A stretch of DNA of 64,000 nucleotides from Craspedostauros australis. Lineage: Eukaryota; Bacillariophyta; Bacillariophyceae; Mastogloiales; Achnanthaceae. Below the pieces are notes generated by a model, which was not told where the DNA came from, ran no database searches, and saw only the letters and a list, made by a program, of their open reading frames with translations. Positions 1-64,000 of this stretch are shown in pieces. A program made the position numbers and the translations under genes. Position 1 is the stretch's first letter; each line of letters starts with the position of its first letter. The stretch spans positions 659,095 through 723,094 of the forward strand of contig JAMXDE010000031.1 of the NCBI GenBank assembly GCA_026770025.1. The letters run 5' to 3'.

Positions 1-2150
1 ACGGACATTGTGCTTGCTGTTGTCATCTGGTTTACTGGCGGCTAATATCTGTTAAGTCGCATATTGCCAGGGAGCAGGGGAAATAGTCGTCGCTCAAAAA
101 AAAAGGCTGTTTTTATGCACTTGTTCACGAGCATTTCCCCGCATCAGACTGATACGACCAATGCTGTCAGGACAATGCAAAACAACGCAAGTGGTATCGA
201 TAGTACTCCAATGGGAGTTGTTGTTGGCGTTTGTGCTCCTTGGTTTTGGTGGCGACTGGTGTGGTGGTTTGGCTCTGCGTTCGTTTCTGCGTCGTTCACG
301 CCCTTCACACAGCGCCGAGTGTTTCTCGGCGTTGGACTCGCTTGCGTTGCCATCCGACGGGCACGACGCCCACCCTCATGCATCCGGTGTCTCTGTTCCA
401 TCCACGCAAATCGCCAACACAAATAGAGGAATCAACTGCTCGGGGTTGCTGATCATCGTCCTGTCAACGAATGCATTGTGATGCATGTTTTGAAGCAACA
501 CACCACTGATGCCGACCCCGCTGCGTTGCCATGGCTTGCGTCGTGTATGGTTTGGTGCTGGTTTCGGGCCGTTCCTGTTGTGCACTGGTCTCGCGCAACA
601 TTCTGGCGCGGACCCAAAAACACGCGCCCGTAGTCTCGTTTCTGTGTCATTCACCGCGTCCGGTTGCGGTACATTTCGCAGCGACAGTGTTTGGCGAACT
701 TCAACTGTGCCTTCTCGAACACAAGCTCATTGGTCGCGGGCAGTGTTCTTCGATTTCGGAGAGGCGACAAAGCATGTGTTCTCCGCGGTGAAAGTTTGTC
801 CATCTCAGTGTGCGCCAAAGAACACAACACACAATGTGCCCCGAGAGCAGAACCACACAAACATGCTGCCGCTGTCGTCACAAAATGGAAGTGAACCGTT
901 GTTGTTGGCACATTCGTGCATTGTTGCACTGATAGCTACTCCTCTCCTCTTCCAATACTCTACTCCACCCTGCTCTGCTCGCACTCTATTCAGGTCACAA
1001 ACCAGTTGCCATTGATGTGGTGTATTGTACAGACACTTCTGCACTTGTGTGTTACAATAGCAAGATGATTGTCATTTGAATAGTACTGCTCATCTTGGCT
1101 TGTATTGTACTGGCATGGTTGCGATGACATGATTGTTCACGTATCACTACAGTACACAACGTGATGACGCAACTTGTGCGCAAGCCCGCACGCAACTGGC
1201 TGGTGTCACCGCGGGCGTTGGCTCTCCTCTGGTTTGCCCCGTGTGACAGTGTGTGCTGCTGCGATACTCATACACGTGCGATACCTGCGATCAGTGATGA
1301 CAATGCCGATGGCCAGACACAAGGAGGTTCTGCGTTAGTCGTACTTCAATGCATTCGGATGGTATGCCGTGGGTGGTGGCAACGGCTGGATTGGAGTTGA
1401 CGCTCACACACGAAGAGTTGGGGAAGAACAAGGCATCCATCCAATAATCTCACAATGATGTCGCGATCTCCATGCACACTGCAGAAACCTGAACAATTCT
1501 CCCTCTTTTCGCGAGCAACACAGCAACGTAAGGGAGAACAATGAGGAGCCACTACATGCAGCATTGTCGGAAGTCAAGTCGCCATCAACACGTCACCACA
1601 GCACAAGAGGGTGTTGCACTTCTGTATTGTTGCAACTGTGTCTGCGATGACTGCACGGGGAGCGCGGGCATGTGCGCCGGAGGCGGATCCTCCTTCGTCA
1701 AGGCGTGGATGTGTCGATGGTGCGCGATTGAGTTGATCGTATTTTTTTTTGGTGGGGAAAAGAATTTCCGTCGGAACGCCGTGGCACAATTACCAATCAG
1801 TGATTGTGTCATGGGGGAGCAAGAAGAGATGCGAACCGGCACTTCATGACCTTTTTGCAGAACAGGCGAAGGATGTGCACATTCGACGAAGGTGTCAATG
1901 CGTCCTGCGAAAAGAGTGGTGCGTCTCTGCGCGTCGTGAATCGGCTCTTGCTCTGCACAACTCAGTTGTCAGCAACACTTCACGCATTCGCATGCACGTG
2001 TTCGACGTCATGCGCCTCTCCGCATGTGTGGTTGTCATCCAACGCGCTGCGCAGTGCAGGCTATTTGCATGCGGATGGTGCCAGTGCATGTTCGTTACAA
2101 CAACATCCTCCACACATCATTCCTCGCGCATGCACTGCACATCATGCACA
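1..2150. other. no recognisable gene
   Basis: Open frames here reach at most about 170 codons, overlap each other on both strands and show no family motif. The stretch is rich in TG/CA dinucleotide runs. I see no repeat copy shared with the rest of the window and no convincing coding region. Confidence 0.5.
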
Positions 2151-2530
2151 TTTTCCGCGCATCCGCGCATGTGTCGACTTCTTCCCTGCGATCTGCACAT
2201 TTCGTGCACAACGTCGCATTCGTCAACATTCGTACTGCTCATCCGGACATCTGTCAGCATCTTCCCAACGATCTGCACATTTTCCCCGCATCCGCACATT
2301 TGTCGACATCTTCCCTGCGATCTGCACATTTCGTGCACAACGTCGCATTCGTCAACATTCGTACTGCGCATCCGGACATCTGTCAGCATCTTCCCAATGA
2401 TCTGCACATTTTCCCCGCATCCGCACATTTGTCGACATCTTCCCTGCGATCTGCACATTCTCTGCACATTTTCCCCGCATCCGCACATTTGTTGACATCT
2501 TCCCTGCGATCTGCACATTCTCTGCACATC
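2151..2530. repeat. 129/60-bp tandem satellite
   Basis: Units begin with ttttccccgcatccgcac-like sequence at 2151, 2280, 2409 and 2469, giving periods of 129, 129, 60 and about 60 bp. The 60-bp unit is the first part of the 129-bp unit, so the array has a higher-order structure. Each unit holds several copies of tctgcacat. Long open frames across it on both strands follow from periods divisible by three and are not taken as genes. Confidence 0.9.
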
Positions 2531-3444
2531 CGGGTCGTCTCGCGTATTGATGCAAAAATATGTCTTTTTCATGTCTTATGTAAGTCTGATACGACATGAA
2601 TCCGATCCTACCTCTTGACATCACGATGTTACTTCCACTTTAACTTTTAGTGCTCAAAAGCAATAAACAACAGAGGATCAAATAAGTTACTAGTGTTTTT
2701 GGCCATTAGATAGCGATGAAATTGAATAGAATCATCTTTTTCTTCGTTTTATGATTCTTTTCAGTGATCAATGATGTTAGTCTATACAGTCTTGTCTAGA
2801 TCTAGAACATTATTTATGTCACAGTCATGACCGAACAGTGTCGCAGTGATGTCGTGGGAATTGTGCGGATGCACCGATGAATGGCCATCGTTGGGAATTG
2901 TGCGGATGAAGCGAAGATGCATGGAGTTGGGGAAACACACCGCAGATGCATGGAGTTGGGGAAACACACCGCAGATGCATGGAGTTGGGGAAACACACCG
3001 CAGATGCACACATCAGGAGACGTGATTTCTGCGCATGCACTGCACATGTGCTTTCCGTGCGCATGTGCTTGCCCTGCACATGCACATGTACATGTGGTGC
3101 ATTTACTGCGCATGCGCAATGACGCAAGCAATCAGGTGCACAAAGAGACGTGCGGGCAGCAACTTGGGCACCAACGCAGGTCCGTCGCGCACTTTTGAAG
3201 CACATCAACAATCGTTTTGTTGCTGCATCATGACCAATCAGTTTGCAAAACATATTTATGCTTGTGGTCGGAACAAATGCATGCTTCCCTGCGAGAATCC
3301 TTGGTATGCCACGATGCAGATCTGTCATGCTCTTCCGAAACGAACACGAACGTCAGATGTCGCACCACTTCTTTTTCTCCGCATAGCGCATGCGATTATT
3401 CTGTTGTGGGGAAGCAGCGCAGCCATGACGTTGAGAAGAACAAC
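2531..3444. other. AT-richer spacer with small repeats
   Basis: No gene is supported. The stretch holds the 29-bp tandem repeat listed separately and then a cluster of gcacatg/catgtgc words around 3030-3110. It runs up to the target site of copia copy 1. Confidence 0.5.
2913..3008. repeat. 29-bp tandem repeat, about 3.3 copies
   Basis: The unit starting gcagatgcatggagttggg repeats at about 2913, 2942, 2971 and 3000 with almost no change; only the first copy differs, at its second base. Near-identity suggests recent expansion. Confidence 0.9.
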
Positions 3445-3450
3445 GCCGCA

Positions 3451-4235
3451 TGTCGAGATGTACATGTGAGTATATGTCAAGATGTACGTGTATATGTGCA
3501 TCGTTCACCCGTTATTCTCTCATACGCACTTGGACGGTATAACTATACTCGTGTCGATAGTATGCTGTGATTCGTCAGAATTACAGAGGAAACGGAACAC
3601 ACAAAAAGGGGCAAGATTTCTGGAGGAAATTTGCAAATAACGATTTCTGGAAGAATCAGAAGATCGTCCGTCCATGCATCAATGGTACCAAGAGAGTCTC
3701 GAGGTACTTCCCAACTAAACCTCAGATGACGATATCATCTGACAGACTACTGCATCACCAATGGAACGTGACATCTGGAGAGCAGAAGGACGCCTACTGA
3801 CGTCGACAGGATGTCAACATGTCACCACGTCGACAGCTGTCTCCAAGTCAGAGCAGGAGGCGAAGATACGATGACCCATGAAGATCATGGATACTGAAGG
3901 TGAACTTCAAATGGTAAGTACTCATGGAGTAGAAGCCAGTACTGAATGAACAGAGTGTCGAATGCGGAGTACGCATCGAACACGAAGCATTGTGTAGCAC
4001 GAGCACACGATGATGAGAGAGAGAATACAGAGAGGAGCGAGAGAGGATCTCGGGTACCGACTCATAGTCGGAGACCGAATCTACGAAACAGATTGAAGCG
4101 CCGAGAGCATCGGGCAAGAGAACAAACGGACACCGAGAGTATCGGAGTGCCAACGTAATGAAATAGCAAACAGACGACTATCAACCAACACCATCTTCCA
4201 CAATCGTAGGTTACCGTGAGCGGAACTTGCCAACA
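3451..4235 (+). repeat. 5' LTR of copia copy 1
   Basis: The LTR starts tgtcgagatg and ends ttgccaaca. Its limits were fixed by comparison with the 3' copy, where both flanks diverge at once. It contains a short (GA)n run near 4015-4030. Confidence 0.95.
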
Positions 4236-4247
4236 CGTTTATAAACG
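4236..4247 (+). promoter_or_regulatory. 12-bp palindrome at the primer-binding position
   Basis: CGTTTATAAACG, a perfect palindrome, directly follows the 5' LTR. The same 12 bases follow the 5' LTR in copy 2 (18266-18277) and copy 3 (44087-44098, minus). This is where a primer-binding site is expected, but the usual TGG start that pairs with a tRNA CCA end is absent. A half-tRNA primer or a TATA-like core element are both possible readings. Confidence 0.5.
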
Positions 4248-4317
4248 ATAGATCAGGGCGAGCCCGCGAATCGTATCGTGCGAGGAAGACGAATATCATT
4301 CAAGAGCAGCAGGCTGA

Positions 4318-7300
4318 ATGAGCGAGGAAGAGGAATTGAAAGACATCCCTCTGTCCAATCCGACTATCAAGAGAGAAGAAGGTGCGAGTGATACTCCACC
4401 ACGAGAAGAGAAGGAAGCAACCGCGGCTACTGTCCTATTAGGCGCAGACGCAAGCGCGATCGACGAGACCGAAGAAGAACGGTCTGCAAGACTACATCGT
4501 AAGGAGAAGAGGATTCTCAAGGCGATCAAGCAAGAGGAGACTGGTGTGACGAAGAGCATTCGCACAGCCAAACAGGGTGGGAAAAGTGAGACACCACCAG
4601 GAGGAGAATTTGTGACGAAAACAATCTCCGCGCAACAACAGGCGAAAACCGAAGAATCGACAACACAGAAACAAACGGAAACCAAGGGCGCGAGCGCACC
4701 AACGACGAAACAACGAACCAACATGGCGACATCAGCCAACATGAACAAGCGACGCATCAAGGCGCCGATGTTCAGCGGTGAACAGGAAGACTACAGCGCA
4801 TGGGAGTCCCAAGCGAAGGCATACGCTCGTGCACAGAAGACGAGAGACGTGATGTTGGGCAAGACCAAGGTGCCAACAGTGAGTGAGATCGCGGCAGCCA
4901 CCGATGAAGACAAGGAAGCGATGGAGGAGATCTACGAGCTGGGATGCGACTGCTTCAGCGATCTGATCCTCATGATGGACGCAGAGAAAGGAAAAGGCAA
5001 GCAGGCCATCCAGTACATCAACCAATGCATCTCCGACGACTACCCTGAAGGAGACGCACACGCAGCGTGGAACGTTCTTGCGGAGAAGTTCCGACCATCC
5101 GATGCGGTGACGAAGATCAAACTCAAGCGCCAATTCAACAACGAAAAGATGAAGAGAGACACGGACCCTGACATCTACATCACGCAACTTGAGAGTCTAC
5201 GATCGCGTCTCCACGATGTCAAGTACGAGATCACGGACGAGGAAATGATCATGCAGATTCTCAGCACGGTGAGCGTGGAATACAAAACCCACGTCGTGAA
5301 CCTTCAACATCAACTCACGTTCAATCCGGAACTGATTACCATCAACACGATCAGAGGAGTACTCCGTACTGCATACGCCACCCACAGAGGAGGCAAAGCA
5401 TACGTCGACGACTTCCAAGACAGCAACACGAAGAGCAACGACACCGGCTTCACAAGCACCGGTAACTTCAAGGGTACTTGTCACAACTGTGGCGTGTATG
5501 GCCATAGATCCGCCGATTGCCCAGAACGCAAGAAACCGAACAACAAGAAAAACAACAACAACAACAACAAGATGAACGGAAAGCGCAACAAGGGAAGCGG
5601 CTTCAAGGGCAAGTGCAACTACTGCGGCATCTTCGGACATCGCGAGGCGGAGTGCCGAAAGAAGAAGTTCAACGAGAAGAAGAAGGCCGACGAACAGGCC
5701 AACACAGCAACGCAAGGACACGACAAGAGCGGGCACGAGATGGTACTCTCTGCGAAGGACATGCCGCTCTGCATGTTGGTGTCCGACGACTACATCGAAG
5801 ACTCCTTCTTCGATAACTTCGAATACGTCGGGAGTGACGACGAAGTACAGGATGATGAGATCATCCCGGAGTGGCTCAGCGAGGAGCCAATCATCCATGA
5901 GGTGGATCCAAGACGCGAAGTGAGCTACGAATGCTGCTTCAACGCGCACGACCTGATCGGTTCATACGGCGACGAAGCTGAGATGGACGACGAGGCCAAC
6001 GATAGCGACATCGAAGAGGCCATGAGCGATGACGACGACGACGCCGACGAGGACGGCGCAGACGAAGACAATGAGGCGGACCGCGGCGCGGCGCCTCCTC
6101 CTCCAGCGGCGGGGAACAACAGATCGGGCATCTTCGACGAGAATGACAGCGACGAATCCGAGGACGGCAATCATCCAGACGACAGCTTCAATCCAAACGA
6201 GCGTGTCGTGTACCCAGGGAATATTGACTTCCCACCAATCGATGATCCCAACAGGTCCAACTATCTCCATCGTCATGACACCGTCCCATATGCAACAGAG
6301 ACAGCATTGGTGATCCAAAAGCAACTCATCTTCGATGCAGTGATGGAAGCAGGAGTGAAACTGTTCCCAGGAGTTGCACAAGGAGTGCTGAGACCAATAT
6401 GGGTGAACATGATGGGATCCATCCTATCCGAGAACTTCAGATCGATTGAAGAGATTCTCGCCAATTCAGTTGTGATCAATCGCATACTGGAAACAGCCGA
6501 GACAGAGACAATCCCAGAGACGGATCTTCATTACATCCTTGGAGGATGTATGCGCGTGCTCTTACGCGAACGACCACGCGTCCACCCATACGATCCAGCC
6601 ACAGGATCTCATCGGAACAGTACGATTCCATCGGACTACGCGCAATTACCCGATGACATGGATGACGAAGATCATCATCCTCCATACAACGAAGATGGAG
6701 TCCACGAAGACGATGATGACGGCAGCTTCAACGACGAGATAGCTGCGGCAGCTGTGGAGCAACTCCACGAGCTGAGCACCAAGTACAAGGACAAGGTCAA
6801 CAAGGACACCTGGCTCGCTGACAGCGGAGCTTCGTGTCACATTGTCAATTCAGACGCCGCTCTCTTCAACGTACGGCATATCAAGTCCTTCGTCCAAGTG
6901 GGAGACAGCACGAAGCTGGATTCTCCCAAGATGGGGTCCATTCGCTTGAAGATCAAGCAGCGAGACAACACTGGCCACATCATCCGGCTCGATGACGTGA
7001 AGTACACACCGAAAATGGCGGTGAACCTTTTCTCCACGAACAAGGCTCTGTACAACGGTTACCAGCTTGGTAACAACGGCATTCTGATGGACATCATCAA
7101 CGGATCCGGAATGAAGATCGTATTCGACCGAGTCTTCCCCACATCCAACGGGTTCATCACGGGAGTGCAGATGCATCCCATCATGCCAACAGACGATGAC
7201 AAAGCTTGTACAGCTATCATCAAGAATCCATCCAAGGAGATCAGCGCGGTGAACCTGCACCGAATGCTCGGCCACGCGCCACTCGAGACCATGAAGCGAA

Positions 7301-10300
7301 CGGCCGTTCAGTACGGATGGAAAATCATCGGCGAGATGCCGGTATGTCGTGACTGCGCGGTCGCGAACGCAAGAGTGAAGAATATTCCGAAGGCAACTAT
7401 TCCAAGAGCTACTCGCCGCGGCGAACGGTTCTTCATTGACATTAGTTACACTAAACACATAAGCTTCGGAGATAAACGCTACTGGACCCTGATCGTGGAC
7501 GACTGCACGGATCACTGCTGGAGTTTCTTTCTCAAGAACAAGAGTGATCAACCAGGATACATCAAACGATTCATCCAGACGATCAAGTCACAGACTGGTG
7601 ACCAACAGATCATCTTCCGAGGTGACAACAGCGAAGAGAACAAATCCACGGAGGATATTCTCATTGATGCAGGACTCAACATGAAATTCGAATACACGGC
7701 ATCGAACACGCCGCAACAGAACGGAAGAGTGGAACGCAAGTTCGCGTACCTCTACACCAAGATTCGCTCCATGCTCAACGGAGCACAGCTCGATGAAGAG
7801 TATAGGCATGGCCTGTGGGCAGCAGCTGCTAGCACTGCCACCGCCATCGCCAACATCACCGTAGCGAAGAACCAGAGGGAGTCACCACATCGACAATTCT
7901 TCGGCAACGATCCACCATATGCGGACGCGCTCCGCACATTTGGAGAGGTGGGTGTTGTGAAGACTACCTACGGCGGGATTACCGCGAAACTCAAGAACAG
8001 AGGAGAAGAGATGGTGTTCATCGGATATGCACACCAACATGCATCAGGGGTCTACAACATGTACAGACCATCGACCAAGTCTCTCATCTGTTCACGGGAC
8101 ATCAAGTGGCTCAACCAATCATACGGACAATTCCGTGGCTGGGCACCAGCACCAAACATATCCAACGAAACAGGAACAACGGACGCAGACGGCTTCACAA
8201 CCATCGGACGGAAGGGAGCAACGCCAAGGACGGCAACGCGTCAAACATCGGAAGCGAAGAGAGTATCTTTCGCTGACAGCAACAGGTACTACATCCTATC
8301 AGACAGCAATGATGAGGATAATGAGGACGACGGAGTAGTGACTCAACTAATCCAGAATGACGAGGAAGATCGGAGCGAATCCAATCATGAGGATGACGAA
8401 ATCCTACCCTCCGGCGACGAAGCCGATGACGAGACAGGTGTTACCCCTCCGAATACACCAGCGAGGTCTACACATGATACACCATCCAGATCTCCACCGA
8501 GCAAGCCAAACAAGCGTGACATAGCTAGAAAGGAGAGGATCCGACGTCACGAAGCACGAGGCAGGAAGGGAGAAGCTAATCCCAAGCCAACCGCAGGGAA
8601 GAGTATTCCCAGAGCTCTGCGCGAGCTCGAAGACTTCAACGAACGAGGTCGAAAGGAAGAAGGCTATGAGAGTGATCCATCATCCAATGAGGAAAGTGAC
8701 GAACTCAGCGACGAGATGATCGACAACTCCAACAACGAAACTACAGATGATGAAGAAATCGAAGACGAAGATGAAGAGATCGAGATCACTCATCATAGCA
8801 CAACAGGACTATACGGAATGAATGCAATCATTACCGAATCACCGGCGATCGACATCGGACTGTCGATGCAGGACAAGAATGAGGAACAAGAGAAGCACAT
8901 CGAACCTACAACGTTCGACGGAGCCTTCAATCACCCAGATCCTATCCATCGAAAGGGATATAGAGCAGCCATCAAGAAAGAGTTCGACTCCATGGATACA
9001 CGCAAGGTGTATAGCAAGATCAGACGAGACGCCATCCCACGCGGCCGCAGATGCTGCAAGTGCAAATGGGTCTTCAAGTTGAAGCGTGACGGCACACATC
9101 GAGCGCGGCTCGTTGCATGTGGCTATTCACAAGTTGCAGGAGTAGACTTCCAAGAGCATTACTCACCCGTCATCCATGACGTGACCTATCGGGTCATGAT
9201 GGTGATCATGCTAATCAAGAAGATGGACTGCGCACTCGTCGATGTCGTAACGGCATTCCTACACGGAGACCTCGACGAGGAGATCTACATGAACTGTCCC
9301 AACGGGATGGATCATCAACCAGACGAAGCCCTGACCCTACACAAGCCAATCTACGGACTTGTGCAGAGCGCCAGGCAATGGTTCAAGATGTTGGTATCGA
9401 CCCTCAAGAATATCAACTTCGAACAGAGCGCAGCAGACCCGTGCCTGTTCTACAGGAAGACGAACGAAGGAAGCATGATCGTGGCCATCTACGTGGACGA
9501 TTGCTTCTGTTGCGGAGACTCCAAGGCACTGGAGACATTCCTGAAGGACATCCAAGGCAGCAAGTTCAAGGTGACAATCGAGCGCGGACTCGGAGACTAC
9601 CTCAGCTGCAACATCGAACTGAACCATGACAAGACTAGAGCGACATTGCGTCAACCACATCTCATCCGACACCTCATCGAAGAGTTCGGAACCAAGGTTG
9701 AGAAGATGCAACGTTATGGGACACCGGGAACCCCGGGTCAAATCATCGTACGACCATCCGAAGATAACGGACTGCAGAAGGTCGGACCGGAAGAACATGC
9801 CGAATACCGCCGAGGCGTCGGTATGCTACTCTTCCTCATCAAGCACTCGCGACCAGATATCGCGAACCCTGTGAGGGAACTCTCCAAGGTATTGATCGGG
9901 CCCACCAAGGCCGCAATGAAGGAGATGTATCGGATCATCAAGTATGTGATCGATACAAAGGACTATGGATTGAAGATCCATCCAGCGCGTCCAGACAATG
10001 ACGGCTGGGACATGGAGCTCTTCTGCGATAGCGAATATGCAGGAGACAAGAACACAAGAATTAGCGTAGGGGGATTCATCCTATACCTGTGCAAGGTACC
10101 AATTCTTTGGCGATCCAAGGCACAGAAGGCCGTCACACTCAGCTCATCCGAAGCAGAATACGTTGCCCTTTCCGAAGCAGCAAAGGAGATCTTCTTCGTC
10201 ATGCAGCTACTCGAAAGTGTGGGCGTCCCAGTGAAGACACCGATCAAGGTCCGTGTGGACAACATCGGAGCAATCTTCATCGCCAAGAACCCATCAACAT

Positions 10301-10488
10301 CCCAACGATCGCGGCACATCGACGTGCGCCATCACTACGTGAGGAACATGGTAATCAACAAAACCATTGAAATCATTTTTGTCAAATCCGAGCAGAATAC
10401 AAGCGACGGATTCACCAAGAACATCAAGGCCGACTTACAACGTGAACATGAGAAGTCGTACCTTGACACATCGAGAACATTCGAATGA
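4318..10488 (+). CDS. copia gag-pol polyprotein, copy 1
   Basis: This 2,056-residue frame encodes all retrotransposition functions. In order: Gag, two CCHC knuckles (residues about 388-401 and 432-445), a highly acidic spacer followed by a conserved unnamed domain (about 600-800), an aspartic protease (LADSGAS, about 832), the HHCC integrase zinc finger (LHRMLGH near 979, CRDC near 1009), the integrase core (FIDIS about 1039, RGDN about 1100, E of GRVERK about 1138), reverse transcriptase (DVVTAFLHGD and YVDD near 1725) and RNase H (FCDSEYAGD about 1902, SSSEAEY about 1943). The ATG lies 82 bp inside the 5' LTR end. No frameshift separates Gag from Pol. One oddity is Glu at residue 1106, where copies 2 and 3 have Gly just after the catalytic GDNS. 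Confidence 0.95.
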   Translation: MSEEEELKDIPLSNPTIKREEGASDTPPREEKEATAATVLLGADASAIDETEEERSARLHRKEKRILKAIKQEETGVTKSIRTAKQGGKSETPPGGEFVTKTISAQQQAKTEESTTQKQTETKGASAPTTKQRTNMATSANMNKRRIKAPMFSGEQEDYSAWESQAKAYARAQKTRDVMLGKTKVPTVSEIAAATDEDKEAMEEIYELGCDCFSDLILMMDAEKGKGKQAIQYINQCISDDYPEGDAHAAWNVLAEKFRPSDAVTKIKLKRQFNNEKMKRDTDPDIYITQLESLRSRLHDVKYEITDEEMIMQILSTVSVEYKTHVVNLQHQLTFNPELITINTIRGVLRTAYATHRGGKAYVDDFQDSNTKSNDTGFTSTGNFKGTCHNCGVYGHRSADCPERKKPNNKKNNNNNNKMNGKRNKGSGFKGKCNYCGIFGHREAECRKKKFNEKKKADEQANTATQGHDKSGHEMVLSAKDMPLCMLVSDDYIEDSFFDNFEYVGSDDEVQDDEIIPEWLSEEPIIHEVDPRREVSYECCFNAHDLIGSYGDEAEMDDEANDSDIEEAMSDDDDDADEDGADEDNEADRGAAPPPPAAGNNRSGIFDENDSDESEDGNHPDDSFNPNERVVYPGNIDFPPIDDPNRSNYLHRHDTVPYATETALVIQKQLIFDAVMEAGVKLFPGVAQGVLRPIWVNMMGSILSENFRSIEEILANSVVINRILETAETETIPETDLHYILGGCMRVLLRERPRVHPYDPATGSHRNSTIPSDYAQLPDDMDDEDHHPPYNEDGVHEDDDDGSFNDEIAAAAVEQLHELSTKYKDKVNKDTWLADSGASCHIVNSDAALFNVRHIKSFVQVGDSTKLDSPKMGSIRLKIKQRDNTGHIIRLDDVKYTPKMAVNLFSTNKALYNGYQLGNNGILMDIINGSGMKIVFDRVFPTSNGFITGVQMHPIMPTDDDKACTAIIKNPSKEISAVNLHRMLGHAPLETMKRTAVQYGWKIIGEMPVCRDCAVANARVKNIPKATIPRATRRGERFFIDISYTKHISFGDKRYWTLIVDDCTDHCWSFFLKNKSDQPGYIKRFIQTIKSQTGDQQIIFRGDNSEENKSTEDILIDAGLNMKFEYTASNTPQQNGRVERKFAYLYTKIRSMLNGAQLDEEYRHGLWAAAASTATAIANITVAKNQRESPHRQFFGNDPPYADALRTFGEVGVVKTTYGGITAKLKNRGEEMVFIGYAHQHASGVYNMYRPSTKSLICSRDIKWLNQSYGQFRGWAPAPNISNETGTTDADGFTTIGRKGATPRTATRQTSEAKRVSFADSNRYYILSDSNDEDNEDDGVVTQLIQNDEEDRSESNHEDDEILPSGDEADDETGVTPPNTPARSTHDTPSRSPPSKPNKRDIARKERIRRHEARGRKGEANPKPTAGKSIPRALRELEDFNERGRKEEGYESDPSSNEESDELSDEMIDNSNNETTDDEEIEDEDEEIEITHHSTTGLYGMNAIITESPAIDIGLSMQDKNEEQEKHIEPTTFDGAFNHPDPIHRKGYRAAIKKEFDSMDTRKVYSKIRRDAIPRGRRCCKCKWVFKLKRDGTHRARLVACGYSQVAGVDFQEHYSPVIHDVTYRVMMVIMLIKKMDCALVDVVTAFLHGDLDEEIYMNCPNGMDHQPDEALTLHKPIYGLVQSARQWFKMLVSTLKNINFEQSAADPCLFYRKTNEGSMIVAIYVDDCFCCGDSKALETFLKDIQGSKFKVTIERGLGDYLSCNIELNHDKTRATLRQPHLIRHLIEEFGTKVEKMQRYGTPGTPGQIIVRPSEDNGLQKVGPEEHAEYRRGVGMLLFLIKHSRPDIANPVRELSKVLIGPTKAAMKEMYRIIKYVIDTKDYGLKIHPARPDNDGWDMELFCDSEYAGDKNTRISVGGFILYLCKVPILWRSKAQKAVTLSSSEAEYVALSEAAKEIFFVMQLLESVGVPVKTPIKVRVDNIGAIFIAKNPSTSQRSRHIDVRHHYVRNMVINKTIEIIFVKSEQNTSDGFTKNIKADLQREHEKSYLDTSRTFE

Positions 10489-10500
10489 CCGAATGCACAC

Positions 10501-10508
10501 AGGAAGGG
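10501..10508 (+). promoter_or_regulatory. polypurine tract, copia copy 1
   Basis: aggaaggg lies immediately upstream of the 3' LTR, the position of the plus-strand primer. The same tract is at 24543-24550 in copy 2 and 37787-37794 (minus) in copy 3. Confidence 0.85.
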
Positions 10509-11293
10509 TGTCGAGATGTACATGTGAGTATATGTCAAGATGTACGTGTATATGTGCATCGTTCACCCGTTATTCTCTCATACGCACTTGGACGGTATAA
10601 CTATACTCGTGTCGATAGTATGCTGTGATTCGTCAGAATTACAGAGGAAATGGAACACACAAAAAGGGGCAAGATTTCTGGAGGAAATTTGCAAATAACG
10701 ATTTCTGGAAGAATCAGAAGATCGTCCGTCCATGCATCAATGGTACCAAGAGAGTCTCGAGGTACTTCCCAACTAAACCTCAGATGACGATATCATCTGA
10801 CAGACTACTGCATCACCAATGGAACGTGACATCTGGAGAGCAGAAGGACGCCTACTGATGTCGACAGGATGTCAACATGTCACCACGTCGACCTCTGTCT
10901 CCAAGTCAGAGCAGGAGGCGAAGATACAATGACCCATGAAGATCATGGATACTGAAGGTGAACTTCAAATGGTAAGTACTCATGGAGTAGAAGCCAGTAC
11001 TGAATGAACAGAGTGTCGAATGCGGAGTACGCATCAAACATGGAGGATCGTGTAGCACGAGCACACGATGTAGAGAGAGAGAATACAGAGAGGAGCGAGA
11101 GAGGATCTCGGGTACCGACTCATAGTCGGAGACCGAATCTACGAAACAGATTGAAGCGCCGAGAGCATCGGGCAAGAGAACAAACGGACACCGAGAGTAT
11201 CGGAGTGCCAACGTAATGAAATAGCAAACAGACGACTATCAACCAACACCATCTTCCACAATCGTAGGTTACCGTGAGCGGAACTTGCCAACA
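10509..11293 (+). repeat. 3' LTR of copia copy 1
   Basis: 785 bp, matching 3451-4235 with about a dozen substitutions. It is followed by the target duplication gccgca. Confidence 0.95.
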
Positions 11294-13938
11294 GCCGCAA
11301 TTGCAACAAGCATGCTGTCCTCCTCTTTCCAGGATAAGTACTATGCACATGGCATTGTTCTTTTTCCGCCACGTCTGTGACGATGGTCTTCTGGGGACGA
11401 CATGCACAACTCTGTGTGTGCGGCACTGGAGAAGAGCATATTTGTGCTTCACCAAATACTCGGACAGTGTTGGGGACTCTGCATGACATGGAGAACTTGC
11501 AAGTGTTCTGTCCCAGCGACAATCAAACAGCACATTTCTCCGCGTCACCTCTTCTGTGACGCTCCCCCGCACGCCAACTCGAGTACGCAGTGCAATTTTC
11601 GTGTGCGGCAATGTGGTGATGGCAACCCGAAAACGATACGTGGCACACTGAAACTTGTGCTGGCGCTCTTCACGTTCTCGCTTGTATCAAAACATGGGCG
11701 CTGCACTACGCTACTTTGTTCCACTCCAACATAACCTGTATCTCTCCACCTTTGTGAATACGTGGAAACCAACCACAGGTCTTGCTTGCCACTCATGCTT
11801 GTGCCGGTGGTCGCATTCTATCGGCATTTCTTTGCATCATCTCCTTTGCGAGTACTGTTGTGTTGTTTCATGCAGTGTGCAGATCAGGCAACCAGTAGTA
11901 TCAGTCATGAGTGCAAATAGGCTGTTCCGCCATCGTCGAACCATGACTGTTCTGTTCTACGCATGATGCACTTGACCACACCGACTTACTCTGCTCGCAG
12001 TCATCCATCACCACCGAGCGCAATCTGCGTATCGCGCAACAACATGTATATTACGATTACATGCCCTGTGATGGGCTCAATTGCATTGTTTGCTCATGAG
12101 TGTGAAGGAACCCTCAGCAATCATTCACATGTGCCAAATAGCCACCGCATCGTCATTGCCAATTAGTACATGATCCGCAGCGCGGGAGCGAAACGCGCAA
12201 GGAGGAGAAAATACAGTGATCATTGTGGTATGCAGAGCACGGAGGATGCGGTCGTCCACGGAAAAGCGTGGCATCAACAACAGAAGCCAATGGATTGCCA
12301 ACCCAAATCAACCATGGCATCGACGACAATGACAGCAATCGCAGCAACATCAGGACTTCAAACCACCATCACGAAGCAGCCACGACATTGGCAACAGCAA
12401 CAGTAGATATAATACAATAGTGACAACTTCAAATCACACGAGTTATCGCTACCATCTCAATAGTTGTAGCAGCATTTGTAGCAGTTGCTGGTGCTGCGAT
12501 GCAGACAGGATCCAAATACAGGAGGGAGGTAACAACCGTGATGAGGACTTGCATTGAAGTGATCATTGCTGGGAGTTCGGATCAGATGAGAGGGACACAA
12601 ACACAAACGAAGAAGCCTCGACGAAGACCATGTGGAAGTGGCGAACTATCGAAGCGACAAGTCGACAAAACGCTCTGTTGCCTTTCGCCAGAAGCGGTGA
12701 GGAGGCAAAGTTCACATCAGACAACAACAGCAATCCGATTTGCGAAGAAACGTGCATGGGCAGAGCGACTAGGTGAGAACAATCCAAAAACGCTCTTCGC
12801 AAATATGACTGGAACGCAAGCGCCTCAACCAGCAACTGCTTGGACAAGTTGGTTGTCGACGTCATTGTTGGAACAACGAAGACAACACGACTTGGGCGTG
12901 TCTCGGAAATAGCGACACACAAAGCTGATGGTATCATTGTACAACACATGGAGTAGTCGACATGGTACATGTAAAGTTCTTAAAAAGCACTACGCACCAT
13001 GCCTGACAAATGCAATGGGACTCGTTTGTAGTCCTGGGAATTATGGGAAAACAATAACAGGAAATTCTGACATTTTCCCTACATCCGGGAAAATGTCGTC
13101 TATTTCCCCTGCTCCCAGTCCTGCAGCCGGCAGAAACCGCGTGTGGTGCGGCGAACTGGGGCGGCGGCAGGTGCACAAAAGCCTGTCGAGGACGAGTCCG
13201 ATGGAGGAGGTCTTCGCATGGTTGTGTTGGAAGCGATCTTTCAACACAAACAGGAATTTTGTGTCGTGTTCGTTCGTTTTTCGTTTGTTTTTGGTTGTGC
13301 CATTCGCTGGCTGTCGTGCGGAGGAGCGGATTCGGCTGTGGCCTCGCATTTGCGTGCATGCGTGGCACTTGGTGGGGCGGATCTGTTCTTCATGTTCTGT
13401 TTGCATGTTCTGTCTGCATGTTCTGTCTGCATGTTCTGTTCCAATCCGACTCATCCGATCCGTGAGAGACGAGATTATCATGGTTTCTCTGTTTGTCTCT
13501 GCAGACGCTGTGAACATGGGGATTTGGTGCTGCTCCGTCTGTCATCCGACCGTACACCAACACCGGCCACCACCACCAATGGTTGACACCTCAGCTGCCC
13601 ACTATCACCGCCACGGATGCAAATGACAAACGTGGTGCAAATGCCACCACGACCTCACTGACGAGTGCGATCAAGGGACTGTTGCTGCAGAGAAGCGAAG
13701 TTGCTCTCTCTGCCTCTCCCAACATTGATCTTGTCGACATGCCTGAAATCGTTTGGAGCATCTTATTTCCTCGCCCTCACAATCCATCAACACCGTAATC
13801 CACAAACCACCACCACACACAATCTCGAGAGAGAGCCAAGTTGCGCAGGTGCCATTCACATCTTCGTCACTGGCGCGACCGACACAAAACCCACCAACAC
13901 AGCCGCAGCCGCAGCCGCAGCCACATTCATACCCAACA
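11294..13938. other. spacer between copia copy 1 and the LRR gene
   Basis: No clear gene is present. It holds a CAA/CAG-rich stretch near 12270-12405, a possible gene relic (12223-12912), and a 13-bp tandem repeat of tgcatgttctgtc (about 13390-13440). Open frames before 13939 that lead into the LRR gene start only with TTG and code for low-complexity sequence, so this is taken as its 5' flank. Confidence 0.5.
12223..12912 (+). pseudogene. possible relic of a single-pass membrane protein
   Basis: One frame reads a hydrophilic stretch (12223-12417), then two adjacent stops (tag, tga, 12418-12423), then a hydrophobic segment VIATISIVVAAFVAVAG (about 12442-12492), then a basic tail to 12912. A hydrophilic N-terminus followed by one membrane span is also the layout of the two LRR genes in this window. 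There is no sequence match to them, however, and no LRR follows. The relic reading is an inference from hydrophobicity and frame continuity only. Confidence 0.25.
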
Positions 13939-16920
13939 ATGGATGACGAGACAACATGTGATTCGTCTGCTACACTGCCGCCACCAATCCCTGCTGTTCC
14001 CTCTGCGCCAGTAGCGTCTGAAGCAGGATGGACCTGGAAAGGTGTTGGGACTGTGGTGTTACTCGTCGTCGGTGTAGCCGGTGCCATTGCAGCAAGAGTA
14101 GTGTTCTCCCCCAGTGGCAGCTACAGCTTCGATCAATCGGATGCTTTCTTCACCATTTGGGAGGTGCTCGCGCCTGTACTCCAAAAAGAGCCTACCTTCA
14201 TCGATGCAGCCATACTTGCCAGCACAACCAGTACTGCACACCAGACGTTGAACTGGATGGCAAACAGCAACCACCCAGATCTCACATCAATGATCGCAGA
14301 AGATGTACAAGCCAATGTCACACATCTATTGGAGTACTATGCAGTGGTGAGCATGTACTTTTCACTCGATGGAGCCAATTGGAACGACAAGATGGGCTTT
14401 CTATCAGATGCTGACCTGTGCGACTGGCACTCTTCCTCCGGTGGTGTGACATGCGATAATGGCCATGTGGTACAAGTAGCTATGGGTGACGAAGGCATGC
14501 GGGGCACACTCGATCCAGCCCTGTATCATCTCTCGCACCTGGAGCAATGGTCAATGGAAATGACTTCCAGCACTCGCGGACAGATCGATGGTATCATCTT
14601 CAGTCGCATTGGCATGTTGAGTATGCTATCAGAGCTAACTCTAGTGTACATGGAACTGGGAGATTGGTTTCCGTCACAATTGTATCAACTTCAACAATTG
14701 ACACATCTTGACCTGGCTTCCAACAACTTCTATTGGAGGCTTCCATCCGAGATTGGTCGATTTCCAGCTTTGCGACATCTTGGCCTGGAGAACAATACCT
14801 TCTTAGGGCGTCTTCCATCCGAGATTGGTCAACTATCAGCACTCACCTTTCTTGATTTGAGAGCAACTGGTTTCACTGCACAGTTCCCATCTGAGATTGG
14901 TCGGCTGACAGTTTTGCAACATCTTGACCTGGAACGGACGCGCTTCACTGGGCAACTTCCATCCGAGATTGTTCAGCTGACAGCACTCACCTTTCTTGAT
15001 CTAGAACGGACCAAATTCACTGCACAGTTCCCATCTGAGATTGGTTGGCTGACAGTATTGCAACATCTTGACCTGGAAGGGACGCGCTTCACTGGGCAAC
15101 TTCCATCCGAGATTGGTCAGCTGACAGCACTCGCGTCTCTTGACCTGGATTTCACCAATCTCATTGGACAGATTCCATCCGAGATTGGTCAGCTGACAGC
15201 ACTCACCTTTCTTGATTTGGGGCCTACTGATTTCACTGGGCAGCTTCCATCCAAGATTGGTCAGCTGACAGCCCTTGCTTTTCTTGATCTGCGATCTACT
15301 GACTTAACTGGGCGGCTTCCATCCGAGATTGGTCAACTATCAGCACTCACCTATCTTGATTTGAGAGCAACTGGCTTCACTGGGCAACTTCCATCTGAGA
15401 TTGGTCAACTGACAGCACTCACCTATCTTGATCTAGAACAGACTGACTTCACTGGGCAACTTCCATCCGAGATTGGTCAACTGACAGCGCTCACCGATCT
15501 TGCTCTGGGATCTACTCACTTCACTGGACAGCTTCCATCCGAGATTGGTCAACTGACAGCACTGAAACGTCTTTACCTGGATTCCACTGGGCAGCTTCCA
15601 TCGGAGATTGGTCAACTGACAGCGCTCACCTATCTTGGTCTGAGACGTACTGAATTCACTGGGCGGCTTCCATCCGAGATTGGTCAACTGACAGCACTGA
15701 AACGTCTTTACCTGGATTCCACTGGGCAGCTTCCATCGGAGATTGGTCAACTGACAGCGCTCACCTATCTTGGTCTGAGACATACTGAATTCACTGGGCG
15801 GCTTCCATCCGAGATTGGTCAACTGACAGCTCTCACCGATCTTGATTTGAGTGCAACTGACTTCACTGGGCAGCTTCCATCCGAGCTTGGTCAATTGACA
15901 GCGCTCACCTATCTTGGTCTGAGATATACTGAATTCACTGGGCGGCTTCCATCCGAGATTGGTCAACTGACAGCTCTCACCGATCTTGATTTGAGTGCAA
16001 CTGACTTCACTAGACAGCTTCCATCCGAGATTGGTCAACTGACAGCGCTCACCGATCTTGTTCTGGGATCTACTGACTTCACTGGACAGCTTCCATCCGA
16101 GATTGGTCAACTGACAGCGCTCACCTATCTTGATCTAGACAGGACCAATTTCACTGGACAGCTTCCATCCGAGATTGGTCAACTGACAGCGCTCACCTAT
16201 CTTGATCTAGACAGGACCAATTTCACTGGACAGCTTCCGTCCGAGATTGGTCAACTCACAGCGCTCACCTATCTCTATCTGAGATCTATTGGCTCCACTG
16301 GACAGCTTCCATCCGAGGTTGGTCAACTCACAGCATTGCGATCTCTTCATCTAGCACTTGCTGACTTCACTGGACAGCTTCCATCCGAGATTGGTCAACT
16401 GACAGCGCTCACCGATCTTGTTCTGGGATCTACTGACTTCACTGGACAGCTTCCATCCGAGATTGGTCAGCTGACAGCACTCGGCTCTCTTCGATTGGGA
16501 TATACTGACTTCACTGGGCGGCTTCCATCCGAGATCGGTCAACTGACGGGATTGGGATATCTTTACCTGGGGCTTACCAATTTCACTGGGCGGCTTCCAT
16601 CCGAGATTGGTCAGCTGACATACCTCGTTTCTCTTGATTTGGGACCTTCTGACTTCACTGGACAGCTTCCATCCGAGGTTGGTCAACTCACAGCATTGCG
16701 ATCTCTTCGTCTAGCACTTGCTGACTTCACTGGACAGCTTCCATCCGAGATTGGTCAACTGACAGCGCTCACCTATCTTGATCTGGGATTAACTGACTTC
16801 ACTGGGCAACTTCCATCCGAGATTGGTCAACTGACAGCACTCACCTATCTTGATCTAGAAAGGACCAAATTCACTCGACCGCTTCCAACTCAGCTTGGTC
16901 TCCTCACATCATTGAAATAA
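13939..16920 (+). CDS. membrane-anchored leucine-rich repeat protein, 32 repeats
   Basis: The 993-residue product has a short Pro-rich N-terminus, one membrane span (about residues 35-56, WKGVGTVVLLVVGVAGA), a conserved cap (about 60-230, with FSLDGANW and LCDWHSSSGGVTCDNG, the LRR N-terminal cap type) and about 32 plant-like LRR units of consensus LPSEIGQLTALTYLDL..TDFTG. Two units (the KRLYLDSTG ones) have 21 instead of 24 residues. Start: the ATG at 13939 has context aacaATGG; the frame stays open upstream only with TTG starts. Diatom LRR-TM proteins of this kind are thought to act in recognition or adhesion at the cell surface; no kinase domain is present. Its paralogue is at 32293-33876, with homology from 14122 to 17048. 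Confidence 0.85.
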   Translation: MDDETTCDSSATLPPPIPAVPSAPVASEAGWTWKGVGTVVLLVVGVAGAIAARVVFSPSGSYSFDQSDAFFTIWEVLAPVLQKEPTFIDAAILASTTSTAHQTLNWMANSNHPDLTSMIAEDVQANVTHLLEYYAVVSMYFSLDGANWNDKMGFLSDADLCDWHSSSGGVTCDNGHVVQVAMGDEGMRGTLDPALYHLSHLEQWSMEMTSSTRGQIDGIIFSRIGMLSMLSELTLVYMELGDWFPSQLYQLQQLTHLDLASNNFYWRLPSEIGRFPALRHLGLENNTFLGRLPSEIGQLSALTFLDLRATGFTAQFPSEIGRLTVLQHLDLERTRFTGQLPSEIVQLTALTFLDLERTKFTAQFPSEIGWLTVLQHLDLEGTRFTGQLPSEIGQLTALASLDLDFTNLIGQIPSEIGQLTALTFLDLGPTDFTGQLPSKIGQLTALAFLDLRSTDLTGRLPSEIGQLSALTYLDLRATGFTGQLPSEIGQLTALTYLDLEQTDFTGQLPSEIGQLTALTDLALGSTHFTGQLPSEIGQLTALKRLYLDSTGQLPSEIGQLTALTYLGLRRTEFTGRLPSEIGQLTALKRLYLDSTGQLPSEIGQLTALTYLGLRHTEFTGRLPSEIGQLTALTDLDLSATDFTGQLPSELGQLTALTYLGLRYTEFTGRLPSEIGQLTALTDLDLSATDFTRQLPSEIGQLTALTDLVLGSTDFTGQLPSEIGQLTALTYLDLDRTNFTGQLPSEIGQLTALTYLDLDRTNFTGQLPSEIGQLTALTYLYLRSIGSTGQLPSEVGQLTALRSLHLALADFTGQLPSEIGQLTALTDLVLGSTDFTGQLPSEIGQLTALGSLRLGYTDFTGRLPSEIGQLTGLGYLYLGLTNFTGRLPSEIGQLTYLVSLDLGPSDFTGQLPSEVGQLTALRSLRLALADFTGQLPSEIGQLTALTYLDLGLTDFTGQLPSEIGQLTALTYLDLERTKFTRPLPTQLGLLTSLK
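14640..16917 (+). repeat. 72-bp tandem repeat array encoding LRRs
   Basis: Units of 72 bp, each holding ccatccgagattggtcaact-like sequence, occur about 32 times, with two 63-bp units. Blocks of two or more units are themselves duplicated: the KRLYL/TYLGL pair twice, the TDLDLSATD/TYLGL pair twice, and the SEVGQLTALRSL plus next unit twice. The array grew by unequal exchange of blocks. Confidence 0.9.
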
Positions 16921-17048
16921 CCAGGATTCCTGGAATCTAATTCACTCCAATTTTCTCAACACAACTGGCCAAGCTTATGGACTGTTTAGGGTTAATTGGA
17001 AATGATGTGCTGTTGAGATGTAGCATCAAGAGCAGTTACTAAAATTGG
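16921..17048 (+). other. 3' flank of the LRR gene, shared with its paralogue
   Basis: These 128 bases after the stop are nearly identical to 33877-34004 after the second LRR gene. Similarity stops exactly at 17049, where sequence beginning tgtcaggaatcg starts. That fits an insertion junction. Confidence 0.8.
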
Positions 17049-17457
17049 TGTCAGGAATCGGGGGTAATATGTAATCAAGATACCCATGATTGCCGCACCT
17101 CCCAATAATATCTTCATGGCTTGATGGGATCAACTTTGTTGATCACACTTGGACCACCTTGTAGTTTGTCCCCCTTGAACCCCTCTGCCCATGAATGACA
17201 ACAATCTTGGTCATGTCCCATCATGGAGCCTATCCATGTACCACCGCTGTAATGAGGGCGAACCTATGGATTGACCACTAGGGATGTAATTGCACATGAG
17301 CCAAGACTATGGGCGAAACTGTCGATATGTACCAGACATGTTGACACGCATCGACGGACAAAGAGTCGCCCCAATGAGAAAGAGAAACGGAGGCGATGCC
17401 CCTATCCGCTCAAGAGCACGAATGACGACACGACATGCATCCATCATAACCAGCCTG
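17049..17457 (+). mobile_element. truncated LTR-like element, second family
   Basis: The segment starts TGTCAGGAATCG. Its first 60 or so bases match, in inverse orientation, the end of the solo LTR at 25538-26219 (shared gatacccatgattgccgc). It begins exactly where the LRR 3' flank homology is lost and is cut at 17458 by the 5' LTR of copia copy 2. No gene is visible in it. Confidence 0.5.
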
Positions 17458-18023
17458 TGTCAAGATGTACATGTGAGTACATGCCGAGATGTACGAGTAT
17501 ATGTGCATCGTTCACCCGTTATTCTCTCATACGCACTTAGACGGTATAACTACATTCGTGTCAATAGTATACTGTGATTCGTCAGAATACAGGGGAAATG
17601 GAACACACGAAAAGGGGCAAGATTTCTGGAGGAAATTTGCAAATAACGATTTCTGAGAGAATTGGAAAATCGTCCGTCCATCCATCAATGGTACCAAGAG
17701 AATCTCGAGGTACTTCCCAACTAAACCTCAGATGACAATATCATCTGACAGACTGCTGCATCACCAATGGAACGTGACATCTGGAGAGCAGAAGGAGGCC
17801 TACTGACGTCAACAGGATGTCATCGTGTCACCACATCGACATCTGTCTCCAAGTCAGAGCAGGGGGCGAAGATCCGATGACTGAAGAGGATCAGCATCAT
17901 GGATACAGAAGGTGAACTTCAAATGGTAAGTACTCATGGAGTAAGAGGCAATACTGAACAAACGGAGTGTTGAATGCGGAGTACGCATCAAACACGGAGT
18001 ATCATGTAGCACGAGCACACAGT

Positions 18024-18057
<34 letters not shown>

Positions 18058-18265
18058 CAGAGAGGAGCGAGAGAGCATCTCGCGTACCGACTCATAGTCG
18101 GAGACTGAATCTACAAAACAGATTGAAGCACCGAGAGCATTGGGCAAGAGAACGGGCGTACACCAAGAGGATCGGAGTAGCCAAGTAATGAAATAGCAAA
18201 CGAACGACTATCAACCAACACCATCTTCCACAATCGTAGGTTACCGTGAGCGGAACTTGCCAACA
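17458..18265 (+). repeat. 5' LTR of copia copy 2, divergent type
   Basis: It starts tgtcaagatg and ends ttgccaaca. Diagnostic differences from copy 1 are ctgaagaggatcagcatc where copy 1 has cccatgaagatc, and a long (GA)n run at about 18027-18053. Confidence 0.9.
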
Positions 18266-18347
18266 CGTTTATAAACGATAGATCAGGGCGAGCCCGCGGA
18301 TTGGATCGTGCGAGGAAGACGAACATCATTCAAGAGCAGCAGGCTGA

Positions 18348-21300
18348 ATGAGCGAGGAAGAGGAATTGAAAGACATCCCTCTGTCCCAACTGGCTATCAA
18401 GCAAGAAGAAGGTGCGAGCGAGACTCAACTTCAAGAACAGAAGGAAGCAGCTGCGGCTACTGTCCTATCAGGCGCAGACGCAAGTGCGATCAACGAGACC
18501 GAAGAGGAACGGTCTGCAAAAGTACACCGCGAGGAGAAGAGAATTCTCAAGGCGGTCAAGCAAGAGGAGACTGGTGTGACGGAGAGCATTCGCACAGCCA
18601 AACAGGGTGGGAAAAGTGAGACACCACCAGGAGGAGAATTTGTGACGAAAACAATCTCCGCGCAACAACAGGCGAAAATCGAAGAATCGGCAACACAGAA
18701 ACCGACGGAAATCAAGGGCGCGAGCGCACCAACGACGAAACAACGAACCAACATGGCGACATCAGCCAACATGAACAAGCGACGCATCAAGGCGCCGATG
18801 TTCAGCGGTGAACAGGAAGACTACAGCGCATGGGAATCCCAAGCGAAAGCATACGCTCGTGCACAGAAGACAAGAGACGTGATGTTGGGCAAGACCAAAG
18901 TGCCAACAGTGAGCGAGATCGTGGCAGCCGCCGGCGAGGCCAAGGAAGCGATGGAGGAAATCTACGAGCTGGGATGCGACTGCTTCAGCGATCTGATCCT
19001 CATGATGGATGCAGAGAAAGGAAAAGGCAAGCAGGCCATCCAGTACATCAACCAATGCATCTCCGACGACTACCCTGAAGGAGATCCACACGCAGCGTGG
19101 AACGTTCTCGCGGAGAAGTTCCGCCCATCCGACGCAGCAACGAAGATCAAACTCAAGCGTCAGTTCAACAACGAAAAGATGAAGAGAGACACGGACCCCG
19201 ACATCTACATCACACGACTTGAGGGTCTACGATCGCGTCTCCACGATGTCAAGTACACGATCACAGACGAAGAGATGATCATGCAGATCCTCAGCACGGT
19301 GAGCAATGAATACAGAACCCACATCGTGAACTTCCAACACCAACTCACGTTTAATCCGGAACTCGTTACCATCAACACGATCAGAGGAGTACTCCGCACA
19401 GCATACGCCACTCATCAAGGAGGCAAAGCGTACATCGACGACTTCCAAGACAGTAACACGAAGAGCAACGACACTGGCTTCACGAGCACCGGTAAATTCA
19501 AGGGTACCTGCCACAACTGTGGTGTGTATGGTCACAGATCCGCCGATTGCCCAGAACGCAAGAAATCGAACAACAAGAAAAACAACAACAACAACAACAA
19601 CAACAAGATGAACGGAAAGCGCAACAACTACCGCAACAAAGGAAGCGGCTTCAACGGCAAGTGCAACTACTGTGGCATCTTCGGACACCGCGAGGCGGAG
19701 TGCCGAAAGAAGAAGTCCAACGAAAGCAAGAAGAACAACGAACAAGCCAACACGGCAACGGAAGGACACGACAAGAGCGGACACGAGATGGTACTCTCGG
19801 CAAAGGACATGCCGCTCTGCATGTTGGTGTCCGAGGACTACATCGAAGACTCCTTCTTCGATAACTTCGAGTACGTCGGGAGTGACGACGAAGTGCAGGA
19901 CGATGAGATCGTCCCGGAGTGGCTCAGCGAGGAGCCAATCATCCACGAAGTGGATCCAAGACGCGAAGTGAGCTACGAATGCTGCTTCAACGCGCACGAC
20001 CTGATCGGTCCATACGGCGACGAAGCCGAGATGGGCAACGAGGCCAACGATAGCGACATCGAAGAGGCCATGAGCGAAGAGGCCGACGACGAGATCAACG
20101 ACAATGATAGAGGCCGAGACGAAACGAACGGCGGCGCAGCACCGCCTCCTCCAGTGGCGGGGAACAACAGATCGGGTATCTTCGACGAAGATGACAGCGA
20201 CGAAACCGAGGATCATCCGGACGACAGCTTCAATCCAAACGAGCGTGTCGTCTATCCAAGAGACATCGACTTCCCACCGATTGGGAATCCCAACGAATCA
20301 AACTACCTCCATCGTCATGACACCATTTCGTATGGAACGGAAACAGCATTGGTAATCCAGAAGCAACTCATCTTCGATGCTGTGATGGAAGCAGGAGTGA
20401 AACTGTTCCCAGGAATCGCACAAAGAGTGCTCAGACCAATATGGGTGAACATGATGGGATCCATCCTATCTGAGAACTTCAGATCAATCGAAGAGATTCT
20501 CGCCAATTCGGTTGTGATCAATCGCATACTGGAAGCAGCCGAGACAGAGACGATCCCAGAAACGGATCTGCATTACATCCTTGGAGGATGTATGCGCGTA
20601 CGCTTACGCGAACGACCACGCGTCCACCCATACGATCCAGCCACAGGATCACATCGAAACAGCACGATTCCATCGGACTATGCGCAACTACCCGACAACA
20701 TGGATGACGGAGATCATCATCCTCCATACAACGAAGACGGAGTCCACGAAGACGACGATGACGGCAGCTTCGACGACGAGATAGCTGCAGCAGATGTGGA
20801 GCAGCTCCACGAGCTGAGCACCAGATACAAGGACAAGGTCAACAAGGACACCTGGCTCGCCGACAGCGGAGCTTCGTGTCACATCATCAACTCGGACGCC
20901 GCTCTTTTCAACGTGCGGCACATCAAGTCATTCGTCCAAGTGGGAGACAGCACGAAACTGGACTCTCCCAAGATGGGATCCATTCGCTTGAAAGTCAAGC
21001 AACGAAACAACACTGGCCACATCATCCGGCTCGATGATGTGAAGTACACACCGAAAATGGTGGTGAACCTTTTCTCTACGAACAAGGCTCTGTACAATGG
21101 TTACCAGCTTGGTAACAACGGCATTCTAATGGACATCATCAACGGATCCGGAACGAAGATCGTATTCGATCGAGTCTTCCCCACATCCAACGGATTCATC
21201 ACGGGAGTGCAGATGCATCCCATCATGCCGACAGACGACGACAAGGCTTGCACAGCCATCATCAAGAATCCATCCAAGGAGATCAGCGCAGTGAACCTGC

Positions 21301-24300
21301 ACCGAATGCTCGGCCACGCGCCACTCGAGACCATGAAGCGGACGGCCGCCCAATACGGATGGAAGATCATCGGCGAGATGCCAGTAGGTCGCGACTGCGC
21401 GGTCGCGAATGCGAGAGTGAAGAACATTCCGAAGGCAACGATTCCAAGAGCAACTCGCCGCGGCGAACGACTCTTCATTGACATTAGTTACACTAAACAC
21501 ATAAGCTTCGGAGACAAACGCTACTGGACCCTGATCGTGGACGACTGCACGGATCACTGCTGGAGTTTCTTTCTCAAGAACAAGAGTGATCAACCAGGGT
21601 ACATCAAACGATTCATCCAAACGATCAAATCACAGACAGGTGATCAACAAATCATCTTCCGAGGAGACAACAGCGGAGAGAACAAATCCACGGAGGATAT
21701 TCTCATCGATGCAGGACTCAACATGAAATTCGAATTCATGGCATCGAACACGCCGCAACAGAACGGCAGAGTGGAACGCAAGTTCGCGTACCTCTACACC
21801 AAGATACGCTCCATGCTCAATGGAGCACAACTCGACGAAGAGTATAGGCATGGCCTGTGGGCAGCGGCTGCGAGCACTGCCACCGCCATCGCCAACATCA
21901 CTGTAGCGAAGAATCAGAAGGAGTCACCGTACCGCCAATTCTTCGGCAGCGATCCACCATACGCGGATGCACTCCGCACATTTGGAGAGGTGGGTGTTGT
22001 GAAGACTACTTATGGCGGGATCACCGCCAAACTCAAGAACAGAGGAGAAGAGATGGTGTTCATTGGATATGCACACCAACACGCATCAGGGGTCTACAAC
22101 ATGTACAGACCATCAACCAAGTCACTCATCTGTTCACGCGACATCAAGTGGCTCAACCAATCATACGGACAGTTCCATGGCTGGGCACCAGCACCGAACA
22201 TATTCAGCAAAGTAGGAACAACGGACGCAGACAGCTTCACGACCATCGGACGGAAGCGGGCGATGCCAAGGACGGCAATGCGTCGAACATCAGAAGCGAA
22301 GAGAGTATCTTTCGCTGACACCAACAGGTACTACATCCTATCGGACAGCGACGATGAGGATAATGAGGACGACGGAGTAGTGACTCAACTAGTCCATAAC
22401 GACGAGGAAGATCGGAGCGAATCCAATCATGAGGATGACGAAACCATACCATCCGGCGACGAAGCCGACGATGACACAGGCGTCACTCCTCCGAATACAC
22501 CAGCGAGGTCTACACATGACAGTCCATCCAGATCTCCACCAAGCAAACCAAACAAGCGTGACATAGCCAGAAAGGAGAGGATCCGACGTCACGAAGCACG
22601 AGGCAGGAAGGGAAAAGCTAATCTCAAGTCAACTGCAGGGAAGAGTATTCCCAGAGCTCTGCGCGAGCTCGCAGACTTCAACGAACAAGGTCGAAAGGAA
22701 GAAGGCTATGAGAGCGATCCATCATCCAACGAGGCGAGTGACGAACTCAGCGACGAGATGATCGACGACTCCAACAACGAAACTACAGATGATGAAGAAA
22801 TCAAAGACGAAGATGAAGAGATCGAGATCACTCATCATAGCACAACAGGACTATACGGAATGAATGCAATCATTACCGAATCACCAGCAATCGACATCGG
22901 ATTGTCGATGCAGGACGAGAACAAGGAACCAGAGAAGCACATCGAACCTACAACGTTCGACGGAGCCTTCAATCACCCAGATCCTATCCATCGAAAGGGA
23001 TATAGAGCAGCCATCAAGAAGGAGTTCGACTCCATGGATACACGCAAGGTGTACAGCAAGATCAAACGAGACGCCATCCCACGCGGCCGCAGATGCTGCA
23101 AGTGCAAATGGGTCTTCAAGCTGAAGCGTGACGGCACACATCGAGCGCGGCTCGTTGCATGTGGCTATTCACAAGTCGCAGGAGTAGACTTCCAAGAGCA
23201 TTACTCACCCGTCATCCATGATGTAACCTATCGGGTCATGATGGTGATCATGCTAATCAAGAAGATGGACTGCGCACTCGTCGATGTCGTAACGGCATTC
23301 CTACATGGAGACCTCGACGAGGAGATCTACATGAACTGTCCCAACGGGATGGATCATCAACCAGACGAAGCCCTGACCCTACACAAGCCAATCTACGGAC
23401 TTGTGCAGAGCGCCAGGCAATGGTTCAAGATGTTGGTATCGACCCTCAAGAATATCAGTTTCGAACAGAGCGCAGCAGACCCGTGCCTGTTCTACAGAAA
23501 GACGAACGAAGGAAGCATGATCGTGGCCATCTACGTGGACGATTGCTTCTGTTGCGGAGACTCCAAGGCACTGGAGGCATTCCTGAAGGACATCCAAGGC
23601 AGCAAGTTCAAGGTGACAATCGAGCGCGGACTCGGAGACTACCTCAGCTGCAACATCGAACTGAACCATGACAAGACTAGAGCGACATTGCGTCAACCAC
23701 ATCTCATCCGACACCTCATTGAAGAATTCGGAACCAAGGTTGAGAAGATGCAACGCTATGGGACACCGGGAACCCCGGGCCAAATCATCGTACGACCATC
23801 CGAAGACAACGGATTACAGAAGGTCGGACCGGAAGAACATGCCGAATATCGTCGAGGCGTCGGTATGCTACTCTTCCTCATCAAGCACTCGCGACCGGAT
23901 ATCGCGAACCCTGTAAGGGAACTCTCCAAGGTATTGATCGGGCCCACCAAGGCCGCAATGAAGGAGATGTATCGGATCATCAAGTATGTGATCGATACAA
24001 AGGACTATGGATTGAAGATCCATCCAGCGCGTCCAGACGACGACGGCTGGGATATGGAGCTCTTCTGCGATAGCGAATATGCAGGAGACAAGAACACAAG
24101 AATCAGCGTAGGGGGATTCATTCTATACCTATGCAAGGTACCAATCCTTTGGCGATCCAAGGCACAGAAGGCCGTCACACTTAGCTCATCCGAAGCAGAA
24201 TACGTTGCCCTTTCCGAAGCGGCAAAGGAGATCTTCTTCGTGATGCAGCTACTCGAAAGTGTGGGCGTCCCAGTGAAGACACCGATCAAGGTCCGTGTGG

Positions 24301-24530
24301 ACAACATCGGAGCAATCTTCATTGCCAAGAACCCATCAACATCCCAACGATCGCGGCACATCGACGTGCGCCATCACTACGTGAGAAACATGGTAATCAA
24401 CAAAACCATCGAAATCATTTTCGTCAAATCCGAGCAGAACACAAGCGACGGATTCACCAAGAACATCAAGGCCGACTTGCAACGTGAACATGAGAAGTCG
24501 TACCTTGACACATCGAGAACATTCGAATGA
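18348..24530 (+). CDS. copia gag-pol polyprotein, copy 2
   Basis: A 2,060-residue frame with the same domain order as copy 1: two CCHC knuckles, acidic spacer, conserved unnamed domain, protease LADSGAS, integrase, RT with YVDD, RNase H. Its start context and 82-bp leader match copy 1. The reading frame is open, but codon 1014 (21387-21389) is GGT where copies 1 and 3 have a Cys codon. This removes the first Cys of the integrase HHCC zinc finger (VGRDC instead of VCRDC) and probably disables integration. The element may still be moved in trans. Confidence 0.95.
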   Translation: MSEEEELKDIPLSQLAIKQEEGASETQLQEQKEAAAATVLSGADASAINETEEERSAKVHREEKRILKAVKQEETGVTESIRTAKQGGKSETPPGGEFVTKTISAQQQAKIEESATQKPTEIKGASAPTTKQRTNMATSANMNKRRIKAPMFSGEQEDYSAWESQAKAYARAQKTRDVMLGKTKVPTVSEIVAAAGEAKEAMEEIYELGCDCFSDLILMMDAEKGKGKQAIQYINQCISDDYPEGDPHAAWNVLAEKFRPSDAATKIKLKRQFNNEKMKRDTDPDIYITRLEGLRSRLHDVKYTITDEEMIMQILSTVSNEYRTHIVNFQHQLTFNPELVTINTIRGVLRTAYATHQGGKAYIDDFQDSNTKSNDTGFTSTGKFKGTCHNCGVYGHRSADCPERKKSNNKKNNNNNNNNKMNGKRNNYRNKGSGFNGKCNYCGIFGHREAECRKKKSNESKKNNEQANTATEGHDKSGHEMVLSAKDMPLCMLVSEDYIEDSFFDNFEYVGSDDEVQDDEIVPEWLSEEPIIHEVDPRREVSYECCFNAHDLIGPYGDEAEMGNEANDSDIEEAMSEEADDEINDNDRGRDETNGGAAPPPPVAGNNRSGIFDEDDSDETEDHPDDSFNPNERVVYPRDIDFPPIGNPNESNYLHRHDTISYGTETALVIQKQLIFDAVMEAGVKLFPGIAQRVLRPIWVNMMGSILSENFRSIEEILANSVVINRILEAAETETIPETDLHYILGGCMRVRLRERPRVHPYDPATGSHRNSTIPSDYAQLPDNMDDGDHHPPYNEDGVHEDDDDGSFDDEIAAADVEQLHELSTRYKDKVNKDTWLADSGASCHIINSDAALFNVRHIKSFVQVGDSTKLDSPKMGSIRLKVKQRNNTGHIIRLDDVKYTPKMVVNLFSTNKALYNGYQLGNNGILMDIINGSGTKIVFDRVFPTSNGFITGVQMHPIMPTDDDKACTAIIKNPSKEISAVNLHRMLGHAPLETMKRTAAQYGWKIIGEMPVGRDCAVANARVKNIPKATIPRATRRGERLFIDISYTKHISFGDKRYWTLIVDDCTDHCWSFFLKNKSDQPGYIKRFIQTIKSQTGDQQIIFRGDNSGENKSTEDILIDAGLNMKFEFMASNTPQQNGRVERKFAYLYTKIRSMLNGAQLDEEYRHGLWAAAASTATAIANITVAKNQKESPYRQFFGSDPPYADALRTFGEVGVVKTTYGGITAKLKNRGEEMVFIGYAHQHASGVYNMYRPSTKSLICSRDIKWLNQSYGQFHGWAPAPNIFSKVGTTDADSFTTIGRKRAMPRTAMRRTSEAKRVSFADTNRYYILSDSDDEDNEDDGVVTQLVHNDEEDRSESNHEDDETIPSGDEADDDTGVTPPNTPARSTHDSPSRSPPSKPNKRDIARKERIRRHEARGRKGKANLKSTAGKSIPRALRELADFNEQGRKEEGYESDPSSNEASDELSDEMIDDSNNETTDDEEIKDEDEEIEITHHSTTGLYGMNAIITESPAIDIGLSMQDENKEPEKHIEPTTFDGAFNHPDPIHRKGYRAAIKKEFDSMDTRKVYSKIKRDAIPRGRRCCKCKWVFKLKRDGTHRARLVACGYSQVAGVDFQEHYSPVIHDVTYRVMMVIMLIKKMDCALVDVVTAFLHGDLDEEIYMNCPNGMDHQPDEALTLHKPIYGLVQSARQWFKMLVSTLKNISFEQSAADPCLFYRKTNEGSMIVAIYVDDCFCCGDSKALEAFLKDIQGSKFKVTIERGLGDYLSCNIELNHDKTRATLRQPHLIRHLIEEFGTKVEKMQRYGTPGTPGQIIVRPSEDNGLQKVGPEEHAEYRRGVGMLLFLIKHSRPDIANPVRELSKVLIGPTKAAMKEMYRIIKYVIDTKDYGLKIHPARPDDDGWDMELFCDSEYAGDKNTRISVGGFILYLCKVPILWRSKAQKAVTLSSSEAEYVALSEAAKEIFFVMQLLESVGVPVKTPIKVRVDNIGAIFIAKNPSTSQRSRHIDVRHHYVRNMVINKTIEIIFVKSEQNTSDGFTKNIKADLQREHEKSYLDTSRTFE

Positions 24531-24550
24531 CCGAATGCACACAGGAAGGG

Positions 24551-25341
24551 TGTCGAGATGTACATGTGAGTATATGTCAAGATGTACATGTATATGTGCA
24601 TCGATCACCCGTTATTCTCTCATACGCACTTGGACGGTATAACTACATTCGTGTCGATAGTATACTGTGATTCGTCAGAATTACAGAGGAAATGGAACAC
24701 ACGAAAAGGGGCAAGATTTCTGGAGGAAATTTGCAATCAACGATTTCTGGAAGAATCAGAAGATCGTCCGTCCATGCATCAATGGTACCAAGAGAATCTC
24801 AAGGTACTTCCCAACTAAACCTCAGATGACGATATCATCTGACAGACTACTGCATCACCAATGGAACGTGACATCTGGAGAGCAGAAGGACGCCTACTGA
24901 CGTCGACAGGATGTCATCGTGTCACCACGTCGACAGCTGTCTCCAAGTCAGAACAGGAGGCGAAGATCCGATGACCCATGAAGATCATGGATACTGAAGG
25001 TGAACTTCAAATGGTAAGTACTCATGGAGTAGGAACCAGTACTGAATGAACAGAGTGTCGAATGCGGAGTACGCATCGAACACGAAGCATTGTGTAGCAC
25101 GAGCACACGATGATGAGAGAGAGAGAGAGAATACAGGGAGGAGCGAGAGAGGATCTCGCGTACCGACTCATAGTCGGAGACCGAATCTACAAAACAGATT
25201 GAAGCGCTGAGAGCATTGGGCAAGAGAACGAACGGACACCGAGAGTATCGGAGTGCCAACGTAATGAAATAGTAAACAGACGACTATCAACCAACACCAT
25301 CTTCCACGATCGTAGGTTACCGTGAGCGGAACTTGCCAACA
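24551..25341 (+). repeat. 3' LTR of copia copy 2
   Basis: 791 bp, of the copy 1 type. It is preceded by the purine tract aggaaggg and followed directly by the coding relic that starts at 25344. Confidence 0.9.
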
Positions 25342-25343
25342 CT

Positions 25344-26994
25344 TGTCCCACAGAGGATGAGAACTGTTGGATTTGGAGCCACCAGCTGGAGCGAAAATGG
25401 GGTGACATCCTCCAGGAACGCAACCTGCTGATCAGAGGGTCTGAACCCTTTGTGCACATGATGAGGGAAGAAGGCGCTATGGATGAAGTACTGGCATTTG
25501 TGAAGGACCTGGATGAGGCCCTGAAAGAGGGCGCCTCTGTTGGAAATCCGGGGTTAGTGTTAGTAAGAACTAATTGGTTGTTAGATCGTACTATTCAGAA
25601 CTGTGAGCTCATTCTCTTCAGCTCCTTTGCCTTTCGTTTCTCACATAGCATCTCCTGCAGCAGCATCGTGTTATACTGTTGCATTCATGCATCTCATCAT
25701 CATGAATCATCGCTTGCATACATGAGATCGCATCTGCAGGCATCCTTTGTCATGCACATCGTCGTGCATATCCGTAGGCATTCTTTCCATGCACCTTGTC
25801 GTGCATATCCTTATTCTACATTCCCTGCGGCACGATTCCACAGTCTTGCGTTTCGCTCTTGATCTCCTGACACCGAACTTTACGATTGGTGTCATGATTG
25901 GTGTCATGGATGATGCCCTTTCTGAGTTGTTCTAGTCCGTGGCTGACACGTGCCATGATCTCCAGATGGGGTGATCATCAATGTGTCGGTCATCATCTTC
26001 CTTCACATGATTTAGATATCGTGGCCTTTTCTTGATTCAGAGAGGACAGGCTTGTTTGCTTGGTAAGACTGAGGTCATTCCCGTGTGATTCGTGTCGTGT
26101 GTGGAATGGACAATATTCAAAGGTGTGACGAATAATATCCAAAGGTGTGACAAATAATGTTGGGAGTTGCGGCAATCATGGGTATCTTTCCGACAGAGTC
26201 GTACCCTCGATTCCTGACACGCCTCTCTTGATGACTCAACGGGCATGTTTCACGATGCGTACTTCAACAAGATGTCTGCAGACATGAACCTACACATGGT
26301 CAAGCTGATGGTCAGACTGGTTGCCACCTCCAACAAATTCTCTGGAGGGCTGTGGAAGACCGAGCAGATCAAGGCAACACACAAGACAGCAGCATGGATT
26401 GGTGTGAGGATGGCACTCGTGATGGTCAAAGGCATGCCTCTGGACAACGAAAAAGAAGAACTGGCGAAATCCCTCAACCTGGTGGCAAAACAAGAAACAG
26501 CGAAAACTAAGACACAAAGTTGTGACGTTTCCGCACAAGCAGCCAAAACCGCAGGGCCTCCACAGTGTGAATGATGTGCTCAGCAAGTACCACAAGATGT
26601 TCTTTGACGTCCAACTCCCCATGAAGCGTGAAGGCCATGACTCCCCGCTGGTGCAGGTTATCGCCGGTATGAACGCCCTTCGTGCATTCATTTTCAGGGC
26701 GGACTCGAAGGCGCAGATCATTGCGTGGCATAAGAACAATACAATGCTTCCATGGACCTCCACTGACGTACCATGGTCCACAAGGGAGACCCTGAAACAA
26801 ATTGTGGAGAGTCTCTATGCAAAGACGGGATCCATGACATACAACAGACTGCGGGCTGCTCATAAGCAGGAGATTGAAGCATTTGACAATGACGGTACCC
26901 TGAGCATGGCAGCCATTCATTTTTGCAAGTCAGATATCCAGGAGCACAACATCATTGCAGCTAGCTGGTTGTTTGGGAGCCACAGCACTACCAA
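25344..26994 (+). pseudogene. unknown coding region split by a solo LTR
   Basis: Part 1 (25344-25537) reads from CPTEDENCWIWSHQLERKW to DEALKEGA. Part 2 (26226-26560) contains MFHDAYFNKMSADMN. Part 3 (about 26522-26994) contains GLHSVNDVLSKYHKMFFDV and ends at the copia LTR at 26995. Parts 1 and 2 join in frame when the solo LTR (25538-26219) and one copy of its 6-bp duplication are removed. Part 3 needs a frameshift near 26515. Both ends are cut by copia LTRs, so neither a start nor a true end is known. The sequence is charged and probably helical. I do not recognise the family; it may be a host gene or part of another transposon. Confidence 0.6.
25538..26219 (-). mobile_element. solo LTR of a second LTR family
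   Basis: This 682-bp segment starts TGTTGGAAATCC and ends CGATTCCTGACA. It has TG...CA ends and no coding frame, and is flanked by a 6-bp direct repeat cgcctc (25532-25537 and 26220-26225). It interrupts an otherwise continuous coding frame. The strand is assigned by taking TGTCAGGAATCG as the 5' end, as in the related fragment at 17049. Confidence 0.8.
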
Positions 26995-27786
26995 TGTTGG
27001 CAAGTTCCGCTCACGGAAACCTACGATCGTGGAAGGTGGTATTGGTTGATAGTCGTTCGTTTGCTATTTCATTAGTTGGTTACTCCGATCCTCTCGGTGT
27101 ACGCCCGTTCTTCTTGCCCAATGCTCTCGGTGCTTCAATCTGTTTCGTAGATTTGGTCTCCAACTATGAGTCGGTACGCGAGATGCTCTCTCGCTCTTCT
27201 CTCTTTACTCTCTCTCTCTCTCAACATCGTGTACTTGCGCTACACGATACTCCGTGTTCGATGCGTACTCCGCATTCGACACTCTGTTCGTTCAGTACTG
27301 GTTCCTACTCCATGAGTACTCACCATTTGAAGTCCATCTTCAGTATCCATGATCTTCATGGGTCATCGGATCTTCGCCTCCTGCTCTGACTTGGAGACAG
27401 ATGTCAACGTGGTGACATGATGACATCCTGTCAACGTCAGTAGGCGTCCTTCTGCTCTCCAGATGTCACGTTCCATTGGTGATGCAGCAGTCTGTCAGAT
27501 GATATTGTCATCTGAGGTTTAGTTGGGAAGTACCTCAAGATTCTCTTGGTACCATTGATGGATGGACGGACGATATTCCAATTCTCTCAGAAATCGTTGA
27601 TTGCAAATTTCCTCCAGAAATCTTGCCCCTTTTCATGTGTTCCATTTCCGCTGTAATTCTGACGAATCACAGTATACTATCGACACGAATGTGATTATAC
27701 CGTCCAAGTGCGTATGAGAGAATAACGGGTGATCGATGCACATATACACGTATATCTCGACATATACTCACATGTACATCTCGACA
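26995..27786 (-). mobile_element. solo copia LTR
   Basis: 792 bp, complete from tgttggcaag to tctcgaca, in minus orientation and of the copy 2 5'-LTR type. No internal region is attached. The flanks (taccaa, ttctca) are not a duplication, so it probably arose through rearrangement or recombination between different elements. Confidence 0.9.
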
Positions 27787-28270
27787 TTCTCACGATATTG
27801 GAAGAGCAAAACCTTGAATTCGACTTGTTGGCTGTGCTGTCGGCTGTCTGCTGCCTGCTATGTGCTGCTGTGTGATGATTCCCAAACTTGTTGCAGGAGT
27901 GTGAGAATTGGAGCATAAGCGAAAAGAGACATCGAGTCAAACAAGTCAAAGATATCACGATTAGCACAGGAGGTACGAGAGCACAGGAAACACAGAGGAT
28001 GACCAGTGAGGACAGGTCAGCCACTGACATCAACAGCAACAAAAACAAACACAGGGGCGGCATCGACGCTCATGATCCCAATTGGATCACACCATCATCA
28101 TCATCATCATCATCTGTAGCACCACATTCCAAGAGTGAAAGCTCTGTCTTGCTTGCTATCAACTATTCCTTATCACACAAGCAACTGCTTCCATCCGAGT
28201 ACTGCAAGCAACAGCAAACATCAACCATCACAATTGATACGAATACAACAACCCTCATTGCCCTCTGCCC
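27787..28270. other. leader region of the transposase gene
   Basis: There is no convincing gene. It includes a CTG-rich stretch (27825-27890) and an (ATC)n run near 28090-28112. I looked for an inverted repeat pairing this stretch with sequence after 31025 and found none. Confidence 0.4.
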
Positions 28271-29495
28271 ATGGTTCGTGTCGGGGATTTGATTGCTTTG
28301 ACCACTGCTGTCACAGTGAATCGAAAGCTGCTACCCAAAGGCCAGTACTATGTCCAAAGCTTGAAGACAAAGAGAGCTGATGGCAGCATTGTCGATCGAA
28401 ACGACGGCCAGTCTCCTGCATCCGGAGATGAGCTGATGCTTCAAGTATCGCCAGTGATTGGGAGGAAGCACGTATACCTCGTCCCAGAGTCAGTGTGTGC
28501 TCCCCATTTTCTTGCCACCAAGGCCAGGAGACGTCCCAACATCAATGTTGAAAGACCATCTCTCCTATCACCGCAGCACAACTCGCTCATTGCGATTGCA
28601 GCAGCAAAGGAGACATCCAGCACACCCACATGCAAGAGAACACTGGACGCGCAACAAGCCAAGGTTGAGTGCCTCATACAACGTGCGACAGAGGACAAGG
28701 ATGCGGTACTTGCAGAGCTTGAACAAGGAATGAAGAAAGGTCAAGCTTCTTTGGGATGGCTGCGGTCGGATGCGGACACACACAGACCTCTGGGAGACTG
28801 TCGGAAGAAGCAGTTGACGTTGAAGGACAGGACCAACTATATGGTGCTCTGTATCAATTTAGACTCGTCCCAGCGCGCAAGGAAGTTCATCGCACATGCA
28901 TGGGATGTGGATCCGAGCACACTGTATCGCCATTTGAAGAAGTTCCAATCAAGTGGATTGGTGGAGCGAAAGAAACGGAAGGACCATGGTGCCAATATCA
29001 TCGTCAACGCAACGATGCAGCGTCGAAACTTCACTCCTCTAGCTGCCTTTGAGAAAACATTTCGGTCTGACCATGCTGGACACTTGATTTCAAAGAAGGA
29101 TATTGTCGCCGCATTCGCAGACGCGTCGCCAGTGGAGAAGAAGTTGGCTGCAGCACAAGCAAGTGAATGGATCCACTGCGGAGTCACATTGGAAACCGAG
29201 CTGCAGCAGGTATTACAGCGATGAAATGGTACCCTCTCATGGGAGGATGTGACCAATGAGCTTGCAGGCAGTGGCAACCCGCAAATTGTCAGTGCGGAGA
29301 CCATTCGGCGTCATGTCATGTCTTTGAAAGGAAGCAAATACAAGCAGACCAAGATCTTGCCGCTCCTCACAAAAGCAACAAAGATACAACGTGTGACTTG
29401 GGCAAAGGAGTTTTGTGTATTCTGGGCATTGGCCAAACAATTCAACAATACCCAAGTGGTGATAGCCCACATGGACGATATTAGAGCACTATCGA

Positions 29496-29657
29496 AAAAT
29501 CACGAGGGGAGAGCAAAAGCAAAGTACCATGCCGGGATTCGAACCCGGAACCTCAGTTAGAATTACTGGTGCTCTACCGTTGAGCTACAGGCGATGCGAT
29601 TGCTGATCCGAACACAAGTGAAATTTATAGATAGTGGGGGCTACGGGAGTAACGTAC
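29496..29657 (-). mobile_element. tRNA-derived SINE-like insert
   Basis: About 162 bp interrupts the transposase between its two halves. It is flanked by imperfect copies of the target: ttagagcactatcga (29481-29495) and ttagcactattcga (29658-29671). Joining at this site restores a continuous reading into LIDEKWF. On the minus strand the insert carries RNA polymerase III A and B boxes and a TTTT tract downstream. With one copy seen, the SINE call is an inference. Confidence 0.6.
29524..29595 (-). tRNA. degenerate tRNA-like sequence (anticodon position TTC)
   Basis: On the minus strand a perfect T arm (CCGGG TTCGAAT CCCGG, 29532-29548) and a perfect D stem (GCTC/GAGC, 29571-29585) are present, with B box GGTTCGAATCC and A box TAGCTCAACGG. 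The anticodon stem has four of five pairs. The loop places TTC (Glu) at 29560-29562, but position 33 is A instead of U. Only four of seven acceptor pairs form. It is best read as a tRNA relic or SINE head, not a working tRNA gene. Confidence 0.55.
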
Positions 29658-31025
29658 TTAGCACTATTCGATTTTGTGCTGATAGACGAGAAGTGGTTTT
29701 GGGTGATTGTATCTCGCAACAACATCAAAGAAGTTCTTGAGTACGGTGTCCTCCCAATTATCCATCACACCCACCATAAGAATCATCTAGGCAAGACCAT
29801 GGTAATTGCAACAACTGCATTTGCACCAATCAACAACTCATTCGAACTTGGGGGCAAGGCCTATCGTGTCACCTTTGAACGTGTGGGACGCATGAAAGAG
29901 GCTCTTGTGAGCACTTACAAACAAGTGATCGACAAGAATGGGAAACATCGCCATCCTCACATCCCAGAGAACATTTTGCGAGTGAAGGGCCAATTCTACT
30001 TCGAGGCCATGGAGATAACTGGGAGCAAGAAGGAGTACAAGAAGAAGCCAAAATACGGCCTTGTGAGTTTCTTCCGCAACCATGAAATCCCCAACCTCGA
30101 AAGTCTCTGCATGAAGATTGGTTCGGAAACGGGAAAGAGAGTTGTTGTGCGTTATCAAATGGATGGAGCCGGTCCCCACCGAGATACATTGCTGCTGGCA
30201 TTCCTTACAAAGCAATTCGATCAACGGGGATGGCATTATCGCATCCAACCGCCAAATTCTCCCATCACAAATGTGAAAGACGAAAGCATATTTCCTGCAT
30301 TATCAAGACATGTCTCGTCGTCCCAAGGTAAGAACAACGGAAGCCAAATTTTGACAACTGATGCACTGTGGAAGGCCTGCCAACAGTGTTGGGAAAATTT
30401 GGAGATGGACAAGGTCGCTCGCGCGTACATCCATCACCATCAAGTGGCGTACGCCATCTTGGAGGCAAAAGGAGGAGATGAATTCGTCACAAAGAGCAGG
30501 GGACTACGTATGGGTGTGCGACAATTGTGCGTTGCATCGAAAGATGAGGATGGAAAAGTGGTTGGCACACGAGTGAAAACGCACGACGAGACTGCCGAGA
30601 AGAACAAGATCAAAATGGAGCGTGGACCACGAAACTCGAAGTATGGATTGGATCGCAAACGCAAACGGGACGATGGACACGCGTGTTTGAAGTACTCCGC
30701 TCCAAGATCCGGTGACGATCGGTCAAGCATCATGAAGATGATGCACTTGTGTGAACTACAATGCATAAAAGATCATATTCCAGAGGACCACTGCGATTCG
30801 ATCATGATAAGCCGAATCATCAACAGCAAACTGGAAGAAGAGAAAAAGGAACGACTCAAGCTGGAAGCGGAACTTGCGGAGAAGAAGAGGACGCCGATTA
30901 AGAAGAGCCCCAGCAAGCCAACAAAGAAGATCCTGAGCAAGGCAGCCAAGATGACCAGCAGCAAGCCAGCAAAGAACACCATCATGGAGACAACACAAAA
31001 GGGCATGAGCAAGCCAACGAGGTAA

Positions 31026-32292
31026 ACTATCACACAGACAGGCAGAATGGGCAACACACAGACCCACAGCAGCAACGCCTACGAGGAGAAGGAAACGAAG
31101 TCTATTAGTAGAATTAGAAAAAGTATTAGCACCAAGGAAATAGAGGTGGAGAGGGGACAGGTGTGATGCCATCAGATGATGATGGGTGTTCGACAACAAC
31201 GCAAACCTCTGTTGCTCGGTTTTGTGGGTTGCGACCAGTCACGCCACTGGCCACTCGTTGGTTTTAGAAACTGTAGCGTTGGGAGCATTGCCGATACTCC
31301 CGGGATCATCCAAACACGAGTCATTCTGGCCAGAAAAACAGCAAAAACTCTACAACTAGTGCTATCGGTTTGCCGAGTGAGTGAGGTGGAAGGTATAATC
31401 TCACACTTGGTTGATGAGACAGCTGAAGGTGAGCCTGGTCGTTGTCGGGGTGAGATACACAGCAAATCGAATACATCATACCACTTTCTTCGGAAATCGT
31501 TCTCTTCGTCACTGACATGGTGGTAGACCACATGTTGGGTCATCGACGCAACGCTCAGAAGGAGCCTTTGGAGGTCGCTGGTGGACACGATTCGAGTGTA
31601 CAGAAGAGAAGTGTGTACTCGCATGGTTGGCATTGCCCTCCGACCTCCCTCTTCCGCTACCCGTACTGGACCCATCGCCTTCTGAGGGTGCGACCTAGCA
31701 TGCGATCACGGGAGCGGATGTGTCTGCCTTTGCTTCTGTTTTTCTGTCCGCATCGAAGACTCATGCCCCGATGTGTCGTCGGTAGTCCGCGCTCTGTCCA
31801 TCACGCCTTCCGAGGGTGCGACCTTGCATGCGATCATAGGAGCGGATGAGTACCACCTTCTTGGCTATTCGGTTTGTGTGCGTGATAGTAAAGAACATCC
31901 GCGAAGCTAGAAGGCTGATTGCAGGCACGCGCGGCAGACATCATCGGAAAAAATAATATGTGCGGAACAAGTACATCCGGGTGCGGCGAGCAAGATACTT
32001 AACAGATACGAACACGCGGCAACGTCCAACCAACGGCTTTTCATAATGCACTTTGGCGGCGCTGGTGCGTCCAACCTTCCAGCAACGGGGAGAAGCACGA
32101 GCCATCACAAACGGCCATGTTGTGTGCAACAGAAAAACAAAGAGAGAGAGAGAGAGGACTTGGTTGTTGTTCCAAACAACACAACGAGAGCATGTCAACA
32201 ACAACAACGAAGCCCGAGACGAAACAACATCAAATGAACTCCCAATCCAGCCATTGATCACTCCGCCAAACAATTTGCATACTCCATCAAGC
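31026..32292. other. spacer between transposase and second LRR gene
   Basis: No supported gene. It holds a 50-bp direct repeat pair (31672-31722 and 31799-31850) and a short (GAGA)n run near 32143-32156. Open frames up to 167 codons overlap on both strands without a motif. Confidence 0.45.
31672..31850. repeat. pair of about 50-bp direct repeats
   Basis: Copies at 31672-31722 and 31799-31850 share cgccttc.gagggtgcgacc, then gcatgcgatca and ggagcggatg, with few differences, about 128 bp apart. No third copy was seen in the window. Confidence 0.8.
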
Positions 32293-33876
32293 ATGAGTGC
32301 CGATGAAGAATTCCCAGAAGTGGAAGGCAATGTCTTCTCTACCCGTCTCCGCGTCGCGGACGGCGAAGATTCGTAAGAAACGCAAAAACAGAACCGGCGA
32401 CGGCGATGCTTCATCTTTTTGGCTGTCGTTTGTGGTCTCGGTATAGTGGCAGCTGTGGCAGCTGTGGTAGCTGACGTTGCCACAAGCAACAGAACAGGTG
32501 GTGGAACTGATGATACTGGTGCACCATCCAAAGCCAAAGTGACACCTTCGCCGACACCCATGTTGAGCCCTCAGCCGTCTGGGACCCCGACGGCACCATT
32601 CCCGTCATCGATACCCTCGTCCACACCACGTTCGAATTCGACTTCAGATCCAACCTCAAGTCCGACGTCAAATCCAACAGCAACGCCGACTGGCACACCA
32701 TCCAAGGCCGAAGTGATACCCTCACCAACGCCCATGTTGAGCCCTCAGCCATCTGGGACCCCAACATCGCCATTGCCGTCATCGATGCCCTCGTCCACAC
32801 CAAGTTCGAATCCGACTTCAGATCCAACCTCAAGTCCGACATCAAATCCAACAGCAACGCCGACTGGCACACCATCCAAGGCTGAAGTGACCCCTTCACC
32901 GACGCCCATGTTGAGCTCTCAACCGTCTTGGACCCCAACATCGCCATTGCCGTCATCGATGCCCTCGTCCACACAAAGTTCGAATCTGACTTCAGATCCA
33001 ACTTACGCCTTTGATCAATCGAATGCTTTCTTCACCATTTGGGAGGTGCTCGCGCCTGTACTCCAAGAAGAGCCTACTTTCATCGATGCAGCCATACTCG
33101 CCAGCAAAACCAGTACCGCGCATCGAACGCTGGACTGGATGGCAAACAGCAACCACCAATACCTCACATCAATGATCGCGGAAGATGTACAAGCCAATAC
33201 CATGAGCCTGCTGGAGTACTATGCAGTAGTGAGCATATACTTTTCACTCGATGGAGCCAATTGGATCGACAATATGGGCTTTCTATCAGATGCTGACCTG
33301 TGCGACTGGCACTCTTCCTCCGGTGGTGTGACATGCGATAATGGCCATGTGGTACAAGTAGCTATGGGTGACGAAGGCATGCGGGGCACACTCGATCCAG
33401 CCCTGTATCATCTCTCGCAACTTGAGAAATGGTCAATGAAAATGGATTACTTCTCTCGTGGACAGATCGATGGTATCACCTTCAGTCATATTGGCATGTT
33501 GAGTATGCTATCAGAGCTAACTCTAGACTATATGGGACTGCGAGGTGCGTTTCCGTCAGAATTGTATCAACTGACACAATTGACACATCTGGACCTGGCT
33601 TTCAACGACTTCACTGGGCAGCTTCCATCTAAAATTGGCCAACTGACAGCGCTAACCTTTCTTCGTCTAAAATGGACCGACTTCACTGGACAATTTCCAT
33701 CCGAGAGTGGTCAGCTGACAGTGCTCACCCATCTTGATCTAGGATGGACCGACTTCACTGGACAGCTTCCGTCCGAGATTGGTCAACTGACAGCCCTCAC
33801 TTGTCTTGATCTAGCAGGGAGCAGATTCACTCGACCACTTCCAACTCAGCTTGGTCTCCTCACATCATTGAACTAA
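32293..33876 (+). pseudogene. second membrane-anchored LRR gene, in-frame stop
   Basis: The reading starts at ATG 32293 (MSADEEFPEVEGNVF). It meets TAA at 32374-32376 and continues in the same frame through a basic cluster (RRRR), a membrane span (FLAVVCGLGIVAAVAAVVAD), three Pro/Ser/Thr repeats, the same cap domain as the 13939 gene (FSLDGANW, LCDWHSSSGGVTCDNG) and about five LRR units. A CAA to TAA change would explain the stop. Without readthrough the part after the stop has no ATG before its membrane span. It could be a pseudogene, a strain-specific null or a sequencing error. Similarity to the first gene begins at 33010 and runs 128 bp past the stop. Confidence 0.75.
32524..33000 (+). 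repeat. 174-bp repeats encoding Pro/Ser/Thr linker
   Basis: Units start at 32524, 32698 and 32872 (period 174 bp, 58 codons); the third is incomplete. They encode PTPMLSPQPSGTPT...PSSTPSSNPTSDPTS, a low-complexity linker of the kind that is usually O-glycosylated on the cell surface. The paralogue at 13939 lacks it. Confidence 0.9.
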
Positions 33877-34135
33877 CCAGGATTCCCAGAATCTAATTCA
33901 CTCCAAATGTCCCAACACAACTGGCCAAACTTATGGACTGTTTAGGGTAAATTGGAAATGATGTGCTGTTGAGATGTAGCATCAAGAGCAGTTACTAAAA
34001 TTGGTGGCCTCCTTGTTTGCGACTAAACACTGATCTAGTTGATTTGAACACAACTCATCACCCACAAACCGTGACAGCTGGCATGGTTGTATCTTACATT
34101 CTTTCGAATTATTCTGACAGGCTTGGGTGCTCAGG

Positions 34136-34282
34136 TGTTGGCAAGTTCCGCTCACGGTAACCTACGATCGCGGGTGACGATGTTGGTTGATAGTCGTTCG
34201 TTTGCTATTTCATTATGTTGGCACTCCGATCCTCTCGGTGTCCGTTCTCTTGCCCGATTCTCTTGGTGCATTTGACTGTTTC
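34136..34282 (-). repeat. extra LTR end, copy 1 subtype
   Basis: 147 bp beginning tgttggcaag and stopping at ctgtttc, where a second LTR beginning tgttggcaag starts at 34283. It shares gttggcactcc with copy 1, whereas the following LTR has gttggctactcc like the divergent type. The outer target duplication borders this unit. Confidence 0.8.
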
Positions 34283-34540
34283 TGTTGGCAAGTTCCGCTC
34301 ACGGTAACCTACGATTGTGGAAGATGGTGTTGGTTGATAGTCGTCTGTTTGCTATTTCATTAGTTGGCTACTCCGATCCTCTTGGTGTACGCCCATTCTC
34401 TTGTCCGATGCTCTCGGTGCTTCAATCTGTTTCGTAGATTCAGTCTCCGACTATGAGTTGGTACGCGAGATGCTCTCTCGCTCCTCTCTGTATTCTCTCT
34501 CTCTCTCTCTCTCAACATCGTGTGCTTGTGCTACACGATA

Positions 34541-37230
34541 ATAATAATAATAACGCACTGATTATCCCCTCTTCAGAGGGTTGCCTCGAAAGCTTTAACG
34601 TCGCCGGCGTACAGCAAGCCCATACGGGCCGACTGCGCACAAACGACCTACCTAGGTCTCTCACTCCTGGGCCTACCGCTGGTTGCCACTCCACCGGGCC
34701 ATAGAACATACCGCACTGGGCATTCGGAATCCTCCGCTATGCACTTCACTCTCTTTTTGTCTTCACCACCAAGGGTTTCCTGCCCCCTGCTGCACTCTGT
34801 GCTACGGCCTGGCGCGTTTCGCCCTCCTGGCTGCTGTTGTTGTTGGGTTGGATCGTTTCCGTCGTCGTCGTGCGCTGGCTGCCCGCGCCGCCTGCACGTG
34901 CTTTACCCACATGATCTGGTTAGCCGCCGACTGCCGCCGTACCTCTATTTCTGAGGTGAGCGTTAGCAAGCGGGCGTCATCTCCTGTAAGGTGCCTCACA
35001 CCTTTTCTCCACTCTTTCCGCACCGCTGTCGCTGCTTCTTGTGCGGCCTTCGCTGCCGCTATCCCTGCTTCGCTTTCATGCAGCACCTTATTCCTGGCCT
35101 CCCACGCCTTTCACCTCACTTCCCACAGCCCAACCATGGCTCTCGCGATCCAATTTGCCGAAGTCCCTGGCTACTCGTGGAGTTCCATCGTCTGCTCCTG
35201 CATTGATCCCCATCGCTTGGACCAGCGCCCTCTTACCATCATATTCCATCCGATGCCATCTTGCTCTACTACTGCTTTGCTCAACTGTGGCCCTGTTTCC
35301 GTGCTCAACTTCCGACCATCGCACCACGCGTCTATCTGTCGGACCAGCTCGCGCACCATGAGTCCACTTCCCCGCCCTGCCAACATACTCATTTCCCATT
35401 CCTTCATCGCCGCTCGGCGCACCGTTACTGCTGCCGGGTGTTGGCATTGCATAATGTGATCCGTCGTTTCCTCACATTGCTTGCATACCGGGCACTGACC
35501 GTCCGTCCAGAATTTCCACTTGTGCATGTTGCGGCCCACCGGTCCGAAGCTGCACGCATGCTTCGCTACCCATTTTCGTCGCGCCGGTCCAATTCGTCCC
35601 ATTGCCAGCCGCGCCGCTACGATGCCCACTTTCGACTCCTGTTCCTTGAGTATCCTACCCACACCTCGCTGCCATGCCGTGGTACGTTGCCCCTGCACGT
35701 AATTGCGGAGCTCGTCGGTTAGATTTGTGCATGCCTTCCGCCTTCCCAGCCATACTGACCACTCCTTCGAATCCCATTCACTGTCTTCGCACCCCGCATC
35801 CGCTGACTGCGCAGCACCTGCGCGTTTGTCGACTTCATCGTTCCAATACGCAAATTCGTCGCGCACAACGCCCCTATTGCGTTCCAGCTGATGACCATAT
35901 ACGTGCCAATATTCTAGCTTCACTGGCAATCGCCGTTGCAAGCTTCGTATCTCTCGCAGTATGTCGAAGTGCTGGACCGCAGTACCGACATCCTGTGTAT
36001 ATTGTACTGCGTGGATGCCTGCCATTTTGTTGTCGCACGCCACCACAATTGTCTGTCCCGTGATGTCTCGTCGTTTCGGGCTTCGTCGAATAATGCTCTC
36101 CACTTTCCTCAGGGCCTGGAGGATTCCGCCGATTTCTGCCCGATAGGCACTTTGCACCTGTGCTCGCCCTTGCACTGCTGCCGCCGCTGATACCCACCCT
36201 TTCCGTCTTCCTCGCTGGTTGAGAGAATACGCTGCCGTACTTCTGCCGTTTTTGAACGAACCGTCTGTACTCACAACTGCTTCTCCCTTGATCACCGCTT
36301 CCAGCCATTGCTCTTCTGCTTGTTTCAGCTTAGCATTGGTCCTGTCGTTCGTCCGTTGGACTCGGCCTCCTATGCCTACCACCCGTAGCTCTTGTCGTTC
36401 TTCTCGCACGAACACTGCTCGCCCTCCTTCTGGTGGTTCTGTCGATTGCTTCTGTCGGCGTTTGTACCGTTCCATTCCTGGGACCATGCCCTCGTGCCCT
36501 TGCCATTCTACCCAGCTGGACTGGCTCTCTCGTGTCCACAACGTCAGCCCGTCCTCGGCTCGCACCGCGCTGGCGTGCTGAATATCCCAATCGTCGCTGT
36601 GCGCCGCCGTCCTGGCTACCTTCGCCAAAGCCTGTTTCCATAACGCCCAGTCTTTTCCCGGCAACGGCCCCTGTCTTGGCCATCTGATGTGACTTCTCCC
36701 TTTCCACTCCCCACTTTCATCGCTTGGGCTTCCTGCTACCACACGCCTGCTTCGTGCCTCGATCACATCTGCCACGCTTACTGCCTTCATCGCTACTCGG
36801 CATCTGTTCAGTCTGATTCTTTGCTCTTTGCTGTACTTTGCTTTAGTCAGCGCCACCATCAGCCACTCATCGTTCTCATGTAATAGCCCTGCTGTTTCCG
36901 TTTTCTCCTTCAGCCTGATATTGCATTCATACATCTCGCGCCAGACTGTTTTGATCCAACAGTCTGTGGCCAGAAATGCCCACTTGCTGAAGTTGATTTC
37001 GAACATCGACTCGCCCACTCCGACTTCGGTTTTCATCGCTTGAATGCTTCCTCTCAACAATCGTCCGGTCATAGTGTCACGACTTCCATGTTCCAGCACC
37101 ATTTTCACATGCTCAGCTACCTGTGTTGTATGTAGCTCATGGATGTTGGCTCCCAACCACTCGTGTGACGCATACGCCATCGCCCTCGGGAATCCTTTGT
37201 TGAAGCCAATTTTTGACATCATCGTTGCTC
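34541..37230 (-). mobile_element. 5'-truncated LINE inside a copia LTR
   Basis: About 2.69 kb, flanked by the 13-bp direct repeat gtgctacacgata (34528-34540 and 37231-37243). The repeat is LTR sequence, so the insertion is younger than copia copy 3. On the minus strand the element ends in a (TTA)n tail (34541-34553). Only the 3' part of the Pol frame is left, which is typical of target-primed reverse transcription that stopped early. Confidence 0.85.
35171..37222 (-). pseudogene. LINE Pol C-terminal fragment with RNase H
   Basis: About 683 residues of open frame start at the LINE boundary; the 20 or so codons upstream are LTR sequence. No RT catalytic motif remains. The RNase H domain shows Asp in VVSTDGS, Glu in YRAEIGG, Asp in VACDN and Asp in NDEVDKRAG, the full acidic set. 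A CCHC-type knuckle follows (CPVCKQC...H...C, about residue 600 of the frame). RT, then RNase H, then a C-terminal knuckle is the order in several LINE clades; which clade cannot be told without a search. The frame has no stop, so the copy is recent. Confidence 0.8.
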
Positions 37231-37806
37231 GTGCTACACGATACTCCATGTTTGATGCGTACTCTGTATTCGACACTCCATTCATTCAGTACTGGCTCCT
37301 ACTCCATGAGTACTTACCATTTGAAGTTCACCTTCTGTATCCATGATGCTGATGCCCTTCGGTCATCGGATCTTCACCTCCTGCTCTGACTTGGAGACAG
37401 AGGTCGACGTGGTGACACGATGACATCCTGTCGACGTCAGTAGGCGTCCTTCTGCTCTCCAGATGTCACGTTCCATTGGTGATGCAGTAGTCTGTCAGAT
37501 GATATCGTCATCTGAGGTTTAGTTGGGAAGTACCTCGAGATTCTCTTGGCACCATTGATGGATGGACGGACGATCTTCCAATTCTCTCAGAAATCGTTGA
37601 TTGCAAATTTCCTCCAGAAATCTTGCTCCTTTTCGTGTGTTCCATTTCCACTGTAATTCTGACGAATCACAGTATACTATCGACACGAATGTAGTTGTAC
37701 CGTCCAAGTGCGTATGAGAGAATAACGGGTGATCGATGCACATATACACGTACATCTTGACATATACTCACATGTACATCTCGACACCCTTCCTGTGTGC
37801 ATTCGG

Positions 37807-40800
37807 TCATTCGAATGTTCTCGATGTGTCAAGGTACGACTTCTCGTGTTCACGTTGCAAGTCGGCCTTGATGTTCTTGGTGAATCCGTCGCTTGTGTTC
37901 TGCTCGGATTTGACGAAAATGATTTCGATGGTTTTGTTGATTACCATGTTTCTCACGTAGTGATGGCGCACGTCGATGTGCCGCGATCGTTGGGATGTCG
38001 ATGGGTTCTTGGCGATGAAGATCGCTCCGATGTTGTCCACACAGACCTTGATCGGTGTCTTCACTGGGACGCCCACACTTTCGAGTAGCTGTACGACGAA
38101 GAAGATCTCCTTTGCTGCTTCGGAAAGGGCAACGTATTCTGCTTCGGATGAGCTGAGTGTGACGGCCTTCTGTGCCTTGGATCGCCAAAGGATTGGCACC
38201 TTGCACAGGTATAGGATGAATCCCCCTACGCTGATTCTCGTGTTCTTGTTTCCTGCGTATTCGCTATCGCAAAAGAGCTCCATGTCCCAGCCGTAATTGT
38301 CTGGACGCGCTGGATGGATCTTCAGTCCGTAGTCCTTTGTATCGATCACATACTTGATGATCCGATACATCTCCTTCATTGCGGCCTTGGTGGGCCCGAT
38401 CAATACCTTGGAGAGTTCCCTCACAGGGTTCGCGATATCTGGTCGCGAGTGCTTGATGAGGAAGAGTAGCATACCGACGCCTCGGCGGTATTCGGCATGT
38501 TCTTCCGGTCCGACCTTCTGTAATCCGTTGTCTTCGGATGGTCGTACGATGATTTGACCCGGGGTTCCCGGTGTCCCATACCGTTGCATCTTCTCAACCT
38601 TGGTTCCGAATTCTTCGATGAGGTGTCGGATGAGATGTGGTTGACGCAATGTCGCTCTAGTTTTGTCATGATTCAGTTCGATGTTGCAGCTGAGGTAATC
38701 TCCGAGTCCGCGCTCGATTGTCACCTTGAACTTGCTGCCTTGGATGTCCTTCAGGAATGCCTCCAGTGCCTTGGAGTCTCCGCAACAGAAGCAATCGTCC
38801 ACGTAGATGGCCACAATCATACTTCCTTCGTTCGTCTTCCTGTAGAACAGGCACGGGTCTGCTGCGCTCTGTTCGAAGTTGATATTCTTGAGGGTCGATA
38901 CCAACATCTTGAACCATTGCCTGGCGCTCTGCACAAGTCCGTAGATTGGCTTGTGTAGGGTCAGGGCTTCGTCTGGTTGATGATCCATCCCGTTGGGACA
39001 GTTCATGTAGATCTCCTTGTCGAGGTCTCCATGTAGGAATGTCGATACAACATCGACGAGTGCGCAGTCCATCTTCTTGATCAGCATGATCACCATCATG
39101 ACCCGATAGGTTACATCATGGATGACAGGTGAGTAATGCTCTTGGAAGTCTACTCCTGCGACTTGTGAATAGCCACATGCAACGAGCCGCGCTCGATGTG
39201 TGCCGTCACGCTTCAGCTTGAAGACCCATTTGCACTTGCAGCATCTGCGGCCGCGTGGGATGGCGTCTCGTTTGATCTTGCTGTACACCTTGCGTGTATC
39301 CATGGAGTCGAACTCCTTCTTGATGGCTGCTCGATATCCCTTTCGATGGATAGGATCTGGATGATTGAAGGCTCCATCGAATGTCGTTGGTTCGATGTGC
39401 TTCTCTGGTTCTTTGTTCTCGTCCTGCATCGATAGTCCGATATCGATTGCTGGTGCCTCGGTGATGATTGCGTTCATCCCATATAGTCCTGTTGTGCTAT
39501 GGTGGGTAATCTCGATCTCTCCTTCATCTGTGATTTCTTCGTCATCTGTAGTTTCGTTGTTGGAGTCGTCAATCATCTCGTCGCTGAGTTCGTCACTCGC
39601 CTCATCGGATGATGGATCGCTCTCATAGCCTTCTTCCTTTCAACCTTGTTCGTTGAAGTCTGCGAGCTCGCGCAGAGCTCTGGGAATACTCTTCCCTGTA
39701 GTTGACTTGGGATTAGCTTTTCCCTTCCTGCCTCGTGCTTCGTGACGTCGGATCCTCTCCTTTCTGGCTATGTCACGCTTGTTTGGTTTGCTTGGTGGAG
39801 ATCTGGATGGACTGTCATGTGTAGACCTCGCTGGTGTGTTCGGAGGAGTGACGCCTGTGTCATCGTCGGCTTCGTCGCCGGATGGTATGGTTTCGTCATC
39901 CTCATGATTGGATTCGCTCCAATCTTCCTCGTCGTTATGGACTAGTTGAGTCACTACTCCATCGTCCTCATCATCCTCATCGTCGCTATCCGATAGGATA
40001 TAGTACCTGTTGGTGTCAGCAAAAGATACTCTCTTTGCTTCTGATGCTTGACGCGTTGCCGTCCTTGGCATCGCCCGCTTCCGTCCGATGGTCGTGAAGC
40101 TGTCTGCGTCCGTTGTTCCTACTTTGCTGAATATGTTCGGTGCTGGTGCCCAGTCACGGAATTGTCCGTATGATTGGTTGAGCCACTTGATGTCGCGTGA
40201 GCAGACGAGTGACTTGGTCGATGGTCTGTACATGTTGTAGACCCCTGATGCGTGTTGGTGTGCATATCCGATGAACACCATCTCTTCTCCTCTGTTCTTG
40301 AGCTTGGCGGTGATCCCGCCATAGGTAGTCTTCACGACACCCACCTCTCCGAAAGTGCGGAGTGCATCCGCGTATGGTGGATCGCTGCCGAAGAATTGTC
40401 GATGTGGTGACTCCTTTTGATTCTTCGCTACGGTGATGTTGGCGATGGCGGTGGCAGTGCTCGCAGCCGCTGCCCACAGGCCATGCCTATACTCTTCGTC
40501 GAGTTGTGCTCCGTTGAGCATGGAGCGGATTTTGGTGTAGAGATACGCAAACTTGCGCTCGACTCTACCGTTCTGTTGTGGCGTGTTGGACGCCGTGAGC
40601 TCGAATTTCGCATTCAGTCCAGCCTCGATGAGAGTATCTTGTGTGGCCTTGTTCTCTCCGCTGTTGTCTCCTCGGAAGATGATCTGTTGGTCACCAGTCT
40701 GTGATTTGATCGTTTGGATGAATCGTTTGATGTACCCTGGTTGATCACTCTTGTTCTTGAGAAAGAAACTCCAGCAGTGATCCGTGCAGTCGTCCACGAT

Positions 40801-43800
40801 CAGGGTCCAGTAGCGTTTATCTCCGAAGCTTATGTGTTTAGTGTAACTAATGTCAATGAACAGACGTTCGCCGCGGCGAGTTGCTCTTGGAATCGTTGCC
40901 TTCGGAATGTTCTTTACTCTCGCATTTGCGATCACGCAGTCGCGACATACCGGCATCTCGCCGATAATCTTCCATCCGTATTGGGCGGCTGTCCGCTTCA
41001 TGGTTTCGAGTGGCGCGTGGCCGAGCATTCGATGCAAGTTCACCGCGCTGATCTCCTTGGATGGATTCTTGATGATGGCTGTGCAAGCCTTGTCGTCGTT
41101 CGTTGGCATGATGGGATGCATCTGCACTCCTGTGATGAATCCGTTGGCTGTGGGGAAGACTTGGTCGAATACGATCTTCGTTCTGGATCCGTTGATGATG
41201 TCCATTAGAATGCCGTTGTTACCAAGCTGGTAACCGTTGTACAGAGCCTTGTTTGTGGAGAAAAGGTTCACCACCATTTTCGGTGTGTACTTCACATCGT
41301 TGAGCCGGATGATGTGGCCAGTGTTGTCTCGTTGCTTGACTTTCAAGCGAATGGATCCCATTTTGGGAGAGTCCAGCTTTGTGCTGTCTCCCACTTGGAC
41401 GAATGACTTGATGTGCCGCACGTTGAAGAGAGCGGCGTCCGAATTGACGATGTGACACGAAGCTCCGCTGTCGGCGAGCCAGGTGTCCTTGTTGACCTTG
41501 TCCTTGTATCGAGTGCTTAGCTTGTGGAGCTGCTCCACGGCTGCTGTGGCCATCTCATCCATGAGGCTGTCTGCCTCTTCATCTTCATGCACTCCATCTT
41601 TGTTGTATGGATTGTGGTTCTCATCCGTTTCGTCATCGCTTGGTAGTTCAGCGAAGTGCGCTGGTACTGTGCTGTTTCAATGAACTCCGGTGACCGTGTC
41701 ATACGGTGTGACGCGTGGTCGCTCGCGCAGGAGCACCTGCATGCACCCTCCGAGCACGTAGTGCAAGTCCAGTTTGGAGAGTTCCTCCTCTTCGTTTGCT
41801 TGCAGTAGTCGGTTGAGGATGGCTGCGTTTGCGAGGATCTCTTCAATCGATTTGAAGTTATCGGATAAGATGGTGCTTACCATGCTCACCCAAATGTATC
41901 GCAATGGTTCGTTCACGAACCCTGGGAACATCGGTAATGCAGCTGTTAGGACCGCGTCGTAGATGAGCTGCTTCTGCATTCGTTTTGCAGTGACCGTTGG
42001 TTCTGGGAAGGTCTGGAGTCGGTAGATGTCGTCGACTCTTCTGGGATTCGGCTCCAGTGGGAATTGGATTCGAATTGGGTAGACGACAGCTTCGTAGGGA
42101 TTGAATGCATCGCTTGGACGGTCCTCAGCTTCGTCGCTGTCCTCTTCATCGAAGATGCCCGTTCTCTCGTTTCGCATTGCTGCGGGAGGCGGCGCCTCGC
42201 CGCGGTTCACCCCGTCTCTGGTGTCGTCGTCGTCTCCATGTGCGCCGTCCTCGTCGGCGTCTTCGTCTGAGCCGTTCTCGTCGGCGTCTTCGTTGTCTTC
42301 GCTCATTGCCTCTTCGATGTCGCTATCGTTGGCCTCGCTGTCCATCTCGGCTGCGTCGCTGTATGGACCGATCAGGTCGTGCGCGTTGAAGCAGCATTCG
42401 TAGCTCACTTCGCGTCTTGGATCCACCTCGTGGATGATTGGCTCCTCGCTGAGCCACTCCGGGACGATCTCATCGTCCTGCACTTCGTCGTCACTTCCGA
42501 CGCACTCAAAGTTATCGAAGAAGGAGTCTTCGATGTAGTCGTTGGACACCAACATGCAGAGCGGCATGTCCTTTGCCGAGAGTACCATCTCGTGCCCGCT
42601 CTTGTCGTGTCCTTCCGTTGCTGCGTTGACCTGCTCGTCGGCCTTCTTCTTTTCGTTGAACTTCTTCTTTCGGCACTCTGCCTCGCGATGTCCGAAGATG
42701 CCGCAATAGTTGCACTTGCCGTTGAAGCCGCTTCCCTTGTTGCGGTAGTTGTTGCGCTTTCCGTTCATCTTGTTGTTGTTGTTTTTCTTGTTGTTCGATT
42801 TCTTGCGTTCTGGGCAATCGGCGGATCTGTGACCATACACACCACAGTTGTGACAAGTACCCTTGAATTTACCGGTGCTCGTGAAGCCAGTGTCGTTGCT
42901 CTTCGTGTTACTGTCTTGGAAGTCGTCGACGTACGCCTTGCCTCCTTGATGAGTGGCGTATGCAGTGCGAAGTACTCCTCTGATCGTGTTGATGGTAATC
43001 AGTTCCGGATTGAACGTGAGTTGGTGTTGGAAGTTCACGATGTGAGTTTTGTATTCATTGCTCACCGTGCTGAGGATTTGCATGATCATCTCTTCGTCTG
43101 TGATCTCGTACTTGACATCGTGGAGACGCGATCGTAGACTCTCGAGTCGCGTGATGTAGATGTCGGGGTCCGAGTCTCTCTTCATCTTTTCGTTGTTGAA
43201 TTGGCGCTTGAGTTTGATTTTCGTCGCAGCGTCGGATGGTCGAAACTTCTCTGCGAGAACGTTCCACGCTGCGTGTGGATCTCCTTCGGGATAATCGTCG
43301 GAGATGCATTGGTTGATGTACTGGATGGCCTGCTTGCCCTTTCCTTTCTCTGCATCCATCATGAGGATCAGATCGCTGAAGCAGTCGCATCCCAGCTCGT
43401 AGATCTCCTCCATCGCTTCCTTGGCTTCACTGGCGGCTGCCGCGATCTCGCTCACTGTTGGCACTTTGGTTTTGCCCAACATCACGTCTCTCGTCTTCTG
43501 TGCACGAGCGTATGCTTTCGCTTGGGACTCCCATGCGCTGTAGTCTTCCTGTTCACCACTGAACATCGGCGCCTTGATACGTCGCTTGTTCATGTTGGCT
43601 GATGTCGCCATGTTGATTCGTTGTTTCGTTGTTGGTGCGCTCGCGCCCTTGATTTCCGTTTGTTTCTGTGTTGTCACTTTTTCGATTTTCGCCTGTTGTT
43701 GCGCGGAGATTGTTTTCGTCACAAATTCTCCTCCTGGTGGTGTCTCACTTTTACCACTTCGTTTGGCTGTGCGAATGCTCTCCGTCACACCAGTCTCCTC

Positions 43801-44016
43801 TTGCTTGATCGCCTTGAGGATCCTCTCCTTCTCGCGATGTTGCCTTGCAGACCGTTCCTCTTCGGTCTCGTCGATCGCGCTTGCGTCTTCGCCTGATAGG
43901 ACAGTAGCCGCTGCTACTTCCTTCTCTTCTCGTGGTGGAGTCTCACTCGCACCTTCTTCTGGCTTGATAGTCAGGTTGGACAGAGGGATGTCTCTCAATT
44001 CCTCTTCCTCGCTCAT
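37807..44016 (-). pseudogene. copia gag-pol, copy 3, two nonsense codons
   Basis: One frame of about 2,069 codons from ATG 44016 to the stop at 37807 is cut by TGA at 41677-41679 and at 39640-39642. Copies 1 and 2 have CGA (Arg) at both, so each is a C-to-T change in a CpG. Other motifs remain: two CCHC knuckles, LADSGAS, CRDC, GDNSGEN, YVDD and the RNase H motifs. The section between the acidic spacer and the protease (about 41600-42300) is far more diverged from copies 1 and 2 than its flanks. A smaller diverged patch lies between the integrase Asp and Glu motifs (about 40590-40670). Confidence 0.9.
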
Positions 44017-44098
44017 TCAGCCTGCTGCTCTTGAATGATGTTCGTCTTCCTCGCACGATCCGATCCGTGGGCTCGCCCTGATCTATCGTTTATAAACG

Positions 44099-44893
44099 TG
44101 TTGGCAAGTTCCGCTCACGGTAACCTACGATCGTGGAAGATGGTGTTGGTTGATAGTCTTCTGTTTGCTATTTCATTACTTGGCTACTCCGATGCTCTCG
44201 GTGTACGCCCGTTCTCTTGCCCAATGCTCTCGGTGCTTCAATCTGTTTTGTAGATTCAGTCTCCGACTATGAGTCGGTACGCGAGATGCTCTCTCGCTCC
44301 TCTCTGTATTCTCTCTCTCTCTCAACATCATGTGCTCGCGCTACACAATACTCCGTGTTTGATACGTACTCCGCATTCGACACTCTGTTCGTTCAGTACT
44401 GGCTCCTACTCCATGAGTACTTACCATTTGAAGTTCACCTTCTGTATCCATGATGCTGATGTCCTTCGGTCATCGGATCTTCGCTTCCTGCTCTGACTTG
44501 GAGACAGATGTCGACGTGGTGACATGATGACATCCTGTCGACGTCAGTAGGCGTCCTTCTGCTCTCCAGATGTCACGTTCCATTGGTGATGCAGCAGTCT
44601 GTCAGATGATATCGTCATCTGAGGTTTAGTTGGGAAGTACCTCGAGATTCTCTTGGCACCATTGATTGATGGACGGACGATCTTCCAATTCTCTCAGAAA
44701 TCGTTGATTGCAAATTTCCTCCAGAAATCTTGCTCCTTTTCGTGTGTTCCATTTCCACTGTAATTCTGACGAATCACAGTATACTATCGACACGAATGTA
44801 GTTGTACCGTCCAAGTGCGTATGAGAGAATAACGGGTGAACGATGCACATATACACGTACATCTCGACATATACTCACATTTACATCTCGACA
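44099..44893 (-). repeat. 5' LTR of copia copy 3
   Basis: 795 bp from tgttggcaag to tctcgaca, of the divergent subtype with gttggctactcc-like sequence. It is followed by ctcagg, the target duplication. Confidence 0.9.
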
Positions 44894-44998
44894 CTCAGGA
44901 TGCAAAGGGAATACTCTCAGGCACACAGATGACAGTCTTCTATTGATTAGCTGTAGATGGTGTATTGCTGATACACCCCTTGTTGTGAACCAGATTTG

Positions 44999-45757
44999 TG
45001 TTGGCAAGTTCCTCTCACAGATACTCTTGCGACTGCTGACAATGGTGATGGTGGTGGTTACGATTCTGTTTCCTATTTCATTGTGATGTTTTTCCGATGG
45101 TTCTTGGAGTCTCCCAATGCTCTCGGTATCTCCTGACTATGACTCGGCACATGAGATGCTCTCTTGCTACTTCTTGTACTCTCTCTCTCTATCTCTCTTG
45201 CATGTTGGTACTATGTGATACTCTGTATTTGATACATACTCCGTTGTCTCATCCTCTATTGATCTAACACTCCTTGTGTAGTCTCCGATGTCTCAATTGA
45301 ACTCCTCTTTGCATATCCACAATCATGATGGCGCTCTGGTCATAGAATCTTTGCCTTCCTGTTCTGATGTGGAGACATCTGTCAACGTGGTGACAAAATG
45401 ACATTGTGTTGATGTCAGCTGTTGCCTTCTATGGTCCTTCAGATTCCATATTCCATCGATGATGCGATGGTCTGGCAAAGATATCGTCATTTGAGGTTTA
45501 GTTGGGAAGAACATCGATTCTTGCTCGATGTCACATGTTTCAGATGGTTGATGGACAGACGAGATTCCTGATGCTCTCAGAAATCGTTGTTCACAAATTC
45601 CCTTCCAAAATTCTGAATGATTTCGGTGCCCAAATTCGTGATGTGATTCCATTCAATCACACTTCACTCATGCCATGAATATTTGCGCCGCTAGCATGTA
45701 GAGTATAAGAGAACAATGGGTGAGCGATACACCTACACACATGCACAATCTGTCACA
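44999..45757 (-). mobile_element. diverged solo copia LTR
   Basis: 759 bp is recognisably the same LTR (tgttggcaagtt start, cgtcatttgaggtttagttgg near 45487, gtgacaaaatgacat near 45390) but much changed. It is flanked by gatttg (44993-44998 and 45758-45763), a 6-bp duplication. A perfect duplication around a diverged LTR suggests a distinct subfamily rather than just an old copy. Confidence 0.85.
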
Positions 45758-45763
45758 GATTTG

Positions 45764-47113
45764 GATCTGTATCTCATCCATACGACCCTTCCAGCCCCTC
45801 CGCATGCCCCTTGTGCATTCCCACACTCCCTGGCGACACGCTGATGTATCTAGAATGGGCTGGGTGTGAATGGCACTGATGGTACACCTCCATATGATGA
45901 TGCCATTGTCTTTCTTGGCTCCCACCAACAACGACCATTCGTCAGATATGGTGGGGTGCAGCCTCTTGCAGACCGTCTCTCTGGTGCAGACTTCGCAGAA
46001 TTTGTCTTGAGTTGATACTTCACACATCCTGTGTGGGTGGGTTGGCAATTGGTTGACTTGTTGATGGCGCCCATCATGGCTGAAGTCACATGGTGGGTGT
46101 GCTGCCATCCCCCCTCTCCCCCCGATTCCTGCCCACCAACTTTTCCTCTGCACGGACACCTTCCCGGTCGTCCCCAAGCCTCACGTTTTGTGGGAGGTTT
46201 GGCCCTGCCCATATGGATGCATCTTGTTCATTCATAGGCATTGGTGTGGGCTGTGCATGGAACACGCAGGCCACATCCAATGAGCCAATCTGGCACCACA
46301 TTGTGGCCTTCGTGCAGGGGCCTGCCACGGCCCCAAATCAACCGCTCTTGCAGCCTCCACTCACCCACTCACCAAGGGTTGCATCATGGTGACGGCAATG
46401 TGCTTGGATTTCTCGCGAGACTGTTGGTTGGTGTGGTGCTGGGGGTGCCATTGAACGGCCATTGCGGAGGTTTTGTTTTGCCATGCCATTGTTGTGTTGT
46501 TGTCTGAAGTTTCGCATTTTCAACCTGTCTCACATGTTGGGGGATGTAGAGATTCCCTCAAATTGTACCGAATGTACGAAAGAATAATGACACAATACAC
46601 TTCGAGAGCATCAATACGACTCGATCATTCCGTGGGGGCGAAACACACCTGAAGATGTTTCACATCGTGCTGTGATTGGTGAATCATGACATCGTATCCA
46701 GTTTCGTGACGTAGATGACGGAGTGGCGAAATACAGCATAGAATGGATATAAACACGGACTCGCCGCTTCTCCCAACAAAGGCCAACACGCCGCAACTAG
46801 TGCTATCGTGGATGGACTGGTGGATCATCTCATCGGAACACCCCAGAAAGAGACCACACAAGTAAAAATTGGGAACAAACTCGCTGAAACAAAGAACAGC
46901 AAAAGGTTCAGTTGGATCGATGTAGTCGGAAGCACAAGGCTGAAACCCGAAAAAGATCGAAAAATATGCACAACCGTTAGTCCATAACCCTGATTTTAGG
47001 AATAGGAGCAACCTCAAAACTGTCATAGATGTCTGTCTATTTATGAACTACAAGGATTACACATATGTTCTTGGTTTGGATATCCGTAAGGAATTTTTTG
47101 TGTGGGCGTTTTC
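45764..47113. other. spacer without clear gene
   Basis: Open frames up to 169 codons overlap on both strands. A minus-strand one (45668-46177) has Cys-rich sequence (KFCEVCTRETVC) but no family I recognise and no matching context. A TATA-like atggatataaac lies at 46743-46754. Confidence 0.4.
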
Positions 47114-47275
47114 GTAAGTGGACTGGTGAGTCCACTTACGACCCCCTTGCATTTTTGGGCTTCGTAAGTGGACTCCTCAATCCAGTTACCGTAAGTGGAC
47201 TGAGGAGTCCACTTACGACCACAAAAAAGTAGTCGAATTTCGCTCATCTGAGAAAAGACTACTTTGACCACTCCA

Positions 47276-50200
47276 CCTCCTCCAAATTCCCTGTTTCTCT
47301 CGGTTGCGTTCTGGTTGTGATGCTGGCTTCGTATTTTGTCGCGTTGATTTACGTGTTGTCAACCGCATCCTTGGACTTCAATAGACTTGTAGACGGTAAC
47401 ACAACAACTTTGTGTGTAACCACAAGCTTTTTATCGTATTTGTTGTCCCCTTCAGTACCATCAACGTCTTTCATCATCAAATGTTGCTCTAATATAACAC
47501 TGTTTAGGTTCCCACCAGCTTCAAGAAGCTTGTTTCATCGTGAGTACTTTGCCTGACATCGCATCCCTCATCGAGCACATAGCAGACACCACCAACCACA
47601 GCGACAATGACACCGACAGTTCATACGAAGACTGGGTTATTGATACCCCAATTGATCTTGACAGTGACAACAATGATGACATCCTTGGTGTCCACAACGA
47701 AAGCAATGTTGACGCCAACAACATCGATACTGGAGTCTACTCTGTTGGCAATGCCCATGTGGCCAACAATGCACCAGCAGCCATGCTGATTGCTGCCATT
47801 GTTGCTGCCGCCAACATCATCATCCCCAATGATGCTCACACTAACACAACTACAACCAGCACATCTGCAACCGGCACATCCGGAACTGTTGAACAACCAG
47901 CTCTGACAGAACCAGAACGAGTGGCTTCTATGGGCCTGCAATGGAAGATGCTGGATCCCAACACAGTAGAGTTTGTGTTGCTGTGGGAAAGGTCTTGCTT
48001 GATGCAAAGGTGCACTACAAGCAGCTCACAAATGAACAAGACAACTCATTGAAATTGGAGGCCAACCTACGAGCCTCTGTTGCGCAATGGTCAGAGGATG
48101 ACTGCTCAGCAGAAAGTCTGCACCTGTCTGCGCTCGTGCAACGGAAACAAGCGTCCAGCCAAGACGTTGCAAAACAAGCTCAGCCTCACCCTGAGCACCC
48201 ATGGGAAGGCAAATTGCAAGCACTGCACAATGCCGCCAAACCGTTTTCAAGGGCTGTGCATGAAGCAGCTTTCAAAGGGCTTGGACATCCTCTACAAGAC
48301 TGCAATGATGGCTGCTTCGACCAATGCAAACTATTCCATCCCATCTCCTAGCCAGACGACAAACAACTGCAGGATCCGCATGGCATCGCCCATGAGAAGG
48401 GAGTCAGTGTTGCCCAGGCTGCTGCAACCCAGCAGTCAAGTGATGCTGCAGCCAGCATCAACCGCAACTCTGGCAGGTATGCAATTGCACCTAGTACATG
48501 CAGTTGTTGTGCCTCCCCTTCATTCACATCGTCCGCATTGATGTCTGCCACATCAGCTCCTCCTCCATCTACATCTACAACGCACAGCATGAGATCATCT
48601 GCTTCTAGATGGACGAGGCCATCTCGACTCACACCAGCATCAAGGCGCACAAAGTCCGTCCACTGCCATCAAGGACAATCTTTGTCTGCTCGGCAGACTT
48701 GAACATCTACAACCTCAGTCGCCAGCACTTTCGCTCTCCCTTCATCTCCAGCTCAATCCTCCATATCTTCAAACTTCGGCATGCAACACACACCCCACTG
48801 AAGAAGCCACAGCTGCAGCATCTGTGCCCAAGACTTCAGGCTCGCCTGCCTCACAATCCACATCGTCCACATTCAACACACCAATCCCTTGCACATCAGG
48901 CACGCCAGCTTCCGACACTGCAGCATCGAGCACATCTGCCTCTGGTCCACCCACTACTGCCACATCCGCGTCGAATGCAGGTGCTTCCAGTAGAGCAGAG
49001 GCTGCAGACACATCAGCATTCACTGACGCATGCCTACCAGATGATAGCACAGCTGTACGCAAAAATAGAGGTAGCTCAGAGCACAGCAATCCTTCATCCC
49101 CATCCAATAATGCAGACTAAGCCACAGCAGCAACAAGGAAAAGAAACTCCAGTCTCCAGACTGATACACAAGGAGAACACAACGAAAATGATGTGCTCAG
49201 CAATGGAAGTGATGGTACCACATCGCCCCAGTTGCTGGAACTGCAGCAACAGCTTGTAAAGATGGCTTTGCAGGCATGGTTCATGAAGGCCTGGCATGGT
49301 AAATCCTATGCCTACACACGTCTGGGACATGCAAACGAGGAACTATTGATGAGAGCAGCCATGGACTGCGAACATGTGGGTGGAATCAACATGACCATCA
49401 AGGCCGCATTTCATGCTGGCTCGTCCGGAACAGATCAAAACCTACGTACGTGCCTCCATCAATTTCCTGAGCATTGTGGGGATCCAACCAATGATGCACA
49501 CAATGAGGTATTCATTGTAGAGATGAAGACGAGAACAACTCAGAACACAAAACTGAAAGGGGAGTTGCATCGGAAATGTGGAACATGTGCACAATTTCCC
49601 AACTAGCACCATCTATATCTGAATGCACAAGATGAAACGTATCGCTCACTCTTCCGGGCAGATGAAGAAATGATTCAGGTGCTTCACCATGCATATGTGT
49701 CTATGGTGTGAGAGGAGCTCTGATTGCGATTGGTAAGTGCGCCTTGTGGCAAATGCAACACAGGTTCTCCATATCCGAATGGCTTCACCTTGTTCCGTAC
49801 CAACCTCATCTGTCCTTCTCACACAACTGTGGATCCCTTTTCCACAACCACTGACTTACATGAACGCTCGATTGGGTGACAGGAGACAAAAAGGGAAACA
49901 TCCTGTGCCTTGTAGGAGCGAGGTTTTCCCTTGGCCTCTTGCATCATTCTGAGAACGTTCCTGAAGATGCATCCCGTTTGCTCCTTGGCGTTTGCCTTCC
50001 CCGAAATTCCAGAGGCAGATCAGCAATCATCCAAGACGCTCCATACAGAGTTTCTCAAGCTGAACCCAAAGACGAACAAGTTTTGCAGGGCAAGCAAGAA
50101 CCTGCGGAACATCACAGGGGATGGTGTATTCCATCACAAGAAGATTTGACAAACCCACCACAACATTCTTGCTTTCCCAGTACCTCCAGTGAAGACATTC

Positions 50201-51530
50201 CTCCCCTGAACTGCGCTGTATGGAAATGCCCATCCAGCAGCACAAAGCGTCCCCCACTCATTGCAACAATCCATTGCATAGCAGTCGGTTGACAGCTACA
50301 AACCATGTTTGTGGCACTGCATTGATTGATTCACTACGCAACAGAGGCACACTCCGAGCGTGAAATTGAAGCAGGCCACACTGGCACCATCGAACAGTAT
50401 CCCAGCAGAGTAAATCATGAGTGAAGCCTGAACAAGTTGATGGGATGAATCATTGCTCGGTTGCGCAAGTTGCTCGCAGTCATGGCTGCAGACGAAAGAA
50501 AGGGCAAGAAACAAAAGGGAGGCACGGAGACAGCGACCCACAACACTGATATCATTCCAGCAGGCGGGTCAGCCGTCGAAGATGGCGAGATGCAGCCACG
50601 GGGATGCCCCGAGGACCGTCAAAACAAAAAAGGAATGCTTGCCAGCCTATCCACGATGGATCCCAAGGAGGAGATCAAAACGACCAAATGATTGAGGCAG
50701 GGTGAGCATGCAGCAAGGTACTGTCCAGACGTGAGGGGAACCTGTGTTGCCTGTTCAGTGTGTAGACCACTGGATCTGTCCAGGATGCAACTTGTATGCT
50801 TGCTGATACATCGAAGCTGACAAACAGGAGTGGCTCACGGCATGTGGCATTGCCCTAACCATGGCATTAAGAAACATCGCAAAAGGAGCGGGACGCAATC
50901 ATTGTCACAACTTATGTCATCGAATTGTGCACAATGAGCCTGTCGAATGGGTAGAGAAGGTGAAGGCCCAGCATCAATGAGAGAAGCCACCACAATGAAC
51001 GTCTTTATCAGCGCAAACACAGATGAGACAACCACCACAGCTACAAATGCAGTAACAGAGATAGCAAGAGAGATGAGCAACGAAAGCAATGACAACGCCG
51101 ACGGTGAAGCCACCACTGCCAAGGCACATCAAACAAACCACGGCCACAATAATTAGCTCAAGGGTGCCTGTCCTGAATCTGGAAGCAGCAATACAAGCTG
51201 CGCACAAGGCAGCCGCTGAAGCCAGGATCCAGAGCAGAGATATAGAGGTCATAACTCACGGTCTGCATGGAAGGAAGCAGAAACGATGATATGCAATACA
51301 AATTATGTACACCAACGTATTCCACGCACCAAGAGGCCCGCAAGGATGACTGTAGCATAACAGTAGCACAACAGTATCATAACAGTAGAAAAAGACAATA
51401 TAATGCAGAGTAGAGTCAGTGTTGATTGCTGTTATTGTGTAAGGAAAGAACAGAGGAGGTGCGTCTCAATGCAAAATCGCTGTGTGCACAAGTTTACACG
51501 CAACAACACGAAGAATCCAAAAGATGTGAC
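47276..51530 (+). pseudogene. decayed coding region inside the inverted-repeat element
   Basis: A patchwork of frames reads as coding-like protein that changes frame. 47540-47940 is acidic (DTDSSYEDWVIDTPIDLDSD), with a small hydrophobic patch. 48080-48280 is Cys-rich (CTCLRSC, NCKHC). 48824-49117 is Ser/Thr/Ala-rich. 49193-49603 has QLLELQQQLVKMALQAWFMK. 50461-50690 and 51089-51286 are charged. No frame is long enough for a transposase and no catalytic motif was recognised. Function unknown; plus-strand sense is the more protein-like. Confidence 0.35.
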
Positions 51531-51672
51531 AGGGTGGGGTGGTCGAAGTAGTCTTTTCTCAGATGAGCGAAATTCGACTACTTTTTTTGTGGTCGTAAGT
51601 GGACTCCTCAGTCCACTTACGGTAACTGGACTGAGGAGTCCACTACGAAACAACAAAAATGGTAAGTGGACT

Positions 51673-51688
51673 GGGACACCCGGCAAAA
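51673..51688. repeat. left copy of 16-bp inverted repeat
   Basis: GGGACACCCGGCAAAA, directly outside the right-hand palindromes of the preceding element. Its exact inverse lies at 58663-58678. Confidence 0.8.
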
Positions 51689-53267
51689 TGGGTCGAATTA
51701 GTCAATCCCGCGATGTGACTGACCCAGCCAATCAGAGCTTTCTGTAGTGGCGATGACAACTGTTTTCCCGAGAAGAAAGTTCTCGATTCAAACTGGTGTT
51801 CTCTGGAAATCATTGTGGGTCACAGACGCCAATTTCATTTATGGTACACATGGGCAGAAACTCCGAGAATGACCCTCGCGAAGTTTGCCTTGGTTAAATC
51901 CCGAGCAATCGTGCCAACACCAAACCCTTGATTTATTTAGACGTCATTCGAATTAAATAGACGTCATTTGATTTATTTAGACGTCATTAGAAATAAATAG
52001 ACGTCATTTGATTATTTAGACGTCATTTGATTTATTTAGACGTCATTAGAAATAAATAGTCGTCATTAGATATATTTAGACGTCATTCGATTTATTTAGA
52101 AGTCATTCGATTTGTTTCACGGGACACGCCACTTGGCTCAACTGACTAGATCGACTAAACAAGGTTCTCGCCACATCGGGATCGACAAAGCGGGAACAGA
52201 CCAACAGGCCACGAACGCAAAGGCGGGCCCGACGAGAGCAACACATGGCGCTCGCGCGTTCGTTTGGAATGGCCAAGCCATGCAAACCACTTCACAACAT
52301 CAAGTATCAACGTAGTGTAGCGAACGTGATACAATCGCAATACAAACCGATGCACGCATGTGTTACTTCCTACGTCGCTTTAGACCAGTGTGATGGCATG
52401 CTCGTTTCGTCTGTTCTGCATTTGTCTTTGCAGCGTCAGTGAAGGTGTCTCCCTGTTCGAAGAGTAGTCGCATTGTGTTTCTCTGTGCATTGCTCACAAA
52501 TCTTGCCGTCCACAGAAGCCATCGCCATGAGATTCCCCCCGCCCCACGCTTCCTCCTTCCAACAAAGCAAGGCTGCTGGCACAAGCAGCAGCAATGCCAT
52601 TCCAATGGCTCCATCTCCCTCCTCCTCTTCCATTCTGCCTTGCAACAACTTCCTCGGCCACACCCAGCAACCGCAACTGTCAGCCATCGCGCATCGCTCA
52701 ACCCCCACCCCAGCACAACAGCAACCTCAACTTTGGCAATCGTCCGGCTCTATCAACACGCATGCCAAGTTCAACAACGCGATGGAAGGCGATTAGCCCC
52801 TGCTTTCTTTGGTCTCCCTCATGGCCACTTTTTCGACCTGAAAAGGGGACACTTCAAGAGCGAAGAGGACAACAACGCCGAGCTCTCATTTCGCGCTGCT
52901 ATTGCAGCGATTGACAAGCTGGTCAACATGAAATCGCTCATTGTCGTTCTATCTTGATGGCTGCCTCTCAGGCATCTGTTTCATGTGCAGCCACATCTCA
53001 TGGTTGTGGCATACACTGCATTCCTGTTGTTCGTGCACCTCATCGTCGTCGCAAAAACTCTCGTGTTCGCAGTGTCCTCGGTGTGGGGGATGGCCAACAC
53101 AGCGAAACTCACAGCAACGAACAACCACAACGCGAGCAATTGACGCAACCACCACAACAACGAGCCGAAATTCCATTCGTGGATACATCGAAAAATCACA
53201 CAAGTCTAATAACACTAGGAAGAGTCTAATTATTGAAGAACTACTATTGCCTACTAGTCAGTGTTTA
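51689..53267. other. left part of the 7-kb inverted-repeat segment
   Basis: It holds the first ACGTCATT array (51929-52115). After that come coding-like scraps in three frames (52439-53220), with Ser/Gln/Pro-rich and Cys-containing stretches but no recognisable domain. Confidence 0.4.
51929..52115. repeat. 20-bp minisatellite with ACGTCATT core
   Basis: About nine units alternate between cgatttatttagacgtcatt and agaaataaatagacgtcatt. A second array of the same unit is at 58247-58415 in the same orientation. The core resembles a bZIP/CREB half-site, though a structural role is equally possible. Confidence 0.85.
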
Positions 53268-53798
53268 TCATTTGTTGGTCATCGATTGTGCTTGCTTGCG
53301 CTTGATTGCGAGATGATTCTTGAACTTATGCAGCTGACTTGCTGGTAGATGTGCTGCTTCTGAACTGTTTTGCACCGAAATTAGCATACTCTGGCCGACT
53401 TGCCTGGAATTCAGATGGTGTCATGTGGAGGTGCTTGTTCATTTTGACATCAAAGGAAAGGAGATCTTTTGCAGGGGACAAGTGCATCACTGGTCTGCCT
53501 TGGTTGTTGCGCCGTTTCTCAGGGTGAATGTGGCGATCGTGGTCCAATGCGCGCTCTTCGCGCGCAGAGCGTTCTCGCTGTTTGTCGAGTCGTGCGCGGA
53601 ACGTTTTGAAGTATTTCTCGAAGACGGCCTGCGTCATCCCGTCCACTTTGAATTGCGGAAACATGCTGTAGTACTCCCATGCCTGTAGCAGGTGCCAAAT
53701 CCTCGGCATGGAATACACCTCCAACGTCAAAGTCATCTTTTCATCATTGCGCTGGCTGCGCTGTTGCGCCACTTGAACTTTGGTGCATTTGCCGCCAT
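53268..53798 (-). pseudogene. decayed member of a diatom-type FKW/HIYQ family
   Basis: On the minus strand, ATG 53798 starts MAANAPKFKWRNSA. After a frameshift comes TLTLEVYSM...YSMFPQFK...ALDHDRHIHPEKR, then SPAKDLLSFDV, then MTPSEFQASRPEYANFGAKQFR. Two more shifts lead through HIYQQV and QLHKFKNHLAIKRKQ to a stop at 53268-53270. The pattern FKW..S.A / SPAK.LL..DV / M.P..F..SRPEY..F...FR.HIYQ is one I associate with uncharacterised diatom proteins, from memory and not from a search. At least three frameshifts make it a pseudogene. Confidence 0.55.
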
Positions 53799-54395
53799 TG
53801 TTTCAATTGTGTGCCAACGATGATGATGGCAGCTTCTCTACTACTCAGCGTACACATCAAGAACGGCACGAGAAATGAACACACTCATACACCCCGCCTT
53901 ATATCTACTAGTACTGTCATTGCTTTCGCACGCTGGGCTGGTTGCTGCAGTTGTTGTTCGTTGAAATAGTTCCCACAGGCCTCTTCTGCTACACAAATCA
54001 GCATAGAACGGCCGGCTGGCGATGTTGTGACCGTTTTTACCGAGTCGTGTTTGAATTTCGTGCCGGACAGGCTACAAACTAGAGGCTCACATGGTGCAAC
54101 GTAGTGCGCACAACGTTCGAAAATGCAAGAGCTCTTTCGCAAGCATCGGCACAGAATCAACCGCAATGTGTGCAACAAAGCAAGGCATCTATCTACATAC
54201 TATGCATCTGATTTGTAGCATCATTGCTCTCTCCAGACTTTGCGGCTGCAGACAATTTGTATGTTGGCGCGCATCCATGCTTGAGACCGCGCTGATCATT
54301 CGTACGCCGCCAAACATCTGAAAGAGAAACAGACGAGCTGCTCAATGGAGTAAGACAATGTTGTGTTGTGCGTATCAATATAGAGTAGTGCTTCT
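53799..54395. other. spacer without clear gene
   Basis: No supported gene or repeat. Open frames are under 100 codons. Confidence 0.45.
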
Positions 54396-55385
54396 ATGGC
54401 GTCGCATCAGGCAAATACAACGCCATCGCAACACTTGTGTTCAGACTCTTCGAACAAACCACCATCGGCTCACAATCTACGAACAATGCAAATGCAGACC
54501 GTCGACAATCTCCCAAGCACGAGTAAGTCTCTATCTCTGCAGATTGCCTCTGCTGTCGAGCGTTCAGGCAAGGCACGAAGCCAGATCAGGTTCGCGACAG
54601 ACATCTGCGACAATCAGCCAGCTATGTTTGGTAAACGCGGTGATGAGCTTCGTGCCTTCTGCAGGCGGGCATTTGGAAATCTGAAGAAGCGCAGCATCAA
54701 AAGCTACTTCAAATTTCTCCGACAAACGGCATTGCACCAGGCCCAGGATCTCTGGCTGAATTGGCACATCATCAGGGCGCCCATCCGTGTGTTGACGATT
54801 TGTGTGGCCGCGCGAGTGATCTCTCACTACAGCCACCCTTCGTTCGTTTTGCACCGACTCGTGTGTCATCACCTCACACACTGCATGTCCACCCTGCCTA
54901 TTTGCAGCCAACAGCACCAACAACACCAACAACAAACATGAAGCTCAGCTCTGATGGCCTCGCCAAACCACTTGGTATCTTTGGGAGTCCACAAACCAAG
55001 CTCCAAAGGCAGAGATCGAACTCCCAGATCGTGTTTGGGTCTGCATCGAGCGCATCCACTGAGTCATCCATGAGCGACGAGGGACAACAACTCCTCCAGC
55101 GCTCGTCCAAGTGATGACACCTTCCATTCCTTGTTCGCGCGGAAGGAAGATGGAACAGCAACAAAACCATACACTGTTGCAATCAACCACCAGGCTCCAG
55201 AGCGCAATCGCGAATTCCTTGTTGATCTCATCAACGACATCGGTGTCACAAATGGCAACTTTGCAGGGCTTTCAGTCCGGTTCCCTTGCGCCATTGCAGG
55301 ATGTCAACTTGTGGAGTGCCGAGATCCCCACTCAACATTCCTGGCATTGAGCATCGTTCTCTGGATGATCGCGGCCCAAGCGTGA
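54396..55385 (+). pseudogene. decayed unknown gene in three frames
   Basis: Coding-like sequence runs through three frames. Frame one holds AVERSGKARSQIRFATDICD and FGKRGDELRAFCRRAFGNLK (54540-54770). Frame two (54770-55111) is Ser/Gln/Thr-rich and ends SSMSDEGQQLLQRSSK. Frame three (55112-55382) holds NREFLVDLINDIGVTNGNF and LSVRFPCAIAGCQLVECRD. The pieces follow each other with little overlap, as expected of one gene with two frameshifts. I do not recognise the protein. Confidence 0.35.
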
Positions 55386-56981
55386 ACGCCCTGGATGTGT
55401 CGTGACGAGGCATTTTACTGCCACGACGAAGCCGCAGGAACAGCACAGACCGCCCTCTCTGCCACTGTCCGGAAAGTCCAAGCCTCTCCGGTCGCAAGTT
55501 CTCTTTTGGTTGTTGATCTTTCCGTTGACATCAGCTTCGATCTCGCTTTGACCACCAACACGTGACAACGCGTTTGAGATCAACTGTTCTGTGGGTGACA
55601 TGGTGGTCACGAAGGTGATCAAGCGTTCACGATCCATGGTGCGTTGCGTATGGAAGCTCGTGTTGGCAGGTGGTCGTGTGTCGCCCCAACCAGAGAAGAC
55701 GAACGTTGGCTTTATTGAGCAGATTGACCGCGAAAGGTGATGACGGGTTTCACCTGGCGAAGTCACGACACGGACCGAACATCACGGCAATCGCAGCATA
55801 ACACAAAACTATTAGGACCTTGTACAACGCACACCAAAAGTCTGCGCTTCTCGTTTCCCTCTTCGTATGTCACAGTCGCGCAATGATAAAACCTGTCGAC
55901 CTCCACGAAAAAGAACAAACGGTATTGTTCTGCTCTTAACATGTACAGATTGAGCCGTGTGGTGCTTGCAGATAAGTAACTTGACTAGAGCTGTGGTTTT
56001 TTAATGCTTATGTTGGGCTACAGTCGTGTTCGTTTGCAGACACTGGACACTAAATTGATGGGTCTGCATGTGTGTTGTTGGTTCGATTGGAGACTACTCA
56101 TCGCCCCGTCGCTGATCGGCAATCACTCTTGCAACGGTTGCGATACTCCGCGTCACCAAGAGCATGGAGTTTTTCGCCTTCTGTCGTCAACTTTTGGAGG
56201 AACAAGTGTGATGTGGGGAATGTCATGATCAGAAAAACGTTGCACGCAAGCGCACGAGCTAGTTTGTTCCATCATTTTATCAATGTCGGATGCTGTTGCA
56301 ACACAGCTCGGCAAGATTGGCGGGTGCTTGCGGCGTTCACGTTGTCCTTGTTCAGCTTGGCTCCTTCGTGATCCCATCATCCATCTGGACGACACAGGAC
56401 GCTGACACTTTGTCGGTTTTGTCCTCATTCACCCAGCAATGTGACCCTTTACTTTCCTCCAGTGATGGCGCTGCAATTGATGCTCTGCTGTTGTTGTTGT
56501 GGTGTTGGCTGTTGGTGTTGTGATCTGATGAGTGATGTTGTGGCTTGTCGTGGATGTGTTGGTTGATCAATCAGCGAACATCGGAAACGCCAGTACCAGC
56601 GCTCGCTGTGTTCTCCTTTCTGCCGTGGGTGCTTCACGACAACGCAACACGAAACTGTTTCGTCATTTTCGCGTGTCTGGGTCCAGTCGCCAAATCACGA
56701 CCATCATTCACATCGACAAACAAAGCACTCTCATTTTTTGCGTGAAAATACTTCTTGGTTCTGAGCACATGCCATCACTATTCGCTAACTGGGCCCTCGA
56801 TCCATGACTGTTGTGTCGCCAAGTCGTCCTGTGTGCCGTGTTTGGTGAAGTGCTTGTTGCTGCAGGATGGTCTCTTCGCGGACGAGATCGTCCCTTCTTG
56901 TGACAGACACGTTGCATGAAGGAACAACAACAACTGCATCAGTCAATCACAACATCAGCATCAGCATCTCATCATCAATCA

Positions 56982-57016
<35 letters not shown>

Positions 57017-58246
57017 ACAACATCAGCCGTACCATGTTCCTGCGTCCTCATGATGTGCTGATGACAGGCCTCCAGTTGGTTGGGGTTCACCCATCAGCTC
57101 GGCAATCGAACGACACTGTTGCTGCGCTTTTTCGTCAGCACTACGGTTTTCCAGTCATCTCGGACATCGCCGAGATCTGGTTTGATCTGTGTCACACAGA
57201 GATTCCTGAGGCCAACCTCAACACAAAAGATTAAAACGAATGAAGGGCTTTACATTCTTCATGATTGCGCACTACTTTCGTGGCTTTATCCCAAAACCCT
57301 CCGGCGTCATTGCGTCTCGGTTCTGTGTGTCGTGAGCGATACGCACGAGGAGAAACACATCTTGGCGATGGGTCTGTGAAAAAAATTGCCCGCGCTTCGG
57401 ACGAAAAAGATCGTGTGGGATTCGTCTCTGGACCACCCCCGACCTCCTCTGTTTTTCGCCATCACGGTTGATGGCACTGATTCCGCACTTGGGAAAAAAA
57501 GCACCCGACTCTGCCAATTGATCGCGCGCAGTACTCACACAAGTTTAACACGGCGCGGTCAAGTACGAGATCGCGCTTTCTGTCTTCTCTTCCAAAATGC
57601 GTGTGGATCAGTGGGCCCATTTCCTTGGTGGCACCCACGGACGGGCTATTTTCCGTCATGTCTCATGACAAAAATGGCAACAGGGAAACTTGCCATTCGC
57701 CCCGATCGTTTGGATAACCAAACCAGCGTGCGGCTCCAAAGCGAACAACTGTCACTTCCAAGCGGTACCGACTAGTGGCGGCTCGCCAAGTCAAAAGCGG
57801 GCACGATTTCGTCACGAAAGTTCAAAAGGGCGGATCAAGAAATCAAGTCGAATGGACGACACTTTTCGCCGATGGGTACGAGCTTTGGTCACATCATGCT
57901 TTCGAAGCAGTGATGTTTGTCATCATACAGCAACCCACAAGGACAACGGATCAGAACTCTTTGCCCCCCAGTGTGACCACGAACTCTTTCTAACAGTCTG
58001 TTTCACATGGTATACAGTAGTCAAACCACATTAATTAAAACGTAGAACAACAAACATCCAACTCACACTCGTCTCTGTTGTGATCTGTTTCCAAGAGCAG
58101 TGGAAGAGCTGAGGCGAGCCCACCATTTCGTGGTTGTTGTTGTGACCAGTGCACTTGATTAGTTCGATCACTTCCCGACCTTGTTTCTTGAGAACGCAAG
58201 CTTTTCACTGGAGTGGACAAATATTGTGCGATTTATTATCCGTATG
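55386..58246. other. spacer without clear gene
   Basis: Overlapping short frames on both strands. A CAACAG microsatellite is at about 56976-57020. Nothing else is supported. Confidence 0.4.
56976..57020. repeat. (acagca)n microsatellite
   Basis: A simple repeat of cagcaa/acagca, about 45 bp. Confidence 0.85.
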
Positions 58247-58415
58247 TAGATATATTTAGACGTCATGATTATTTATGGACGTCAGTAGAGATATTATTAG
58301 ACGTCACTCTAGCGATTTGAAAAGCCCCATCATTCGAATTAAATACACGTCATTGGATTTATTTAGACGTCATTAGAAATTAAATAGTCGTCATTCGACT
58401 TATTTAGATTTAGGC
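58247..58415. repeat. second ACGTCATT minisatellite array
   Basis: Seven or so degenerate units of tttatttagacgtcatt type, interrupted by about 30 bp near 58310-58335. Same unit and direction as 51929-52115. Confidence 0.8.
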
Positions 58416-58662
58416 GCTGATGTCATCGGTATTGACGGGGACTCGGTCATTCTAAGAGCCAGCCGGCATCGATGCCTCAGTTGTATTAGTCGAAGATAGG
58501 GCCAACAGGAAGATCTCCACTAAGTTCTATCGAAATCTGATCCAAGGAGGTTCGTTCTTCTGCAATCGCGGGAATGTCAATTGCGGTTTATTGTGTCTGG
58601 TGACAAAATCGGTGTTGGATGTCAAATTAGTTCGTCTCTAGTCGTGTTTCGTCTCCGACTGC

Positions 58663-58678
58663 TTTTGCCGGGTGTCCC
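58663..58678. repeat. right copy of 16-bp inverted repeat
   Basis: TTTTGCCGGGTGTCCC, the exact inverse of 51673-51688. It is followed outward by taagtggactcctcagtcc (58698-58716), the palindrome motif of the 47114-51688 element. In both places the palindrome motif lies outside the 16-mer. Confidence 0.8.
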
Positions 58679-61651
58679 CTGAGGAATCACTTAGCCTTAA
58701 GTGGACTCCTCAGTCCCGATAAAAATTACTTACGGAAACATATCGGATCGATACAGAGTGCTAGTGACTGTATCTATTCAAAGAGTGTTGTCGACTCGTC
58801 ACCGGGACCCTATTCATTCAACAGATTCCGACTTGTATTGTACGTAAATGAGATTAGGCGAGATAGTCGATGTCGTCTACTATCCAAGATACGTTTCGTG
58901 TATTGCAACGTCCGCAAGCGTCGCAAGGTCCGTTGTTATTGGCATACTGGCGACTCTTTTCTCTCGACTGTTCTGTGTCCTTGTGTTGTGTCCTGTTGCT
59001 GGAGGTTTGTAAGATCCTTGTCGCGGAATGCTTCCTTCTTAGAATGGTGATGTGTTCGTGTCCGTGAGTTTTGTGGTCGTGTCGTCCTACGCTGTCCTCT
59101 ACTGCTAGGTGCAGTGTCGGTGTTCGTACTTTTGGTGCGTGCGCCGCCTTCCACGTCCAACGTACATGGGTACTACAGTTCCGTGGGCGGCAGAAGGAGC
59201 ACAATGTTCCACGAAGTATTCGGATGCGGATCGTTTCCTACGTTGATGCGGCGATGTTGTCCTTGCGTGGCGCGAGGAAAACAACCCCGCCAATGGCACA
59301 AGAGCCTTCGCTTGGACTTCCGTCTCTGTTGGATTATCACAGGACTGTTCCGCGACTGAGCGCTCCCCCCATCACACGCCATTCGTGCCGAACAATTCAA
59401 CACCAGAGCTATATACTTCTACTTTAGATTCGTACCAACAGATGAAGGATAGCGGTAAGCCCACAAGGAGGAACAATCAGCGCAGAGCATCGCTGCCATC
59501 GTCGAATGTAACTCCCGTCCTCTCTCGCTCTCTTACGATCTATATATAGCAGTCGTCGACTAGTACCACTACCAATAGTCGTATCCGCATTAGTGCTGAA
59601 TGCTGTGAACGCTCATGCACCGAGTACGAGCAGAGACACAGCAAGATGCCACCGCGTCGATGGACGGAAGAATGCTGACGGCGACGGATCATGACTCATG
59701 GAGACCGCAATGAAACGCCGCCGCTCTGCTTCCGGCGCGGCGCAGATCCCAACGCAAAGAAGCGGACTCCGGTAGGACGAGAGTGATCCGAAAGCCCAAA
59801 GATAGCGATGGTTAGACGGTGCTACGAACAAGCGAGTGGTAACAACGATGCCTACAAACACCGGGCAGAGGCGACGTCGGAGCAAACAGTGAAAGCAAGG
59901 ACTCCTCCGCCCAAGGCCGACGACGGCAACGCCAACAGCAGCAGCCAGGCTAAGGACAACCGGCGCGCCGCAACACCATTGATCGCGATCATCTCGCCTG
60001 GCGCTAGTGTGCGGATCCTGCAACAGCTCTGCAAATGGTCCTGCTGTGCGGATCACTGCACGCGTTAGCCCGCCTGATCGCTCGGCCGAGGCGTTACACA
60101 CCACACCACGTCGCATCAGAAGACAAGCATGCGCTGAAACAAGTGAGCAAGGACCCGTGGGACGCAGCACGAAGGCAGGCTACGACGAACGTCGAGTCAC
60201 TTCATTGGCGTCCGCTCTCGCAGCCAAGCATTCTTGCAATGGGACGGTGCCATCGCAGTTCCAGACGGAAGATGTCACAAGTCGATCTGCTCGCAACAAG
60301 GTCTTCCGACCCATGTCCCTGTCCTCGCGCAAGGCGGGCCCATCGTTCTGCTCTAGCGACGGTGACCGATCGCTGCGAGAGACTTGATGCACGTTCCTTC
60401 CAGGCCATTCCGTATTCAGTTGACATCGTCAGGTTGCAAACGCGGCTGGGCGGGGCCCGATCTGTGGACAATAATGCGGTATTGAGGTGTCATCGCGTTG
60501 GCGTTGGAGGGAAGATGCTGCAACGCGTGCTGAACAAGGCGGGAGCGTGCGTCAGGTACCACCTGTACGGACGGGGCGTCGTGGGAGAATCTTGGCCTTT
60601 GAACTATCTCAAGCAGATCGCACAATCAACAGGATGACGATGACCGTTTATCGACGGACGGGCGACGACGAGGAGCCTATCGGTGATTCGGTCGTCGACG
60701 CCAACGAACTTGCAGAATGATGCGGGAGGAAAGAGCATTTTATCATGCAGCAGCAACTGCATCTTGGAAACCAGCGACGACGTATCAAGCTACGTCGCAA
60801 AGCCCACGTTCCGAGCCGGCCAAACGGCATGCCAGCTGCATGATCGTGCGGGGCGAGGATGACATCCGTGACCAGGGCTCCATCGAGGGATGGAACAGCG
60901 CTATTTTTTGCCAAGAGCCTTCGGGCGTGTAGAGAAGGTGTGGTCGGTGATGGCCATACGGTCTCGTGAATCGAATCTCCTGGTCTACACGGTGATGCGT
61001 CGACACAGTCTTTGGCGAAGTATGAGTGATGCAGTGGAGGCACAGACTGCAGCAGCAAGCAACGATATATTGTATTATCTTGGGTCATAAAGGGATACGA
61101 GTCGCATAATCTTGTCCATTATATCCGTGCTCCGGCGAACTGCAATCAAGTACAACAACGAACAACCATGTGAGATAGGATAGGTTGCTCTACTGTACGC
61201 CACACGCAAGTACGCACCACGCAACAAGGAGAGACGAGAAGAGGCACATGCGTCAACGACAATTCGCCACGAGCCACAAATGGCCGGACAGCAGCGCTTG
61301 TTACGCGGTCACAAAGTCCTGCTCGTCCGATCTGATGATCCCAAACTTTTCTGGCCACGACGGCCTCGGCGCATCTGAGCAGGATGCGGCCGATCTGTCG
61401 CAGCAAAAAGGCACGAACGCCCTACACAGTCACGAGCAGGCACGCCTCGCTGTGCGGTTGCAATTCGGTGTCACGCAGGCACGCGCAGGATAGTACGGTG
61501 AGTCCAGAACAGGGTTTTGTCGGCCAGCAAGCTCTGTCTTTGCTACACATTGAAATTAGCGTTTGTGCGTCTTGTCTCATTTGTTTTGAATCTCTCATCG
61601 TACCGCAACCTCAATTTATCACTCATCACCATTTGCAACAATGAAACAACC
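58679..61651. other. mostly non-coding, with scattered coding-like frames
   Basis: Between 60035 and 61090 plus-strand frames succeed one another (60487-60720 ends VYRRTGDDEEPIGDSVVDAN; 60890-61090 ends ASNDILYYLGS), which could be one decayed gene. No motif supports a function. 58740-59800 shows nothing. Confidence 0.35.
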
Positions 61652-62218
61652 ATGGTCAACGCCGTGAATGTCGTCGATGAACCACTCCCAACATTCCGCC
61701 ACCGCAGCCATCGATTCCAAACCAACTGCCACCACTCGATGAGAATGGCTTCAAATACAAGGGCAAGAAACAGGGTCGCAAACAACCAAGGCCAGGAAAC
61801 GCAAGATCAATCCCAATCGACGCAAGCGTCAACACACGCGCGTACCACACTGTTCGTGCAGGAGGACCCCCGGGTTTTAAATACAACAGTCAAGGCGCAG
61901 AATCCAGATTGCCCAGCAATCAGCTGATTCGCAAGTCGTCGCTGGACAATGAGAAGACGGTATTGGACCCGAACAGAAGCAAGGCGTGGAAATTGGGCGC
62001 ATTGCGCGCCTTGGCCCTGCGGGAACGGACTACGACACGCGGAGTGAGCATGGGCAGAAGGAAGTGGCTGCCATTCGGACATCGAAGTTGACGACGCGAG
62101 GCAGGTGATTGCAATCGGGCAATTGGCTAAAAGCAAACGGCTAACGACGAGCGTTGAGGAAAGAGGGCAGGAAGACGAAGGCAACGAAGGTGAGGAGATG
62201 GCGGTAATGCACGAATAG
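61652..62218 (+). pseudogene. decayed small basic protein gene with acidic tail
   Basis: ATG 61652 starts MVNAVNVVDE. A shift near 61685 leads into a 136-codon open frame (61681-62091) with a Pro-rich part, then NGFKYKGKKQGRKQPRPG and PPGFKYNSQGAE (a weak internal repeat), then a basic part. Further shifts near 62020 and 62080 lead to DIEVDDARQVIAIGQLAKSK and a Glu-rich end, with tag at 62216-62218. Continuity across small shifts argues for one former gene. Alternatively it has short introns. Function unknown. Confidence 0.35.
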
Positions 62219-64000
62219 AAAGAACGGTCCTGATCATTCTTCATCATCAGAGAAGCAGGAAAGCGCCACAGAGAGGACCTGATGCTGCCGATCAGACCAA
62301 TGAGTGAGATATTGGCTAGATCAGAATATGGCTGTATGGGTGATGATGGATGGTCACGGATGCTGACGAAGACGGTTGGAAAAGAGCAGGGTGCGAAGAC
62401 GACGGACGGCCGGAAAAAGTGGGAGTATTAACATCTCCGGCTATGCAACCAAAGCTAATGAATTCGAAACCCAAAGCTTACACAATGCTACGCACCCGCT
62501 TCCTCATGCTGGGATCTTGCCTCCACAGTGTAAAAAATGGAATGCATGATTGCGGTTCCTTCGTGATACGGAGAGAAAACAATGGATATATGTGTGTTCG
62601 AGCAGTTTAGGTTTCATGGGGCTTATGAAACGCTCTGACTCTTCTCGTAATTGTTATGACGTGCGTTGAATCTAGACATGCAATTGTGCAATACAAAAGG
62701 GCTGGATCAGACCAATAATGCGCGCGGTCACTGGCCGACGAAGGCTGCTCGATGACGGCTTGTCCTCACCTTACCTCTTGGAAATATGAATCACCAGGGA
62801 CATCGCGGCACCACTCGAATCACGTGCTACGCTTGCTGGAGATGAGTTGACACCACACTCGACGAAACCAATTGCTAAAACCTAGGGAGCGCAACGTCGT
62901 AATCGGCACAGCCTGGATGCAGCTGCAAACATCTTTGCCAGCATGCGTCGCAATGATCCCACTCGATGGGCACCGTGATTAATTGAGAGATGGGAGAATT
63001 GTTGTATGATTGCTTTGCGTTGAAGCGGTTGTCCGCGGCATGCTGGAGGACGGCTGCCAACAAAACATGATGGTCTGTACAACGCGACGATGGATGATGG
63101 AGGATGTCGCGTCTGGTCGTCAAGGTGGTAAGTCTGTTGGCACCCCCTGCTTGGGCCGTTGGCGAGTACTTGATGTGATAGGCCCGAGCGGCAGCAGACT
63201 CACTTCGAGGCAATCATGACTCAGTTGGCTCAGCTCCAAACCAACACAAACATCGACGTCATCGACGCACCATTCATGCCGAAACGAGGACAAAGCACAT
63301 CTGCCGCGGAGAATTGGACAGTTGACACAGACGGAACATCTTCTTGAAGATGTTGCCCGTGCCAAGCCACCGATGCGAGAAGCTGCGGTGTGCCCGCCGG
63401 GAACAGTTCCAGCGTGGAATTTGTGATGGAAAATCAACTCCTGCGGGCTGAACGAAGGGTCCATGTCGAGGGATTGTTGGGACGAACAAAGCAGGCAGCT
63501 GCTCGACCTCGAGATCGGCACCGTTCATCACTCCAGCCTTGCCACCCAAGTTACTGGTCGTCATGTACTTCCTCCGTGCGTCTCAAAAGTCACCTGCGAC
63601 ACACCGACCCGCAATCACGAAAATGGGTGGCCACGTGCGAATGATGAAGGACGAAGAGATCGAACCAGTAGGTGCTGGCTGCAGTGCATGCCGCACAAAG
63701 TAGTGCACGTCGCGCATTGTGAGGCAGCTCGTCGTCGGCCTCGGAGTTCGTATAGACGAAATCAAATTCATCCTGGCTTACACATTCTGCCCGCAACAGC
63801 TCCTTTGCCGTGAACGATGTGACGTACGTCACGCGAATCCGAAACGACTGCAGATCCTGATGAGAAGCAACGTCGTACAGATACGATTGAGTACGATTTT
63901 TTGCGCGACGTAGGCGTAGCCGGAACTGGATCTCCCACGAATTACGTACAACAGTTTGGGAAACACGGCCGTCCCGTCTTGACCTGTGATGTGGGGACAT
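62219..64000. other. no supported gene
   Basis: Minus-strand frames at 62875-63213 and 63590-64000 are the longest (112 and 136 codons). They show no domain I recognise, and the last is cut by the window end. No repeats are shared with the rest of the window. Confidence 0.35.

Follow-up and report, generated by a model that had tools for sequence, protein, structure and literature searches.

The Ty1 and Ty1' elements of Saccharomyces are described as differing in gag and as recombining with each other (PMC7055915), and their inhibitors as each acting on only one of the two subfamilies (PMC12530519, PMC10951436). Onsen copies of Arabidopsis are described as recombining at a high rate (PMC5668417). 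Judged by titles and the openings of abstracts in the open-access literature, a two-type block of the kind reported below has not been described beyond the work on Ty1. Here, a 64,000-nucleotide stretch of the diatom Craspedostauros australis (hereafter, the window) was analysed together with the single genome used for comparison, an assembly of 74.8 Mb in 90 contigs with eukaryotic content.

The window contains three elements that belong to the Ty1/copia LTR retrotransposons by their Gag, their domain order and their LTRs. Copies 1 and 2 lie on the forward strand, each with Gag-Pol in a single open frame (4318..10488, 2056 aa, and 18348..24530, 2060 aa, respectively). The 5' terminal repeat of copy 1 (3451..4235, forward strand) measures 785 nt, has TG...CA ends and is 98.5% identical to its partner at 10509-11293, and GCCGCA flanks this copy on both outer sides of the repeats. 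Copy 3 occupies 37216..44894 on the minus strand, with terminal repeats at 37216-37787 and 44325-44894 that are 96.2% identical over 572 columns; the LTR pair of copy 2 is 89.9% identical. Pfam models identified a copia-type Gag in copy 1 (Retrotran_gag_2, E 1.3e-14, aa 246-345; zf-CCHC, E 6.4e-6, knuckle at aa 386-403, two CCHC stretches), followed by Pol_BBD (aa 832-915), SH3 (aa 1199-1265) and RVT_2 (aa 1573-1791), and the protease and integrase cores were recognised by eye. The order of protease, integrase and a copia-type reverse transcriptase (RVT_2) within one ORF is the Ty1/copia arrangement. An initial annotation of this DNA had counted three gag-pol frames. This holds for copies 1 and 2, but the frame of copy 3 is broken into ORFs at 41677-44016, 39640-41592 and 37807-39576 (minus strand, gag-pol running down from 44016), with an in-frame stop at codon 780 (window 41679-41677), where the block described below ends.

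Two leucine-rich-repeat ORFs lie among the copia copies on the forward strand (13753-16920 and 32419-33876). They are built from a 24-residue unit in 72-nt repeats, with at least 29 copies in register, and have a 300-nt N-terminal stretch in common at 89% DNA identity. Another forward-strand ORF (28271-29224) gave weak helix-turn-helix matches under the Pfam cut-offs (best E 8e-4).

When the first 4.3-4.7 kb of the ORF were compared in 100-nt windows, copies 1 and 2 were 79-99% identical throughout. The identity of copy 3 to either of them was mostly 86-100%, but dropped to 59-68% at nt ca. 1838-2437 of the copy 1 ORF (window ca. 42131-41538), the only long low-identity stretch over the whole element among copies 1-3. 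The alignment thus contains a sharp island instead of uniform identity, and the strong divergence of the copy 3 block between near-identical Gag and protease parts, as initially annotated, was borne out. The divergence had been placed between the acidic spacer and the protease; it does run to just before the protease, but it begins already inside the spacer, where windows show 73-77% identity. The divergent segment of copy 3 (41540..42231, minus strand) is 59-76% identical in DNA to copies 1 and 2, and identity beyond it is mostly 86-100%; its homologue in copy 1 (6058..6777, forward strand) corresponds to ORF nt 1741-2460, where identity between the two block types defined below falls under the identity within types. 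Protein alignments placed the block core at 6205..6615 in copy 1 and at 20247..20657 in copy 2 (both forward strand, with 91% amino acid identity over the aligned segment), and at 41680..42087 in copy 3 (minus strand, from VVYP... to ...PYDTVTGVH), with the stop directly after. All of the motifs previously listed as a kept core (FPG, IWV.M, ILS.NF.SIEEILAN, DLHY.LGGCM and LRERPRV.PYD) are present in the protein alignment. Separately, the integrase region of copy 3 has a private 150-nt window (ca. 40519-40668) at 82-83% identity to copies 1 and 2, and this dip has no association with block type in other copies.

Genome-wide searches revealed two deep block types, type A (copies 1 and 2, including a subtype C) and type B (copy 3). 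The copy 3 block as query gave 454 candidate places, and among the 150 scored, at least 52 were 74-100% identical and at least 98 were 52-62% identical, with none between. With the copy 1 block, all of the 150 places scored (of 453 candidates) lay at 81-100%, whereas the 150 scored with the C subtype (of 444) graded from 100 down to 80%; the copy counts from all three queries are lower bounds. Because the matches to the C query slide in this way, C is best regarded as a branch of A with mosaics. An alignment of 73 rows, namely the three copies of the window plus 70 loci from elsewhere in the genome, held 25 rows of type A, 45 of type B and three unclear by block identity, after the loci duplicating the places of copy 3 (L001) and copy 1 (L031) had been dropped; since loci were picked via block searches, this proportion is not a genome frequency. 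Some of the other type B copies have an open frame of more than 2000 codons.

The two types are distinct in the block and nearly alike outside it. In most copies, A-B DNA identity was ca. 65% in the block and ca. 91-96% in the flanks, and pairwise medians were 64.7% in the block (n = 1710), 92.1% in gag (n = 1072) and 93.8% in the protease/integrase part (n = 1008). In most rows, A and B were as alike in these flanks as members of one type, with degraded copies lower in both respects. Near-fixed differences between 25 A and 45 B copies (a majority of > 85% in > 10 rows of each type, in 60-nt bins) were absent from nt 241-1740 and 2461-3780 of the copy 1 ORF and reached 17 per bin inside the island, where between-type identity fell to 53% (bin medians exclude pairs at ≤ 50% identity). 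As a control for hidden deep splits unrelated to type, the flanks were also clustered: in 40-codon windows over 59 open rows, an even and deep split appeared only at aa 570-809 (21-24 versus 35-37 rows, 58-77% identity between groups), and elsewhere the top split consisted of one to five odd rows or was shallow (11/48 at 93%, 26/33 at 89%).

Several further copies are of separate interest. An old copy with two TGA stops (L055, G000:C43:354993-358595) was 68, 67 and 67% identical to copies 1, 2 and 3, respectively, with its Gag part poorly aligned, and its block may represent a third deep type. Other places with two TGA stops among the matches listed were found on C41, C31 and, twice, C5. A 2080-aa frame with one and the same score recurs in many copies, all of the C subtype (e.g., G000 C2:1477222-1477710), which look like a recent burst. 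The acidic tail before the protease (window 6616-6807 in copy 1) has at least two forms, NEDGVHEDDDDG... and NEYGVHIDEEDED..., which pair with C-type blocks in both combinations.

Relative age was estimated from codon comparisons among the 59 rows whose frame is open over a long stretch (24 of type B and 35 of type A, the latter including C; copy 3 was left out). Synonymous divergence in the flanks was alike for A-A, B-B and A-B pairs (dS 0.17-0.24). In the block, dS between A and B was 1.05, with a dN of 0.38 and a dN/dS of 0.36. The split between the two main block types is thus about five times as old as the variation in the flanks, and A has an inner split of its own. The initial annotation had considered that the block might evolve fast, and a rapid diversification within the present family, by positive selection or by a local mutation hot spot, could account for the high A-B divergence, for a block dS within A that is about twice that of the flanks (0.45 versus 0.17-0.22) and for a dN/dS of 1.30 within A and 1.60 between A and C in a nine-residue turn (aa 680-688). 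However, A in this comparison includes the diverged subtype C, the block dS within B (0.16) does not exceed the flank values (0.18-0.24), and dN/dS, taken over the entire block, remained below 1 in all comparisons. As B is normal in this respect and the A-B split is deep, the block is not simply a faster-mutating segment; this explanation is very improbable, and the divergence points instead to an old split.

The notion that the block is under selection fared better. Its dN/dS was 0.22 within A (with C) and 0.15 within B, and values stayed below 1 in every region of this codon comparison, which indicates a coding domain under purifying selection. This constraint appears to be unevenly distributed. 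Nonsynonymous differences between A and B (pN) peaked at 0.40-0.41 in the turn, the loop and the block's N-terminal extension and were lower in the predicted helices (0.17-0.28). In the extension, dN/dS was 0.81 for A-B and 1.12 for C-B but only 0.21 for A-A and 0.22 for B-B; the four predicted helices gave 0.10-0.29 for A-B. Such short pieces hold few sites, some of them saturated, and the high ratio in the turn may reflect either local positive selection or noise. GC3 was lower in the block than elsewhere (0.52-0.59 versus 0.67-0.74), but other parts of the same ORF were low as well; because the low GC3 is not specific to the block, codon use neither supports nor rules out a foreign import.

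A pattern in which near-constraint-free change between types accompanies constraint within them, as for alternative binding surfaces, could arise if A and B bound different host factors (e.g., for nuclear import, chromatin or translation) and thereby came to differ in niche, for instance in where they insert or under which conditions they are expressed. Integration targeting of known Ty1 elements, however, lies in integrase, and both block types occur within the same 64-kb window. We thus consider host-partner binding unlikely.

Discordance between regions argues that the block has moved between elements. Trees of gag (45 rows) and of the protease/integrase part (42 rows, including the long row L018) were built from copies with long open frames, copy 3 being left out. 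The type label changes once on the block tree, whereas the gag tree needs 11 changes (mean of 15 when labels were shuffled) and the protease/integrase tree eight (shuffled mean of 14). Strongly supported branches force at least five changes on the gag tree but only one on the protease/integrase tree, and B as a single clade was rejected with p = 3.6e-8 and p = 0.032, respectively; with a single forced change, the evidence from the protease/integrase part alone is modest. Since labels are still somewhat clustered on both flank trees and few changes are forced in the protease/integrase part, exchange is frequent but mixing incomplete. Linkage decays on both sides of the block. In 35 rows with long open frames (without copy 3), SNPs at aa 590-789 had a mean r2 with type of 0.62-0.81. 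Beyond aa 540-839, the mean in the sixteen 50-aa bins was 0.04-0.20; permutation gave a mean of 0.03 and a 95th percentile of 0.12. All four gametes were found in 3454 of 4371 SNP pairs in gag and 1135 of 1431 in the protease/integrase part, a pattern that repeated mutation can also give.

Individual copies tell the same story. Between L064 (type A) and L003 (type B), identity is 97% in gag and 98.8% in the protease but 62% in the block; in 100-nt windows, L064 is 92-100% identical to the B copies L003 and L022 at nt 1001-1700 and 2501-3400 of the copy 1 ORF and 51-70% identical at nt 1901-2400. Other A-B pairs likewise combine flank segments at 97-99% with a block at ca. 62-65%. Painting of 86 rows with 79 diagnostic sites, which were defined from the same rows, revealed chimeras at the block edges (e.g., L051, L027, L041 and L044), and, in classed rows, no clean switch of type within nt ca. 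1861-2230. Older B copies carried scattered sites of the opposite type, as did L050 and L065, and 53 of the 86 rows had fewer than two such sites. Low homology may be all that keeps A/B crossovers out of the core. Taken together, discordant trees, linkage decay and edge chimeras corroborate the initial view that the block was shuffled. The flanking Gag and protease/integrase sequence behaves as one recombining pool, and the block is very probably an old cassette with allelic forms, which recombination between elements has placed in shared backgrounds many times. Exchange could take place by template switching, as for Onsen, when A and B RNAs packaged together are reverse-transcribed; conversion between genomic copies would be an alternative route.

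This mixing bears on the idea that homotypic contacts of the block in the virus-like particle keep A and B Gag-Pol from co-assembling. A location in the Gag-protease region and a conserved helical core with a diverged extension and loops would suit such an assembly-compatibility module. Yet the A and B flanks have recombined repeatedly, and if this happened in particles, A and B RNAs were co-packaged. Exchange of the flanks thus argues against the block acting as a strict barrier to assembly or packaging, and we regard this possibility as quite improbable.

The block itself is a domain of ca. 135 residues with variable acidic and C-terminal borders, which in this high-copy Ty1/copia family follows the zinc knuckles of Gag and precedes the protease. 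In accordance with the earlier remark that no named function was known for this position, the searches returned no Pfam, PDB sequence or fold match. The blocks of copies 1 and 3 had no Pfam match at E ≤ 1, a search with 17 block members gave PF23970 (a DUF) at E 0.11 as the best match, and no PDB sequence matched better than E 0.48; no known Gag or protease extension was thus found in Pfam or PDB. Structure prediction, which had been proposed alongside the annotation, yielded a helical pattern, although at poor confidence (mean pLDDT 43.8 and 52.3, from the three window sequences) and with no fold match by Foldseek (27 PDB matches at E ≤ 10, none at E ≤ 0.001). The predicted block has an extended N-terminal part followed by four or five helices, at ca. 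aa 658-750 of the copy 1 ORF, again with low confidence.

Three specific candidates were considered. A known Gag-protease insert such as a dUTPase was rejected, as no recognisable domain was found in Pfam. A duplicate of the element's own capsid received an hhalign probability of 0.1%, a comparison of low power given the few sequences and the lack of a reliable fold. A domesticated stand-alone copy was suggested by a 363-aa ORF at C47, which proved to be a piece of a decayed element; a 501-nt stretch at C63 is contained in it.

In a related copia family of the same genome (L085, 25% identity in Gag), the one locus inspected has two zinc knuckles, a short linker and the protease, without the block, and the block was also absent from the stretch fetched at one locus each of three other families, although the stretch of one of these (L088) may not span the Gag-protease interval. 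As these families show none, the block can be considered an extra domain of the family studied here. Searches for block relatives gave 122 pattern matches in viral_contigs and 21 in genome_contigs, none confirmed in either, and an integrase-reverse transcriptase query gave six in viral_contigs, none confirmed; these collections consist of viruses and prokaryotes and therefore say little about diatoms.

Why two forms persist is a separate question from how they move. The main rival to our own proposal requires no selection for diversity. Two long-separated copia lineages may have met by hybridisation or horizontal transfer, after which recombination substituted the sequence of one lineage for nearly all of the other's, and the block, with the domain serving only as a constrained structural spacer, survived in two forms as its low homology suppresses exchange. 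The A-B dS of 1.05 is in line with a long separation, and so are the clean crossovers restricted to block edges in the classed copies. A yeast study also traces the canonical Ty1 gag of S. cerevisiae to horizontal transfer and recombination (PMC7055915). However, a second deep group of many rows is missing from the sampled flanks, and under this scenario one lineage lost its flank trace and yet kept its block in many copies (at least 52 of 150 scored places are type B, with a B-block query, which favours B). Furthermore, the possible third deep type in L055 would suggest a turnover of several types instead of one fusion. Neutral survival after such a fusion is therefore a possible but doubtful explanation. 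Small-RNA escape as a reason for two types was dismissed by argument only, namely that the shared flanks would stay targets.

We tentatively favour a joint reading, which we hold at somewhat short of an even chance, in which the block is an allelic cassette and at the same time a helical specificity module under type-specific restriction. The functional step, that a type-specific inhibitor or partner recognises the module, is drawn by analogy and is slightly more tentative still. The domain would be a small helical module on the Gag or Gag-Pol precursor, a point that we hold weakly. Its conserved helices would preserve a fold common to A and B, and the N-terminal extension, almost without constraint between the types, might decide which inhibitor or partner recognises it. 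If the inhibitor is encoded by the element itself or by the host, as in Ty1/Ty1', the commoner type would be restricted more and the rarer less, so that both would persist, while recombination would carry the favoured cassette into successful backgrounds. Selection may thus keep both types, with neutral persistence as the alternative. The fullest version, a multi-allelic recognition cassette kept by negative frequency-dependent selection through restriction by the host or by elements and moved by recombination, is rather unlikely as a whole.

If that version were true, a population of mobile elements would resemble a sexually reproducing population in which a recognition locus is kept balanced. 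Type-specific restriction would also provide a natural multi-allele system for asking what drives subfamilies and whether recombination helps elements to escape control. Even if the two forms are neutral, the data show, within one genome, the population genetics of a retrotransposon that contains an ancient haplotype block with sharp boundaries. Plasmodium MSP1, with dimorphic surface-antigen alleles, likewise combines a block of old allele families with flanks that recombine; this likeness is one of pattern only, MSP1 being a host-parasite antigen gene and not a multicopy mobile element.

Among retrotransposons, the CoDi copia-like elements of diatoms are not described, in the accessible parts of the sources, as having an extra Gag-protease domain or a two-type block, but they are similarly copia-type, of high copy number and subject to recombination between genomic elements (PMC2806351, PMC8147415). 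The bursts of Onsen in Arabidopsis are comparable in that family members exchange sequence and give mosaic copies, although a deep two-type island is not described in the available part of that report (PMC5668417). Ty1 and Ty1' differ from the present case in that their divergence extends over gag and takes in the capsid part (dS of gag 0.252, PMC7055915), whereas here the capsid and zinc knuckles are common to both types and a separate block downstream differs, much more deeply (dS 1.05). Specificity in Ty1-type copy number control lies in the C-terminal domain of the capsid, and the block here follows the zinc knuckles (hhalign to the capsid 0.1%, from few sequences). That control also has an internal Gag-derived inhibitor (p22), while the present element has no known p22-like product or restriction. 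In both systems, however, two divergent versions of a Gag-region segment of copia-type elements were spread by recombination, an exchange also found here, and in both the segment appears to be under purifying selection (dN/dS 0.496 for Ty1/Ty1' gag in PMC7055915 and 0.36 for the block). The gag of Ty1/Ty1' is the nearest precedent for the two-type block, and if the alleles described here are kept by type-specific restriction, they would add a case of this kind from a host only very distantly related, in which a separate, clean module carries the specificity.
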